Origin: Kocuria salsicia
GTDB lineage: Bacteria > Actinomycetota > Actinomycetes > Actinomycetales > Micrococcaceae
Reading direction: 5' to 3'
Length of the DNA stretch: 50,618 bases
NCBI RefSeq assembly: GCF_007681555.1
Contig: NZ_VELE01000012.1
Location: 1 to 50,618 of the forward strand
Below, piece after piece: positions 1-50,618 of this stretch. The notes beneath the pieces were generated by a model. It saw nothing but the letters and a program-made list of their open reading frames with translations, was not told the origin of the DNA and did no database searches. Positions within the stretch are counted from its first letter, which is position 1, and each line of letters begins with the position of its first letter. Made by a program: the position numbers and the translations under genes.

Positions 1-485
1 GGCTAGGCGCTGACGCGCCTGCTCGGAGCGGCCCCTGGCGGGGCCTTGCGCGCTGTCGCGCGCTGCGCCGCTGACGCGGCGAGCGGGTGCGCGGCTGGGC
101 CCCACGGGTGAGGGCACCTGTCGTAGAGGGCACAGACGGGCCTAAGAGGGCCCGGGTCAAGCCCGCAGGCCACTCACCCACCCCAGCAACCCCCAACCCC
201 GCACAACCGCACACACCACCCCGGGGCACCCCCCCGGGGGCAGGCGGGCCGGGCCGGGGGCACCCCCGGGGGCGGGGGGCCGGTGCCCCGGGCGGGGGCC
301 CCGGGGGGCACCCCCGGGGGCGGGTGAGGGGCCCACGACACCGGGCCACCCGCCCGCGAGCACTTTTCAGGGGCCAATAACCCCAAAAACCCCCGTAACC
401 CCCCGCTACTACCGCGCAAAATCGGGATTCTCCGGCGCCCTCCATAACCCCTAAAACCCCCACAACCCCGCGCGGTGGCTGCGGC
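1..485. other. GC-rich non-coding left end with repeats
   Basis: No convincing gene. Positions 220-330 are almost pure G+C and contain several near-copies of a palindromic block of the form GGGGCACCCCCGGGGGC, which could fold into strong hairpins. Positions 379-469 hold six AACCCC(C) repeats. Open frames in this stretch are on both strands and have no ribosome site, so they are taken as GC artefacts. The block could be a terminator/hairpin array or part of an origin or partition region; nothing decides between these. Confidence 0.5.
379..469. repeat. AACCCC repeat cluster A
   Basis: Six copies of AACCCC(C) lie at about 379, 388, 397, 446, 455 and 464, mostly spaced by 9 bp, so the phase is regular. 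Similar clusters occur at 42500-42568, 43864-43975 and just upstream of parA at 48553-48657. The regular 9-bp spacing suggests protein-binding sites; a role as partition (parS-like) or operator sites is inference. Confidence 0.5.
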
Positions 486-541
486 TTGACCCTGTACATC
501 CGTTCTGTATTGTTGTTTTTGTTACCGGGGCAGACGGCCCC
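486..541 (+). promoter_or_regulatory. Shared promoter-leader unit, copy 1
   Basis: The -35 is TTGACC (486-491) and the extended -10 is TGTATTGT (TATTGT at 508-513) after a 16-bp spacer. The T-rich stretch TGTTTTTGTTA follows, then a leader hairpin GGGGC-AGACG-GCCCC at 527-541. This is the first of seven matching units in the first 6.5 kb. Confidence 0.75.
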
Positions 542-564
542 TCCACCCGACCATGGAGGTCACG

Positions 565-1179
565 ATGTTCCCTACTGATGTGCGGTTCGCGGATTCCACG
601 ATGACGGTCGTGGACACCCCAGGGGTGCGCGCGGCGCTGCTCCCCCTGTGCCAGCGCGGCGAGCGGTTCCCTGAGGCCACGATGGTGGAGCGGATGATCC
701 AGAGTCACGGCTTCACGGTGGAGGTCTTGCAGGGCGGCATGTACCACCTGGGGCCCGCTACTGAGCGGCCCACCGAAGAGCAGCTGGGGTCGATGCGCCG
801 CCTACTGACCATGCTGGCCCCGCACCTTCCCAGTCAGGGCCTGGACGATCACGCCCCGCGGATGGAGTGGCAGGCAGTGGCCGATGACGGCTACCGGCAC
901 ACCTGGCGGGTGGTCGCCGGTGTGTTCTGCGAGTCCTCCGAGCCGGTGACGGGCCCGGATGAGTACGGGTACGAGTACAACGTGCGCTACACCACCGTGC
1001 GCCGCGAGCGCCTGTATCTGAGCCGCAGGCAGGCACAAGACCTGATGCCCGATCCGCTGGACCCGAGCGCCGAAGACCTGGAGCGGGCGCGGCGAGTGGT
1101 CAACGCCTGGGACGACGACGAGGTGAGCGCGGAGACCGCCGAGGTGGAACCGGAGTCGGTCAGCCTGAAAACGTCCTGA
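565..1179 (+). CDS. Plasmid protein of unknown function (paralogue of next gene)
   Basis: A 204-residue acidic, soluble protein with no domain I recognise. I start it at the ATG at 565 because GGAGG (555-559) precedes it with the same five-base spacing used by the sibling genes; an upstream ATG at 553 overlaps that ribosome site. Its N-terminal motif ADSTMTVVDTPGVRAAL matches EESTLTVADTPAVRQVL in the following gene, and both then run through a hydrophobic LAPH segment, so the two are diverged duplicates. It is driven by promoter-leader copy 1 and followed by a strong hairpin terminator, so it is probably a single-gene transcript. Function unknown. Confidence 0.75.
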   Translation: MFPTDVRFADSTMTVVDTPGVRAALLPLCQRGERFPEATMVERMIQSHGFTVEVLQGGMYHLGPATERPTEEQLGSMRRLLTMLAPHLPSQGLDDHAPRMEWQAVADDGYRHTWRVVAGVFCESSEPVTGPDEYGYEYNVRYTTVRRERLYLSRRQAQDLMPDPLDPSAEDLERARRVVNAWDDDEVSAETAEVEPESVSLKTS

Positions 1180-1203
1180 GCGCCCGTCTGAGCGCCTATC
1201 GCA

Positions 1204-1233
1204 CCCCCAGTGCCCCCATGGGGGCACTGGGGG
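1204..1233 (+). terminator. Perfect palindromic terminator-like hairpin
   Basis: A 30-nt perfect palindrome centred on CCATGG (arms CCCCCAGTGCCCCCA and its complement) lies 24 bp after the first gene. The next gene starts 50 bp later, so it may terminate or attenuate rather than fully isolate it. Confidence 0.65.
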
Positions 1234-1282
1234 CTATTCGAGGGGCACACGGCCCCACCTGAGACCGTAAGGAGCTTTCCCT

Positions 1283-1906
1283 ATGTGTGAGGATCCCCGC
1301 GTGGAGGAGTCCACGCTGACCGTGGCCGATACCCCCGCCGTGCGCCAGGTGTTGGCCCGGTGGCTGGCCCACCCGGATGACGTGGCCCCGGAGGTGTACG
1401 TGGCCCGTGGACTCGCGGCGGCGGGCTACGAGGCCACGCCCTACGCGCCGGGGGTGTACGCCGTGACCCCGCGTTTCTGTCAGCCCGATGGGTACATGTT
1501 CGGCCAGTTGTGGCAGGTGTTCCGGGAATTGGCCCCGCACGTGGTGGCCACCGGTGCCAGTGGGCAGCCCCCGCATATCCAGTGGCGCTACTGCGATTGC
1601 GGGGAAGCGTTCCGCTGGGTGGTGTTGGACGGGGCGGGCCATAGCTGGGACCCGTCACCGGATGGCACGTTCGTCTACCCCTACCCGCGCGTGTACGAGT
1701 TCGAGGTGGTGACCACCGAGCGCACCCGGGAGACCGTGGAGGTGGACAGTGCCACGGCGGCGGAGTTGTTCGCCGATCCCCAGCGGCCCACCCGCGCGGA
1801 GTTGCACCGCGCGCGGGTGGACGCGGATTGCCGCGTGCACACCACCAGCGTGGGCCAGGAGGTGACTTTGATGCTGGAGAACCTGACCGTTGACCCCGTG
1901 CGGTAG
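1283..1906 (+). CDS. Plasmid protein of unknown function (paralogue of previous gene)
   Basis: A 207-residue protein starting at ATG 1283 behind a GTAAGGAGC ribosome site. It shares the N-terminal block (E/D)STLTVADTP and the central ELAPH block with the upstream gene, so the pair looks like an old tandem duplication. It has three aromatic-rich beta-type stretches (for example FVYPYPRVYEFEVV) and no membrane segment. It is the only gene in the early run without its own copy of the shared promoter, so it probably depends on read-through past the palindrome at 1204-1233 or on an unrecognised promoter. Function unknown. Confidence 0.75.
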   Translation: MCEDPRVEESTLTVADTPAVRQVLARWLAHPDDVAPEVYVARGLAAAGYEATPYAPGVYAVTPRFCQPDGYMFGQLWQVFRELAPHVVATGASGQPPHIQWRYCDCGEAFRWVVLDGAGHSWDPSPDGTFVYPYPRVYEFEVVTTERTRETVEVDSATAAELFADPQRPTRAELHRARVDADCRVHTTSVGQEVTLMLENLTVDPVR

Positions 1907-1922
1907 GCACCGCCCACCGCGA

Positions 1923-1969
1923 GCGCCCCGGTGTGTTTGGCCTAGTCACAGGCCGATTCGCCGGGGCGC
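1923..1969 (+). terminator. Nested inverted repeat, terminator-like
   Basis: Outer arms GCGCCCCGG (1923-1931) and CCGGGGCGC (1961-1969) enclose a second inner repeat, GGCC...GGCC. It follows the second gene directly, and its left arm overlaps one copy of the ACCGCGAGCGCC repeat (1916-1927). Confidence 0.55.
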
Positions 1970-1993
1970 CGGCATGTTCGCCGGCCCCAGGGG

Positions 1994-2050
1994 TTGCGCC
2001 TGTTTTGTTTGATATGTATTGTTGTTTTTGTCAGCGGGGCACAGGGCCCC
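1994..2050 (+). promoter_or_regulatory. Shared promoter-leader unit, copy 2
   Basis: The -35 is TTGCGC (1994-1999), followed by a 17-bp spacer, TATTGT (2017-2022), a T-rich run, and a leader hairpin GGGGC-ACAGG-GCCCC (2036-2050). The loop differs from copy 1 but the stem is identical. Confidence 0.8.
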
Positions 2051-2076
2051 GGACGCACGACCCAAGGAGGGTTCCC

Positions 2077-2784
2077 ATGAACACCACCATCTACTCCATC
2101 GCCTGCACGCAGCTACACTCCCTGATGGCGGGCCTCAAGCTGGCCACCGCCAAGGCGAACGCCAACCTGCCGGTACTGGAGGAGGTCCAGCTCACCGTGG
2201 ACGGCGAGCGCGTCACGGGTGTGGCCACCGACCGCTACCGGCTGTTCATGGACTCCCGCGAGGTGGCCCTGGAGCAGTCCCCCGAGGAGGGGGAGGCCGC
2301 GACCGTGTTCACGCTCCCGGCCAGCGCCGCCGATGACTTCAAGCGCCTGGGCTTCTCCAAGTCGCACGAGCGGGCACGGGTGGAGGTGAGCGCCGAGGAG
2401 GTGGTGGTCTCCACCGCCGCCGCGCGACTGTCCTACCCGGCCATGGACGCGGAGTACCCCCGCGTGGGCGCGCTGATGGTCAAGGCCCTGGGCGCGGTGG
2501 CCGAGGGCAAGGCCGTGGAGGTTTCCACGCAGTACAACGTGGACTACCTGGGCGACTTCGCCAAGGTGCGCCGGGCGGCGGGGATCCCCACCAACACCCC
2601 GTTGCGGATGCACCAGATCCCCGCCGGGTCCGGGAGCTTCCAGCTGATCGCCACGTTCCCGGGCACGGACTTCTGGGCCCTGCTGATGGGGGTGCGCCAC
2701 CCCGAGGGGGACGCCAACCACTCCAGCGCCGTGGAGGCCCTGGAGCGGGCGACTGAGACCGCTAAGGCCCTGGCCTCCGCCTGA
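2077..2784 (+). CDS. DNA polymerase sliding-clamp (DnaN-like) protein
   Basis: A 235-residue protein starting at ATG 2077 behind AAGGAGGGTTCCC. Residues about 28-60 (LPVLEEVQLTVDG, then VATDRYRLF) match the hallmark block of the bacterial beta clamp, where LPVL, a two-strand turn and ATDR(Y/F)RL form one clamp domain. The rest keeps a clamp-like alternation of short strands. Chromosomal DnaN is about 370 residues with three such domains, so this is a short, plasmid-borne two-domain version. It could load on plasmid DNA, assist the family B polymerase encoded at 45612, or act as a decoy that binds clamp partners. The clamp assignment rests on this motif only; the role is inference. Confidence 0.65.
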   Translation: MNTTIYSIACTQLHSLMAGLKLATAKANANLPVLEEVQLTVDGERVTGVATDRYRLFMDSREVALEQSPEEGEAATVFTLPASAADDFKRLGFSKSHERARVEVSAEEVVVSTAAARLSYPAMDAEYPRVGALMVKALGAVAEGKAVEVSTQYNVDYLGDFAKVRRAAGIPTNTPLRMHQIPAGSGSFQLIATFPGTDFWALLMGVRHPEGDANHSSAVEALERATETAKALASA

Positions 2785-2789
2785 TCCCC

Positions 2790-2823
2790 CACGGGGGGCG
2801 GGCCCCGCGCCCGCTCCCCCGTG
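2790..2823 (+). terminator. Terminator-like hairpin
   Basis: Imperfect arms CACGGGGGGCGGG and CGCCCGCTCCCCCGTG begin just after the clamp-like gene. No U-tract follows, as is common for hairpin terminators in high-GC actinobacteria. Confidence 0.5.
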
Positions 2824-2954
2824 GCCAGCACATCGCCGCCCCGGGTGGGCCCGCTACCGACGGGCCCGCCCGGGGCGGCTCACTGCCAGGAAAAGCGGGA
2901 AAGGGACGCATATCGGCGCGACCGGGCACGGGCCCACCGCACGCACCGAGGGCC

Positions 2955-2991
2955 ACCGCGAGCGCCCCGGGCCCGCTGGGGCGCTCGCGGT
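2955..2991. repeat. Perfect hairpin built from the 12-bp repeat
   Basis: Two opposed repeat copies, extended to 14 bp (ACCGCGAGCGCCCC and GGGGCGCTCGCGGT), flank a 9-nt centre. They would form a 14-bp perfect stem just upstream of promoter-leader copy 3. Confidence 0.7.
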
Positions 2992-2998
2992 CCCCATG

Positions 2999-3055
2999 TT
3001 GCACCCGTTCAAACCGTAGTGTATTGTTGTTTTTGTTAGCGGGGCAGACGGCCCC
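2999..3055 (+). promoter_or_regulatory. Shared promoter-leader unit, copy 3
   Basis: The -35 is TTGCAC (2999-3004), followed by a 17-bp spacer, TATTGT (3022-3027), and a hairpin GGGGC-AGACG-GCCCC (3041-3055). From 3020 to the start codon it is identical to copy 4 at 3590. Confidence 0.85.
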
Positions 3056-3081
3056 GGATCCCTAGACCCCAGGAGGGCACC

Positions 3082-3456
3082 ATGACCACGACGACCACCA
3101 CCAAGACCGGCCTGTTCATCCCTGCCGACCCCGACACCGCCCACGAGGTGCGCGAGCTCGACGCCTCCCGGCTGCTGAACGCCCTGCAAACGACCGTGGG
3201 CGGCTATGTGGAGGTGGTGACCCTGACCCGGCTGGGCGCGGACATGTACCTCAACGAGGAAGGCAAGGTGATGAGCCTGCCCGTCAACGAGCGAGCCACC
3301 TGGGTGGCCCGCGCCCTGGGCGCGCACCTGATCCCGGGAGACTGCATCGCCGGGGACGTGCTGATCCTGGGCGGACCCGACGAGGACGGCGACAACCAGG
3401 GGCTGACCCCCCTGCAAGTCCAGGAAATCAAAATCGCGCTGACCTACCAGCGCTAA
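3082..3456 (+). CDS. DUF3846-like protein
   Basis: A 124-residue protein at ATG 3082 behind CAGGAGGGCACC. After a threonine-rich lead, residues about 20-85 follow the DUF3846 pattern: a leucine-rich helix, VGGYVEVVTL, LNEEGKVMSLPVNE, and later IAGDVLILGG. DUF3846 proteins are common on phages, plasmids and other mobile elements; their biochemical role is not established to my knowledge. The gene has its own promoter-leader unit, and its downstream spacer carries three copies of the 12-bp repeat. The family assignment is from recall of the motif, with good agreement. Confidence 0.75.
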   Translation: MTTTTTTKTGLFIPADPDTAHEVRELDASRLLNALQTTVGGYVEVVTLTRLGADMYLNEEGKVMSLPVNERATWVARALGAHLIPGDCIAGDVLILGGPDEDGDNQGLTPLQVQEIKIALTYQR

Positions 3457-3568
3457 CCCCCGCGCGTGCCGCCGGGTCCACCCCGGCCCCGGCGGCGCTC
3501 GCAGTCCACCTGGGCCACCCACCGCGAGCGCGGACACCCCGGCCCCAGCGGCGCTCGCAGTCCCTATA

Positions 3569-3625
3569 TTGCACGCGCTTAGTTGATAGTGTATTGTTGT
3601 TTTTGTTAGCGGGGCAGACGGCCCC
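3569..3625 (+). promoter_or_regulatory. Shared promoter-leader unit, copy 4
   Basis: The -35 is TTGCAC (3569-3574), followed by a 17-bp spacer, TATTGT (3592-3597), and a hairpin GGGGC-AGACG-GCCCC (3611-3625). About 65 bp up to the ATG duplicate copy 3 exactly, which indicates a recent duplication or gene conversion of the leader. Confidence 0.85.
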
Positions 3626-3651
3626 GGATCCCTAGACCCCAGGAGGGCACC

Positions 3652-3933
3652 ATGGACACCACCACGCAGCGCGAGCAGCTGGCCCAGGTTCTGGCCACTC
3701 ACCGGACCCACCACACCGACAACGAGAGTTGGATCCTGACTAACTACGTGGAGCACTCCGGGAAGGAGTGGCCCGAGACGGTGGTGCTGCGCTACAGCGG
3801 CCCCGCGGGCCCCAACCAGCGGGCCGAGTTCCCCGGCCTCTCCCGCGAGACCGTGGCCGAGGCACTGCGGGAGGCCAACTACTTCCGCACCAACCTGGGA
3901 GGCTTCGACCTCTACGGCCCGCGCACCCTGTAA
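3652..3933 (+). CDS. Small plasmid protein of unknown function
   Basis: A 93-residue soluble protein from ATG 3652, using the same CAGGAGGGCACC ribosome site as the DUF3846 gene. It has an N-terminal helix rich in Q, H and T and then a predicted beta segment (ETVVLRYSGP) followed by a helix (SRETVAEALREANYF). No family recognised. Its size and its own shared promoter fit the other members of this co-regulated set. Confidence 0.7.
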   Translation: MDTTTQREQLAQVLATHRTHHTDNESWILTNYVEHSGKEWPETVVLRYSGPAGPNQRAEFPGLSRETVAEALREANYFRTNLGGFDLYGPRTL

Positions 3934-4428
3934 CCCCACCCCCGCCCCCCGCGCCGGGAGGGGGCGGGAGCCCGCGCGCCCGGGAGGCAACAGCGCGGCG
4001 CGCGCGGACAGCTCACCAATGGCCCGCCCGTGATCCACCCGCACCCCGAGACCGGCGGCGCTCGCGGTGAGCACCCCGCGCACACTCCCCACGCTCCGGC
4101 GCGGGGCCCCAGCAGCGCCAGACAGCGCCCCGCGCCCTGCCAGGCCGCCAGGGACCGCGCGGACACCCCCGGGGACTCCACGCGGGCGCTCCCCCACCAC
4201 AGGCAGGCACGGCCACGGGCGGCACACGCCGGGGACTACCACCGCGAGCGCCCGCCGGGGGCGCGCGCTTCCCCGCCCCGCCGTTGAGCCCGCGCGCCCG
4301 CGTGCGGCGAGCGCGGTCACCCCAGGCACGGCCCGCGCGTGATCCACCCGACCCCGAGACCTCCGGCGCTCGCAGTACCCCCGTGTGTGCGTGGCCTGGG
4401 GGTGATCACGGATGATGCTGAGCCGGAC
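3934..4428. other. Non-coding spacer with 12-bp repeats
   Basis: About 495 bp without a gene. It holds three copies of the GGCGCTCGC(G/A)GT family (4057, 4241, 4365) and a longer repeat in which GTGATCCACCCG plus CCCCGAGACC precede the 12-mer at 4029-4068 and again at 4339-4376. Open frames exist on both strands but lack ribosome sites and protein-like composition. Confidence 0.55.
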
Positions 4429-4485
4429 TTGCACGCGTTTTACTTTGTGTGTATTGTTGTTTTTGTTAGCGGGGCACACGGCCCC
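4429..4485 (+). promoter_or_regulatory. Shared promoter-leader unit, copy 5
   Basis: The -35 is TTGCAC (4429-4434), followed by a 17-bp spacer, TATTGT (4452-4457), and a hairpin GGGGC-ACACG-GCCCC (4471-4485). Confidence 0.85.
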
Positions 4486-4512
4486 GGACACCGACTCCCC
4501 AGGAGGAACACC

Positions 4513-5190
4513 ATGGCCCAGCGCACCCAGCTTTTCATCACCGCCGAGACTGACCCCACAGCGTTCGGCGGGCCCCGCCGCCACCGGATCGGCCGTCACC
4601 ACCACTGGCGCTACGGCCCGAACATGGTGATCTGCGCCGCGCAGGTGGTGGAGCACCTGGAGGCCGTGACCGCTGGCCACTACTACCGGCCCACCTCCGA
4701 GGTGGCCGAGGGCGTGGCCGCCGTCTACGGGGTGAACCGTGCGACCGCCGAGGCCTCCGGGGTCAGCCTCTACGACGACGTTTCCACCGCCGCCGCCACC
4801 GAGTGCGACAACAACAACGGCACGTTCCTGGTGAACCTCACCCCCGAGGGCTACACGTTCGGGTTCCTGATCGGGCCCAGCGAGAACGGCGACCTGACCA
4901 CCGTGACCGGGGTGGACGGACTGATGGAAGCATTCGGGGCCTGCTGGTCCCCGATGCCCTACGACATGGAGCGCCAAGAACGGGAATGGGCCGTGACCGT
5001 CTCCCAGGCCGTGGAGACCCTGCGCGCCGCTGAGACCGCCGGGCACCTGATGGACCAGGACACCGCCGAGCGGGTCACCGCCGTGGAAGTGCCCAGGGTG
5101 AAGACCGAGACGGTGTGGGACACCATCCCGCGCGTGATGCCCGACGCGGCCCCCGCCGTGGGCACCCGGGTGCAGGTCATCCGGGCCTGA
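4513..5190 (+). CDS. Plasmid protein of unknown function
   Basis: A 225-residue protein from ATG 4513 behind CAGGAGGAACACC. It begins with a short strand (TQLFITAE), then a His/Arg-rich patch (residues about 22-33), a Trp-Arg-Tyr-Gly block and a helix with VVEHLEAV. A central NNGTFLVNLTPEGYTFGFLIG segment looks like a beta hairpin. It has no signal peptide or membrane segment. It is the longest member of the shared-promoter set after the clamp-like gene. I do not recognise the family. Confidence 0.75.
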   Translation: MAQRTQLFITAETDPTAFGGPRRHRIGRHHHWRYGPNMVICAAQVVEHLEAVTAGHYYRPTSEVAEGVAAVYGVNRATAEASGVSLYDDVSTAAATECDNNNGTFLVNLTPEGYTFGFLIGPSENGDLTTVTGVDGLMEAFGACWSPMPYDMERQEREWAVTVSQAVETLRAAETAGHLMDQDTAERVTAVEVPRVKTETVWDTIPRVMPDAAPAVGTRVQVIRA

Positions 5191-5201
5191 CCGGCCCACC
5201 C

Positions 5202-5241
5202 CCTCCCCGGGCCCATGAGGGCCCTCACGGGCCCGGGGAGG
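5202..5241 (+). terminator. Perfect 13-bp stem terminator
   Basis: Arms CCTCCCCGGGCCC (5202-5214) and GGGCCCGGGGAGG (5229-5241) are perfect complements, and the loop can itself pair through GAGGG/CCCTC. It begins 12 bp after the preceding stop codon. Confidence 0.75.
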
Positions 5242-5506
5242 CCCCCACAGGGGCACCGGCAGGCCCCCGCGAGCACCCCACCCCAGCACCCCACACACCC
5301 CCGTGCGCCCCGCACGCGCGGGGCGTGGGCGCTCGCGGTGAGTAGCCCCCCGCAGCGCCGACGGGCACCCCGCCACCGTGACCGGCCCGGGCCCCGGTGA
5401 GCGGGCACCGCCCCGGCGCTCGCAGTGCGCAGGCGCGGCACCGTGGGGATCGAGGGGCCACCGGGCCCGGTCACGCGCCGGGCTGTGCCCCGCCCATGTA
5501 GCCGAC

Positions 5507-5563
5507 TTGCACACCTTTAATCTGTACTGTATTGTTGTTTTTGTTAGCGGGGCATGAGGCCCC
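5507..5563 (+). promoter_or_regulatory. Shared promoter-leader unit, copy 6
   Basis: The -35 is TTGCAC (5507-5512), followed by a 17-bp spacer, TATTGT (5530-5535), and a hairpin GGGGC-ATGAG-GCCCC (5549-5563). The downstream ribosome site is a weaker TAGAGGAGC. Confidence 0.85.
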
Positions 5564-5590
5564 ATTGGCAACTACATAGAGGAGCACACC

Positions 5591-5842
5591 ATGGAACGAA
5601 CGTTCCGCGAGTACGACGGCAACTTGAATCTCAGTGTGAGCGAGATCGGGAAGATGCACCTGGGGGCACTCAACGAGGTGTACGACAACTGCCGCGTGAT
5701 CCTGCGCACGCACATGAACATGTTCAACAGGAACGGCGCCCCCAGCCCCGAGGAGGTCCGGGACGCCCGGCAGACGATCGACAGGATCTCCGCCCGACTG
5801 AAGGACTTCGGAGAGGCGGGGATCCGCCCCACCTGGGTCTAG
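5591..5842 (+). CDS. Small helical plasmid protein of unknown function
   Basis: An 83-residue, mostly helical, charged protein from ATG 5591. Its base composition is less GC-skewed than its neighbours (AAC, AAG and ATC codons at the start). Two long helices (about 18-45 and 55-75) are predicted around NMFNRNGAPSPEE. A 13-bp perfect terminator stem follows within 10 bp, so it is a single-gene transcript from promoter copy 6. No family recognised. Confidence 0.7.
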   Translation: MERTFREYDGNLNLSVSEIGKMHLGALNEVYDNCRVILRTHMNMFNRNGAPSPEEVRDARQTIDRISARLKDFGEAGIRPTWV

Positions 5843-5849
5843 GACCCAC

Positions 5850-5879
5850 GAGGGCCCCGGGTCACCACCCGGGGCCCTC
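5850..5879 (+). terminator. Perfect 13-bp stem terminator
   Basis: GAGGGCCCCGGGT (5850-5862) and ACCCGGGGCCCTC (5867-5879) pair perfectly around a CACC tetraloop. Confidence 0.8.
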
Positions 5880-5958
5880 GCTTGTGGGGCGGCGAGTCCG
5901 GTTTCCCACCGGCACTCCCGGTGACCAGGAGACCGGCGGCGCTCGCGGTCCGGGCATC

Positions 5959-6444
5959 GTGGCGTCCACCGCAAGGTGGATGCGCGCCCACGGTGTGACC
6001 CGCCAGGCCGTGGCGGGCATCGTGGCCGAGCCCCAGCACACCCGCCCGGGCTACCGCGGGGCCACCATCTACGCCGGGGCCTCCCTGGAGGTGGTGGTGG
6101 CCGAGGACGGGGCCACCGTGCTCGCCGTCTACCCCCGCACCCCGCAGCCCGCACCCGCCTGTGACCCGCCGCGAGCGCCAGCACGGCCCGCACGGCGGGG
6201 GCGCACGGCCCGTCCGGCGCGCACGATCCCCAGCGGGCGCCGGGAGTTCCTGCGACTGCTCACCGACCACGGGTTCCAGATCACCACCGACACCAGCCGC
6301 CACCGGCGGGTGACCCACCCCGATCACCCCGGGGCCGTGGTGGTCATCCCCTCCTCCCCCAGTGATCACCGGAGGGCGCTGAACACCGTCTCCCAGATCC
6401 GCCGCACGTTCGGCATCGACCTGCGCCACGCCCCCCGCGACTGA
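5959..6444 (+). CDS. DUF4258-HicA-like fusion protein
   Basis: About 161 residues from GTG 5959 (a later ATG at 5980 would cut into the first domain). Residues 1-62 fit DUF4258: a leading helix RWMRAHGVTRQAV, then TIYAG and a strand pair ending in VLAVYPR. After an Arg/Pro/Ala-rich linker, residues about 95-160 fit the HicA fold: EFLRLLTDHGFQI, HRRVTHP (the HicA catalytic-histidine position) and VVVIPSSPSDHR. Both families are small RNA-binding or RNase-like folds linked to toxin-antitoxin systems, so this may be an RNase-type toxin or a regulator derived from one. A 12-bp repeat copy overlaps the start region. No HicB antitoxin is adjacent. It lacks the shared promoter. Confidence 0.6.
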   Translation: MASTARWMRAHGVTRQAVAGIVAEPQHTRPGYRGATIYAGASLEVVVAEDGATVLAVYPRTPQPAPACDPPRAPARPARRGRTARPARTIPSGRREFLRLLTDHGFQITTDTSRHRRVTHPDHPGAVVVIPSSPSDHRRALNTVSQIRRTFGIDLRHAPRD

Positions 6445-6457
6445 TCCGGCCCGCCGG

Positions 6458-6513
6458 TAGACAGAATAATAATTGTTGTGTATTGTTGTACTTGTTAGCG
6501 GGGCACAGGCCCC
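6458..6513 (+). promoter_or_regulatory. Shared promoter-leader unit, copy 7
   Basis: The -35 is TAGACA (6458-6463), followed by a 17-bp spacer, TATTGT (6481-6486), and a hairpin GGGGC-ACAG-GCCCC (6500-6513) with a four-base loop. This is the most diverged copy: TTGTACTTG replaces TTGTTTTTG. Confidence 0.75.
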
Positions 6514-6540
6514 ATACCCCGAGCGAGAGGACACGACACC

Positions 6541-6672
6541 ATGAGCCAGAAAATCCACGAAGAGATCACCGACGGCCCCACCATCGCCACCCGCACCGGC
6601 GTGATCATCGCCCAGACCCGCCGCATCACCCTCACCACCGAAGAAGACGACAACACCGCAACCACCGACTAA
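6541..6672 (+). CDS. 43-residue small protein
   Basis: ATG 6541 opens a 43-codon frame, rich in Thr, Ile and acidic residues at the C terminus (TTEEDDNTATTD). The ribosome site is GAGCGAGAGGACACGACACC, weaker than in the siblings. Its support is positional: it lies at the same distance behind promoter-leader copy 7 as the other genes do behind theirs. It directly follows the DUF4258-HicA gene, so an antitoxin role is conceivable but unsupported by sequence. Confidence 0.55.
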   Translation: MSQKIHEEITDGPTIATRTGVIIAQTRRITLTTEEDDNTATTD

Positions 6673-6971
6673 CCCACCACCCAGTGGGGGACTGCCAAGA
6701 CCCAGCAGCCCCCCCACCGGGGGCCGCGCCCCCGGCGACTGAGCCACCACCCCCAGGGCGCCGGCGCCGGTGACCTACGGCAGCACCCCCGGCCACGAGA
6801 CGCCATCGGCGCTCGCGGTCGGGGGTGCGGTCTGTCGTGCTGGGGTCAGTCGGTGGTCTGTGAGCTCCCGGCGCTCGAACCCCTCCCAGCTGCTCACCCC
6901 GGCGGCGGCGAACAGGATCTTGCGCGCGGATTTGTCACGAAAATTGTGTAGGGGACACATACTCTAGGCCC

Positions 6972-7751
6972 ATGTGTCGATCCGTAGCCGATGGTGGGCG
7001 CCGGTGCTCCGACGCCCGGCGCCTGGCCAAACTCACCGCTCACGACCTCGCGCCCCACACCCCCGGGGCTCCTGACCTCGAGTGGGCCGAATCGGATCTC
7101 ACCGAAGTCTGGGAGAACCACCCCCAGGAAACGGCCTGTGCCGCCGTAAAGACGATCGAGGAAGCCTCCGCCGCGGATGCGCGCACCTTCACCGACATGG
7201 ACACCGCAGCCCAAGCAGCCGGCGGACACCTGTACGGCACCGCCTTCCGCCTCAAATCCCCCGCGTCTCTGGCGCGGAAGATCAACACCAAGCAGGAACG
7301 CGCGGAACGCACCGGCACACACCTCGCCGCCGAGGACGCGGCGGCGACCATCACCGACACCACCCGCTACACCGCAGTGTGCGAGGACCACGACCAGATC
7401 ACCGTCACCACTGTGACCACCGTCCAGACCTTGCGCGCCAACGGCTGGGACGTGATCGAGGCCGAACAGTCCTACCTCGAGGGCAACTCCTACAAGGGCG
7501 TGCACCTACTCGTGCAGCACGCAGACGACCAGATCGCAGAACTGCAGATCCACTCCGAGACCTCCCAGCAGATCAAAGACCAGTCCCACCTGCTCTACGA
7601 AGTCTCCCGCGACACCTCGCGCTCGCGAGCGGAGCGCCTGGCCGCTAACCGGGAGGGCAAGGAGCTCTACCGACAGTTGCAGGCCCCTGCGAACTTGGAC
7701 ACCTTGAGCGATCGGCTGGGTGTTACTGTCAGCAAAAAGCGTTATAGTTAG
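6972..7751 (+). CDS. RelA/SpoT-fold (alarmone-synthetase-like) protein
   Basis: 259 residues from ATG 6972. Residues 1-12 (MCRSVADGGRRC) form a Cys/Arg lead common in actinobacterial mobile-element proteins. The C-terminal half shows the RelA/SpoT nucleotidyltransferase pattern in order: RLKSPASLARKI (93-104, the R-K-S loop), TDTTRY (128-133, the D-x-x-R position), YKGVHLLV (174-181, the Y-G-H loop) and AELQIHS (189-195, the catalytic Glu strand), followed by DQSHLLYEVSR. It has no HD hydrolase and no regulatory TGS or ACT domain. Its size and isolation resemble small alarmone synthetases and the toxic variants found on mobile DNA. A second gene starts 20 bp downstream, so a toxin-partner pair is possible. 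Confidence 0.65.
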   Translation: MCRSVADGGRRCSDARRLAKLTAHDLAPHTPGAPDLEWAESDLTEVWENHPQETACAAVKTIEEASAADARTFTDMDTAAQAAGGHLYGTAFRLKSPASLARKINTKQERAERTGTHLAAEDAAATITDTTRYTAVCEDHDQITVTTVTTVQTLRANGWDVIEAEQSYLEGNSYKGVHLLVQHADDQIAELQIHSETSQQIKDQSHLLYEVSRDTSRSRAERLAANREGKELYRQLQAPANLDTLSDRLGVTVSKKRYS

Positions 7752-7771
7752 TTTCTATTAAAGGAAAGTAG

Positions 7772-8344
7772 ATGGTTTCGATGATCACGTTCTATCGGGC
7801 ACACTTCCCGGGCCAGCCTCCCGAGACCGCCGTGATCGTTGCCGATGACTCCGAGGCAGAGGTTCTGTGGGAGTGGGTGCCCAACACAGGTCTGTGGCAT
7901 CGGGCTACGCAGCTGGAGAACGACTTTCTCTTCGGCGATGAGGGCGGCACCTACACCCCGATCACCGCAGAAGAGGCAGCGGGGTTGCTCGAGCGCGTGC
8001 CGCGGCTGGACAAGCGCCGGGACGTGGCAGCCCGAATGCTCCAGCGCTACGAGGCGCAGCCCCCGACAGAGAAGCGGACCAATGCGGAGATGGGGTTGAC
8101 CAACAAACTCACCGGCCTACGCCCGATGACCGCCCCCGGCCTGGGCCAGCTGATGACCCAGGCGCGCCGGCACCGATCCTGGCGCACCCTTGCTCTCTAC
8201 GGACCGGGCACGGGCAGCGCTGCCCGCCAATTCATATCCCAGTGGGATCAGCGCCCCCTCTCCCCACAGGAGCCCCCACTGGAATTGAGGGCTACTGCGC
8301 GGGGGGAGAACACAGCCGTGCAAGCCCGGTTTGTCAGCAAATAA
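7772..8344 (+). CDS. Unknown protein paired with the RelA/SpoT-fold gene
   Basis: 190 residues from ATG 7772 (an alternative ATG lies at 7781) behind AAAGGAAAG in a notably AT-rich 20-bp gap after the upstream gene, so the two are probably cotranscribed. The N-terminal third is rich in Trp and acidic residues (VLWEWVPNTGLWHRA), and the middle is helical with ERVPRLDKRRDVAARMLQRYE. No family recognised. By position it could neutralise or regulate the RelA/SpoT-fold protein. An IS3-family element lies about 50 bp downstream; the stop codon is intact. Confidence 0.65.
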   Translation: MVSMITFYRAHFPGQPPETAVIVADDSEAEVLWEWVPNTGLWHRATQLENDFLFGDEGGTYTPITAEEAAGLLERVPRLDKRRDVAARMLQRYEAQPPTEKRTNAEMGLTNKLTGLRPMTAPGLGQLMTQARRHRSWRTLALYGPGTGSAARQFISQWDQRPLSPQEPPLELRATARGENTAVQARFVSK

Positions 8345-8403
8345 CGATAAGGGACTCATCACCTGCGATCTAGTACGCCGCACCTGCCCCTGGGCCGCCC
8401 CCT

Positions 8404-9279
8404 TCATTCGGTCCGGTCGCTCTGTGAGTCGTCGGTTTCGATTTGATGGGTGCACTGCCGAGCGTACTCGGCCGGGGGTAGGTAGCCGAGCGATGAGTGC
8501 CGACGCTGATGGTTGTACTCGGTCTTCCAGTCGCCGATCACGACCTGGGCGTGCAGCAGTGAGTAGAAGCTGTTGATGTTGAGGCACTCGTCGCGGAGGC
8601 GGCTGTTGAACGATTCGACGTATCCGTTGTGCCAGGGCGAGCCGGGCGGAATGTAGAACAGGCCGGTGCGGGTACCCGCCCAGTCGGCCATCGCGTCGCT
8701 GATGAACTCGGGCCCGTTGTCGCTGCGGAGCACACCCGGTGCACCGCGGACGGCGACGAGCTCTTCGAGGTGGGCGGTGAGCCGGTCGGCGGTGATCGAC
8801 CGCTCCACGAGCCCGCCGATGCATTCGCGGGTGTGCTCGTCGACGATGGAGCAGATCTTGATCGGGCAGCCCCGCTCGTCGGCGTCGAACTGGAAGTCCA
8901 CCGCCCATACGAGGTTCGGTGCGACTGCCGCCGGGGCGTCGACGGTCGAGGATCCGACACGCTTGCGGCGTCGCCGCTGCGGGACGCGGAGGCCTTCGGC
9001 TCGCCAGAGGCGTTGGATCTTCTTGTGGTTGACCGCCCAGCCCTCACCCCGGGCGTCGTGATACGCCCGCCGGTACCCGTAGCGGGGATGCTTCTTCGCC
9101 CACGCGCGCAGCCAGTCTCGCAACGCGCGATCAGGGTCGGCGACCGTGTCGCCCTTGAGCGGGCGACGGTACGCGGACCTGCTCAGCCCGGCCAGACGGC
9201 ACGCCATCCGCTCGCTCACCTGCAGTGTCCTGATCAGGTGCGAGACGGCGGCGCGGCGCCTGCCCGGGCCTAGAAGTTT
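8404..9279 (-). CDS. IS3-family transposase OrfB (integrase core, frameshift product)
   Basis: About 290 residues in the -1 frame relative to OrfA, beginning ...LLGPGRRRAAVSHLIRTLQVSERMACRLAG after the slippery site. It carries the HTH_21-type segment (RYGYRRAYHDARGEGW) and the rve DDE core: D in VWAVDFQFD, D in LRSDNGPEF, and E in YVESFNSRLRDE. No good start codon lies near its beginning, so expression as an OrfAB fusion by -1 frameshifting is expected. It appears intact. Confidence 0.85.
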   Translation of the reverse strand, partial: KLLGPGRRRAAVSHLIRTLQVSERMACRLAGLSRSAYRRPLKGDTVADPDRALRDWLRAWAKKHPRYGYRRAYHDARGEGWAVNHKKIQRLWRAEGLRVPQRRRRKRVGSSTVDAPAAVAPNLVWAVDFQFDADERGCPIKICSIVDEHTRECIGGLVERSITADRLTAHLEELVAVRGAPGVLRSDNGPEFISDAMADWAGTRTGLFYIPPGSPWHNGYVESFNSRLRDECLNINSFYSLLHAQVVIGDWKTEYNHQRRHSSLGYLPPAEYARQCTHQIETDDSQSDRTE

Positions 9280-9554
9280 CCCTCGGCCAGCTCCTTGAGC
9301 GCGGCCTTCTCCAGCTCCGCTTCGGCCAGCAACCGCTTGAGCGTGGCGTTCTGCTTCTCCAGCTCCCTGAGGCGCTTCGCGTCGTCGGCCTTCAGTCCGC
9401 CGTACTGGTTCCGCCACCGGTAATACGTCTGCTCGGATATCCCAAGCTCCCGACACACCGCGGCGATGTCGCTGCCGTCGGCGAGCATCCTGTCGGCCTG
9501 CCCGAGCTTGCGGACGACCTGCTCCGGGGTGTGACGCTTCCTGCTGTTCGACAT
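9270..9554 (-). CDS. IS3-family transposase OrfA
   Basis: 94 residues from ATG 9554, with an N-terminal helix-turn-helix (TPEQVVRKLGQ to SEQTYYRWRNQYGG) that binds the IS ends and a C-terminal leucine-zipper-like coiled coil (RLRELEKQNATLKRLLAEAEL). Its last sense codons read GAG GGA AAC TTC TAG, so the frame ends on a classic G GGA AAC slippery heptamer (9276-9282). A -1 shift there joins it to OrfB to make the full transposase. Confidence 0.85.
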   Translation of the reverse strand: MSNSRKRHTPEQVVRKLGQADRMLADGSDIAAVCRELGISEQTYYRWRNQYGGLKADDAKRLRELEKQNATLKRLLAEAELEKAALKELAEGNF

Positions 9555-9632
9555 GATCTGACCAGTCTCCCTGCCCGTAACCACGGGCGACAGGACGACT
9601 CCCAGAACCACCGGACCTAAAAAACGGGGTCA

Positions 9633-9898
9633 GCCCAGCTACACCAAGGTGCAGGTGAAGCAGTACTACTACGCCGAGGACAAGTACGGGAATTCTCACG
9701 AGCACGGCAGTGACTACTACCAGTACAGCTTCAACCACCACGGCGGTGAAACCTGGGGCGGGGGGGCAGTGGCGCCACTTCAATCACCACCAGGACAAGA
9801 AGGTGTACCACGTGGTCAAGTACCGCTACTGGGACGGTCACGGCTGGTCGGACTGGTACAAGGACGTGAGCCACAAGACCGGCCTCGGGCACTGATCG
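9633..9898 (+). pseudogene. 3' remnant of a Tyr/His-rich protein gene, frameshifted
   Basis: Right after the IS, one frame reads YTKVQVKQYYYAEDKYG and on to NHHGGETWGG. At a run of seven G (9760-9766) the reading must move frame to continue WRHFNHHQDKKVYHVVKYRY...GHGWSDWYKDVSHKTGLGH before a stop at 9896. The two halves share composition (Tyr, His, Lys, Trp), so this is one gene with a homopolymer indel and a 5' end lost at the IS. Function unknown; it may be a secreted wall or surface protein. Confidence 0.6.
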
Positions 9899-10241
9899 CG
9901 CTTTGGTGGGGGCCATCCAGCTTGTGGCTGGCCCTCACCCACATAACATCGGTGAGGGCCCCATCCGCACGCTGTCGTGGCTGGTGACAGCACCCCGCAG
10001 CATTGCTCTTGCACCACTGGATGCAATTCTTGGGCAGCAGAACCGTGGCCTCCAGGTCCTCGACGGGGGCTCCCGAAGTGCCGGGTATCGATGAACACTC
10101 CTCACTTGTCGCCCATCACAAAGTCATTTCTGGGTGGGGCAGTGATCGGGCCGAACCAGAAACCCCAGATCGGACGGGATCTGCTCCCCGGGATCACGGA
10201 CCAGAAGGTCCGCGGGGGCGCTGTCATGAGAGGGTTGCAGC
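9899..10241. other. Intergenic stretch with one hairpin
   Basis: 343 bp without a supported gene. The only clear element is the hairpin at 9930-9960, described separately. Confidence 0.5.
9930..9960. terminator. Terminator-like hairpin
   Basis: Perfect 10-bp arms GGCCCTCACC and GGTGAGGGCC are separated by 11 nt, downstream of the broken gene. Confidence 0.6.
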
Positions 10242-10790
10242 ATGTCCCATCCTGCGTCCCCCGGCGTCTGCCCACCCGATGAGTCCCGCAGCGCCCAGGG
10301 ATCCTCCCCGGCCGAACCTGGGGCCGAAAACCTTCCCGCGAAGGCCGCCCCTGGGGCGGTCCTGTACGAGGAACGGTTGTCGGCCGCGTGGTGGATGTGG
10401 TTGCTCGTGCTCTTCGCGGGCCTGGTGGGTTTCATTGCCCTGGCCCCGATCAACATGTGGGCCGGGACGGCCGTCGGGGCCGTGGTCGCCGGCGGCACTG
10501 CGGTGGCGTTGATTGTTTCGAGCACCGGGATCGTGATCACCGGGGAGTCGTTGCAGGTGGGGCGGGCCCGTATCGAGCGTCGGTTTGTGGGCGAGGCCGA
10601 AGCGTTTCGCGGCGGCGCCGTGCAACGGGTGCGGGGCCCCGAGCTTGACGCCCGCGCCTACATGAACTTCCGCGTCTCCGTGGGCCCGGTGGTCCGCATC
10701 CAGATCACCGATCCCGTGGATCCCACCCCTTATTGGTTGACCTCGACCCGTCACCCGGAGCGCATCGTCGAGATCCTCTCCGCCGGCTGA
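10242..10790 (+). CDS. DUF3093-family membrane protein
   Basis: 182 residues from ATG 10242, with a weak ribosome site. A Pro/Ala-rich cytoplasmic lead of about 40 residues is followed by YEERLSAAWWMWLLVLFAG, the DUF3093 entry motif, then two closely spaced membrane segments (about 48-66 and 72-92) and a soluble C-terminal domain ending in a TSTRHPERIVEIL block. DUF3093 proteins are widespread, usually chromosomal, actinobacterial proteins of unknown function. Its presence here suggests this part was captured from a chromosome. Confidence 0.75.
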   Translation: MSHPASPGVCPPDESRSAQGSSPAEPGAENLPAKAAPGAVLYEERLSAAWWMWLLVLFAGLVGFIALAPINMWAGTAVGAVVAGGTAVALIVSSTGIVITGESLQVGRARIERRFVGEAEAFRGGAVQRVRGPELDARAYMNFRVSVGPVVRIQITDPVDPTPYWLTSTRHPERIVEILSAG

Positions 10791-10829
10791 GACCGGCGTC
10801 CTGTGAGGGGCTCGTCCGGTGACCAGCTC

Positions 10830-11525
10830 TCAGAGGCTCCGGAGAGTATTGAGGATGGTGATGGGTGTCACCCAGATGGCCTCGGCTTCCACCGGGGCCA
10901 GATCGATCGCGGTGTGCTGGTTCCCCGGTACACCGGTGGTTCCGCTGGCTCCCTGGGCGATGACACGAAAAGGCCCGCCCGGCACGAGGCCGCAGGCGCG
11001 GAACCGGGTCAGGAGTTGCGGGTCGGCATCAGAGAGACGAACGATCTCGTATCGTCCCGGCCTCGCCCTGGTGAGCCGGGTGGTGTTGAGTGGGCGGCGG
11101 GTGCGTCCCTGCGCGGTGGGGATCGGGTCCCCGTGCGGATCGGCCGTAGGCTGTCCCAGCTGGGCGTCGATGCGCTCGATCATCGCGTCGGAGACGGCGT
11201 GCTCGAGACGTTCGGCCTCGTCGTGGACCTCCTCCCACGGATACCCCAGGGTGGTGACGAGGAAGGTCTCCAGCAGTCGGTGCCGGCGCACCATCGCGAC
11301 CGCGTACGCGCGCCCCTGCGGGGTGAGGGTGACGGGTTTGTAGGGCTGGTACTCGACGAGCCCCTGGGCGGCCAGTCGCTTGACGGTGTCGGTGACGTTG
11401 GGGGCGGAGGTCCCCATCCGCGCCGCCAGGGCTGTGGTGGTGATCGGCGGGTCGCCCCATTCGGTGGCCGACCAGATCGCCTTGAGATAGTCCTGGGCGA
11501 CCGGGGTGATCTCACTCAAGTCCAT
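10830..11525 (-). CDS. mntR: MntR/DtxR-family manganese-dependent repressor
   Basis: 231 residues from ATG 11525. Residues about 1-65 form the DtxR winged helix (TTTALAARMGTSAPNVTDTVKRLAAQGLVEY), about 70-140 the metal-binding and dimerisation domain (MVRRHRLLETFLVTTLGYPWEEVHDEAERLEHAVSDAMIERI, with the usual H, E and C/M ligand region), and the C terminus an SH3/FeoA-like domain. Length and layout match IdeR/MntR. It lies 44 bp downstream of mntH on the same strand, so it probably forms an mntH-mntR unit controlled from the operator at 12852-12875. Confidence 0.85.
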   Translation of the reverse strand: MDLSEITPVAQDYLKAIWSATEWGDPPITTTALAARMGTSAPNVTDTVKRLAAQGLVEYQPYKPVTLTPQGRAYAVAMVRRHRLLETFLVTTLGYPWEEVHDEAERLEHAVSDAMIERIDAQLGQPTADPHGDPIPTAQGRTRRPLNTTRLTRARPGRYEIVRLSDADPQLLTRFRACGLVPGGPFRVIAQGASGTTGVPGNQHTAIDLAPVEAEAIWVTPITILNTLRSL

Positions 11526-11569
11526 GGGATCCACGCTACCGAGTGCCGCGCCGGAGCTGCCGGGCCCAC

Positions 11570-12850
11570 TCAATCGGCCCCGGTGGCGGTCAGGATGATC
11601 AGCGCCAGATTCAACGACACGATCAGGGCCACGACCACCCAGGCGGCGACAGTCAAGGCCACCTTGTTCACGAAGGCGCCCATCAGATCCCGGTTGCTGC
11701 TCAGTCGCACCAACGGGATCAGGGCGAAAGGGATGCCCAGGCTCAGCAGCACCTGGGACAGCACCAGCGCCCAGGTCGGGTCCACCCCGACGGCGATGAT
11801 GACCAGGGCCGGGATCAGGGTGATCAGCCGGCGGGTGAACACCGGGATGCGCACGTGCAGCAACCCGCCCATGATCGCTGATCCGGCGTAGGAGCCCACC
11901 GAGGTCGAGGCCAGACCGGAGGCCAGCAACCCGATGCCGAAGGCGACCCCGACGGCCGGGCCCAGGGCGGCGGTGATCGCCGCATGGGCTCCTTCGATGC
12001 TGTCGGTGCCGGGCACCCCGGCGAGATTGCCCGCGGCCAAAAGCAGCATCGCGATGTTCACCGACCCGGCCACGAGCAGGGACAGCAGCACGTCCCACCG
12101 GGTGGCGGTCAGCAGCCGCGGCAGGGCCTCGGCGGGCACCGAGTGCCCGTGGCGGTCCCGCGCCAGGGCGGAGTGGGCGTAGATGGCGTGGGGCATCACC
12201 GTGGCCCCGAGCATGCTCGCGGCCAGCAGGACCGTCGGGGTGCCCTCGAACCGTGGGACGATCCCGGCGACGGCCTCGTCCCACGACACGGGGCCGAAGA
12301 ACAGGCCGGTGACGAAACCGGCGGTGACGATCGCCAGTAGGCCGGTCACGACGAACTCGAAAAACCGAGGGCCCCGGCGGGTCTGCAGGACCAGCAGCAG
12401 CATCGAGATCACCCCGACGATCACGCCCCCGGCCAGCAGCGGGATCCCGAAGAGGATGTGCAGGGCGATCGCCCCGCCGATTACCTCGGCCAGGTCAGTG
12501 GCCGCGGCCACCAGCTCGGCCTGGACCCAGTAGGCCAGCCGCCAGCCCCGGGGCAATCGGTCGCCCAGCAACTCGGGCAGGCTCGATCCGGTGACCAGCC
12601 CGACCTTCGCCGAGAGGTACTGGATGAGTACCGCCATGGCATTGGCGGCCACCAGCACTCACACCAACAGGTACCCGTACTGGGCGCCGGCGGTGAGGTT
12701 CGCCGCGACGTTGCCCGGGTCCACGTAGGCGACCGCGGCCACGAAGGCTGGACCCAACAACCAGGGCAGCGGTTGGCGGCGCACCCACCGCTCTCCTGGG
12801 GAAGTGGCGGCAACACCTGTTGAGCCGGTGCGCCCGGTCCCGGTCCTCAT
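11570..12850 (-). pseudogene. mntH: mntH (Nramp Mn2+ transporter) with in-frame TGA
   Basis: Reads as a 427-codon Nramp proton-coupled divalent-metal transporter from ATG 12850. It has the TM1 metal motif [12 protein letters not shown], the TM6 MPHAIYAHS motif, and about 11 membrane segments. At 12659-12661 a TGA stands where the family has Trp (LLVWVLV becomes LLV-stop-VLV), and the frame is otherwise perfectly open on both sides. The result is a 63-residue fragment plus a 362-codon remainder that could restart at GTG 12658 but would lack the TM1 metal site. A single TGG-to-TGA change, a sequencing error, or stop-codon read-through would each explain it. Confidence 0.85.
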
Positions 12851-12851
12851 A

Positions 12852-12875
12852 GAAAGTTAAGCTATACGAACTTTC
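12852..12875 (-). promoter_or_regulatory. Probable MntR operator
   Basis: Inverted repeat GAAAGTT-N10-AACTTTC directly abuts the mntH ATG, with an AT-rich centre (AAGCTATACG). Position, symmetry and the linked mntR gene support autoregulation by manganese; the exact consensus was not checked. Confidence 0.6.
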
Positions 12876-13041
12876 CGGCGCGGGGAATGGGGGCCCGGCC
12901 TCGAGGGCTTGGTCATGCCCCCAAACGTGCGCGCGCAGGAGGGGCTGGGCGCCTCGACAGCCGATCACAGGGGCATGGAACTCCGGACGGTGCTGGTCTC
13001 CTGGGGTGGGGGAACTGTCGGCCAGTGGTGGGGTCCTGGGT

Positions 13042-13683
13042 TCAGGGGGTCAGCTCGCCCAGGGGTGCGGGGCGGAGTCGGCCGAGACCGGGCATGAACC
13101 GGCCGACATGAGCGGCGTAGGAGGCGTAGGCCTGTCGGTGGGTGCTCAGCAGGTAGGGCTCTTCGACGAGACGGACCTGCAGCTCCACGGCCACCAGCAA
13201 GCACAGCCACGCCGCTGCAGTGACCACGGTGGGCACCAGGAGGGTCAGGCCGGCCAGGGTGGTGAGCATCGCGGTGAAAATCGGGTTGCGGACCACGGCG
13301 AAAGCCCCGGTGGTGACCAGCTCGGTGCGTTCGGTGGCGTCGACACCCACCCGCCAGGAGGCGCCCATGCCGGCCTGGGCGGCTAGTACACCGAGGAAAC
13401 CCACCACGGTGACGACCGCCCCGGCCCAGGACAGTGCTTGCGGGAGCCGGGGTGCGGCCACGGTGCCGGTGAGGGCCAGGACGGGCCCGGCCGCACCGAG
13501 AACCAGGGCGGCCGCGAACAGGATCCCGCCCCACCACTCGGGCGAGCCGGGCGCCCCGCTCACCCCGCGGAAGCCGCTGGAGCCGGTGCGGCGCCGGTGG
13601 ATCCACGACCGCACACCGAAGGCGGTCACCAGGCCGGCCAGGTACAGGCCCAGCGCCAGAGCCGGGGCCACTTCCGACATCAT
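13042..13683 (-). CDS. Isoprenylcysteine carboxyl methyltransferase-family membrane protein
   Basis: 213 residues from the first of two tandem ATGs at 13683, behind GAGGAGGACC. Four to five membrane segments are visible. The C-terminal half has the ICMT/PEMT signature: GASWRVGVD, ELVTTGAFAVVRNPIF (the RNP turn that binds S-adenosylmethionine), then EEPYLLSTHRQAYASYAAHVGRFMPG. Bacterial members of this family methylate unknown lipids or small substrates and often sit beside metal-resistance genes. It is divergent from the CmtR-like gene at 13799 and shares its promoter region. Confidence 0.8.
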   Translation of the reverse strand: MMSEVAPALALGLYLAGLVTAFGVRSWIHRRRTGSSGFRGVSGAPGSPEWWGGILFAAALVLGAAGPVLALTGTVAAPRLPQALSWAGAVVTVVGFLGVLAAQAGMGASWRVGVDATERTELVTTGAFAVVRNPIFTAMLTTLAGLTLLVPTVVTAAAWLCLLVAVELQVRLVEEPYLLSTHRQAYASYAAHVGRFMPGLGRLRPAPLGELTP

Positions 13684-13770
13684 CACGGTCCTCCTCGATC
13701 CGGCAAACGCAGCACGCCCCGGGTGACCCGCTGGTGCGCCCGAGGAGTGCCAGCAGGCCACCCCTCAACA

Positions 13771-13788
13771 GTACACAGAAACCTGTAC
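13771..13788 (+). promoter_or_regulatory. Operator of first CmtR-like gene
   Basis: The 18-bp inverted repeat GTACACAGAAACCTGTAC ends 10 bp before the start codon at 13799. The block CTGTACCGTA recurs as CTGTACGGTT at 16681, 15-16 bp before the start of the second CmtR-like gene. The short distance implies a leaderless or near-leaderless transcript. Confidence 0.6.
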
Positions 13789-13798
13789 CGTAGGGGGG

Positions 13799-14131
13799 AT
13801 GACCGCGGTGACCCCCACCCATACTTCGGCCCTGTCCCGGTTGGGCCATGCTCTCTCGGACGGGACCCGGACCCGGATCCTGCTGTCCCTCCGAGACGCC
13901 CCGGCCCGGCCCTCGGAACTGGCTCAGGCCCTGGGGGTGTCCAAGCAGGTGATCTCCAACCAGCTGGGGTGCCTGCGCGGGTGCGGGCTGGTGACCTCCA
14001 CCGCCGAGGGGCGCAGCACCTGGTACTCCCTGGCCGATCCCCGCCTCGGGGCTGCCCTGGGGGACCTGCTGGAGCTGGTGGTCACCGTGGACCCGACCTG
14101 CTGCTCCCCGGAAGGATGCACCTGCACATGA
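13799..14131 (+). CDS. ArsR/CmtR-family metal-sensing repressor
   Basis: 110 residues from ATG 13799. An ArsR winged helix (SELAQALGVSKQVISNQLGCLRGCGLV) is followed by a beta wing (GRSTWYSLAD) and a Cys-rich tail DPTCCSPEGCTCT. The Cys in LGCLRGCGLV together with tail cysteines corresponds to the Cd/Pb site of mycobacterial CmtR. Its stop overlaps the start of the following transporter (ATGA), so repressor and exporter are translationally coupled. Confidence 0.8.
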   Translation: MTAVTPTHTSALSRLGHALSDGTRTRILLSLRDAPARPSELAQALGVSKQVISNQLGCLRGCGLVTSTAEGRSTWYSLADPRLGAALGDLLELVVTVDPTCCSPEGCTCT

Positions 14132-14826
14132 CCTCCCTGACCCTGGACCCCAAGCCCATCGCCGATGCACGCCGGGCGGTGCTGCACCGCAGGGTGCGCT
14201 GGATCGTGGCCGGCACCATCACCTACAACGTGCTCGAGGCGGTCATCGCCCTGACCGCCGGCACCATCGCCTCCTCCTCGGCGCTGATCGGCTTCGGCCT
14301 GGACTCGATCGTGGAGGTCCTCTCCGCGGCGGCGGTGGCGTGGCAGTTCGCCGCCCCGGACCCGCACCGACGGGAAAAGGTGGCGATGCGGGTGATCGCG
14401 TTCTCCTTCTTCGGCCTGGCTGCCTTCGTCACCGTCGATGCGATCCGCGCCCTGCTCGGGGCCGCCGAGCCGGAACACTCCCCGGTCGGGATCGCCCTGG
14501 CCGCGGTGAGCCTGCTCATCATGCCGTTCCTGTCCTGGTTCGAACGCCGCACCGGCCGGGAGCTGGGCTCTGCTTCTGCGGTGGCCGATTCCAAGCAGAC
14601 CCTGCTGTGCACCTACCTCTCCGCCGTGCTGCTGGTAGGCCTGGTGCTCAACAGCACCCTGGGCTGGTCCTGGGCCGACCCGCTGGCTGCGCTGGTGATC
14701 GCCGCCGTGGCGGTCAAGGAGGGGCTGGAGGCCTGGCGCGGAGACGCCTGCTGCACTCCCGTTGCGGTCCTCACCGCCGAGGACGGTGCACACTGCGGTG
14801 GATGCGGTCCCAACTGCGCCCACTGA
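14128..14826 (+). CDS. Cation diffusion facilitator-like transporter
   Basis: 232 residues from ATG 14128, overlapping the upstream stop by four bases (an ATG at 14116 is an alternative). Five to six membrane segments run from WIVAGTITYNVLEAVIAL onward. CDF-type metal-site positions are seen as GFGLDSIVEV in the second segment and ASAVADSKQTLLC in the fifth, where Asp residues replace the usual His. The C terminus is short and Cys-rich (GDACCTPV, HCGGCGPNCAH) instead of the usual cytoplasmic domain. It is probably a heavy-metal exporter controlled by the coupled CmtR-like repressor. Confidence 0.75.
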   Translation: MTSLTLDPKPIADARRAVLHRRVRWIVAGTITYNVLEAVIALTAGTIASSSALIGFGLDSIVEVLSAAAVAWQFAAPDPHRREKVAMRVIAFSFFGLAAFVTVDAIRALLGAAEPEHSPVGIALAAVSLLIMPFLSWFERRTGRELGSASAVADSKQTLLCTYLSAVLLVGLVLNSTLGWSWADPLAALVIAAVAVKEGLEAWRGDACCTPVAVLTAEDGAHCGGCGPNCAH

Positions 14827-14881
14827 GCACGGTCGGCACGCGTCGGCGCCCCGAGACGAGGACGCCGGGGCGCACGGCTTC

Positions 14882-15060
14882 TCAGGAACCGAGGTAGACG
14901 GAGATCGCGGCGAACAGCGCAACTCCGCCGGTGAGCAGGATCGGTCCCGGCACGCTGGTGTCGCCTTCGTGGGCTTGGTCGGGCATCTCCTCGACCACAA
15001 CGCTGGCTAACGTTCCGCCAGTCAGTGCGAGCATGGACAGAGCCCAAATTTCCGGGGCTT
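14882..15060 (-). pseudogene. ZIP-family metal transporter, C-terminal fragment
   Basis: The last 60 or so codons read ALTGGTLASVVVEEMPDQ, then AHEGD, then ILLTGGVALFAAISVYLGS. This matches the last two membrane helices of ZIP transporters, including the E-x-x-P-x-x-H metal-binding stretch. The frame extends to GTG/ATG codons near 15205 but that part is not ZIP-like, so the gene is a remnant. The upstream two thirds are missing from the window. Confidence 0.6.
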
Positions 15061-15395
15061 GATGCAGCGCGAAATATCCCAGGATGGCCGCGGGCTTCGC
15101 TCTCGATCCACCCGCCGCGCCTTTTGAAGTGGCTCCTGTCCCCACCGCTGTGTGGGCGACGACTCCCCGCGCAGCGTCCACGCACCAACAAGCCACCTCA
15201 CTCAAAGCGCAGAGCGCCCCGCCTTTCTCGGGAAATTAACAGGAAAAAGCCGACAACAATTCAGGTCTTCATCAAGCCTTGACCACTTCTTTACGATCTC
15301 TATACATTCCCGAATCGGATTGTGATTGTTTCGTAATCTCCTTGTACTCTTCAGTGCGTGCCGACCACTGATCCTGTCGGCGCCCTCGTGGCACA
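15061..15395. other. Intergenic, AT-richer promoter region
   Basis: About 335 bp with no supported gene. The right part (15235-15350) is clearly less GC-rich than its surroundings and probably carries the promoter for the riboswitch-controlled gene; I cannot fix the -35 and -10 with confidence. Confidence 0.45.
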
Positions 15396-15563
15396 TCGCC
15401 GAGTTCTGCCGGTGCTCGGGGTTCCTGAAGAGAAATCGCTTGGCAGAAGCGGGGGAACCATTACCGGTCCCGGTGTACCGGGGCCTTGGGGTTAAGTCTC
15501 AGAGCGCGTGCGTTCTGCGGCCGGGTGTCTCCCACCCGCATCCGACAGCTCACCTCGTAGGCA
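15396..15563 (+). promoter_or_regulatory. Cyclic di-AMP (ydaO/yuaA) riboswitch
   Basis: The leader shows the conserved blocks in order: GCCGAGTTCTGCC (15398), AGCGGGGGAACCA (about 15449), CTTGGGGTTAAGTC (about 15485), then ACCCGCATCCGACAGCT and CACCTCGTAGGC (15534-15563). Actinobacterial ydaO riboswitches characteristically precede NlpC/P60, Rpf and other wall-hydrolase genes, as here. Ligand binding normally lowers expression. Assigned by recognition of the conserved core. Confidence 0.85.
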
Positions 15564-15580
15564 AAGGGAGGAACTCCACC

Positions 15581-16240
15581 ATGTCGCTTTTCAAGCAGCA
15601 CACTGCCCGTCACCGCGCCCAGACCTCCTCGCGCGCCGTGCGTACCACCACCGTCGTCGCCGCCGCCGGCGCAGCGCTGGTGGGCTCCATCGCTCCGGCC
15701 CAGGCCTACGCCGAGATCCCCGCCGCCTCCGGGTCCTCCTATGCGGCTCCGGCCTCGGCGATGGCCGATCTGGCCTCCTACACCACCCCGGCCCCGGTCG
15801 CCGCGCAGCCCGCCGCCCCCGTCGACCAAGCCCCGGCCCCGCAGCAGAGCGCCGCCACCTCGAGCGTGAGCCCGCAGTCCACCGCCATCACCGAGATCGC
15901 CCCGGCCGCCGGCGGCATCGTGGGCACGGCCATGCAGGGCGTGGGCACCGGCTACGTCTGGGGCGGGACCTCCTTCGGGGCCTGGGACTGCTCCGGATTC
16001 ACCGGCTGGGTCTACGCCCAGAACGGCATCGACATCCCCCGCACCAGCTTCCAGCAGATCGCCGCCGCCACCCCGACGTCCAACCCGCAGCCTGGTGACC
16101 TGGTGTCCCAGAACGGCGGCAACCACATCGGCATCTACATCGGTGGCGGCAAGATGGTCTCGGCGCTGAACCCGACCCAGGGCACCTTCGTCCACTCCGT
16201 CAACGCCATGCCCGTCGACGGGTACTACACCTACCGGTGA
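15581..16240 (+). CDS. Secreted NlpC/P60 peptidoglycan hydrolase
   Basis: 219 residues from ATG 15581 behind AAAGGGAGGA. An N-terminal signal peptide (basic start, hydrophobic VVAAAGAALVGSIAPAQAYA with an AQA-type cleavage site) is followed by an Ala/Pro-rich linker of about 70 residues and an NlpC/P60 domain: catalytic Cys in WDCSGFTGWVY, His in NHIGIYIG, with GTGYVWGGTSFGAWD before. It is expected to cut wall peptides outside the cell. Control by the c-di-AMP riboswitch links it to turgor and wall homeostasis. Confidence 0.9.
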   Translation: MSLFKQHTARHRAQTSSRAVRTTTVVAAAGAALVGSIAPAQAYAEIPAASGSSYAAPASAMADLASYTTPAPVAAQPAAPVDQAPAPQQSAATSSVSPQSTAITEIAPAAGGIVGTAMQGVGTGYVWGGTSFGAWDCSGFTGWVYAQNGIDIPRTSFQQIAAATPTSNPQPGDLVSQNGGNHIGIYIGGGKMVSALNPTQGTFVHSVNAMPVDGYYTYR

Positions 16241-16314
16241 GTCTCGCCGATGTGGTGAAGGCCGGCCGGTGGGCTCATCCGTCAGGTGCGGAGTGCCCCG
16301 CCAGGATCATCGTC

Positions 16315-16359
16315 GATGGACCGCATGGGTGCACTCGGATGGACCGCATGGGTGCACTC
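16315..16359. repeat. 22-bp tandem direct repeat
   Basis: Two identical 22-bp units separated by one base. No function seen. Confidence 0.7.
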
Positions 16360-16582
16360 CGCAGCTGTAGCCGCAGACTCGAACGATTGCCACGATCCTG
16401 TCGATGTGCACACGCCAGCGAATCGGCACACGGGGAGCAGTCCTGCGGAGAGGATCGGAGAGTGCTCATGGCCTTGCCCTGTCTTCCGCTGGACGCGGGC
16501 AGTGCTTATCCTGCTCCGCCTCGGCATTGGAGCGAGAGCCCTTAGGGTGCAGCGATGGCTCGGGGGACGGGGATGCCGCAGT

Positions 16583-16605
16583 GGCGGACGGCACCCCCGT
16601 CCGCC
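16583..16605 (+). terminator. Hairpin terminator candidate
   Basis: Perfect 9-bp arms with a 5-nt loop, 340 bp after the NlpC/P60 gene and before the CmtR-CzcD operon. Confidence 0.45.
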
Positions 16606-16669
16606 CTCACCGTATGAATACGAGCTGGACATTGCCCGATCATCAAGGGAAGCCCCTCATCTCCTTTGA

Positions 16670-16685
16670 TACAGATTCTGCTGTA
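16670..16685 (+). promoter_or_regulatory. Operator of second CmtR-like gene
   Basis: Inverted repeat TACAGATTCTGCTGTA ends 10 bp before the start codon at 16696. Its right half, CTGTACGGT, matches the equivalent site upstream of the gene at 13799. Confidence 0.6.
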
Positions 16686-16695
16686 CGGTTATTGG

Positions 16696-17064
16696 ATGAG
16701 GATCTTGTCCCCGGTCGCGGCGATGTCCCGTTTCGGCAAAGCACTGGCCGATCCCACCCGGGCCGCGGTGCTGCTGCAGCTGCAGCAGGGCCCAGCGGTG
16801 CCCTCGGAACTGGCGGCCCGGATCGGGGTGAGCCGGCAGATCGTGTCCAACCACCTGGCCTGTCTGCGCGACTGCGGGTTGGTCGTGGGCGTGCCGGTGG
16901 GGCGCAACGTGCGCTATGAACTCTCGGACCCCAAGCTGGCCCACGCGTTGGAGGACCTGCTGGGCACTATCCTCACCGTCGAACCGGTGTGCCGGTGCGG
17001 GACACCCGAGTGCGCCGCCGAGGCCCTCGCCGATGACGCCACCACCCAGGAGATTCCGGTATGA
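16696..17064 (+). CDS. ArsR/CmtR-family metal-sensing repressor
   Basis: 122 residues from ATG 16696. The winged helix ELAARIGVSRQIVSNHLACLRDCGLV closely follows mycobacterial CmtR, with the Cys pair in LACLRDCGL. Its tail has VEPVCRCGTPECAAE, which supplies the further Cys ligand(s). It differs from the gene at 13799 in tail spacing, so the two may sense different metals. Its stop overlaps the ATG of the CDF exporter (17061), showing coupling. It probably represses its own operon at the adjacent inverted repeat. Confidence 0.85.
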   Translation: MRILSPVAAMSRFGKALADPTRAAVLLQLQQGPAVPSELAARIGVSRQIVSNHLACLRDCGLVVGVPVGRNVRYELSDPKLAHALEDLLGTILTVEPVCRCGTPECAAEALADDATTQEIPV

Positions 17065-17975
17065 GCGGCGAGCACGATCATTCCCACGCCGGCGCCGGGC
17101 GGAGGGGGAAACTGGCAGTGGTGTTCGCCATCACCGCCACGATTATGGTCGCCGAGATCATCGGTGCGGTGGTCTCGGGCAGCCTGGCGCTGCTGGCCGA
17201 TGCCGGGCACATGTTCACCGACTCGGCCGGGCTGCTCATCGCCCTCACCGCCGCGACCCTGGCGCTGAAACCGGCCACGGACAAACGCACCTGGGGGTAC
17301 CAGCGCGCCGAGATCGTCGCCGCGGCCGCCCAGGCCTCGGTGCTGCTGGCTGTGGGCGGGTTCATCGCCGTCGAAGGGGTGCGCCGGCTGTTGGAGCCCC
17401 CCGAGGTCGAGTCCACGGCCATGCTGTGGTTCGGGGTGGTCGGGCTGGTCGGCAACATCATCGGGCTGGTCATCCTCGCCTCGGGCCGGGGGGAGAACCT
17501 GAACATGAAGGCCGCGTTCCTGGAGGTGGCCAACGACGCCCTGGGCTCGGTAGCGGTGATCGTCTCCGCGATCGTCATCGCCACCACCGGGTGGACCCGG
17601 GCGGATGCGGTCGTGTCCTTGTTGATCGCCGCCCTGATCGTGCCGCGGGCTCTGATCCTGCTGCGCGACACCATCGAGGTCCTGATGGAAACCACCCCGA
17701 AGGGCCTGGACCTCGAGCAGGTCCGCACCCGCTTGGAAGCCCTGCCGCACGTGGTCGGTGTGCACGATCTGCACGCCTCGCGCATCGACTCCGACACCCC
17801 GGTGCTCTCGGCCCACGTCACCGTCCACGACGGCTGCCTGAACGCTGAGCACGCCGGGGTCGTCCTGGCGGATCTGCAGGCCTGCGTGGCCCGTGACTTC
17901 GACGTAGCCATCGAGCACTCCACCTTCCAGATCGAACCGGCCTCCCACCGCCACGATGAGACCCTCCACCCCTAG
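17061..17975 (+). CDS. CzcD-type cation diffusion facilitator
   Basis: 304 residues from ATG 17061. A His-rich N terminus (SGEHDHSHAG) leads into six membrane segments with the metal motifs LLADAGHMFTDSAG (TM2) and AAFLEVANDALGS (TM5, with Glu in place of the common His). A cytoplasmic CDF C-terminal domain follows (HVVGVHDLHASRIDSD, LSAHVTV) and a His-rich end. It exports Zn, Cd, Co or similar ions in exchange for protons. It is cotranscribed with the CmtR-like repressor before it and probably with the DsbA, CopD and VKOR genes after it. Confidence 0.88.
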   Translation: MSGEHDHSHAGAGRRGKLAVVFAITATIMVAEIIGAVVSGSLALLADAGHMFTDSAGLLIALTAATLALKPATDKRTWGYQRAEIVAAAAQASVLLAVGGFIAVEGVRRLLEPPEVESTAMLWFGVVGLVGNIIGLVILASGRGENLNMKAAFLEVANDALGSVAVIVSAIVIATTGWTRADAVVSLLIAALIVPRALILLRDTIEVLMETTPKGLDLEQVRTRLEALPHVVGVHDLHASRIDSDTPVLSAHVTVHDGCLNAEHAGVVLADLQACVARDFDVAIEHSTFQIEPASHRHDETLHP

Positions 17976-18023
17976 CCCCCTCCACCGGTACGCCCTGCTG
18001 CCGGAGACAGAACGGACACCCCT

Positions 18024-18710
18024 GTGAGTACTACCGCCAGCCCGCCCACCCCAAAGCAGAAGCCCTCCAAGGCCAAGATCATCGTGTGGGTCCTCCTGGT
18101 CGCCGTCGTGGCCGCCGTGGCCATCCCGATCCTCATCGCCCGTGCCAACTCCACCCCCGAAACGGTGCCCCAGGGCCAGGGGCAGGTCGTGCGGGAGAAC
18201 AGCCGGGTGCTCTCCCAGGCACCGGACGAACAGGCCGTGCTGGTGGAGTTCCTGGACTATGAGTGCGAAGGGTGCCGGGCCGCCTACCCCGTCATCGAGG
18301 AGCTGCGGGCCGAGTACGCCGACACCGTCACCTTCGTCCACCGCTACTTCCCGCTGCCGGGCCACCGCAACTCCATGAACGCCGCCCTCGCGGTCGAAGC
18401 CGCCGCCCAGCAGGGACAGTACGAGGCGATGTACCAGCGTATGTTCGAGACCCAGGAACAGTGGGGGGAGTCGGCCGAGGACCAGAGCGCGGTCTTCCGC
18501 GGCTTTGCCGAAGACCTCGGCCTGGACATGGCCGCCTTCGACGCCGCGGTGGCTGATCCGGCCACCCAGGAGCGCATCGAGCTCGATGTCGCTGACGGTG
18601 AGGCTCTGGGGGTGGGTGGGACTCCCACGTTCTTCCTCGATGGGGAAGTGCTCAACCCCGAGTCCCTGGAAGGCTTCCGGGACGCCGTCGAAACCGCAGC
18701 CACCGACTGA
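18024..18710 (+). CDS. Membrane-anchored DsbA-like thiol oxidoreductase
   Basis: 228 residues from GTG 18024. A short cytoplasmic lead and one membrane anchor (about 18-40) precede a thioredoxin-4/DsbA domain with the active site C81-E-G-C84 (DYECEGCRAAYP) and the cis-proline loop GVGGTPTFFLDG near residue 197. It introduces disulfides into exported proteins. The VKOR gene 2 kb downstream is the expected partner that re-oxidises it. Confidence 0.88.
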   Translation: MSTTASPPTPKQKPSKAKIIVWVLLVAVVAAVAIPILIARANSTPETVPQGQGQVVRENSRVLSQAPDEQAVLVEFLDYECEGCRAAYPVIEELRAEYADTVTFVHRYFPLPGHRNSMNAALAVEAAAQQGQYEAMYQRMFETQEQWGESAEDQSAVFRGFAEDLGLDMAAFDAAVADPATQERIELDVADGEALGVGGTPTFFLDGEVLNPESLEGFRDAVETAATD

Positions 18711-18714
18711 CCCA

Positions 18715-20733
18715 ATGGTCACCCCACCCCACACGCCCACCCCGCCGGTGGTCCTCCCCCCGCCTCCCGGCCCGACGCCGACTGGACGGCGCCGGCGCGC
18801 CATGGCTGCCGTCTACATCGGTATCGGGGTGGGGACCTTGGCCGTGCTGTGGGTGGCCCTGGGATCCTCCGGGGCCACCGCGCCCCGGGAAGTGCTCGAT
18901 CCCGGGGTCCTGGTGCGCTGGGGGTTGCCGCTGGCCACGACCGTGCATCACCTGGCCATGGGCATCACCTGGGCCGGGCTGGTCTTCGCCACCACCGTGG
19001 TGCCCCGGTCCACTCCGGTCCCCGGAGCGGGACAGACCAGGGCCGAGCACCCGGCCTTCGCCCGGGCCATGACGGTGGCTGCGGCCGCGGCCGCGGTGTG
19101 GACCCTGGCGGCGGTGGCGATCATCGTGCTCAGCTACGCCGACACCATCGGGGCTCCCGTGTCCGGCTCGGCCGAGTTCACCGGGCAACTGGGTTACTAC
19201 GTGACCCGCCTGATCCCCGGCCAAGCATGGGCCGTCACCGCGGTGGCCGCGGCACTGACCACCACCCTGGCCGTGCTCGTTCGTTCCCCGGCGGCGGTGG
19301 CCGCCACCGCCCTGGTGGCCCTGGCCGCCGTCATCCCGCTGTCCCAACTGGGACACGTGGCCGGGGTCGATGATCACAACGGGGCCGTCAATGCTCTGGC
19401 CCTGCACCTGCTCGGTGCCGGGATCTGGACCGGCGGGATCATCGTGCTCGCCCTGCTCGCCCCGCTGCTGACCGCCCCCGCCACCGGCCACGGGTCAGCC
19501 CGGACCGTGCTGGAACGCTTCTCGGCCCTGGCCGGGGTGGCTTTCGTCCTGGTGGCTGTCTCGGGAGTCATCAACACCGTCTACCGGATCGGTGGCTGGG
19601 ACGGGCTGGACTCCGGCTACGGGGCGCTGGTGATCGCCAAGACGATCGCCACCGTGGCCCTGGGCGTGCTGGGGTACCTGAACCGCCGGGCGATCACCGC
19701 CGGCACCCCGACGCTAGGCCGGGTGTGGCGGCTGATCACCGTGGAGGTCTTCATCCTCTGCGCCGTGATGGCCCTGGGCGTGGCCCTGGCACGCACCCCC
19801 ACCCCGGTGCCTCTGGAGAGACAACCTGACATCACCCCCGCGGAGATCCTCACCGGCTACCTCCTGCCCCCGCCCCTGAGCTTCTCCGGTTGGTTCACCC
19901 AGTGGCGCGTCGACTGGCTGTGGATCGCCGTGGCGATCCTCGCGGCTTGCCTCTACCTGGGCGGGGCCCGACACCTGCGCCGCACCGGCGCACCATGGCC
20001 GGTGGCACGCACGGCCGCATTCCTGGCCGGTCTGGTGCTGCTGGTCTACGTCACCTGCGGAGCGATGGCCCTCTACGCCCCGATCCTGTTCAGCGTCCAC
20101 ACCGCCGCCCACCTGCTGCTGAGCTTCCCGGTGCCGCTGCTGCTGATCGCCGGAGCGCCCGGCCGCCTGGCCGCGGCCCTGGTTCCGGTCCGCACTGACG
20201 GCAGCACCGGGTGGTGCGAGCTCGCCGCTGCATGGCGCACCTCCCGGGCCGGGGCCCTGCTGGCTCACCCGGCCCCGGCCGGGATCCTGATGCTGGCCGG
20301 GCTGGGCGTCTTCTACTACACCCCCGCCTTCGCCGTGGCCCTGCACACCCACGTCGGCCACGAGCTGATGAACACCACCGCCGTGGCCCTGGGCCTGATT
20401 TTCGCTACCGCCGCGCTGGCCGCCCCACCGGACCGCAGAGCGGTGCGCACGCAGGCCTTGGTGCTGCTCGCGGTGGCCACCGTGCTGGGGATCTGGGTGG
20501 TGTTCACGGCCCTGTCACCGACGGTGATCCAACCAGAGTGGTTCTCCGGACTCGGCCGAGACTGGGGGCCTTCTCCGCTGGCGGATCAACAATCCGCGGC
20601 CCATTCCATCCTCTTGGCCGGGGTCCTGCCCCTGTTGGCCGCGGCCCTGGCCGTCCTGGCTCGAAGACACCAGCACGGCACCACCGACGCCACCGTTGAT
20701 CGAGGAACCCCCAAGGACATCCACCATGGCTGA
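18715..20733 (+). CDS. CopD-CtaG fusion (copper import / oxidase assembly)
   Basis: 672 residues from ATG 18715, four bases after the DsbA stop. A Pro-rich N terminus precedes a CopD region of about eight membrane helices (GHVAGVDDHNGAVNAL, LHLLGAGIWTGG: His residues that bind copper). The C-terminal half is a caa3_CtaG domain (FTQWRVDWLWIAVAIL, SVHTAAHLLLSFPVPLLLI, HVGHELMNTTAVALG). This CopD-CtaG fusion is typical of Actinobacteria and delivers copper to cytochrome oxidase. It overlaps the following VKOR start slightly. Confidence 0.88.
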   Translation: MVTPPHTPTPPVVLPPPPGPTPTGRRRRAMAAVYIGIGVGTLAVLWVALGSSGATAPREVLDPGVLVRWGLPLATTVHHLAMGITWAGLVFATTVVPRSTPVPGAGQTRAEHPAFARAMTVAAAAAAVWTLAAVAIIVLSYADTIGAPVSGSAEFTGQLGYYVTRLIPGQAWAVTAVAAALTTTLAVLVRSPAAVAATALVALAAVIPLSQLGHVAGVDDHNGAVNALALHLLGAGIWTGGIIVLALLAPLLTAPATGHGSARTVLERFSALAGVAFVLVAVSGVINTVYRIGGWDGLDSGYGALVIAKTIATVALGVLGYLNRRAITAGTPTLGRVWRLITVEVFILCAVMALGVALARTPTPVPLERQPDITPAEILTGYLLPPPLSFSGWFTQWRVDWLWIAVAILAACLYLGGARHLRRTGAPWPVARTAAFLAGLVLLVYVTCGAMALYAPILFSVHTAAHLLLSFPVPLLLIAGAPGRLAAALVPVRTDGSTGWCELAAAWRTSRAGALLAHPAPAGILMLAGLGVFYYTPAFAVALHTHVGHELMNTTAVALGLIFATAALAAPPDRRAVRTQALVLLAVATVLGIWVVFTALSPTVIQPEWFSGLGRDWGPSPLADQQSAAHSILLAGVLPLLAAALAVLARRHQHGTTDATVDRGTPKDIHHG

Positions 20734-21373
20734 AACCACCACCAGCGCCCACCGCCACCCAGGCGCCGGCCCGGTCGCCGAGGAGCACCTGCCCGGATTC
20801 GCCCGTCGCCGCCCCTTCGCCCTGGTCCTGTTGGTGACCGGGGTGATCGGGTGGGTCGCCTCGGCGATTCTGGTGCTCGAGCGCCTTCAGCTCTACAAGG
20901 ACCCGGGCCACGTCACCAGTTGTGACATCAACCCCTGGGTGTCCTGCGGGCAAGTCATGGGCACCTGGCAGTCGGAGCTCTTCGGCTTCCCCAACCCGCT
21001 GATCGGCATCGTCGCCTTCGCGGTGGTGATCACCACCGCCATGACGATCCTGGCCGGGGCCCGCCTCGGGCGCTGGTACTGGGCGGGCCTGCAGGTCGGG
21101 GTCACTCTCGGGGCGGTGTTCGTGATCTGGCTGTGGTCCCAGGCCCTGTTCGCGATCTACATCCTGTGCCTGTACTGCATGATCGTGTGGGCGGCGATGA
21201 TCCCGCTGTTCCTCCTGCTCACCGTGCGCAACCTCGCCCACGGCGTCATCCCCGCCCCGCCCCGGTTGGTGCGCTTCGCCACCGAGTGGGCCTGGACCCT
21301 GGTGGCCATCGCCTACGTGGCCGTGGCTGCCTCGGTGTTCTTCCGCTTCTTTTCTACCTTCACCGGCCTCTGA
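20726..21373 (+). CDS. Vitamin K epoxide reductase (VKOR) family protein
   Basis: 215 residues from ATG 20726, overlapping the end of the CopD-CtaG gene by eight bases. Five membrane helices are seen, with the loop cysteines C66 and C74 (TSCDINPWVSCGQ) and the active-site C148-L-Y-C151 (YILCLYCMIVW). Actinobacterial VKOR uses menaquinone to re-oxidise DsbA-type proteins, which fits the DsbA-like gene in the same operon. A strong palindromic terminator follows. Confidence 0.9.
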   Translation: MAETTTSAHRHPGAGPVAEEHLPGFARRRPFALVLLVTGVIGWVASAILVLERLQLYKDPGHVTSCDINPWVSCGQVMGTWQSELFGFPNPLIGIVAFAVVITTAMTILAGARLGRWYWAGLQVGVTLGAVFVIWLWSQALFAIYILCLYCMIVWAAMIPLFLLLTVRNLAHGVIPAPPRLVRFATEWAWTLVAIAYVAVAASVFFRFFSTFTGL

Positions 21374-21494
21374 CCCACCCCTGAACGATTCCGGCCATAG
21401 CGCCCCTTCAAAGATGCCATGGCCACGATGTCCAGCGACCCGACAACTGCCCCCTGGATCTTGCCGCAGCACCTGCTGTTGGATGTCCTCGAAC

Positions 21495-21538
21495 AACAGC
21501 CAGAGGGCCCCTGCCATGGCAGGGGCCCTCTGGCTGTT
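21495..21538 (+). terminator. 44-nt perfect palindrome terminator
   Basis: Arms AACAGCCAGAGGGCCCCTGC and its complement, joined through CATG, form a 22-bp perfect stem about 120 bp after the VKOR stop. It is the likely end of the CmtR-CzcD-DsbA-CopD-VKOR transcript. Confidence 0.8.
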
Positions 21539-21694
21539 CCCGACGGTGCCGCGCATCCGGTGACACGACGCGCTCCGTTTGAGGGATGGAAGCGACCACC
21601 ATTAGTGGGACACCCACGCCAGTGCTGCCCCTGCTCATCGTGAAGCGCCGTGAGTTTGTTGGAGGCTCCTGACCTTGGAAACGAGGATGGAGTT

Positions 21695-22039
21695 ATGCCG
21701 AAGGAACTGGCGAATGGGAAGCCGACGACGCGTCGCTACTCGGACGAGGAGAAGGCCGCCGCGGTGCGGATGGTGAGGACGCTGCGGGCCGAGCTCGGGG
21801 TCACGCAAGGAACCGTGCAGCGAGTCGCGACGCAGCTCGGGTACGGGGTCGAATCCGTGCGGATGTGGGTGAAGCAGGCCGACATCGACGAGGGTGTCAC
21901 CTCCGGCGTGAGCTCGGCGGAGGCGCAGCGGGTGAAAGAGCTCGAGCAAGAAGTCCGCGAGCTTCGCCGGGCCAACGAGGTGCTGAAGCGGGCTGCGTCT
22001 TTCTTCGGGGCGGAGCTCGACCGCCACTACCGGAAGTAG
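21695..22039 (+). CDS. IS3-family transposase OrfA (copy 1)
   Basis: 114 residues from ATG 21695. A helix-turn-helix (RYSDEEKAAAVRMVRTL to VESVRMWVKQADID) is followed by a leucine-zipper-like segment (RVKELEQEVRELRRANEVLKRA). It ends ELDRHYRK-stop in the usual IS3 OrfA style. The downstream OrfB lies in the -1 frame. Confidence 0.9.
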   Translation: MPKELANGKPTTRRYSDEEKAAAVRMVRTLRAELGVTQGTVQRVATQLGYGVESVRMWVKQADIDEGVTSGVSSAEAQRVKELEQEVRELRRANEVLKRAASFFGAELDRHYRK

Positions 22040-22959
22040 TCGCGTTCATCGACGCGAACAAGGACGACCTCGTCGACGGTCGCCGGCTCGGAGTCGAGCT
22101 CATCTGCAGACAGTTGCAGGTGGCTCCGAGCAGCTACTACGCCGCTAAGACCCGCACCCCGTCCGCCCGTGCCCAGCGGGACGAGGAGCTGATCCCGCGG
22201 CTCGTCGAGCTGTGGGAGGCGAACTACCGGGTCTACGGGGTCCGCAAGCTCTGGAAGGCGGCCCGGCGGGCGGGGATCGCGATCGGCCGCGACCAGACCG
22301 CGAGGTTGATGAAGGTGGCAGGGATCGAGGGCGCAAGGCGCTCGAAACGGGTGAAGACGACCAGGCCGGATCCGGCGTCCGCGCGACACCCGGATCTGGT
22401 GCAGCGGGAGTTCACCGCGACCGCTCCGAACCGGCTCTGGGTGACGGATCTGACGTTCGTGGCGACCTGGGCCGGTGTCGCGTACGTGTGCTTCATCATC
22501 GACGCGTTCTCCCGCATGATCGTCGGGTGGCGGGTCGCGTCGCACATGCGCACCGAGATGATCCTCGACGCCATCGAGATGGCCCGCTGGTCCAGAGGTC
22601 ACCGCCACGCGGACCTGCGGTGTCACAGCGACGCGGGGTCTCAATTCACGTCCATTCGCTACGGCGAACGCCTCGCGGAGATCGGCGCGACGCCGTCGAT
22701 CGGGACCGTCGGTGACAGCTATGACAATGCCCTGGCCGAGACGGTGAACGGGTACTACAAGGCCGAACTCGTCCGCGGGCCGGCCCGGTCCGGGCCGTGG
22801 AAGACGGTCGAGAATCTCGAGCTCGCCACCCTCGGTTGGGTGCACTGGCACAACACGCAGCGCCTCCACAGCTACCTCGGCGACGTCCCGCCCGCCGAGT
22901 TCGAGAACGCGTTCTATGCTGTCCAAGCCGACCGCGAACACCTGGTCGGAATCAAATAG
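22000..22959 (+). CDS. IS3-family transposase OrfB (copy 1)
   Basis: About 300 residues in the -1 frame relative to OrfA; the recognisable protein begins VVAFIDANKDDLVDGRRLGV. The DDE core is intact: D in LWVTDLTFVATWAG, D in CHSDAGSQFTS, and E in DNALAETVNGYYKAEL. No start codon precedes the conserved part, so it is probably made as an OrfAB frameshift product. The slippery site is not obvious: TTTCTTC at 22000 is the nearest candidate, and the start coordinate given here is set to it. Confidence 0.85.
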   Translation, partial: FLRGGARPPLPEVVAFIDANKDDLVDGRRLGVELICRQLQVAPSSYYAAKTRTPSARAQRDEELIPRLVELWEANYRVYGVRKLWKAARRAGIAIGRDQTARLMKVAGIEGARRSKRVKTTRPDPASARHPDLVQREFTATAPNRLWVTDLTFVATWAGVAYVCFIIDAFSRMIVGWRVASHMRTEMILDAIEMARWSRGHRHADLRCHSDAGSQFTSIRYGERLAEIGATPSIGTVGDSYDNALAETVNGYYKAELVRGPARSGPWKTVENLELATLGWVHWHNTQRLHSYLGDVPPAEFENAFYAVQADREHLVGIK

Positions 22960-22987
22960 CGCGAGTCTCCATCAGACCCAGGGCGCT

Positions 22988-24535
22988 TCAGGAGGCCGAC
23001 GAGGTCCCAGCAGCCTGAGTTCCCCCGGCAGGGGCCGTAATCCCTACAGGATCGCTGGGCACACCAGTCTCGGGAGTTGGTTTGGCGGGCGCCACTCGTG
23101 CCGGGCGTATGGGTTCCTCATCCTTGTCGTTGAGGATGCCGTCCCCGTCGATGTCCGGGTCTTCCTCATTGAGCAGGCCGTCCCCATCCATGTCCGGATC
23201 AACCTCATTGATGAACTTATCGCCGTCGAGGTTGTCGTCAGCCTTGTTGTCGATGCCGTCCCCGTCGAGGTCGGTGTCATTGATGTCGAGGGTGCCGTCG
23301 CGATCGGTGTCCCGTTTGGTGTCCGGAACCCGGGGCGCCACTCCGGGCAGGAGCTCCTTCTCGCTCCCAGTGTCCGCAGACGGTGACGGTGCCGGTTGGG
23401 GTGGTGCCGTTGTGGGGCCGGGCGGGGCAGGAGCTGGTGCCGGTTGGGCGGGTTTTACGGGTTTGGTCTGGATGGCCGTGGGCTTTTGCGCCGCTGACGG
23501 TGGAGGGGCCGGTGTGGGGCTGGGTTTCGCAGGAGCGGAAGGCTCGGCCGTGGGTTGGGGCTCCTTCGTGACCTTCTTGGTGGCAGCGGCCTTCTGCTCG
23601 GCAGCTTCTTCGTCCGAGGCGGCCTTTTTCTTGGCGGTGGTCTCGTCATCCACGGGGGCCGGCACGGGCACCTCCAAGGAGTACTTGCTGCGGGAGGCGG
23701 GAATGACGCGGAGACCGTCGACCCAGTCGAAGGACTGGGGGTCCACGGCCTGCCCGTCGACCCAGGTCTCGAGGTGCAGGTTTGGTCCCGTGACTCGGGT
23801 TCCGGTGGCACCGACGGAACCGAGCTGCTCGGCTGCGGCCAGCCGGTCACCGGTGGCCACCCTGACGTCCTCGAGGTGGTTATAGGTGGTCCTCAGTCCG
23901 TCCGCGTGGGTGACCTCCACACGGTTGCCGCCCCAGACGTCCCAGAACACGGCCGTCACCTCGCCCTCGGCGGCCGCCACGACCGGCAGCCCTGCGGCTG
24001 CGGAGACGTCGGTGCCGTTGTGGAACTCGCGGTCGCCGCGATCGGGGGCGATCCGCCACCCGAAGGTTCCCCCGGTCAGGACGGCCCCGGGAGTGGTGGG
24101 GGCGATGAGGGTGTTGACGGGAAGCTCGCCCGAGTACAGCCTCGGTGCATGTCGCCCCGGGCGCACCGTCGAGGCCGCGTTCCGGGCGGCGTCGCCCGGC
24201 CCGGTGCCTTGGCGCCAGGACCCGTTGCCTGCGGCGCCGTCACGGACGGGCGAGGTGGAACGGTTCTGCCGCAACGGTGCCGCCGGAGGGTGCTGCCGCT
24301 CCTGACCTGACGCGAAGAGGCTCCACCCGCTGTCCGACCGCTCCGAGGAGGCCGAGGAGCCCGCCGACACCCCGAAGGCAGCCCCTCGTTCTTCGCCGGC
24401 CCCCGGAGTGACGCCCGAGCTGACGGCCACGCTCGGCGCCACGAGGGCCGAGAACGCGGCGAGGGCGCTCACCGGCGAGGAGGCGCGGTGACGGAGGTCG
24501 GGCTTGGCAGGGCGGCGAGAGGAGTCACGGGGCAT
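22988..24535 (-). CDS. M23-family (LytM-like) protein with calcium-binding repeats, 3' end fused to IS
   Basis: 515 codons from ATG 24535 behind GGGGGAAA. It has a signal-like hydrophobic N terminus (ALAAFSALVAPSVAVSS), then an M23 domain (about 150-265) with the FHNGTD ligand pair. The usual HLH motif reads NLH (GPNLHLETW), so the catalytic His is replaced by Asn. A Lys/Ala/Pro-rich linker follows, then about five thrombospondin type-3-like Asp repeats (DLDGDGIDN, DMDGDGLLN, DIDGDGILN). The terminal TGA is the first codon of the IS inverted repeat, so the native C terminus is probably lost. Confidence 0.8.
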   Translation of the reverse strand: MPRDSSRRPAKPDLRHRASSPVSALAAFSALVAPSVAVSSGVTPGAGEERGAAFGVSAGSSASSERSDSGWSLFASGQERQHPPAAPLRQNRSTSPVRDGAAGNGSWRQGTGPGDAARNAASTVRPGRHAPRLYSGELPVNTLIAPTTPGAVLTGGTFGWRIAPDRGDREFHNGTDVSAAAGLPVVAAAEGEVTAVFWDVWGGNRVEVTHADGLRTTYNHLEDVRVATGDRLAAAEQLGSVGATGTRVTGPNLHLETWVDGQAVDPQSFDWVDGLRVIPASRSKYSLEVPVPAPVDDETTAKKKAASDEEAAEQKAAATKKVTKEPQPTAEPSAPAKPSPTPAPPPSAAQKPTAIQTKPVKPAQPAPAPAPPGPTTAPPQPAPSPSADTGSEKELLPGVAPRVPDTKRDTDRDGTLDINDTDLDGDGIDNKADDNLDGDKFINEVDPDMDGDGLLNEEDPDIDGDGILNDKDEEPIRPARVAPAKPTPETGVPSDPVGITAPAGGTQAAGTSSAS

Positions 24536-24848
24536 GATGGTGTTTCCCCCAGGACGTCGCGGGCAACGACGGAAAGATCGAGCAACGGACCGCAGGCATC
24601 AAACATTGGTGTGCGCGTAGGAGCACGGACAATCCTCCTGAGGATACGTCTTCGCTCCCGTTAATGCGGTGTCGTGCGGGCACGCAACGCTGTATGACGC
24701 GCAGAGCTGCCGCCCTCCGATTCGAGGTTCCTGAATCGGTGGCAAAGTGGCGCTGATGTACCTCATGTGACGCGGTAGATCTCGGTGTCAGGGCGCCGAG
24801 TCATGGGTCAGGTGTTGCCGTGGCAGCCAGGGTGGTTCGCGCCTGTGG
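24536..24848. other. Intergenic upstream of the M23 gene
   Basis: About 310 bp between the M23 start and the M56 stop, both on the minus strand. It is AT-richer around 24640-24760 and presumably holds the M23 promoter. An inverted repeat TCCTCCTGAGGA lies near 24634. No gene or known riboswitch recognised. Confidence 0.4.
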
Positions 24849-25799
24849 TCAGTCGAGCAGATTGGTGAGGCCGGGGGCGAGCAGCAAGATGGTGGGCACG
24901 ATGATGAGCGCAGCGGCTGCGCCGATGACTGTTGCCTTTTGTCCCGCCGGCACGGGCGTGGCCTCCAGTCGCAGGATGCGATGACGGGCGTCCTCGGCAG
25001 GGGCCGCGCCTGTCCAGGTGCCTTGGAAGCGGTGCGAGGGAGCAGCGGATCCACCGGTGCTGACAAGGGCGACGGCTCGGGCGAGGGTACGGTCGTCGAC
25101 GCTCCGGCGGGCGCGGTCGTCGGCGAGCATCTCGACGAGGAGCCCGACTTCGCGGTGAGCGCGGTCGGCGATGGGGAACCAGGGCAGGGAAGCCTTCCAG
25201 GCGCGGAATAGCATCAGCACGATGTCATGGCGTTGGGTGGCATGTGCCTTCTCGTGCTCGATCACCGCGTCCAGCTCGTTTTCATCGAGCAGTGACAGCA
25301 ATCCGGCAGAGAGGACGGTCATCGTGGTGAACGCCCCCGGGAGGCAGTAGGCGACAGGGGCGGGGTTGTCGAGGAGCCGGGTGCCGGGGGCATCGGGCAA
25401 CGGTGTGCTCAGGAGCAGGACCAGCTGGGCATGGCGCCGGCGATCGCGTTCGGCGCGCACAATCGTGACCATCAGGTTCAGCAGCAGATGCCCGCCGAGC
25501 AGAACTGCTCCGGACAGCGCGAGGATGTGCATCGGGCCTGCGGGCACCCATGGCTGATCTCCCAAGAAGCTAGCGGCGAAGCTGATGCCGCCCGTGACCA
25601 AGTCCGGCCCAAAAGGGGCCAGGCCGAAGGTGAGCAAGGCCCCGAGCATCGACAGCCCGCCGGCCAGGGCGACGGCCTGCCAGAGCACCAGTGCGGTGGC
25701 GGGGGCGCGGGTCGGCCACTTGGCGTGCGAGAAAAGGATCGGGACGGGCCAGGCCAGGGCGAGAGCAAATGCCGCGAGGCCGATCGAGGCGCTGATCAC
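24849..25799 (-). CDS. M56-family (BlaR1-like) membrane metalloprotease
   Basis: 316 residues from GTG 25799. There are four membrane segments and a cytoplasmic zinc-protease motif H-E-K-A-H in DAVIEHEKAHATQRHD, followed by a downstream ADDRARRS segment that fits the E/D-x-x-x-D third ligand of M56 proteases. It has no C-terminal penicillin-binding sensor domain, so it is not a beta-lactam receptor. It sits six bases after the BlaI-type repressor and probably cleaves or controls it, relieving repression of the cyd operon. Confidence 0.85.
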   Translation of the reverse strand: MISASIGLAAFALALAWPVPILFSHAKWPTRAPATALVLWQAVALAGGLSMLGALLTFGLAPFGPDLVTGGISFAASFLGDQPWVPAGPMHILALSGAVLLGGHLLLNLMVTIVRAERDRRRHAQLVLLLSTPLPDAPGTRLLDNPAPVAYCLPGAFTTMTVLSAGLLSLLDENELDAVIEHEKAHATQRHDIVLMLFRAWKASLPWFPIADRAHREVGLLVEMLADDRARRSVDDRTLARAVALVSTGGSAAPSHRFQGTWTGAAPAEDARHRILRLEATPVPAGQKATVIGAAAALIIVPTILLLAPGLTNLLD

Positions 25800-25805
25800 A
25801 TGGAC

Positions 25806-26192
25806 TCAGTGGTCGTCGAGGAGGCGCCGCAGAGTTTGTGCCTCCTCGGAACTGACGCCCCCGACGAAGCGTTCGAGTACGGCGGCCCGGTCGTTGGCTG
25901 TTCCGAGGACCTCGTGCATGAGGGAGGCCATGTGCTCTTCGCGGGACGCTGCGGCGTGGTACCGGTGGGGGCGGAAGGTGCGTTCCCGTGTGACGAAGCC
26001 TTTGCGCTCCAGGCGGGACAGGACGGTGAGCACGGTGGTGGCGGCGCGGGGGCGACCGCTGTCGGTGGCTAGGGGGAGCTGGTCCTGGAGGTCGTAGGCC
26101 GACAGGGGGGTGTCCGCCTGCCAGAGGATCTCCATGATGGATCGCTCCAGGTCACCTAAGGAGGTTGCACGTTTCGATTCGTTGGTTGCCAC
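25806..26192 (-). CDS. BlaI/MecI/CopY-family repressor
   Basis: 128 residues from GTG 26192. A winged-helix domain (LGDLERSIMEILWQADTPLSAYDLQDQL, then AATTVLTVLSRLERKGFVTRERTFRPHRYHA) and a C-terminal dimerisation helix match the BlaI family in length and order. It is divergent from cydA, with the 55-nt palindrome between. Mycobacterial BlaI (Rv1846c) is known to control respiratory genes, so a cyd regulator role is likely. Confidence 0.88.
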   Translation of the reverse strand: MATNESKRATSLGDLERSIMEILWQADTPLSAYDLQDQLPLATDSGRPRAATTVLTVLSRLERKGFVTRERTFRPHRYHAAASREEHMASLMHEVLGTANDRAAVLERFVGGVSSEEAQTLRRLLDDH

Positions 26193-26224
26193 CAGCTGAT
26201 TCTAGCGGACCGACCCACGTGTTC

Positions 26225-26279
26225 TACAGTGGTGTAGAAGTAGTTCTACGACTCGTAGAACTACTTCTACACCACTGTA
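26225..26279. promoter_or_regulatory. 55-nt perfect palindrome, BlaI operator candidate
   Basis: 27-bp perfect arms around a single central base at 26252. The arms contain GTAGAA and TTCTAC repeats (TGTAGAAGTAGTTCTACGA on the left), giving several overlapping half-sites for a BlaI dimer. It lies between the divergent blaI and cydA starts and could repress both. Confidence 0.75.
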
Positions 26280-26300
26280 AAAAGGCTTGGGGGACAACCC

Positions 26301-27884
26301 ATGGATCCGTTGGAGATCGCCCGGTGGCAGTTCGGGATCACCACCGTCTACCACTTCGTGATGGTCCCGCTCACGCTCGGGCTGGGTCTGCTGGTGGCGC
26401 TCATGCAGACGATGTGGGTGCGCACCGGCAACGAGCGTTGGCTGCGGATGACGAAGTTCTGGGGCAAGCTCTACCTGATCAACTTCATCATGGGCGTGGC
26501 CACCGGGTTGGTGCAGGAATTCCAGTTCGGGATGGCCTGGAGCGAGTACTCCCGCTTCGTCGGCGACGTCTTCGGCGCACCGCTGGCGATGGAGGGCCTG
26601 CTCGCCTTCTTCTTCGAGTCCACCTTCCTGGGCCTGTGGATCTTCGGCTGGGACCGCCTGCCCAAGAAGCTGCACCTGGCCACGCTGTGGACCGCGGTGC
26701 TCGGCTCCGTGGTCTCGGCCTTTTTCATCATCGTCGCCAACTCCTGGATGCAGCACCCGGTGGGCGTGGAGATGGTGGACGGCCGCCCGGTGATGAACGA
26801 CGTGTGGGCGGTGCTGACCAACAACACGGCCCTGGTGGCCTACTCCCACACCCTGGCCGGAGCGGTGGCAGTGGGCGCGGCGTTCCTGATCGGGGTTTCC
26901 TGGTACCAGCTGTGGCAGCGCCGCCGGGACAACATCGACACCGTCGACGACTCCGGTGCCGTGGTCGTGGGAGAGCGGGCCGATATTCCCGGGCGGGACC
27001 GGGTCGACCACGCGGTGTGGCTGTCCAGCCTGCGCATCGGTGCGGTGGTCGCCGCCGTCGCCTTCGGCGGGGTCGCCGCCACCGGGGACCTGCAGGGCAA
27101 GCTCATGTTCGACCAGCAGCCGTTGAAGATGGCCGCCGCTGAGGCGGCCTGCCACGATGGCACCAGCTTCTCGGTGCTGGCCGTGGGCCCGCTCGGAGCC
27201 CAGGACTGTGACCAGGTGACCAACGTCATCGAGATCCCGGGCCTGCTGTCGTTTTTGGCCCACGGGGACTTCGACACCGAAGTCAAGGGCGTGAACACCC
27301 TCATCCCACAGTACGAGGCCGCCTACGGCACCCACCTGCCTGAAGACCCCATGTACGGCGAACGGGCCGGCCAAAAGATCGACTACCTGCCCCTAATGGA
27401 GGTCACCTACTGGGGGTTCCGCCTGATGATCGGCTTCGGCATGCTCGCCGCCGGCTTCGCGGCGCTGACGCTGTGGCTCACCCGGAAGGGCACCGTCCCG
27501 GCTTCCAAGCCCTTGATGTGGGTGGCGGTGGCCTCCATCCTGGCACCCTTCGGGGCCAACATTGCCGGGTGGGTGTTCACCGAGATGGGACGGCAACCGT
27601 TCGTGGTCGTCCCGAATCCCAACCCCAGTGGTGTGGACGGGGTGTACATGTACACCGCCGCTGCCGTCTCCCCGGGAGTCAGCGGGGAGGAGATCCTTTT
27701 CTCCCTCATCACCCTCGGGCTGATCTACGCGGTCCTGCTGGTGGTGGAGACGAGGTTGCTCGTGCGCTACGTGCGCGGCGGGGTCGCCTCGGCCATGCCC
27801 GAGCTCGCCCACCACGAAGATGACCCCGCCCATCCCGAGGGCATGACCGGTCGGCGCGATGACGTGCTGGCCTTCGCCTACTGA
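26301..27884 (+). CDS. cydA: Cytochrome bd oxidase subunit I (CydA)
   Basis: 527 residues from ATG 26301. It carries the heme b and d ligand regions in order: QFGITTVYHFVMVPLT (His18), YLINFIMGVATGLVQEFQFG, AMEGLLAFFFESTFLG and HPVGVEM. A long periplasmic Q-loop (about 230-375) precedes the GRQP motif (TEMGRQPFVVVPNP). It oxidises menaquinol and reduces oxygen to water at high affinity. It is first in the cydA-cydB-cydDC operon, controlled from the palindrome upstream. Confidence 0.95.
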   Translation: MDPLEIARWQFGITTVYHFVMVPLTLGLGLLVALMQTMWVRTGNERWLRMTKFWGKLYLINFIMGVATGLVQEFQFGMAWSEYSRFVGDVFGAPLAMEGLLAFFFESTFLGLWIFGWDRLPKKLHLATLWTAVLGSVVSAFFIIVANSWMQHPVGVEMVDGRPVMNDVWAVLTNNTALVAYSHTLAGAVAVGAAFLIGVSWYQLWQRRRDNIDTVDDSGAVVVGERADIPGRDRVDHAVWLSSLRIGAVVAAVAFGGVAATGDLQGKLMFDQQPLKMAAAEAACHDGTSFSVLAVGPLGAQDCDQVTNVIEIPGLLSFLAHGDFDTEVKGVNTLIPQYEAAYGTHLPEDPMYGERAGQKIDYLPLMEVTYWGFRLMIGFGMLAAGFAALTLWLTRKGTVPASKPLMWVAVASILAPFGANIAGWVFTEMGRQPFVVVPNPNPSGVDGVYMYTAAAVSPGVSGEEILFSLITLGLIYAVLLVVETRLLVRYVRGGVASAMPELAHHEDDPAHPEGMTGRRDDVLAFAY

Positions 27885-27912
27885 GCCCGACGACCACAGA
27901 ACGGCCCCTGAC

Positions 27913-29007
27913 ATGGAACTGCTTCCCACTCTCTGGTTCATCGCCATCGCGGTGCTGTGGACCGGGTTCATCCTCCTGGACGGCTTCGACCTGGGCGTGG
28001 GGATGCTCATGCTCACCAGTACCCGCGATGAGCGCCAGCGCCGGCAGATGCTCAATACCATCGGCCCGGTGTGGGACGGCAACGAGGTGTGGCTGATCAC
28101 CGCAGCCGCCGGGCTCTTCGCCGCCTTCCCCGACTGGTACGCCTCCTTGTTCTCTGCCCTGTACGTCCCCTTCGTGTTCGTCCTGGTCGGGCTGATTTTC
28201 CGGGCGGTGTCCATCGAGTACCGCGGCAAGGTCCACAGCGACCGGTGGCGGCGGTGGGTGGACCGGGCCCTGGGCGGGGGATCGTTCCTGGTCGCCTTCG
28301 GGCTCGGTGCTGCCTTGGCTTTGACCACTACGGGCCTGCCGCTGAACGCCAACGGCGACCGCGTCGGCGGGGCCTTCGCCTGGTTCACGCCCTACGCGCT
28401 GCTCGGTGGGCTGGCGCTGGTCGGTTTCTGCCTCGTGCACGCCTCGGCCTTCCTGGGACTGAAGACCGAGGGCCCGGTCCGGGTGCGTGCCCGCCAGTTC
28501 CTCCTCCGTTTCGGCCCGGCCGCGCTGGTGCCGCTCACCGTGTGGGTGTTGGCCGTTCAAGTGCTCCACGACAAGGCCTGGACCTGGCCCCTGGTCGGTG
28601 CCGCGGTCGTCGCCGCGCTCTTCGGGTGGACCAGCGCCCGCCTGGGCCGGGAAGGCCGCGCCTTCGCCGGCTCCGCCGCACTGCTGTTCTGCGGCCTTAC
28701 CTCAATCTTCGCCAACGTCTACCCCGTGGTCCTGCCCTCCACGATCGACCCCGCCCACCACCTGACGGTGGCCAACGCCTCCAGCAGCGACTACACCCTG
28801 GGGGTCATGACCGTCGTGGCGGCCATCGGCTTGCCCTCGGTGATGCTCGCTCAGAGCTGGAGCTATTGGGTGTTCCGCCGGCGCCTGACCACCGGCCATC
28901 TTCCCGCCCCCCACCCCGTCCTTCCCGCCGTTGCCCCGAGCCGCGCCGCGGGTACCCGACGTGAGGGTGTGCCGGGGACGGGCACGGACGGGAACCAGCA
29001 GGCATGA
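27913..29007 (+). CDS. cydB: Cytochrome bd oxidase subunit II (CydB)
   Basis: 364 residues from ATG 27913, 28 bp after cydA. The N-terminal signature LWFIAIAVLWTGFILLDGFDLGVGML, GPVWDGNEVWLITAAAG and FRAVSIEYRGK are standard for CydB, with eight to nine membrane helices. It forms the heterodimer with CydA. Its stop overlaps the cydDC start (ATGA). Confidence 0.95.
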   Translation: MELLPTLWFIAIAVLWTGFILLDGFDLGVGMLMLTSTRDERQRRQMLNTIGPVWDGNEVWLITAAAGLFAAFPDWYASLFSALYVPFVFVLVGLIFRAVSIEYRGKVHSDRWRRWVDRALGGGSFLVAFGLGAALALTTTGLPLNANGDRVGGAFAWFTPYALLGGLALVGFCLVHASAFLGLKTEGPVRVRARQFLLRFGPAALVPLTVWVLAVQVLHDKAWTWPLVGAAVVAALFGWTSARLGREGRAFAGSAALLFCGLTSIFANVYPVVLPSTIDPAHHLTVANASSSDYTLGVMTVVAAIGLPSVMLAQSWSYWVFRRRLTTGHLPAPHPVLPAVAPSRAAGTRREGVPGTGTDGNQQA

Positions 29008-32000
29008 AACGTCCCCCGCTGGGCCCCGGTGGTGCTGCCACAGTCTTCACCCTCGGCCTCCTCGGAGCGCTCAAGGCTCTGGCTCTGATCGGCATGGCCG
29101 AAGCCCTGGCCCGCGGCATCGTCGGGGTCATCGCTCATGACACGGCGGCCTGGCAACGGGCTCTGCTGGTCGGGGTCGGTGCCGGGCTGCTGCGTGCCGC
29201 AACCACCTGGGCCACCCAGGTCGTCGCCGTCCGCGCCGCCGGTCGGGCGAAGCGGGGGCTGCGCCGAGAACTCGCCACCCGCCTCCTGGCCGGGGGCGGC
29301 CACGACGTCGGCGCCACGACCACTGTGGGCACCATCGGCCTCGACGCCCTCGACGACTACTACGCGCGCGTGCTGCCCTCGGTCACCGCCGCCACCACCG
29401 TGCCTCTGCTGGTCGGGGCGCGGATCCTGGCCGCCGACTGGGTCAGCGCCCTCATCATCGTGCTCACCGTGCCCCTGATTCCGGTGTTCATGGCACTGAT
29501 CGGGCTGCACTCCCAGGACAAGGCTGAGGAGTCCTCCGCCGCCCTTCAACGACTCTCCCACCACCTGGTCGAACTCGCCCGTGGACTGCCCGTCCTCGTG
29601 GGCCTGGGACGGATCGAGGAGCAGGCTGCGGCGCTGCGCGATGTCTCCGAGCAGCACCGGCACACAACCATGGTGACCCTGCGCACCGCGTTCCTCTCCG
29701 CGCTCGTGCTCGAGCTGATCGCCACGCTCTCGGTCGCCGTCGTGGCGGTGTTCGTCGGCGTGCGCCTCGTCTACGGTGACCTCGACCTCCTGGTGGGACT
29801 CATTGCCCTCATCCTCGCCCCCGAATGCTTCGCCCCCTTCCGCGACCTCGGCGCAGCCTTCCACGCCTCCCAGGACGGCATGGCAGCCTTGCACTGCTCC
29901 CGTGAGATCGTCGCCGAGCCCCCGGCCCCCGACATCCGCAGACCGACGCCACCGGAATCGAACCCCGCAACGATCAACCCCCAGCCGGACACCCCAGCGG
30001 ACCAGGCACCCGCGGTGCGAATCAGTGGCGTGGTCGTGCGCTACCCAGGACGGCCCTCCCCAGCAGTATCCGGTCTCGACGCCGAAATCCCTTCCGGAAC
30101 TATCACTAGCGTCGAAGGCCCCAGCGGCAGCGGCAAATCCACCCTGCTCGGGGTCCTCGCCGGAACCATCGAAGCCCAAAAAGGAACCATCCACGGGATC
30201 GACCCGGCTGCAGTGGCCTGGGTGCCTCAGCACATCCACACCGTCGGCGAGACCGTCCTCGACGAGATCCAGCTCTACGCCCACGACACCGCTTCCACCC
30301 ACCACGCCCTCGCGCGAGTCGGACTGACCGGGCTGGCCGAGGCGGACCCGAACCAACTCAGCCCCGGGGAACTGCGCCGCCTGGGCCTGGCCCGGGGCCT
30401 GGTCCGCATCACCGCCGGGGCCCGGCTGCTGCTCCTCGACGAGCCCACCGCCCACCTCGATCCCACCAACGCGCACCGCATCAGAAACCTCATCGACAAC
30501 CTGCGCGGCACCACCACCGTGATCCTGGCCTCCCACGAAACCGAGATCACCGCCCTCGCCGACCAGAAAGTGCTCCTGGGGCAGCCCGCCAGCCCCCGCG
30601 GGGAGGGGGCGCATCGCCAGCCAGGAACCACCGCCCCGGAGGAGCAGCAGGCCTCCGATCGCCAGGGCGAGGCGTTCACTTCTTCACTCGCCGAGACCTC
30701 CGGTGGTGCGTTGGGCGAGCTCAGGGCGTTCCTCGCCTCCACTCGCTGGCGCATGTTGGGGGCAGCGGCCCTGGGGACGGCCTCAGCCCTGTTCGCCGCC
30801 GCCCTCACCACGCTGTCGGGCTGGCTAATCGTGCGCGCCAGCGAGCAGCCGGGAATCATGTACCTGATGGTCGCCATCGTCGGCGTCCGCTTCTTCGGCA
30901 TCGGCCGCGCCGTGCTGCGCTACGCCGAACGACTGGCCACCCACGACGCCGTCCTGTCCGCCACCACCGAGCTCAGGTCCCGGATCTGGGCCGGGCTGGC
31001 CGCCCGAGGCCTGGCCTCCCGGGTTCTAGCCACCGGTGGGGCGGCCCTGGAGCACCTGGTCGACGCCGCCGACCGGGTCCGCGACCTGGCCCCCCGGGTC
31101 CTGCTGCCACCGATGGCCGGGGCCGGCACCGCCCTGGGGGCTGTCGTCGCCGTCATGGCCCTGTGCCCCAGCGCGGTGCCCACGCTACTGGTCGCCGTCC
31201 TCGGCGGGCTGCTCGCCGGGCCCGTCGCGGCGCTGCTGGCCGACCGATCCGCGGCCCGCCACCTCACCGTCGTGCGCTCCAGCGTGATCCGCCGCTTCGC
31301 CGCGATGGTCGCCGCCTCCGACGAGCTGCGCGCCAACGATCGAGCCAAGGACATGCTCGCCCGGCTCGACGACCTCGAGCAGTCCGCGGACACCGCAACC
31401 CGGTCCACTGCCTGGGCGCGGGGCCTGGGCGAGGCCGTCGTGGTGCTGGCCTGCTCCCTCTCCTCCGTGCTCATGCTGGCAACCACCGTCGAAGCCCGGG
31501 CGGCAGGCACAATCTCCGCACCGGTCGTCGCCGCACTCGTGCTGCTGCCCCTGGGCCTGATCGATCCGCTGCTCGGCGCGGTCGATGCGGTACAGCAGTG
31601 GCCCGCGCTGGCCCAGTCGCTGCGCAAGGTCCATGCCGTCACCGCCACAACCACCCGCCATAAGCGACCTCGGCCCCCCGCCGGGCTGGTTCCGGCTCAG
31701 GTCCAAGAGCTGACGCTGGCCGACCTGGCCGTCACCTGGCCGCAGGCGCCGGCCCCGGCATTCCGCCACCTCCAGGCCACCGTGCGCCGGGGCCGGTGGC
31801 TCGTCGTTGAAGGTCCCTCCGGCTCAGGCAAATCCACCCTGCTGGCGACCCTCCTGGGCCACTTGCCCGCCGCGGAGGGCTCATGGCAGGTCAACGGCTC
31901 CGACAGCACCACCTTCGACGCCCGGCAGCTGCGGCGACGCTTCGCCTGGTGCCCCCAGGAGGCACACCTGTTCGACTCCACCATCCGCGGGAACCTCCTG

Positions 32001-32450
32001 CTCGCCCGGGGGAAAAACGATCGGCCCACCGATGAGGACATGCATGAGGTCCTTACCCGCGTGGGCCTGGAGTCCTTCATGGGTGGATTGCCCCAGGGCC
32101 TGGACACACCAGTCGGCCCGAGCGGAGGGAGCCTCTCGGGAGGCCAACGACAACGCATCGCCGTCGCCAGGGCGCTGCTCACCCGCGCCGACGTCCTGCT
32201 CCTCGACGAACCCACCGCTCACCTCGACGCACCCGCTGCCCACTCGCTGATCTCCGACCTGCGCTCAGCACTGTCCGACCGCATCGTCGTGCTCGTGACC
32301 CACCACGCCGAACAACGCACTGGAGCAGACGTTCGCCTCCACCTGCCAGGAGCGCACCAGCACTGCGCACCACAGCCCAGTGACCATGCACAGACCAGTG
32401 ACCATGCGCAGGCTAGAAACGGCGACCGGTCACTGACGCGTGTTCCCTGA
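29004..32450 (+). CDS. cydDC: Fused CydDC ABC exporter for bd oxidase assembly
   Basis: 1148 residues from ATG 29004. It holds two complete ABC half-transporters in one chain. The CydD part has membrane helices at about 10-300, then Walker A GPSGSGKSTLLGVLAG, a signature region LSPGELRRLGLARGL and Walker B RLLLLDEPTAHLD. After a linker rich in E, Q and A comes the CydC part, with a second membrane domain, Walker A GPSGSGKSTLLATLLG, the signature LSGGQRQRIAVARALL and DVLLLDEPTAHLD. CydDC exports glutathione or cysteine-type thiols needed to assemble cytochrome bd. Fused cydDC genes are known in Actinobacteria. Confidence 0.93.
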   Translation: MKRPPLGPGGAATVFTLGLLGALKALALIGMAEALARGIVGVIAHDTAAWQRALLVGVGAGLLRAATTWATQVVAVRAAGRAKRGLRRELATRLLAGGGHDVGATTTVGTIGLDALDDYYARVLPSVTAATTVPLLVGARILAADWVSALIIVLTVPLIPVFMALIGLHSQDKAEESSAALQRLSHHLVELARGLPVLVGLGRIEEQAAALRDVSEQHRHTTMVTLRTAFLSALVLELIATLSVAVVAVFVGVRLVYGDLDLLVGLIALILAPECFAPFRDLGAAFHASQDGMAALHCSREIVAEPPAPDIRRPTPPESNPATINPQPDTPADQAPAVRISGVVVRYPGRPSPAVSGLDAEIPSGTITSVEGPSGSGKSTLLGVLAGTIEAQKGTIHGIDPAAVAWVPQHIHTVGETVLDEIQLYAHDTASTHHALARVGLTGLAEADPNQLSPGELRRLGLARGLVRITAGARLLLLDEPTAHLDPTNAHRIRNLIDNLRGTTTVILASHETEITALADQKVLLGQPASPRGEGAHRQPGTTAPEEQQASDRQGEAFTSSLAETSGGALGELRAFLASTRWRMLGAAALGTASALFAAALTTLSGWLIVRASEQPGIMYLMVAIVGVRFFGIGRAVLRYAERLATHDAVLSATTELRSRIWAGLAARGLASRVLATGGAALEHLVDAADRVRDLAPRVLLPPMAGAGTALGAVVAVMALCPSAVPTLLVAVLGGLLAGPVAALLADRSAARHLTVVRSSVIRRFAAMVAASDELRANDRAKDMLARLDDLEQSADTATRSTAWARGLGEAVVVLACSLSSVLMLATTVEARAAGTISAPVVAALVLLPLGLIDPLLGAVDAVQQWPALAQSLRKVHAVTATTTRHKRPRPPAGLVPAQVQELTLADLAVTWPQAPAPAFRHLQATVRRGRWLVVEGPSGSGKSTLLATLLGHLPAAEGSWQVNGSDSTTFDARQLRRRFAWCPQEAHLFDSTIRGNLLLARGKNDRPTDEDMHEVLTRVGLESFMGGLPQGLDTPVGPSGGSLSGGQRQRIAVARALLTRADVLLLDEPTAHLDAPAAHSLISDLRSALSDRIVVLVTHHAEQRTGADVRLHLPGAHQHCAPQPSDHAQTSDHAQARNGDRSLTRVP

Positions 32451-32635
32451 CCGTCCCGCCAACGCAGAAAATTCCAGGCGTCCCAGATGGGATACAGCCC
32501 TTCCGGGGACTCTGCTCGACCCGTCCTCAGCGCCGGCGCCCGGCTGACCTGCGCTGGCACGGGTTAATCCGGAAGGCTCCGAGAAGACGCCATGGCGAGT
32601 AGGACCATCCCGTGACGAGACACCGCTCGGCTCCC

Positions 32636-33202
32636 TCACGCTCCCGGGGCGATGGAGGTGTCGGTGCTCGCTGTGGCGTCTTCGGCGGGCGGCACGGTGG
32701 CGCGGCGGGGTGAGCGGCCCAGATCTACCACACGGTAGATCAGACCCGCCACCAGACCCCCCAGCAACGGGGCAACCCAAAACAGCCACAGCTGAGACAG
32801 GCTTTCAACACCCCCGATAACCGCGGTGCCGGTGGAGCGGGCCGGATTCAGCGACCCGCCGTCGAAAGGCGCCAGGATGGTGAGCAGGAAGGCGAAGCTC
32901 GCCCCGATCGCCACCGGGGCCAGGACCGCGTTGGCCCGTGGGGCTGTCGAGCCCAGGACCACGAGGACGAACAGCGTCGTCGCCACGAACTCGACCAGAA
33001 GCACGGTGGACCAACCGGCTTGGGAGGTGGAGTTCTCCCCGTAGCCGTTGGCCACCGCCCCCAAGGCCTGGGCGGTGGTGGAGGCATCAATCAGTGTCAT
33101 CAGCACCGCCCACAGCATGCCCACCGCGACCAGCGCCCCGAGCACCTGGGCCACCACGTAGCCGAGGGCGACCTTGGCCGGAGTGCGCCCGGACACGACC
33201 GC
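32636..33202 (-). pseudogene. Aquaporin (MIP family), N-terminal half lost to IS insertion
   Basis: About 189 codons remain, beginning at the IS copy 2 boundary with AVVSGRTPAKVALGYVVAQVLG and ending AEDATASTDTSIAPGA. Three to four helices and the second NPA motif (GGSLNPARSTGTAV) are intact; the first two helices and the first NPA motif are missing. The frame remains open into the antisense of the IS, so a hybrid protein is possible but a working channel is not. Confidence 0.8.
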
Positions 33203-33256
33203 TGAAGCGCCGTGAGTTTGTTGGAGGCTCCTGACCTTGGAAACGAGGATGGAGTT

Positions 33257-33601
33257 ATGCCGAAGGAACTGGCGAATGGGAAGCCGACGACGCGTCGCTA
33301 CTCGGACGAGGAGAAGGCCGCCGCGGTGCGGATGGTGAGGACGCTGCGGGCCGAGCTCGGGGTCACGCAAGGAACCGTGCAGCGAGTCGCGACGCAGCTC
33401 GGGTACGGGGTCGAATCCGTGCGGATGTGGGTGAAGCAGGCCGACATCGACGAGGGTGTCACCTCCGGCGTGAGCTCGGCGGAGGCGCAGCGGGTGAAAG
33501 AGCTCGAGCAAGAAGTCCGCGAGCTTCGCCGGGCCAACGAGGTGCTGAAGCGGGCTGCGTCTTTCTTCGGGGCGGAGCTCGACCGCCACTACCGGAAGTA
33601 G
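33257..33601 (+). CDS. IS3-family transposase OrfA (copy 2)
   Basis: Protein identical to the OrfA of copy 1: a 114-residue HTH plus coiled-coil protein from ATG 33257. Confidence 0.9.
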   Translation: MPKELANGKPTTRRYSDEEKAAAVRMVRTLRAELGVTQGTVQRVATQLGYGVESVRMWVKQADIDEGVTSGVSSAEAQRVKELEQEVRELRRANEVLKRAASFFGAELDRHYRK

Positions 33602-34521
33602 TCGCGTTCATCGACGCGAACAAGGACGACCTCGTCGACGGTCGCCGGCTCGGAGTCGAGCTCATCTGCAGACAGTTGCAGGTGGCTCCGAGCAGCTACT
33701 ACGCCGCTAAGACCCGCACCCCGTCCGCCCGTGCCCAGCGGGACGAGGAGCTGATCCCGCGGCTCGTCGAGCTGTGGGAGGCGAACTACCGGGTCTACGG
33801 GGTCCGCAAGCTCTGGAAGGCGGCCCGGCGGGCGGGGATCGCGATCGGCCGCGACCAGACCGCGAGGTTGATGAAGGTGGCAGGGATCGAGGGCGCAAGG
33901 CGCTCGAAACGGGTGAAGACGACCAGGCCGGATCCGGCGTCCGCGCGACACCCGGATCTGGTGCAGCGGGAGTTCACCGCGACCGCTCCGAACCGGCTCT
34001 GGGTGACGGATCTGACGTTCGTGGCGACCTGGGCCGGTGTCGCGTACGTGTGCTTCATCATCGACGCGTTCTCCCGCATGATCGTCGGGTGGCGGGTCGC
34101 GTCGCACATGCGCACCGAGATGATCCTCGACGCCATCGAGATGGCCCGCTGGTCCAGAGGTCACCGCCACGCGGACCTGCGGTGTCACAGCGACGCGGGG
34201 TCTCAATTCACGTCCATTCGCTACGGCGAACGCCTCGCGGAGATCGGCGCGACGCCGTCGATCGGGACCGTCGGTGACAGCTATGACAATGCCCTGGCCG
34301 AGACGGTGAACGGGTACTACAAGGCCGAACTCGTCCGCGGGCCGGCCCGGTCCGGGCCGTGGAAGACGGTCGAGAATCTCGAGCTCGCCACCCTCGGTTG
34401 GGTGCACTGGCACAACACGCAGCGCCTCCACAGCTACCTCGGCGACGTCCCGCCCGCCGAGTTCGAGAACGCGTTCTATGCTGTCCAAGCCGACCGCGAA
34501 CACCTGGTCGGAATCAAATAG
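33562..34521 (+). CDS. IS3-family transposase OrfB (copy 2)
   Basis: Protein identical to the OrfB of copy 1, with an intact DDE core. Expected as a -1 frameshift product; the start given is arbitrary as in copy 1. Confidence 0.85.
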   Translation, partial: FLRGGARPPLPEVVAFIDANKDDLVDGRRLGVELICRQLQVAPSSYYAAKTRTPSARAQRDEELIPRLVELWEANYRVYGVRKLWKAARRAGIAIGRDQTARLMKVAGIEGARRSKRVKTTRPDPASARHPDLVQREFTATAPNRLWVTDLTFVATWAGVAYVCFIIDAFSRMIVGWRVASHMRTEMILDAIEMARWSRGHRHADLRCHSDAGSQFTSIRYGERLAEIGATPSIGTVGDSYDNALAETVNGYYKAELVRGPARSGPWKTVENLELATLGWVHWHNTQRLHSYLGDVPPAEFENAFYAVQADREHLVGIK

Positions 34522-34562
34522 CGCGAGTCTCCATCAGACCCAGGGCGCTTCAGGAGGCAAGT

Positions 34563-36035
34563 GTGGCGGAGACTGCGGTAAACCTGATCGATGATCGTCA
34601 GGTGACCGCGGCGCTTCTCGCCAATCCGCTTGACTGGCGGGTGCGGGTGGTTGAGGAGATTTCAATTGATGCCGCCACCACATGCATGCGCCGGAGGTCG
34701 TTGCAGGTGGCGCCGCTGCGTCAGCACCTCAGTACGGAAGTTTCAGTAGAGATCACCCACGCGCTGCTCGTGCTCCCTGTTGCCCCGATGCCCCGTGGGC
34801 CGCTCTTGGACTTCGATGCGCAGGGCCCAGACGGGGACGGCTGGGTACTGCCGAGACTCGAGATAGCGGAGCGGCAGTCGCTCTATCTGACAGAGGTGGC
34901 GGCATCCTGCGGCCAAGAGGTGACCCCGGAGCTGCACACGTTGCTCAACGCGGTGTGCGGTTTCACGGGAGAGCTGTTGTCTGACACCAAGGAGATTTCT
35001 TTGGTGGAGTACCTCCAGGATGGACTGGGTCGGGCCGTGCCAACAAAGACATTGGCCAGATGGGAGGGAGTAAGTGACACCTGCCGAGAGGTGCTACGGC
35101 CCCGCATCGATGTTTTTCGCGACTATTCGGCTCCGGAAAATCCGGCACTAGTGCTACCCGAGTTCTTCGTTTCCGGGGCACTAAGCACGGACGAAGAGGC
35201 CTGCGAATTGCTTGACCAGTACCGCGACTTAGTAGTGGCCATGGATCAGCAGGCAAGCGACTCAGAGCCCAATGCCGCAGGAGAGTTCCTCAACGTCCTC
35301 GCGGACTATGCCAACAACTACGATCTGATGGTGGCCATGCGCGCCCCACTGGATGAGCCGTTCTTGGTGAAGATCGCTGAACGCCGCGATGTGCACTTGT
35401 CGCGGGTACGGAATCGCGGGACCCAAGAACTCGTGATCGCCGACGCGCAGACGAATCATGTGACCTTCAAGGTCTCGGACCCGAATGTCTGGATCCAAGA
35501 CTTCCGTGCATTGAAGCCCGGCTCAGACGACTACTCCTACGGGGCATTTCAGACGCGCGAAGATCCCCAGAACCGCGCCTTCTACGCCCATGACATCGAG
35601 CGCGACTACCGAATACGACTTAGTTTTCAGCTCAGGCTGCTGCGTCGCCTCCAACTGGTGCCATACCTCGTCACTGGCCTGTTAGTGCTACTGATCCTCG
35701 CCCTGGTGACCGAGCAACCCACGGACCTACGGTCACTTGCGCTCATCGTCGGTCCGGCGGCCCTTGCCGCTTCAGTCCTACTGGGGCGCGAGCCCTCCAC
35801 GCTGGGCTCACGCTTGAGGTGGGTTAGTTCGGCAGCCTTAAGTGTCACTCTTCTGGCTCTGATTCTTGTCTCGAGCATTCTGTACATACGGAGTCCAAGC
35901 GACAGTCGAACCGACACCGAGACTGGCTCTCGACCTAGCACGTCCCCTACCGCTAGTGCCCCTACCCCGGGGTCTGTACGCCCGACTGCCCCAGCCCAAA
36001 ATTCCGCACAACCGAGTGTTCCCACCGATGAGTAG
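34563..36035 (+). CDS. Unknown protein with C-terminal membrane anchor
   Basis: 490 residues from GTG 34563 with GGAGG (34553-34557) immediately outside the IS right end. The first 350 or so residues are soluble, acidic and without a domain I recognise. Three hydrophobic segments follow (LVPYLVTGLLVLLILALV, LALIVGPAALAASVLLG, LSVTLLALILVSSILYI), then a Ser/Thr/Pro-rich tail. Codons are markedly less GC-biased than elsewhere (many TTA, CTT, AAT and GAA), pointing to separate origin. Together with the next small gene it may form a two-gene accessory unit. Whether an original N terminus was lost to the IS cannot be told from here. Confidence 0.7.
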   Translation: MAETAVNLIDDRQVTAALLANPLDWRVRVVEEISIDAATTCMRRRSLQVAPLRQHLSTEVSVEITHALLVLPVAPMPRGPLLDFDAQGPDGDGWVLPRLEIAERQSLYLTEVAASCGQEVTPELHTLLNAVCGFTGELLSDTKEISLVEYLQDGLGRAVPTKTLARWEGVSDTCREVLRPRIDVFRDYSAPENPALVLPEFFVSGALSTDEEACELLDQYRDLVVAMDQQASDSEPNAAGEFLNVLADYANNYDLMVAMRAPLDEPFLVKIAERRDVHLSRVRNRGTQELVIADAQTNHVTFKVSDPNVWIQDFRALKPGSDDYSYGAFQTREDPQNRAFYAHDIERDYRIRLSFQLRLLRRLQLVPYLVTGLLVLLILALVTEQPTDLRSLALIVGPAALAASVLLGREPSTLGSRLRWVSSAALSVTLLALILVSSILYIRSPSDSRTDTETGSRPSTSPTASAPTPGSVRPTAPAQNSAQPSVPTDE

Positions 36036-36055
36036 AATGACCCCTAGGAGGCATC

Positions 36056-36220
36056 ATGGCGAAGAACACTGGGCGCGGATCTAGGCGAGGCGCCGTGGCC
36101 GGCCGATCTCAGATGAGGACGGCCTCCGGCACTTGGGTGAAGCGCGACAGCTCCACCGGCCGGTTTGTCCAAGCAAAACAAAGCGGCGGTAGCTTCAAAG
36201 GCATTCGCAAGGAAAAGTAG
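36056..36220 (+). CDS. 54-residue small basic protein
   Basis: ATG 36056 follows CCTAGGAGGCATC, 20 bp after the previous stop. The 54 residues are highly basic: MAKNTGRGSRRGAVAGRSQM, then WVKRDSSTGRFVQAKQ and SFKGIRKEK. This pattern (GxGSRxGAVxGR, KRDxxTGRF, FKGxRKE) recurs in small uncharacterised bacterial proteins that I remember without a known function; the basic character suggests nucleic-acid binding. It is probably cotranscribed with the membrane-anchored protein before it. Confidence 0.75.
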   Translation: MAKNTGRGSRRGAVAGRSQMRTASGTWVKRDSSTGRFVQAKQSGGSFKGIRKEK

Positions 36221-36727
36221 ACCCGCTCATCAGCCACCGCTGCACCAGGACATTGCAAACACTGTGGGCCACAGCAAACTATCTGCTGCCTATGGACGCA
36301 TTGCAGTAGAGGGGTGACTCAACCGTCCCTTCTCCCTTTCATACTCAGCTGCACCATGACCACTATTTGAGTTCGGTCAGTTCACCGGGTCGGGTTCGAC
36401 GCCAGCGACGGTGGCGGGTTCGGCGGTCAAAGTCTCAACAGGCCGCGGGGGACTGCCACCGCCTCCTCAGACACCTGCGAGGCGCAGGTGGCCTCCAACT
36501 GCACGGCAAACACGGTCTCATCCATCGCCTTCACGTCCTGACATGTGGGGGAAAACAGCCACGCTCAGCGGTGACTGACCCCCTCATGGCATCATGAAAC
36601 ATGATGCTCGTCAAGAGGGTTAAGCATCACGGTTCATGAAGCGCCCAGGACCATAAACCCTAGTAACCTAGGGGTTACTGAAGTGCACCTGAAACCCACG
36701 AGATACAGCAGATCGGAAGGCCCCACC
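36221..36727. other. Intergenic, no gene recognised
   Basis: About 500 bp. Open frames on both strands lack ribosome sites. The right part (36585-36700) is AT-richer and likely holds the promoter of the following HTH genes. Confidence 0.45.
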
Positions 36728-37120
36728 ATGGACTACGCCACCCTGGCCGCGACCACCGCCCGTCTGGGGTTCCGCCCCCAGGACGTGGCCGAGACCGTGG
36801 GCATGGACGCCCGCCGGTTCCGCCGGATCCGCACCGGCAAGTATGAGGTGCCCGACTGGCTGGCCGAGAAGGTCACCTCCTGGGCCCAGGAGGTCGATGC
36901 CGACGCGGACACGGCGCTGGGCCTGCATCTGGCCGAGCACGAATCCACTGGGGGGCCGGTGACCCTGACCCGCTACCCCGCCAAGGGCTTTTTGGCCCGG
37001 GCCGAGCACGGCGTGAAGGCCACCAGTGTGGAGACCTGGGATGCCTACCTCGCACTGATCACTCTGGGACTGGACGCCGCCGGGGTGCCCTACACCTTCA
37101 CCACCCGGAGCTGGGCGTGA
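36728..37120 (+). CDS. YdiL-like HTH protein, paralogue 1
   Basis: 130 residues from ATG 36728 behind CGGAAGG. An N-terminal helix-turn-helix-like part (LAATTARLGFRPQDVAETVGMDARRFRRIRTGKYEVPDWL) is followed by a helical C-terminal domain ending LALITLGLDAAGVPYTF. The layout resembles the YdiL/DUF1870 type of small regulators. A clear paralogue is encoded at 37650-38036 (shared LTRY, W-D-x-x-L and LDAAGVP blocks). It overlaps the next gene (GTGA), so the two are coupled. Confidence 0.65.
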   Translation: MDYATLAATTARLGFRPQDVAETVGMDARRFRRIRTGKYEVPDWLAEKVTSWAQEVDADADTALGLHLAEHESTGGPVTLTRYPAKGFLARAEHGVKATSVETWDAYLALITLGLDAAGVPYTFTTRSWA

Positions 37121-37470
37121 GCGCACCCGGCTCCGACTACACCCCGGCGGCCCTGGCGGTGCTGCGTTCCCAGCTGGGATTGAGCATTAAAGACCTCGCC
37201 GGTGTGGCCGGGGTCAGCGAACGCCGCGCCCACGCCTGGCTGGCCGGCACCGGGCACCCCTCCCCCGCCGCCGCGGCCCGCCTGGACACCGCCCACCGCA
37301 CCTTCCAGCAGCAGCTACGCGAGCGCCTGGCCGTGCTCCTGCGTTCGCGGACCCGCCCGGTGGTGTTGAGGGTGGCCGGTGAGGACGAGGTGGCCCAGGT
37401 CGCGGCCCTGGCCATGGTCTTGGAGCTGCGCGGGATCCCCTACCGCCTCGAGGACACCACCACGGTCTGA
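37117..37470 (+). CDS. XRE-like HTH protein
   Basis: 117 residues from GTG 37117, overlapping the upstream stop. Residues about 10-45 form a standard XRE helix-turn-helix (LRSQLGLSIKDLAGVAGVSERRAHAWLAGTG), and the rest is helical with Arg-rich patches and an ELRGIPYRLED end that echoes the DAAGVPY motif of its neighbour. It is a likely DNA-binding partner of the YdiL-like protein. Confidence 0.7.
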   Translation: MSAPGSDYTPAALAVLRSQLGLSIKDLAGVAGVSERRAHAWLAGTGHPSPAAAARLDTAHRTFQQQLRERLAVLLRSRTRPVVLRVAGEDEVAQVAALAMVLELRGIPYRLEDTTTV

Positions 37471-37649
37471 GTCCTGCCCCGTCGGGGTCGGGAACGCGGG
37501 GGCTGTGGTGATGAACCGTTCGCAGGTGCGCACGATGTGGTCATAGGCTGCCGCCGCGGTCACCGCATGCTCCTGCTGCATCTGCTCGCGCACGGCCCGC
37601 GCCTCGCGCGCCACCACGTGCAACTCGGCTTCCAGCTGGCCCATCGGGA

Positions 37650-38036
37650 TCACTGGCCGATCGTGGTGATCTGGTGCGGGACACCGGCAGCGTCTAGGGC
37701 GCGCAGGATCAGCCCGAGGTGATAGTCCCAGGCCTGGATGGAGGAGGCGTGGGCGCCGATCTCCTTGGGCAGCAGGGCGTGCTGCGCGTAGCGGGTCAGC
37801 TGGGCCGGTGCCTGCTCGGTCTCCCAGGCGGCGGTGGCCTCGGCCACCGTGTTGGCCACCGCGGTGGTGGTCTCCTCCCACCACGCGCTCACGACTTCCC
37901 CCACATGCTCGGGCACCTGGCCGTGGCCGTTGAGCACCTCCCGGGCGCGCCCGTCGAGCTCGGTGAAGATCGAGTCCAGGTCGCGGGCAGTGAAGCCGAG
38001 CAGACCGGTTTTCAGACGGAACTCGTCCGGGCTCAC
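37650..38036 (-). CDS. YdiL-like HTH protein, paralogue 2
   Basis: 128 residues from GTG 38036, whose start overlaps the stop of the tandem-HTH gene (GTGA). Matches the protein at 36728 in the LGFTARDLDSI, LTRYAQHALLP, IQAWDYHLGLILRALDAAGVPHQI blocks. Convergent with the XRE-like gene across a 180-bp gap without a strong terminator. Function unknown; probably regulatory. Confidence 0.65.
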   Translation of the reverse strand: MSPDEFRLKTGLLGFTARDLDSIFTELDGRAREVLNGHGQVPEHVGEVVSAWWEETTTAVANTVAEATAAWETEQAPAQLTRYAQHALLPKEIGAHASSIQAWDYHLGLILRALDAAGVPHQITTIGQ

Positions 38037-38845
38037 TTGACCCCCTCCTTCGCCTCGCCCACCTGCGCGGCCCAGGTGCGCAGGGTGTCCTCACCCCAGG
38101 CCTGAGCTGCGGGGGAGGCCATCAGCGCCTCCGGGGCCAACGGGTGGGCGCGCAGGGCCTTGTTGAAGTCCCCCGGGGCCATGCCCAGCAGCTTCGCGGC
38201 CTCGGTGTGGGGGTAGAGCTGCACCGGGGTCGGCTTGCGGCGCTTGATCGGGGTCTCCGTGGCCTCCGCCCACTCGTTGAGGCTGGCCGCGGTCCAGGCC
38301 CTCTCCGTGCTGGGGGTGATCAGCACCGCATCCGGGGCCAGGGGGTGCTCAGCCAGCAGCCGCTCGAACCCGGCGGCGGTCAGGTTCATCAACCCCGCCG
38401 CATCCCCCAGACCGTAGAGCCCAACCGGACGAGGAGTGTGGGGGGCAGCCACCTGCTCACGCATCGACGCCAGCCACGCCTTCAACGTCGCCGGCTTCCA
38501 CACCGGCGACGGCTCCCCCTCCGGGGACCGTCTCACCCACGCATCCGCCGGGATCTCCCCCCGAGAGCGCCGGTAGACGTTGAACGTCGGGTACGGGATC
38601 CCCAGGTACTGCGCCGCCGCCTGAGGCGGGTAGTAGCTCTGCGGCTCCCCCACCTCAGTCTTGCCCCAGTTCTTCACGGTCTCCGCCGTCCACACCGGCT
38701 GCGGTTTGCGATCCGCGCTCGCTGGTACGAGCACGGCGTCGGGGTCTTGCTGGCCCTTGGCCACCCAGATGTTGAAGTTCGCACGGGTGACCCCGAGCAG
38801 GGCCGCGGCGGCCCCGGGGGAGTAGTAGGTCGGTGTGGTGGTCAT
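38033..38845 (-). CDS. Four-module tandem helix-turn-helix protein
   Basis: 270 residues from ATG 38845 behind GGGAGCACACC. The protein is four repeats of about 60 residues, each starting (L/Y)Y-x(4)-AA-x-LLG-(V/I/M) as in excisionase/MerR-type HTH modules and ending in a W-x-x-x-(T/S)L-x-x-W(A/G/L) block: YYSPGAAAALLGVTRANFNIW, YYPPQAAAQYLGIPYPTFNVY, LYGLGDAAGLMNLTAAGFERL and LYPHTEAAKLLGMAPGDFNKA. A three-module relative is encoded at 49965-50525. Such arrays could read a long repetitive DNA site. Its promoter has the TGTATTGT box of the region 1 set. Confidence 0.75.
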   Translation of the reverse strand: MTTTPTYYSPGAAAALLGVTRANFNIWVAKGQQDPDAVLVPASADRKPQPVWTAETVKNWGKTEVGEPQSYYPPQAAAQYLGIPYPTFNVYRRSRGEIPADAWVRRSPEGEPSPVWKPATLKAWLASMREQVAAPHTPRPVGLYGLGDAAGLMNLTAAGFERLLAEHPLAPDAVLITPSTERAWTAASLNEWAEATETPIKRRKPTPVQLYPHTEAAKLLGMAPGDFNKALRAHPLAPEALMASPAAQAWGEDTLRTWAAQVGEAKEGVK

Positions 38846-38880
38846 GGTGTGCTCCCGTCTCCGTGTGGTGATGTATCCAT

Positions 38881-38915
38881 ACAATACACTTTAGTTAGAT
38901 AGTTGTCTTTATTGT
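38881..38915. promoter_or_regulatory. Divergent TATTGT promoters
   Basis: On the minus strand, TGTATTGT (TATTGT at 38886-38881, with AAGACA 17 bp before it) drives the tandem-HTH gene. On the plus strand, TATTGT at 38910-38915, followed by TTTTGCC and TTGTACTTG, faces the CPBP gene. Both resemble the shared promoter of region 1, but the GGGGC/GCCCC hairpin is missing. Confidence 0.5.
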
Positions 38916-38964
38916 TTTGCCATGTTGTACTTGGCCAACCTCGTAGACCGTCAAGGAGCAACCC

Positions 38965-39936
38965 ATGGCCACCACTCCCCGCCCCTCCACATCCACCGCG
39001 GACAGAGCCCTGAGCTCTCTGGGCCACATCGCCCAGACCATCGCAAACCACCCCCTCACCATGTGGGGCATGGCCGCAGCCCTCTGGGCGCTCGGGTTCC
39101 TGGGACCCACCCGCCAGGCTGTGAAACTGATGCTTCACCCGCTACCTGACGGGCAGCTGCCCTGGACCACCAACCTCGAGGTGGCCGTCGGCACCGCCTT
39201 TGTTGCCGTGGTGAACGTGGTACTGACCTGCGCCATGCTGAAAACCTGGGGGTTCTCACTCACCAACGCCGGCATCCTGCCCCGCCGGGACCGCCGGGAG
39301 TGGTTCTGGATCCCCGCAGCCTGCCTCATGGCCTGCGGCGCGAACCTCATCAAATCGGTGATGACCGATCGCGCCCTGGCATGGTTCCCCGAGCACACCC
39401 ACCTCTACCGCTCCCAGGCCACCACCGACGAGGCGCTGCCCAGCCTGCTGGTCACCATGCTCACCGCCGGGCCATCCGAGGAGATCGTGCTGGTGCCGGG
39501 CCTGATCCTGCTGCTGGTCGCAGGCCGCTGCCCACTGTGGCTGGCGACCACCATCGCCGTCGCCGCCCGCACCGCTTTCCACCTCTACTACGGGGCCCCC
39601 GTCGCCGCCGGGGTCATCGTGTGGGCCCTACTGCTCGTGGTGATCTGGCAGGTCACCGGCAGCGCCCTCGGCGCAGTAGCAGCCCACATGCTCAACAACC
39701 TCATCGCCGCCATCTCCCACGCCCCGGGCACCAGCACCGACGCCTGGGAGAGCGCCTTCACCTGGGTCAGCGTGGCCGGGCTCGTCCTCATGATCGCGCT
39801 CATCCCCCACGCCATCCGCACCCTCCGGGGACTGAAAGCCACCTCCACCCCCGGGCACCGCAACACCCACCTCACCCACTGCCCACCCCTCGCCGCCAGC
39901 TTCCACCCCACCCTCACCAGGAAGGCCACAACATGA
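38965..39936 (+). CDS. CPBP-family intramembrane metalloprotease
   Basis: 323 residues from ATG 38965 behind AAGGAGC. About eight membrane segments. The CPBP/Abi motifs are E172-E173 (GPSEEIVLVPGL), R202-x-x-x-H206 (AARTAFHLYYG) and H241-x-x-x-N245 (AAHMLNNLIAA). Members process prenylated proteins or pheromones and can serve in bacteriocin self-immunity or phage defence. It is divergent from the tandem-HTH regulator and coupled (ATGA) to a small protein. Confidence 0.85.
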   Translation: MATTPRPSTSTADRALSSLGHIAQTIANHPLTMWGMAAALWALGFLGPTRQAVKLMLHPLPDGQLPWTTNLEVAVGTAFVAVVNVVLTCAMLKTWGFSLTNAGILPRRDRREWFWIPAACLMACGANLIKSVMTDRALAWFPEHTHLYRSQATTDEALPSLLVTMLTAGPSEEIVLVPGLILLLVAGRCPLWLATTIAVAARTAFHLYYGAPVAAGVIVWALLLVVIWQVTGSALGAVAAHMLNNLIAAISHAPGTSTDAWESAFTWVSVAGLVLMIALIPHAIRTLRGLKATSTPGHRNTHLTHCPPLAASFHPTLTRKATT

Positions 39937-40265
39937 CCACCCCCGCACCAGCCCACCCCACGGTCGCCACCATCAACCCCGCCGGTGACCTCACCCTCAC
40001 ACGCCTGGCACCCGCCCCAGCAGGACACCCCTGGCACCACGGCCTACACCTGGCCCGCCACGGGGCCGGCACCGAATTCTGGACCCAACCCACCCCCGGG
40101 GACACCAACCTCACCGCCACCGAGCTCGCAGACGCCCTCGGCGCCGGACGCCTCACCGGCCTACTCACCGGCCCCGTACTCATCTGCGGCACCGGCGGCA
40201 CCAAGACCTCCCCCGCACCCATCCCACCCCTGGCCCTGGCCCTGCACACCCCCATCACCACATAG
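39933..40265 (+). CDS. Small protein coupled to the CPBP protease
   Basis: 110 residues from ATG 39933, overlapping the CPBP stop by four bases. Rich in Thr, Pro, His and Ala, with a central WHHGLHLARHGAGTEFWTQ and a helix LTATELADALGAGRLTGLL. No membrane segment. No family recognised. Tight coupling suggests it is the substrate, cofactor or immunity partner of the protease; this is inference. It is followed by a single copy of the region 1 repeat (40272). Confidence 0.65.
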   Translation: MTTPAPAHPTVATINPAGDLTLTRLAPAPAGHPWHHGLHLARHGAGTEFWTQPTPGDTNLTATELADALGAGRLTGLLTGPVLICGTGGTKTSPAPIPPLALALHTPITT

Positions 40266-40342
40266 CCCCCCGGCGCTCGCGGGGAGGGGGTGGAGCCACC
40301 GGAGTTGTGGGAACTGGTGTTCTACTCGCCGTCTTATGCGTG

Positions 40343-40358
40343 TCGAATGCGTGTTCTA
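40343..40358 (+). promoter_or_regulatory. LexA/SOS box
   Basis: TCGAATGCGTGTTCTA fits the actinobacterial SOS consensus (CGAAC-N4-GTTCG) with two mismatches and lies 10 bp before the umuD start, placing umuDC under DNA-damage control. Confidence 0.7.
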
Positions 40359-40368
40359 CCCTGTGGGC

Positions 40369-40812
40369 ATGACCCACCCTCTGCCCGTGCAGGCTGCGCG
40401 CCCCACCCTGGTCCAGGCCGTGCTGCTGCGCGTACCCGCGGGATTCCCCTCCCCCGCCCAGGACTCCTTCGATGACGGGCGCATCGACCTCAACGACGTG
40501 CTGATCCGAGACGTGAGCTCCACGTTCATCCTCCGCGTCACGGGGGACTCCATGGAGGGGGTGGGGATCTACGACGGGGACGAGGTGCTGGTGGACCGCT
40601 CCCTGACCCCGCGCGACGGTGACGTGGTGATCGCGGTGGTGGACGGGGACTTCACCATCAAGACCCTGCAGATCCACCACCAGCAGGTGGTGCTGCACCC
40701 TGAGAACCCGGCCTACCCCGATGTGGTGGTCGGCGGGTTGTCCGAGCTGGTGGTCTGGGGTGTGGTCGTGCACTCCATCCGGCACCTGCGCCCCGTGGGG
40801 CGCTCGGCATGA
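40369..40812 (+). CDS. umuD: UmuD-like S24 peptidase
   Basis: 147 residues from ATG 40369. The autocleavage site is A24-G25 in [11 protein letters not shown], the nucleophile is S61 (TGDSMEG), and the general base is K98 (FTIKTLQ). Length and motifs match UmuD. RecA-stimulated self-cleavage would give the active UmuD' subunit. Its stop overlaps the umuC start by four bases. Confidence 0.92.
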
Positions 40813-42068
40813 TCGCACTGGTGGACGTGAACAACTGCTACGTCTCCTGCGAACGTCTCTTCGACCCGTCCCTGATCGGCAAACCCACCGTGGTGCTGAG
40901 CAACAACGACGGATGCGTGGTCGCCCGCTCCGCCGAAGCCAAGGCCCTGGGGATCCAGATGGGAGACCCCTGGTTCAAGATCGCCGCCGACGCCCGCCGG
41001 TGGGGCCTGCAGCGCAGATCCTCGAACTACCCGCTCTACGCCGACCTCTCCCAACGCACCATGAGCCTGCTGGCCCGCTACGCCCAGGCCCAGGAGATCT
41101 ACTCGATCGACGAGTGCTTCCTGACCCCTCCCCCCGGGCACACACGCGAGCTGCTGACCTGGGGCCGGCAGCTGCGGCGGGTGGTAGCGCGCAACGTAGG
41201 GCTGCCCGTCAGCGTGGGCATCGCCCCCACCAAGACCCTGGCCAAGCTGGCCACCGAAGCGGCCAAGAAGATCCCCGCCACCGGGGGCGTGGTGCACTGG
41301 GAGAACACCCCGCCAGGCTTCTGGGACCGGCTCATGGACACCCTGCCAGTCACCGAGGTGTGGGGGGTGGCCGCGCGCACCGCCCGCCGCCTGGCAGCCC
41401 AGGGGATCACCACCGTCGCCGAGCTGCGCGACGCTGACCCGGTACGGATCCGCGACCGGTTCTCCGTGGTGCTGATGCGCACCGTGCTCGAGCTCAACGC
41501 GGTGCCGGCGATCCCCGTGGAAGAAGAGACCGCCACCAAGCAGCAGATCCTGGTCTCCCGCTCCTTCCCCGAGCCAATCAAGGATCCCGCCCTGATCGCA
41601 GAGGCGGTGGCCGATTTCGCCCAGCGGGCCGCGCGCCGGCTGCGCAAAGGGGACCAGGAAGCCGCGCGCCTGACGGTCTTCGCCGCCACCTCACCCCACC
41701 GCCCAGGCCCTGACCACCACCCCAGTGCGCACCTGAGGCTGCCTGCTCCGACCCACGAGCCCGGGGTGCTGGCGGCGGCGGCCCGCAGGGCCTTGGAGCC
41801 GCACCTGGTGCACGGGATCCCGTACATGCGCGCCGGGGTGATGTGTCTGGAGCTCACCGACACTGGTGCTGCCGCGCCCCTGCCCGGCACCGTCCCCACC
41901 ACTGCGCCCATTGGGTCCCTGATCGACGCCGTCAACACCCGGTTCGGTACCGGCACGGTCGGCTTGGGCCGATCCGCGACCAGCGCCCCCAGGCCCTGGG
42001 ACAACCATCAGGCAGCCCTCTCCCCCGGCTACACCACCGACTGGAACGCACTCCGCACCGTCAGCTGA
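40809..42068 (+). CDS. umuC: UmuC-like error-prone DNA polymerase
   Basis: 419 residues from ATG 40809, close to the 422 of E. coli UmuC. Y-family motifs: [17 protein letters not shown] (first catalytic Asp), [21 protein letters not shown], and [10 protein letters not shown] (catalytic D-E pair), followed by a HhH-type segment ([23 protein letters not shown]) and a little-finger domain. It carries out translesion synthesis with cleaved UmuD. Confidence 0.93.
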
Positions 42069-42131
42069 TCTTCCGCGACACACCTTAACGACGCCCTATG
42101 AATTAGCGACGTCGTAAGGCATACTGAGCCC

Positions 42132-42332
42132 ATGACCACCGAAATCCGACGCCAAGGACGGAAGATCGGCAAGTTCGACCGAACCACGCTGTACTTCCCG
42201 CCTGAACTCAAAGCCGCCTCCCAGAAGGCAGCCCACGCGTCGGGCATCACCCTGTCCGCCTGGATCGCCGCGCTCGCCGCCCGTGAGCTCGATATGCCCC
42301 AGTACGACTTGACCCAGACCGCCCAAGAATGA
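42132..42332 (+). CDS. Small ribbon-helix-helix-like protein
   Basis: 66 residues from ATG 42132. A basic lead (RRQGRKIGKF) is followed by a beta strand (TTLYFPPEL) and two helices (KAASQKAAHASG, TLSAWIAALAARELDM), the usual RHH/Arc order. An inverted ACGACG...CGTCGT repeat at 42090-42117 precedes it and could be its operator. A hairpin terminator follows. It may regulate plasmid copy number, transfer or partition; no closer family identified. Confidence 0.65.
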   Translation: MTTEIRRQGRKIGKFDRTTLYFPPELKAASQKAAHASGITLSAWIAALAARELDMPQYDLTQTAQE

Positions 42333-42334
42333 CG

Positions 42335-42364
42335 GAAGGCGGCCCCCTGCCAGGGACCGCCTTC
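42335..42364 (+). terminator. Hairpin terminator
   Basis: GAAGGCGG (42335-42342) pairs with CCGCCTTC (42357-42364), beginning two bases after the preceding stop. Confidence 0.75.
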
Positions 42365-42466
42365 TAAGTCTTGAACACCGCTCCAGCGACCAAACTCTCG
42401 CGGTGTTCCGATAACAACCAAGGTTCCTCATGAGATGCCACCTAAAGCACCCAACGAGGTGTTGCT

Positions 42467-43681
42467 ATGTCTAGGCTACCAGCAGACTTAGTGACACCAC
42501 TAGCCCCATCAACCCCAGTGGAGGCACGGGAGTTGAAGGGGGCACAAACCCCCGCAACCCCCATCCGTCGTCGGCCTGTGTGCCGCGGTGCCCAGCGGTT
42601 TCCGGTCACCGAGTCCCACACCCCCCGTGCGCGCACGGGCAAGTCCTGGACCCCGGACCCGGCAGAGGGTGCGGAGGCGCGGGTTCCGTGCTGGTGGTCC
42701 CGTGACCAGTGGATCCAGGCCGTGGTCCAGGACCTGACCACAGAACTCGGTGCACAGGTGCTGCGCACGCACCGCACGTGTGCGGCCCGGGTGCAGGCTG
42801 TGGCCACCGAGGATGCCAAGACTGCCGACACCACCACCGGGCGCAACGTGCGCACCTCCCACGCCACCGTGGCCAAGGCGCTGCGCTGCAGCGTGGACAC
42901 CGTGCGCCGGGCACGGCGGGTGCTGCGTGATCTCGGGTGGGCGGTGGAGATCACCCGGGGCCGGTACATGACGCAGGCCGAACGGATCCTGGCCAGTCTC
43001 CACAAGGACACCTACCAGAACCGGTTCGCCTCCAACCGCTCCCTGACGATCCCCGCCCGAGCACGAGCTGTGCACCCCTACCCCGAAGGGGTTAAGAATT
43101 CCTCTCACAAGCCTTCTCGTGTTGTACCCAGCGCCCGCTCACGCGGGGCCGGTACGCGGAAATCCCAGCCGAAGACATCACGCGCTGCGCGCTCGTGTGT
43201 GCCGGTAGGGATCCAGAAGCTCACGGCGCGACTGGTGAACCGACTGCCCTGGCTGGACCGCGGGGATCAGCATCTGCTGGGGCTGGCCCGTTCCTTGGCC
43301 CGGTGCGGGGTCAGCGAGGAGTGGACTACCCAGGACCTGCTCAACGCCATGGAGGCCGATCACCGGTCCCATGGGCTGCTCACCCTGGCCCCGAACAGCC
43401 AGTCCAACCCCCGGGCGTTGTTCATCCACCAGCTCACTCGCGCGATCTCCGGTCTGGAACCCCCCGCCAAGGCCAGGGCGCGGGCTCGCGCCGCCCGTGC
43501 TGCTGCCCGTGCTGCAGAGGCCCGCCAGAAGGCCACGGCAGCGGCTGGCAAGAAGCCGATGCCTGCCTGGTTCCGTCACGCCGTGGAGCTCGCCCGGGAC
43601 ACCGCCAGCACCGACGGTGCCGCCATGGTCGCGTCACAGCCGTCCACGCACCGCCAGCAGCTGAGCCCGTCGATACAGTAA
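42467..43681 (+). CDS. HTH plasmid protein, possible replication initiator
   Basis: 404 residues from ATG 42467. Residues about 75-175 contain an acidic helix and a winged-helix segment (NVRTSHATVAKALRCSVDTVRRARRVLRDLGWAVEITRGRYMTQAE) of the kind seen in actinobacterial plasmid replication or transfer proteins. A Lys/Arg/Ser-rich disordered middle and a helical Ala/Arg-rich C-terminal domain follow. The first 35 codons coincide with an AACCCC repeat cluster, so DNA and protein functions overlap. Together with the two-winged-helix gene at 43972-44502 it may form a second or helper replication module. Family not confirmed. Confidence 0.55.
   Translation: MSRLPADLVTPLAPSTPVEARELKGAQTPATPIRRRPVCRGAQRFPVTESHTPRARTGKSWTPDPAEGAEARVPCWWSRDQWIQAVVQDLTTELGAQVLRTHRTCAARVQAVATEDAKTADTTTGRNVRTSHATVAKALRCSVDTVRRARRVLRDLGWAVEITRGRYMTQAERILASLHKDTYQNRFASNRSLTIPARARAVHPYPEGVKNSSHKPSRVVPSARSRGAGTRKSQPKTSRAARSCVPVGIQKLTARLVNRLPWLDRGDQHLLGLARSLARCGVSEEWTTQDLLNAMEADHRSHGLLTLAPNSQSNPRALFIHQLTRAISGLEPPAKARARARAARAAARAAEARQKATAAAGKKPMPAWFRHAVELARDTASTDGAAMVASQPSTHRQQLSPSIQ
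42500..42568. repeat. AACCCC repeat cluster within the start of a gene
   Basis: The blocks AGCCCCATCAACCCCAGTGG, AAACCCCCGCAACCCCCA and the intervening GGAGGC match cluster C (43864-43975) closely. The repeat lies in the coding start of the gene at 42467. Confidence 0.5.
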
Positions 43682-43863
43682 GGGGCGGGCGGTTTGGTCG
43701 CCGCCCATCTGCCGGCTCCTCGCCCGTTGCGCTCGAGGTTTTCTTGCGATTTCCCTCGACTCCGCAGCACCGCGAACCCGGCACTGTGTGGCCCTCACCT
43801 CGGTGGGGGCCACACTGCTGTGCCCCGCCCCTGACCCCGGGGTTGATGGTGCCCGTGGGGTCC

Positions 43864-43975
43864 TAAACCCCAGTGGTGTTTTTGGGGGTAAAAACCTCCT
43901 TGCATGCCGAAACCCCCACAACGGTCACAACCCCACTGGAGGCGACAACCCCCGCAACCCCTTACTGGTCACTAG
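43864..43975. repeat. AACCCC repeat cluster C
   Basis: Contains AAACCCCAGTGG, AAACCCCCACAAC, ACAACCCCACTGGAGGC, ACAACCCCCGCAACCCC and the inverse GTTTTTGGGGGT. It lies between the stop of the gene at 42467 and the stop of the winged-helix gene at 43972, an otherwise gene-free 290-bp interval. Confidence 0.55.
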
Positions 43976-44502
43976 GGGTAGTGGGGAAGTCGATAGGTGT
44001 AGGTGCGCCCCTCCCGTGGGCCGCGGAGCAGTGCCCCGGTGGTTACCAGCTGCTCGATCCCGGCCTGGACGCTGCCCCGGCTGACCCCGAGATCGCGCGC
44101 GAGCTGAGCATGGCTGACAGGCCGGGGGAGTTCGGTGTCCAGCACCTGCTCCAGTTCCCGGGCCACCCGCTGGGCCGTGGGGGTCAGCCCCACCGTCCGG
44201 GACGCCGGAGGCACCCTCGGGCCGCACCGGTAGGTGATCACCCGCCCGCGCTTGGGCCCGGCCACCAGCCAGCCGGAGCGGCACAACCGCTGCAGAGCAC
44301 GAGCCACCGACGCCCGTTCCACCCCCAGCTGTGCGGCCACCGACGCGGCGGGAACCGGTACCCACTCACCGGAATCCAGACGAGTAGCCAGCACCACCAG
44401 CACCTGCAGCTGGGCGGGTCTCACCGCCGGATCACCCGCAGCCTGGGCCAGCGCTTCCCGGGTGAGAAAGCGCTCAGGAGCTACCGAAATTGTGTGCGTC
44501 AT
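43972..44502 (-). CDS. Two-winged-helix DNA-binding protein
   Basis: 176 residues from ATG 44502. It has two winged-helix units: residues about 30-90 (VLVVLATRLDSGEWVPVPAASVAAQLGVERASVARALQRLCRSGWLV) and about 115-172 (VLDTELPRPVSHAQLARDLGVSRGSVQAGIEQLVTTGALL). The WH1-WH2 order recalls iteron-binding plasmid initiators, and it faces the origin region from the left. It may bind the iterons or the AACCCC clusters. MarR/GntR-type transcription control is the alternative. Confidence 0.6.
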   Translation of the reverse strand: MTHTISVAPERFLTREALAQAAGDPAVRPAQLQVLVVLATRLDSGEWVPVPAASVAAQLGVERASVARALQRLCRSGWLVAGPKRGRVITYRCGPRVPPASRTVGLTPTAQRVARELEQVLDTELPRPVSHAQLARDLGVSRGSVQAGIEQLVTTGALLRGPREGRTYTYRLPHYP

Positions 44503-45136
44503 AGACACAGATACTATCGGCTTAGACCGCCGGATCACCCGCAGCCGGGGCCGCCGGCACCCGCGATGCTGATGCCAGGACGGGGGCGCCCCTGGGGGGC
44601 GGGCAGGTGACCCGCAACGGGCGCCCGGTCTACGACAGCAGGCGGGGGACAGCCAAAGCCGATGAGGGCCAAGGGCTGCCGAGGGCCCGTTGAACGCCCC
44701 CCCTAAGACGGGGCAGGAGGGCGGGGGCCAGAGGATCATGCGCGGAGAATGGGGGTGCCCGCTGGCTCACCCCGTCCGGGGCAGGGGCACCGTTGCCCAC
44801 GCCCCCCTCGGGACCCTTGAGGTCGCACGAGAGGTGGGACTAGGAGGGGGGCAGGCCCCCTGGTGTGAACCCTCCCGGAAACACCCCCAGGATCTGGTCC
44901 TGGGCACACGGCAGGGGTGGGTGGAGGCGGGAATCTTTGCCCCCCCCCCGGGGGGGCGGGACTGAGGCAACGCATGATCCTGTGGCCCTGCCCCCCCGGC
45001 GCATCCCGTCCGCACTGGGCTGGGAAGGACACCACAGAATCACCACGGGGTCAGAAAGTGAGGTGAATGTGAAGCTGGGTATGAGCATTGTTGGCCATCC
45101 GTCTCGGACGGTTGGAGGCCGCGCGCAGTGCGGCCC

Positions 45137-45171
45137 ATGTATATGGGGGGGGTGGGGTCGATGTGTATGGG
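45137..45171 (-). repeat. Inverted pair of iteron-like repeats
   Basis: ATGTATATGGG (45137-45147) and ATGTGTATGGG (45161-45171), 24 bp apart, are reverse-complement forms of the direct iterons at 45290-45368. Confidence 0.7.
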
Positions 45172-45289
45172 CACCTGCCCCAACTCACCCCGAAGCGCAC
45201 CCCCATCGGAGCCAGCTGGAGGGGGCAGCGGAGGCACCGACTGCAGGGGATCCGCAGGGGTCACCGACCCCTGCAACACCCCCACCCCC

Positions 45290-45368
45290 CCCATATACAT
45301 GTCCGGGCGGCACCCATATACATCCGGGCCCCGCACCCATATACATCCTGGGTTCCACCCATACACAT
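45290..45368 (+). repeat. Four direct iterons, 22-23-bp period
   Basis: CCCATATACAT begins at 45290, 45313 and 45336, and CCCATACACAT at 45358. The start-to-start spacing of 23, 23 and 22 bp is typical of plasmid iterons on one helix face. Confidence 0.8.
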
Positions 45369-45549
45369 TTAGGGTTTTTGGAGGGGGTCGCTCGCGTCCC
45401 CTGCGCTCCTCGCTTCGCGAGTTCTCGGTGTCGCGAGCGTACCATCCCGAAAAAAATCCGGCCACCCCCCGGGGGTTGTGGGGGGCGGTAGGGGCGCGGG
45501 AACCCGGGGAACCGCTGGGGCTGCAGGGGGTGAGAACCCCGTGTCGGGC

Positions 45550-45596
45550 TGGTGTCGGTTCGTCACTACCGATAGAGTGGTGACGAAACGACACCA
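45550..45596 (+). promoter_or_regulatory. Rep operator: 17-bp inverted repeat
   Basis: TGGTGTCGGTTCGTCAC (45550-45566) and GTGACGAAACGACACCA (45580-45596) pair with one mismatch across a 13-nt centre. It ends 15 bp before the Rep start codon, the usual position for an autorepression site. Confidence 0.7.
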
Positions 45597-45611
45597 GAGA
45601 GAGGGGGCGTG

Positions 45612-47405
45612 ATGAGCACCCGACCGATCATCTACAGCACCAAGCGCATCGAGACCTTCTACGTGGACTTCACCACCGGGCGCGGGATCTCCGACGCGGG
45701 CCACACTTTCACCTGCCAGGCCTCGCGTGGGCGAAAAAACCCGACGCTGCGCGACAAGCTGGAGACGGTGGCGCATTTGGCGAACCAGACCGCGGAGAAG
45801 GCCACGATCGTGTTCACCGGCAAGGTGCCCAAGGCCGAGCCCGGCGACGACGGGCAGAGCCGCCATTGGCTGCTGGTGGACACCGGCCAGTGGGAACCGG
45901 AGGGTCATTGGCTGGGCACCCCGCCCACCGGGCGGTTCCGTCACGCGACCACCCGGAAGTACATCGAGGTGCGCACCGCCGCGGAGTGGTTCGGCTCCAC
46001 TCGCCTGTCCCCGCCCCAGGCGCGCGAGGCCTTCCAGGTGCTGGACGCGGTGCTCGGGGACCTGTTCGCCAAGCACCTGCCGGCGGGCACCCAGACCGCG
46101 CTGATGAAGACCCCCGGGGCCACGGGCATGAACCTGTGGGCAGCCTCGCTGCCCAAGTCGATCACCCTGGAACCGGTCTCCGATGACATCGCCGAGGAGC
46201 TGCACGCCACCAGCGGCCAGCACCACCTCGAGCACACCGTGGCCGGTCCCAGCGCGGACGAGCACCCGGATGTGGTGCCGATGATCGACCCTAACGTGAT
46301 CACCCACCTGGACAGGTTTGCCTACGTGGACGGACGGTTCATGTACGCCTCCCTGTGCAACCGCCTGGGCCTGGGGCCGGGGGTGCGGCTGAACCAGTCC
46401 AAGGCCACCGAGCTGCTGGAGGCCGACCCCTACTGCCGGGCCCGGTTCCGGGTGAAGTTCACCGTCCCGAACACCTGGCACCACATCGGAATCTTCGGCT
46501 GCCAGCACCGTGACACCGCCTCCGGTTGGTACTACCCCAACCGTCCCGGGGCCACCGGGGAGTCCTGGGCTGATGCCGCCGAGGTCTTCGTGGCTCGCAA
46601 GTTCGGGTGGGCGGTGGAACCGCTGGAGGCGGTGGTGTTCTCCAAGCAAATGCCCTCCCAGCGCAAACGCTTCCACGGTGATGACCACGTGGCCCGCCGG
46701 TCCATGACCGAGGCCAAGCCCCTGGACGCCTGGGCGAAAAAGCTCACCGACGCCCGCGCGATGCTGGCCACCGACCCGGGGCTGCCGCCGCTGATGAAGA
46801 CCGCCCTGGGCGCTGCCCTGCGCGCGATCCTGATCCAGACCATCGGTAAGTTCGCCTCCCGCGGGCGCGGGATGACCCAGTACACCAAAGACCCCAAGAC
46901 CATTCCCCCCGAGGCGGTGGCCTCCCTGAAACGCCTGGGCGAGGCCTACGTGTACCTGATCCCCCAGAGCATGAGCCGGCAGCAGCAGATGTACTACCGC
47001 CCCGAGTTCTCCGTGCAGGTCTGGGGCCGGGGCCGGGCAAAGGTGCTGCACAACACCACCAACGGGGTCGAGTGCGGGGCGCTGACCATGCCCGGCTCCT
47101 CGATCGTGGGCATCAACGGCGACGCGATCTACAGCTCCTACCTGCCCCAGTGGGCCCTGCCGCAGGAGCAGGGCGGGGTTGACGACGGCAAGGCCGGGCG
47201 GCTGCGCCTGCAGGGCTACCTGGATGCCCCGGTGCCCACCCCCACCACCCGCGCCGCCCGCGACACCCTGCGCGACAAGGCCCTGAAAGCCGGAGCGCAA
47301 CTGAACGCGGACGCGGTAATGGACCAGGCCGCCTTCGACTTCGAGTTCACCTACCAGGACGACCAGCCCACCTCCTACACCGAGACCACCGCCGAGGAGG
47401 CGTGA
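45612..47405 (+). CDS. Replication protein resembling protein-primed family B DNA polymerase
   Basis: 597 residues from ATG 45612 (GTG at 45609 is an alternative). Motifs appear in PolB order. YVDFTTG (17-23) sits at the exonuclease-I place but lacks the Glu. YVDGRFMYASL (238-248) is palm motif A, with D240 and Y245 five apart as in phi29 DNA polymerase. RAILIQTIGKFAS (404-416) is motif B, with the GKFAS of phi29. GINGDAIYSS (500-509) is motif C, where DTDS is now NGDA, keeping one Asp (D504). Downstream of motif A, DPYCRARFRVKF resembles the same segment of phi29. It lies beside iterons and a Rep-type operator. Polymerase activity may be altered or lost. The family call is by eye. Confidence 0.6.
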   Translation: MSTRPIIYSTKRIETFYVDFTTGRGISDAGHTFTCQASRGRKNPTLRDKLETVAHLANQTAEKATIVFTGKVPKAEPGDDGQSRHWLLVDTGQWEPEGHWLGTPPTGRFRHATTRKYIEVRTAAEWFGSTRLSPPQAREAFQVLDAVLGDLFAKHLPAGTQTALMKTPGATGMNLWAASLPKSITLEPVSDDIAEELHATSGQHHLEHTVAGPSADEHPDVVPMIDPNVITHLDRFAYVDGRFMYASLCNRLGLGPGVRLNQSKATELLEADPYCRARFRVKFTVPNTWHHIGIFGCQHRDTASGWYYPNRPGATGESWADAAEVFVARKFGWAVEPLEAVVFSKQMPSQRKRFHGDDHVARRSMTEAKPLDAWAKKLTDARAMLATDPGLPPLMKTALGAALRAILIQTIGKFASRGRGMTQYTKDPKTIPPEAVASLKRLGEAYVYLIPQSMSRQQQMYYRPEFSVQVWGRGRAKVLHNTTNGVECGALTMPGSSIVGINGDAIYSSYLPQWALPQEQGGVDDGKAGRLRLQGYLDAPVPTPTTRAARDTLRDKALKAGAQLNADAVMDQAAFDFEFTYQDDQPTSYTETTAEEA

Positions 47406-48196
47406 TGAACGATCCGAACCAGATGAGCATCGCGGAGCTGACGACCGCGGCGAAGAAGGCCTACGGGATGAGCTGGTCCCAGATGGGCCAGGCCTTCGGG
47501 CGCAGCGACCGGTGGATGCGCAAGCTGGCCAACGGTGAGTCCTCCGGCGAGACCTTCCGCGCCGGGCTCACAGAGCTCTACACCACCGGGCAGATCAGCA
47601 ACTACGTCCCCCGCCGACGCACCAGGCAGGGCACGCTGATGAAAGTCCGCGGCAAGACCGGCACCGAAGCCGTGACCCCGAAAGACACCCGCGGCAAGGT
47701 CGCCCCGAAGACCAAGCGCAACACCTACGGCCACCAGACCACGTTCCTGCCCGGCGGGGCCCGTGACTCCGTGACAACCATGCCCAAGTCCCCCCGGTCC
47801 AAGAACCGGGCCAAGGGCTGGAAATCCGTGCACCAGGAAGTCCGCACCGTGGCAAAGTCCCAGGCCCACCACGACAAGCGCATGAAAGTCCGCGCCGTCG
47901 TGGAGTCCAAGGACGGGACCAGCCGGTTCTACGTGAACTTGGGGTCCAAGTCCGGTTATCACGCCTCCGACGTGCTCTCCGACGTGCGCACCGACCATGG
48001 CGGGGACTTCGAGGCCTGGGCGAATGACCAGATGCAGAAAGCCGGGGCCAGCAAGGCCGGCTCCTCCGCCCCCGAAGCCATGGGCGACTACTCCATCGTG
48101 TCCATGCAGGTCACCAGCTTCGAGGCCTCCCGAACCAAACCCGAACGCATCGCCCAGGACGCCGCCGGCACCCGCCGCCGTGGCCGGTGGGGCTAG
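47405..48196 (+). CDS. Basic HTH protein coupled to the PolB-like gene
   Basis: 263 residues from ATG 47405, sharing one base with the upstream stop (TGATG), so tightly coupled. An N-terminal HTH (LTTAAKKAYGMSWSQMGQAFGRSDRWMRKLANG) is followed by a Lys/Arg-rich middle (residues about 70-160) and a small C-terminal domain (SRFYVNLGSKSGYHASDVLSDV). The size, basic charge and linkage to a phi29-like polymerase invite comparison with terminal proteins (266 residues in phi29), but no primer-hydroxyl motif is recognisable. It could equally be an origin-binding accessory protein. Confidence 0.6.
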   Translation: MNDPNQMSIAELTTAAKKAYGMSWSQMGQAFGRSDRWMRKLANGESSGETFRAGLTELYTTGQISNYVPRRRTRQGTLMKVRGKTGTEAVTPKDTRGKVAPKTKRNTYGHQTTFLPGGARDSVTTMPKSPRSKNRAKGWKSVHQEVRTVAKSQAHHDKRMKVRAVVESKDGTSRFYVNLGSKSGYHASDVLSDVRTDHGGDFEAWANDQMQKAGASKAGSSAPEAMGDYSIVSMQVTSFEASRTKPERIAQDAAGTRRRGRWG

Positions 48197-48216
48197 ACCC
48201 CAGGAGGACCCACACC

Positions 48217-48552
48217 ATGGAACCGCTCGAATCCACCGACCTGCGCGCCACCGTGCGCGCCGCCCTGGCATCGACCACCACCGACCAGGGCCTGGCCGCG
48301 GAACTGGTGGCCAACGGCGCGCTGCGCACCGTGCTCGAGACCGCCACGATCCCCAGCGCCGACGCCGCCCAGCTGCTGGGGATCCAACCCGAGTCCGTGC
48401 GCAAACTCGTCCGCAAGGCCACCACATTCCCGTCCCCGGTGGTCACCGGGCGGCGGTTCGCCACCGCAGAGATCCAGAGCTACCGGGACACCCACGCCCG
48501 AGCCGCGCGGTCCAGCTCATCCGAACCCACCCCACCCGCGAACAGACACTAA
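48217..48552 (+). CDS. Small excisionase-like HTH protein
   Basis: 111 residues from ATG 48217 with CCCCAGGAGGACC before it, the same ribosome-site block used by region 1 genes. The HTH segment TIPSADAAQLLGIQPESVRKLVRKATTFPSPVV is of the HTH_17/excisionase type. It is placed between the replication pair and parA and may regulate either. Function not otherwise evident. Confidence 0.65.
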   Translation: MEPLESTDLRATVRAALASTTTDQGLAAELVANGALRTVLETATIPSADAAQLLGIQPESVRKLVRKATTFPSPVVTGRRFATAEIQSYRDTHARAARSSSSEPTPPANRH

Positions 48553-48657
48553 AGGGGTTATTGGTGGCAAAAACTCCTATAACCCCCATAACACCATTGA
48601 CCCCCTCAACCCCATTGGCTACCCTGGAGGTAAGGGAAGCAGTGGGGTCAATAACCC
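48553..48657. repeat. AACCCC repeat cluster upstream of parA
   Basis: Contains GGGGTTATTGG, ATAACCCCCATAACACCATTG, TCAACCCCATTGG and GTGGGGTCAATAACCCCTAG, so both orientations are present. It fills the 125 bp before parA and is the best candidate for the partition site and/or parA operator. Confidence 0.6.
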
Positions 48658-48676
48658 CTAGAACAGAGGAGACGCG

Positions 48677-49468
48677 ATGACCGCCGTAGTAGCGATCAGC
48701 AACCAGAAGGGCGGGGTGGGGAAGTCCACCACCACCTACCATCTGGCTCGAGCAGCCCACACCCAGGGAATCCCCACACTGGTCATCGACATGGACCCGC
48801 AGGGCAACATCACCTCGTCGCTGGCAGGGGAGTCGGTCACCGAAGACCAGGCCGGTGTCGCGGATGCCCTGAGCACCCGGGCCCCAGAGACGCTGCAGGA
48901 CGTTCTCGTCCCCACGATCTGGTCGAATGTGACCCTGGCGCCCACCGTCGGTGATGTGCTGGCAGTGGTGCGCGATGAGATGGTCATCGCCGGAGCCGGG
49001 CGGGAATCACGGCTCAAGGAGGCCCTGGCCTCGGTGGTGGCCGACTACGAACTAGTGCTCATCGACTGCCCCCCAAGCCTGGACCAGCTGGCCCTGAACT
49101 CGATGACGGCAGCCAGCCAGGTGCTGGTGATCACCCACCCCGGGCAGTATTCCGCCAACGGACTCGGGCGGCTGCTGGAAACGATCCAGGCGGTGCGCTC
49201 GTTCTACAACCCGCAGCTGCGGGTGGCCGGGGTGCTCATCAACCAGTACGACAGGCAGACCCGCAACGACGGCCACTGGCGTCTGGAGATCGAGCGGGCC
49301 TTGGAGACCAACGAGGTGGCGATGCTGGAGCCGCTGATCCCGAAGCGCGCCATGATCAAGGGCGCCGCCGAAGCTGGCTACGGCCTGGACGAATGGCCCG
49401 AAGCGACGGAGGAAGCCCAGCGCCTCCACGGCCTGTACTCCAGCCACCTGGCCACCCTGCTGTCCTGA
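48677..49468 (+). CDS. parA: ParA partition ATPase
   Basis: 263 residues from ATG 48677 behind CAGAGGAGACGC. Deviant Walker A KGGVGKSTT (11-19), Walker A' VIDMDPQGN and Walker B LVLIDCPPSLDQL are all intact. It has no long N-terminal HTH domain, so it is a type Ib-like ParA that would not itself bind the operator. It positions plasmid copies along the nucleoid. The adjacent small basic protein is the expected centromere-binding partner. Confidence 0.93.
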   Translation: MTAVVAISNQKGGVGKSTTTYHLARAAHTQGIPTLVIDMDPQGNITSSLAGESVTEDQAGVADALSTRAPETLQDVLVPTIWSNVTLAPTVGDVLAVVRDEMVIAGAGRESRLKEALASVVADYELVLIDCPPSLDQLALNSMTAASQVLVITHPGQYSANGLGRLLETIQAVRSFYNPQLRVAGVLINQYDRQTRNDGHWRLEIERALETNEVAMLEPLIPKRAMIKGAAEAGYGLDEWPEATEEAQRLHGLYSSHLATLLS

Positions 49469-49493
49469 CCCTTCCCCGAGGAGAAGAAGAACC

Positions 49494-49943
49494 ATGCCCG
49501 CGCCCCAGCCCCGCACGTCATCACTCACGAAGCGGCACCCCGCCGCCCCCGCCCAGACCGCAAACCACACCGAGGAAGGCCCCACGGTGGCACCTCGGGA
49601 AGAGCCCACGGTCTCTGCTCCTTCCCCGGGGGCCATCCCAGCCCAGGATTCGGGTGTCCAGGCGCCGCCTGCGCAGGCCCCCGCTGCAGAGGCCCCGGCC
49701 GAAAGCGAAGCCCCTGACCGGTCCCGCGGGGGCAGGCCCCGGACGAGGACGGTGAACGGGGAGGTCAAGCGCAAGACGAACTTCTACATCACGCCCAGCG
49801 ACAAGGCTCGGGCGATGCGCGCCCAGCGCATCGGCAGCGTGTACGGCGAAGACATGGACACCTGGACCGGGTTCGTGGAGCGAGCCGTGATGGAGCTGAC
49901 CAAGGAAGTCGAGCGCAAGTACAACGACTCCAAGCCGTTCTAA
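49494..49943 (+). CDS. Small ParB-analogue / centromere-binding protein
   Basis: 149 residues from ATG 49494 behind GAGGAGAAGAAG. A disordered Pro/Ala/Glu-rich half (1-80) is followed by a basic patch (SRGGRPRTRTVNGEVKRKTN) and a ribbon-helix-helix-like end (FYITPSDKARAMRAQR, then MDTWTGFVERAVMELTKEVERKYN). Small RHH proteins of this size and position serve as the centromere-binding partner of type Ib ParA. It is probably the reader of the AACCCC repeats. Confidence 0.75.
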   Translation: MPAPQPRTSSLTKRHPAAPAQTANHTEEGPTVAPREEPTVSAPSPGAIPAQDSGVQAPPAQAPAAEAPAESEAPDRSRGGRPRTRTVNGEVKRKTNFYITPSDKARAMRAQRIGSVYGEDMDTWTGFVERAVMELTKEVERKYNDSKPF

Positions 49944-49964
49944 GGATCGGGGAGTGGGCGTGTC

Positions 49965-50525
49965 TTATGCCGCGTGACCTTGAGCCGGCAGGTGCTCCGC
50001 GGCCCATGCGTGCAGGTCATCTGCTGTCCAGGCCTGCGCCGCAGGAGAGACCATCATCGCCGCCGGCGCCAGCGGATGCTCCTGCAAAGCCTTCTCGAAC
50101 ACCGGGTGAGCGACCCCCAGAAGAAGCGCGGCCTCCTCACTGGTGTACACGCACGTGGCCCGCGGAGATCGCCTCTTGGCGTGCCGGCTGACCTTGTGCA
50201 ACCACAGATCCAACGTGGAGGTGGTCCACACGGGTTTCGGCGTGCCAGTAGATCTGCGGTGAATCGTGGCATTAGCCGGGAGCTTCACCCGGGTCCGCCA
50301 GCTGGTGAACGTGGTGGGAGTAAGCCCCGTGTAGCTGATCGCCGCAGAAGGCGAGAGCAGCTGAATCGGTGACCCAGGCGTGCATTGACTCCACTGCTGG
50401 AGAGTCTCTGCACTCCATGCTGGCTGCGGGCGCCGAGAAGAGCTGGCCGTGAGGACCAGGGCATCGGGGGCTTGTCTCTCGAGCTCCACCCACTCGTTGA
50501 GGGTGAACCTGGTGACGCCGAGCAA
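49965..50525 (-). CDS. Three-module tandem HTH protein, start uncertain
   Basis: The recognised protein has three HTH modules (YYTGQAAASLLGVTR, LLSPSAAISYTGLTP, VYTSEEAALLLGVAH) and is a relative of the four-module protein at 38033-38845, sharing even the PLAPxAxMxSPAAQAW block. The first module extends upstream of the only possible start (TTG at 50525), and a TGA lies in frame at 50604-50606. Either the start lies elsewhere through a frameshift, or the gene is degenerate at its 5' end. Confidence 0.6.
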   Translation of the reverse strand: MLGVTRFTLNEWVELERQAPDALVLTASSSRRPQPAWSAETLQQWSQCTPGSPIQLLSPSAAISYTGLTPTTFTSWRTRVKLPANATIHRRSTGTPKPVWTTSTLDLWLHKVSRHAKRRSPRATCVYTSEEAALLLGVAHPVFEKALQEHPLAPAAMMVSPAAQAWTADDLHAWAAEHLPAQGHAA

Positions 50526-50618
50526 CGAGGCCGCGGCCTGACCTGTGTAGTAGTCGGGACTGCCGCACGAACAGGTGACAGTTGGGGTGTCAGGCCGCGA
50601 GGCTCACGGCGGGGTTCA

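Follow-up and report, generated by a model that had tools for sequence, protein, structure and literature searches.

Seven small genes at the left end of a Kocuria contig (the window, which is the whole contig of 50,618 nt) each follow a common leader consisting of a promoter, a T-rich start, a GGGGC hairpin and a ribosome site. We find this leader conserved on plasmids of two genera, Kocuria and Micrococcus, where its copies are subtelomeric and mostly point inward, and the hairpin stem covaries among the Micrococcus copies. Our best explanation, which could equally prove right or wrong, is that these genes form a subtelomeric regulon of linear plasmids that probably serves establishment once the plasmid has been transferred, and that a hairpin close to the mRNA 5' end protects or marks the transcripts; the trigger, the regulator and the role of the hairpin are what we infer.

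The initial annotation of this DNA had described seven leaders with a common promoter, hairpin and ribosome site, and a search with GTATTGTTGTTTTTGTTAGCGGGGC (at most three mismatches) confirms them: it matches seven times in the window, at 507, 2016, 3021, 3591, 4451, 5529 and 6480, always on the plus strand, and 100 shuffles gave no match. An assembly-wide search with a similar pattern returned the same seven sites and none besides. The loops had also been tallied correctly (AGACG three times, then ACAGG, ACACG, ATGAG and ACAG). The same description gave TTGCAC and AGGAGG to all seven leaders. TTGCAC, followed by 15 to 18 bases and TGTATTGT, is exact in four of the seven, with other -35 sequences at about the same spacing in the remaining three (Table 1), and AGGAGG likewise stands in four, the rest carrying GGAGG, GAGGAG and GAGAGG. 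Seven hairpins is the right count for the leaders and overlooks a promoterless eighth. Taken by itself, the hairpin stands out less than the complete leader: a loose GGGGC-loop-GCCCC pattern matches 11 times in the window where 3.7 matches are expected, a count that none of 100 shuffles attains. Leaders 3 (3020) and 4 (3590) are identical across 65 bases, which indicates a recent duplication. A covariance-model search of window positions 1-8000 with Rfam 15 gave no match at E<=1. Intrinsic terminators were considered and rejected: the hairpins lack a U run and, by eye, are followed by GGAnC/GACCC-like or GCACCCC-like sequence.

Table 1. Features at the left end of the window. R2 is a model built from Micrococcus copies of the leader only.
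Feature	Position	Strand	Content	Evidence
Left contig end	1..231	.	end sequence, homologue of the terminal inverted repeat on Kocuria linear plasmid G018:C9	local alignment
Leader 1	486..567	+	-35 TTGACC, -10 TATTGT, hairpin 527-541 (loop AGACG), GGAGG, start codon 565	R2 match at 485-567
Gene 1, 204 aa	565..1179	+	scanned as ORF 553-1179; start codon behind the ribosome site at 565	no Pfam or PHROG match
Eighth hairpin	1242..1256	+	GGGGC-ACACG-GCCCC (GGGGCACACGGCCCC), promoterless; then GAGACC, AAGGAG, start of gene 2	
Gene 2, 207 aa	1283..1906	+	paralogue of gene 1; without its own promoter of the leader type	BLASTP with gene 1, 28% across 177 columns (E 5e-17); Pfam scan, nothing above cut-off
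Leader 2	1993..2079	+	-35 TTGCGC, -10 TATTGT, hairpin 2036-2050 (loop ACAGG), AAGGAGG	R2, 46.7 bits
Sliding-clamp-like protein, 235 aa	2077..2784	+		Pfam DNA_pol3_beta_2 6.7e-8; predicted model mean pLDDT 67; top PDB match a sliding clamp, E 6.2e-8, TM 0.45
Leader 3	2998..3084	+	TTGCAC, TATTGT, hairpin 3041-3055 (AGACG), AGGAGG	R2 match
DUF3846 protein, 124 aa	3082..3456	+		Pfam 7.8e-20
Leader 4	3568..3654	+	TTGCAC, TATTGT, hairpin 3611-3625 (AGACG); equals leader 3 from -10 to ATG	R2 match
93 aa protein	3652..3933	+	homologue under a leader in G018	no Pfam or PHROG match
Leader 5	4428..4515	+	TTGCAC, TATTGT, hairpin 4471-4485 (ACACG), AGGAGG	R2 match
225 aa protein	4513..5190	+	18 relatives among the matches listed, large protein set	no Pfam or PHROG match
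Leader 6	5506..5593	+	TTGCAC, TATTGT, hairpin 5549-5563 (ATGAG)	R2 match
83 aa protein	5591..5842	+		family scans, nothing above cut-off
ORF between leaders 6 and 7	5959..6444	+	HicA-like stretch; possibly the second gene on the leader 6 transcript	PF07927 1.2e-5, 25.8 bits against a cut-off of 27; phrog_2089 1.1e-9
Leader 7	6457..6543	+	TAGACA, TATTGT, hairpin 6500-6513 (4-nt loop ACAG)	R2 match
43 aa protein	6541..6672	+		no family match

The leader lies beside plasmid ends. The left end of the window aligns with both ends of the Kocuria linear plasmid G018:C9 (local alignment scores of 84 with its left end and 66 with its right end; at most 16.5 in 50 base shuffles against the left end), and the two ends of that plasmid match one another as inverted repeats. 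The initial annotation had staked its proposal on conservation of the hairpin in homologous plasmids, and it is found on related Kocuria and Micrococcus plasmids: two further Kocuria plasmids, six plasmid records from Micrococcus and one probable Micrococcus draft genome have 3-31 copies of the leader each, and R2 recovers all seven window leaders. A whole-record scan at E<=0.01 gave 80 matches on the six Micrococcus plasmid records and 9 on CP124834.1. Over eight plasmids, 85 of 102 copies are less than 10 kb from an end, where a uniform distribution would put 24.1, and 101 are less than 25 kb away (60.2 under the same assumption); 90 point inward and 12 outward.

Beyond these plasmids, R2 matched 19 of 395 Micrococcaceae genomes and 10 of 396 Micrococcales genomes, under stricter filters with which weak copies can be lost. 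Multiple copies were found in the window genome, G018 and G091, and two matches in G105 (E 5.2e-6 and 0.006). Fifteen single matches were inspected. Four of them, all in Kocuria, precede an argG-like gene (MTERVVLAY), which we take to be argG, and resemble an arginine-regulator box and not the plasmid leader; the others show no clear leader and are treated as chance. The right part of Clavibacter pCSL1 gave no match. A phage origin was also rejected, as three exact patterns had no match in viral_contigs and window positions 486-6800 had none in a phage collection. With respect to transfer, PLSDB typing calls all seven plasmid records non-mobilizable and a scan of window ORFs recognised no transfer genes; pJD12 has annotated genes of conjugation type, and pLMA1 and pLMA7 are described as probably conjugative (PMC5823993).

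We next consider what the hairpin is. Stems of at least 5 pairs are present in 76 of 86 leaders (shuffles: mean 16.9, maximum 26). The "covarying loop" of the initial annotation is a misnomer, as no covariation was found among the Kocuria copies tested, whose stems are nearly invariant. Its argument from a fixed stem to selection on RNA structure is invalid on those data: a protein operator would equally well show an inverted repeat that never varies around a spacer that is free to. The claim itself finds support in Micrococcus. Among 34 distinct Micrococcus hairpins, the covariation score is 0.370 versus 0.083 in shuffles, though by the tool's own warning this score may surpass shuffled values when sequences are related; 94.8% of cells are paired (versus 79.0%) and 31 cells are changed on both sides (versus 7.8), and for each of these three measures none of 500 shuffles was as high. 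For these rows the GC ahead of the stem served as anchor and pairing as the sorting criterion, with 46 of the 84 listed matches inspected and 34 used. Slid versions of the alignment score at most 0.129. Further pair types number 11 versus 7.7 (9 of 500 shuffles as high), and the strictest measure, pairs changed on both sides, gives 4 versus 2.6 (46 of 500). An automatic fold of a sequence-only alignment (A4) gave three stem pairs, none with both sides changed, and placed covariation in the -10 repeat, where it may reflect descent since that repeat follows plasmid type. On pLMV7 alone, 23 hairpins have 11 different inner 5-bp stems while 19 of the 23 keep the promoter core TGTA..CATGTC. Micrococcus stems that change on both sides and yet pair, even inside one plasmid with a constant promoter core, favour RNA structure.

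Based on these data, we propose that each small gene would have its own promoter of the housekeeping type (TTGCRC, about 17 bases, TATWGT; a class assigned from sequence), that the conserved stretch from the -10 to the presumed transcription start is the likely common control site, and that a short GC-rich hairpin lies about 4-7 nt into the predicted message, with a linker, which in Micrococcus is C-rich, between it and the ribosome site. The hairpin would act in RNA, most likely by shielding the 5' end so that short transcripts are longer-lived and uniform, or alternatively by offering an RNA-binding protein a place to land. All genes of the set would be switched on jointly, most likely in a burst when the plasmid reaches a new cell, which would protect and establish it. 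The position and direction of the copies, together with analogy, make early expression upon entry plausible. The original interpretation, a single switch for a plasmid programme, is partly supported: what stands of it is a multi-gene plasmid set under one leader, conserved in related plasmids, and, from the Micrococcus copies, selection on structure.

Could the leader instead be a portable strong-expression cassette, in which a promoter and stabilising hairpin are copied from gene to gene and are always on, with no coordinated switch? We regard this as unlikely, though a serious contender. The identity of leaders 3 and 4, a promoter near the housekeeping consensus and carriage by many unrelated families would all suit it, as would the regulator search in Kocuria, which found no shared regulator and no equivalent of a two-gene helix-turn-helix (HTH) operon seen on four Micrococcus plasmids. 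That operon has a clear upstream leader-model match on CP043850 (L080:13877-13959, 32.2 bits) and a marginal one on pLMA7 (15.2 bits, E 0.083); on the other two plasmids no model match was found at E<=0.1 and the upstream similarity is by eye. A Kocuria HTH operon at 36683-37470 was rejected as the regulator, having a different repeat upstream. Against a cassette, conservation from the -10 to the start exceeds usual promoter needs (TGTATtGTT....TGTtAgC in Kocuria, CATGTA..CATGTC on pLMV7), placement is subtelomeric, and in Micrococcus plasmids the -10 is spanned by an inverted repeat, not seen in Kocuria, that would suit a repressor absent from a naive recipient.

We judge it improbable that a trans-acting RNA-binding protein or small RNA recognises the hairpin and so switches translation of the set on or off. 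Several features would fit such a target: loops start with A and end with G in 59 of 70 distinct leaders with stems of at least 5 pairs, CACCCC is conserved after the stem in Micrococcus (two CP043850 leaders add a second hairpin, then CACCCC), and promoterless hairpins precede second genes at window position 1242 and at L053 9355 (minus strand). However, loop interior and stem vary on the single plasmid pLMV7, so few specific contacts are left, and no candidate protein was found. Folding shows no effect on pairing of the ribosome site, and a masking switch was rejected: blocking the 5' arm moved predicted access from 0.456 to 0.456 in Kocuria (29 leaders) and from 0.488 to 0.483 in Micrococcus (54), the 83 of 86 leaders scored being those with a recognised ribosome site and start. 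We give little credence to a DNA operator, in which the GGGGC-GCCCC repeat would bind a dimeric repressor just downstream of the transcription start. Its half sites are almost invariant in Kocuria and its position would block initiation, but the 11 stems on pLMV7 could hardly be read by one repressor, Micrococcus stems change in compensation, the spacer is 4 or 5, and the A...G loop edges are asymmetric. Lastly, a Frpo-type promoter active on incoming single-stranded DNA is very improbable: the hairpin sits beside a promoter near plasmid ends and in some best folds GCAC, a portion of the -35, pairs with the GTGT that immediately precedes the -10, but in single-stranded DNA folds of the seven window leaders mean pairing probability is 0.30-0.66 at the -35 and 0.09-0.47 at the -10 versus 0.95-1.0 in the stem, and folding energies of six stretches are unremarkable bar one (z -0.05 to -2.32).

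The proposed regulon resembles several known systems. The establishment regulons (EGeRS2) of the Bacillus conjugative plasmid p576 and the pLS20 family comprise several unrelated small operons with similar strong promoters, and the plasmids found here likewise carry multiple small genes with near-identical promoters. Also similar are two short inverted repeats upstream of ardC that, per a figure legend, most likely lengthen RNA life (PMC8708921). The p576 regulon has a known ribbon-helix-helix repressor, TTATCCC operators and reported transient expression after transfer; here, in contrast, the hairpin is common to the genes and covaries, and the plasmids are linear. Another repeated element, at the starts of a subset of otherwise unrelated genes on an actinobacterial mobile element, is the SAS of Cluster K mycobacteriophages. 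It measures 13 bp, sits at the ribosome site (GGGATAGGAGCCC) and is of unknown function; roughly every second copy is preceded by an imperfect inverted repeat of 17 bp, the ESAS (PMC3203893). The available portions of that paper describe no covarying short hairpin, and by eye the SAS consensus is absent at the start codon in the aligned leaders. Leading-region anti-defence islands with Frpo promoters similarly hold many small unknown genes and methyltransferases, expected to enter first (PMC11541004, main text, in which "Linear", "Actinobacteria" and "Actinomycetota" do not occur); Frpo folds the promoter itself, which the leaders here appear not to do. Stabilising stem-loops of the ompA type also place a stem near the message 5' end, in the single-gene cases covered by the consulted part of PMC3997798, whereas here one such design, of putative role, is common to dozens of genes. 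A literature search on promoter/hairpin leaders of subtelomeric Micrococcus linear-plasmid genes returned nothing relevant, and literature on related systems gave no description of a leading region for linear plasmids with protein-capped ends. Judging by its title, a 2010 report by Wagenknecht on structural peculiarities of pLMA1 that disturb sequencing may already mention hairpins on this plasmid and so may have priority for them.

Tentatively, and with some doubt, we suggest that hairpin and linker represent a new class of cis-acting RNA module defining an arrival programme of actinobacterial linear plasmids, a leading-region counterpart in which one promoter-plus-leader design would drive small, mostly unknown genes behind the telomere and the module would also work promoterless inside operons. 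A covariance model offers a computable handle on possible early or establishment genes of linear plasmids, and makes testable how a plasmid with protein-capped ends protects itself on entry. In addition, the stem covariation supplies naturally occurring mutants with which to study what a 5' hairpin does in actinobacterial mRNA.

The genes under the leader had been called otherwise unrelated. This is broadly so, as BLAST sorts 82 proteins into 44 groups (an overcount, because frame-broken and diverged members fall separately), except that both genera have clamp-like and DUF3846 proteins among them. DUF3560, C5 DNA methylase and DUF4192 are also among the cargo families. For most of these putative establishment genes the product has no known function, and new anti-defence proteins may be among them; no known anti-defence gene was recognised among the cargo, the DNA methylase excepted. 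We do not claim the Micrococcus proteins of about 220 residues as clamps (profile comparison, 2.5% probability). The clamp-like protein of the window is shorter than the three-domain clamps compared (343-377 aa). As a separate observation, the BLAST grouping places pLMV7 21251 and pCW.Ay 29 with the Kocuria clamps.

The leader described in the initial annotation before seven small genes of the window, a shared promoter followed by a T-rich start, a short GC-rich hairpin and a ribosome site, proved to be real, and its spread is wider than a reading of the sequence alone could show. We class it with the repeated promoter-leader regulons of mobile elements, a kind already known; nothing in Rfam matches the pattern. 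The window comprises a complete contig, C3 (50,618 bases), from a draft genome. Its left end matches the terminal inverted repeat of a linear plasmid contig in another Kocuria genome, G018 (alignment score 84; shuffles at most 16.5), and this 68,903-bp contig, C9, has inverted ends that match each other. The two genes flanking the promoterless hairpin of the window are paralogous (28% over 177 columns, E 5e-17).

Features of the window and of the fetched loci (L-numbers)
Feature	Sequence	Positions	Strand	Remarks
Seven leaders	window	486 to 6543	+	reading away from the left contig end
Palindrome	window	1204-1233		perfect, 30 bases, CCCCCAGTGCCCCCATGGGGGCACTGGGGG; in the spacer that separates gene 1 from gene 2, immediately 5' of the promoterless hairpin
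Eighth hairpin	window	1242-1256		no promoter; 5' of the downstream member of a paralogous gene pair
RelA/SpoT-like domain protein	window	6972-7751		just inside the regulon, no leader
12-kb block with metal transporters	window	9638-21640		flanked by IS3-type elements; shares 99.7% identity with a plasmid of Kocuria rosea
AT-rich stretch	window	38840-38965		ACAATACA on one strand, TAGATAGTTGTC on the other; 5' of a CAAX-protease-like gene; faint likeness to the promoter of the leader; hairpin absent
UmuD-like S24 peptidase paired with UmuC-like Y-family polymerase	window	39985-42068		
Short clamp-like proteins	window; L022; L053; L056	2077-2784; 912-1607 and 10859-11548; 21319-22074; 90-869		grouped in BLAST
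Family of about 190-230 aa	L051; L053; L054; L055	11934-15707; 16662-17991;; 		
Promoterless hairpin	L053	9355	-	GACGGC-ATGAG-GCCGTC, then GCACCCC, AAGGAG, ATG
Longer leaders	L080	2317-2429; 551-663		second hairpin of GGGCCC type, then CACCCC

In a pattern scan, two of 27 Kocuria genomes, one being that of the window, showed the leader, and an exact pattern occurs in one stretch of genome_contigs, from a Kocuria sp. cx-455 record. It is also present on CP124834.1, a linear 65.5-kb K. rhizophila plasmid with many broken genes. At E ≤ 0.001, a leader model built from 23 Kocuria copies (R1) found seven copies in the window's genome, 16 in G018, two in G091 (a probable Micrococcus draft genome) and none in the remaining 242 of 245 family genomes. 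Through G091, one of whose proteins shares 98.5% identity with a protein of pLMA7, the search reached the Micrococcus plasmid records pLMV7, pLMA7, pCW.Ay, CP043850.1, pSGAir0127 and pJD12. R2, a second model based exclusively on 31 copies of the Micrococcus type, recovers all seven window leaders (E 3.6e-10 to 3.9e-5), and for this reason the Kocuria and Micrococcus sets are very probably homologous. Over whole records, matches at E ≤ 0.01 number 31 in pLMV7, 11 in pLMA7, 14 each in pCW.Ay and CP043850, seven in pSGAir0127, three in pJD12 and nine in CP124834, and G091 has 12; the counts from pLMA7, pCW.Ay, pSGAir0127 and G091 are not independent, since many near-identical copies are common to them. 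In other Kocuria genomes (L062, L063, L064 and L066), R2 matches once each a conserved promoter that contains TGTATAGTCATGCA together with a palindrome of GGCGCC type; the gene behind it resembles argG.

A stem of at least five pairs is present in 76 of 86 leaders (shuffle mean 16.9, maximum 26), a count biased upward because some Micrococcus leaders were picked with a hairpin filter. In 59 of 70 distinct leaders the first loop base is A and the last is G, and a mismatch interrupts the stem of the DUF4192-type leaders closest to the plasmid ends. The 5-bp Kocuria stem is practically fixed: across 22 distinct rows, from which copies with a four-base loop and the worst ones of K. rhizophila were left out, 98.2% of cells are paired and zero pairs changed on both sides. 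Micrococcus stems vary, among them GGGGGC-GCCCCC, GGGATC-GATCCC, GGGGTC-GACCCC, GGGCTC-GAGCCC, GGGTGG-CCACCC and GGGGTTC-GAACCCC. To quantify covariation, 46 hairpins were examined among the 84 matches listed; eight of 18-base type and four duplicates were set aside, and the 34 distinct 17-base-type hairpins were anchored on the GC 5' of the stem and sorted by pairing. Paired cells (94.8% versus 79.0% in shuffles), cells changed on both sides (31 versus 7.8) and the covariation score (0.370 versus 0.083) were not equalled in any of 500 shuffles, with kinship among rows inflating the cell counts. Weaker signals came from pairs with both-sided change (4 versus 2.6; 46 of 500 shuffles as high) and from further pair types (11 versus 7.7; 9 of 500), and most both-sided changes fall in two inner pairs. 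Unguided folding of a sequence-only alignment (A4) showed no stem covariation, since the arms of the stem are misplaced when sequences are aligned in this plain way. On pLMV7 alone, 23 hairpins have 11 different inner stems, G-U variants counted, and the promoter core is alike in 19 of the 23. Since the stems differ while the cores stay alike, a DNA operator read by a single protein hardly fits these sequences; an RNA stem would.

In a few places the hairpin stands without the promoter. In 11 fetched Micrococcus loci, the stem plus N-GC-A/C-CCC occurs at 57 places, versus five in the reversed sequences, and the promoter is present at 50 of them. Two of the other seven are second hairpins in long CP043850 leaders, four look like chance, and the hairpin in L053 precedes a second gene, like the promoterless one of the window.

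With a -10 element of the form TATWGT, transcription is expected to start about 7 bases downstream. The start would thus lie 4-7 bases 5' of the stem and give a leader of ~47-52 nucleotides. Folding showed no masking of the ribosome site by the stem; a strand-specific stem near the start could protect the 5' end or serve as a mark for a protein. Common control likely resides in the region from the -10 to the start, and in Micrococcus the -10 region contains inverted repeats of the form CATGTA..TACATG or GTGTA..ACAC, the sequence depending on the plasmid.

The genes behind the leaders are diverse. For the window, G018, CP124834, pLMV7, pLMA7, pCW.Ay and G091, single-linkage clustering at BLAST 1e-5 places the 82 proteins behind 86 leaders in 44 groups, of which 30 have one member, an overcount of families because, for example, the DUF3846 protein of G018 stays single. 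Clamp-like and DUF3846 proteins are found under the leader in both genera; other cargo includes DUF3560 and C5 DNA methylase proteins (G018) and DUF4192 (Micrococcus). The 235-aa window clamp has a predicted model (pLDDT 67) that matches beta clamps, and it has at least 42 relatives, the named short ones among the matches listed being Kocuria. Short sliding-clamp-like proteins of about 230-260 aa occur on linear plasmids of both genera; our guess is that they might form a PCNA-like trimeric ring. The paralogues of a separate, diverging family of about 190-230 aa stand behind the leader, several to a Micrococcus plasmid, and many end near W-x-x-G-x-W-A-H-G-R. The family has zero Pfam matches, and profile comparison gives no support for these proteins being clamps.

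On eight plasmids, the window itself left out, 90 of 102 leader copies point inward, and the 12 outward-pointing copies are spread over six records. Within 10 kb of an end lie 85 of the 102, and within 25 kb 101, distances that are minima because some records lack the very telomere, as do those of pLMA1 and pLMA7 (PMC5823993); CP043850 is annotated as circular. This count used our own lists of eight copies for CP124834 and 16 for G018, and omitted two pLMV7 matches with E > 1e-4. Based on this placement, the type of cargo and analogy with two reports (PMC8708921, PMC11541004), we propose the leader set as a candidate establishment programme. Counting against such a programme, PLSDB types all seven plasmid records as non-mobilizable. 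The establishment regulon of the Bacillus plasmid p576 has an autoregulated repressor (PMC8708921). The candidate in Micrococcus is a two-gene HTH operon on four plasmids, a lead by analogy to a repressor of this kind, with an upstream leader match that is clear on one (CP043850) and marginal on another; upstream of the operon on the other two of the four, similarity to the leader can be seen by eye.
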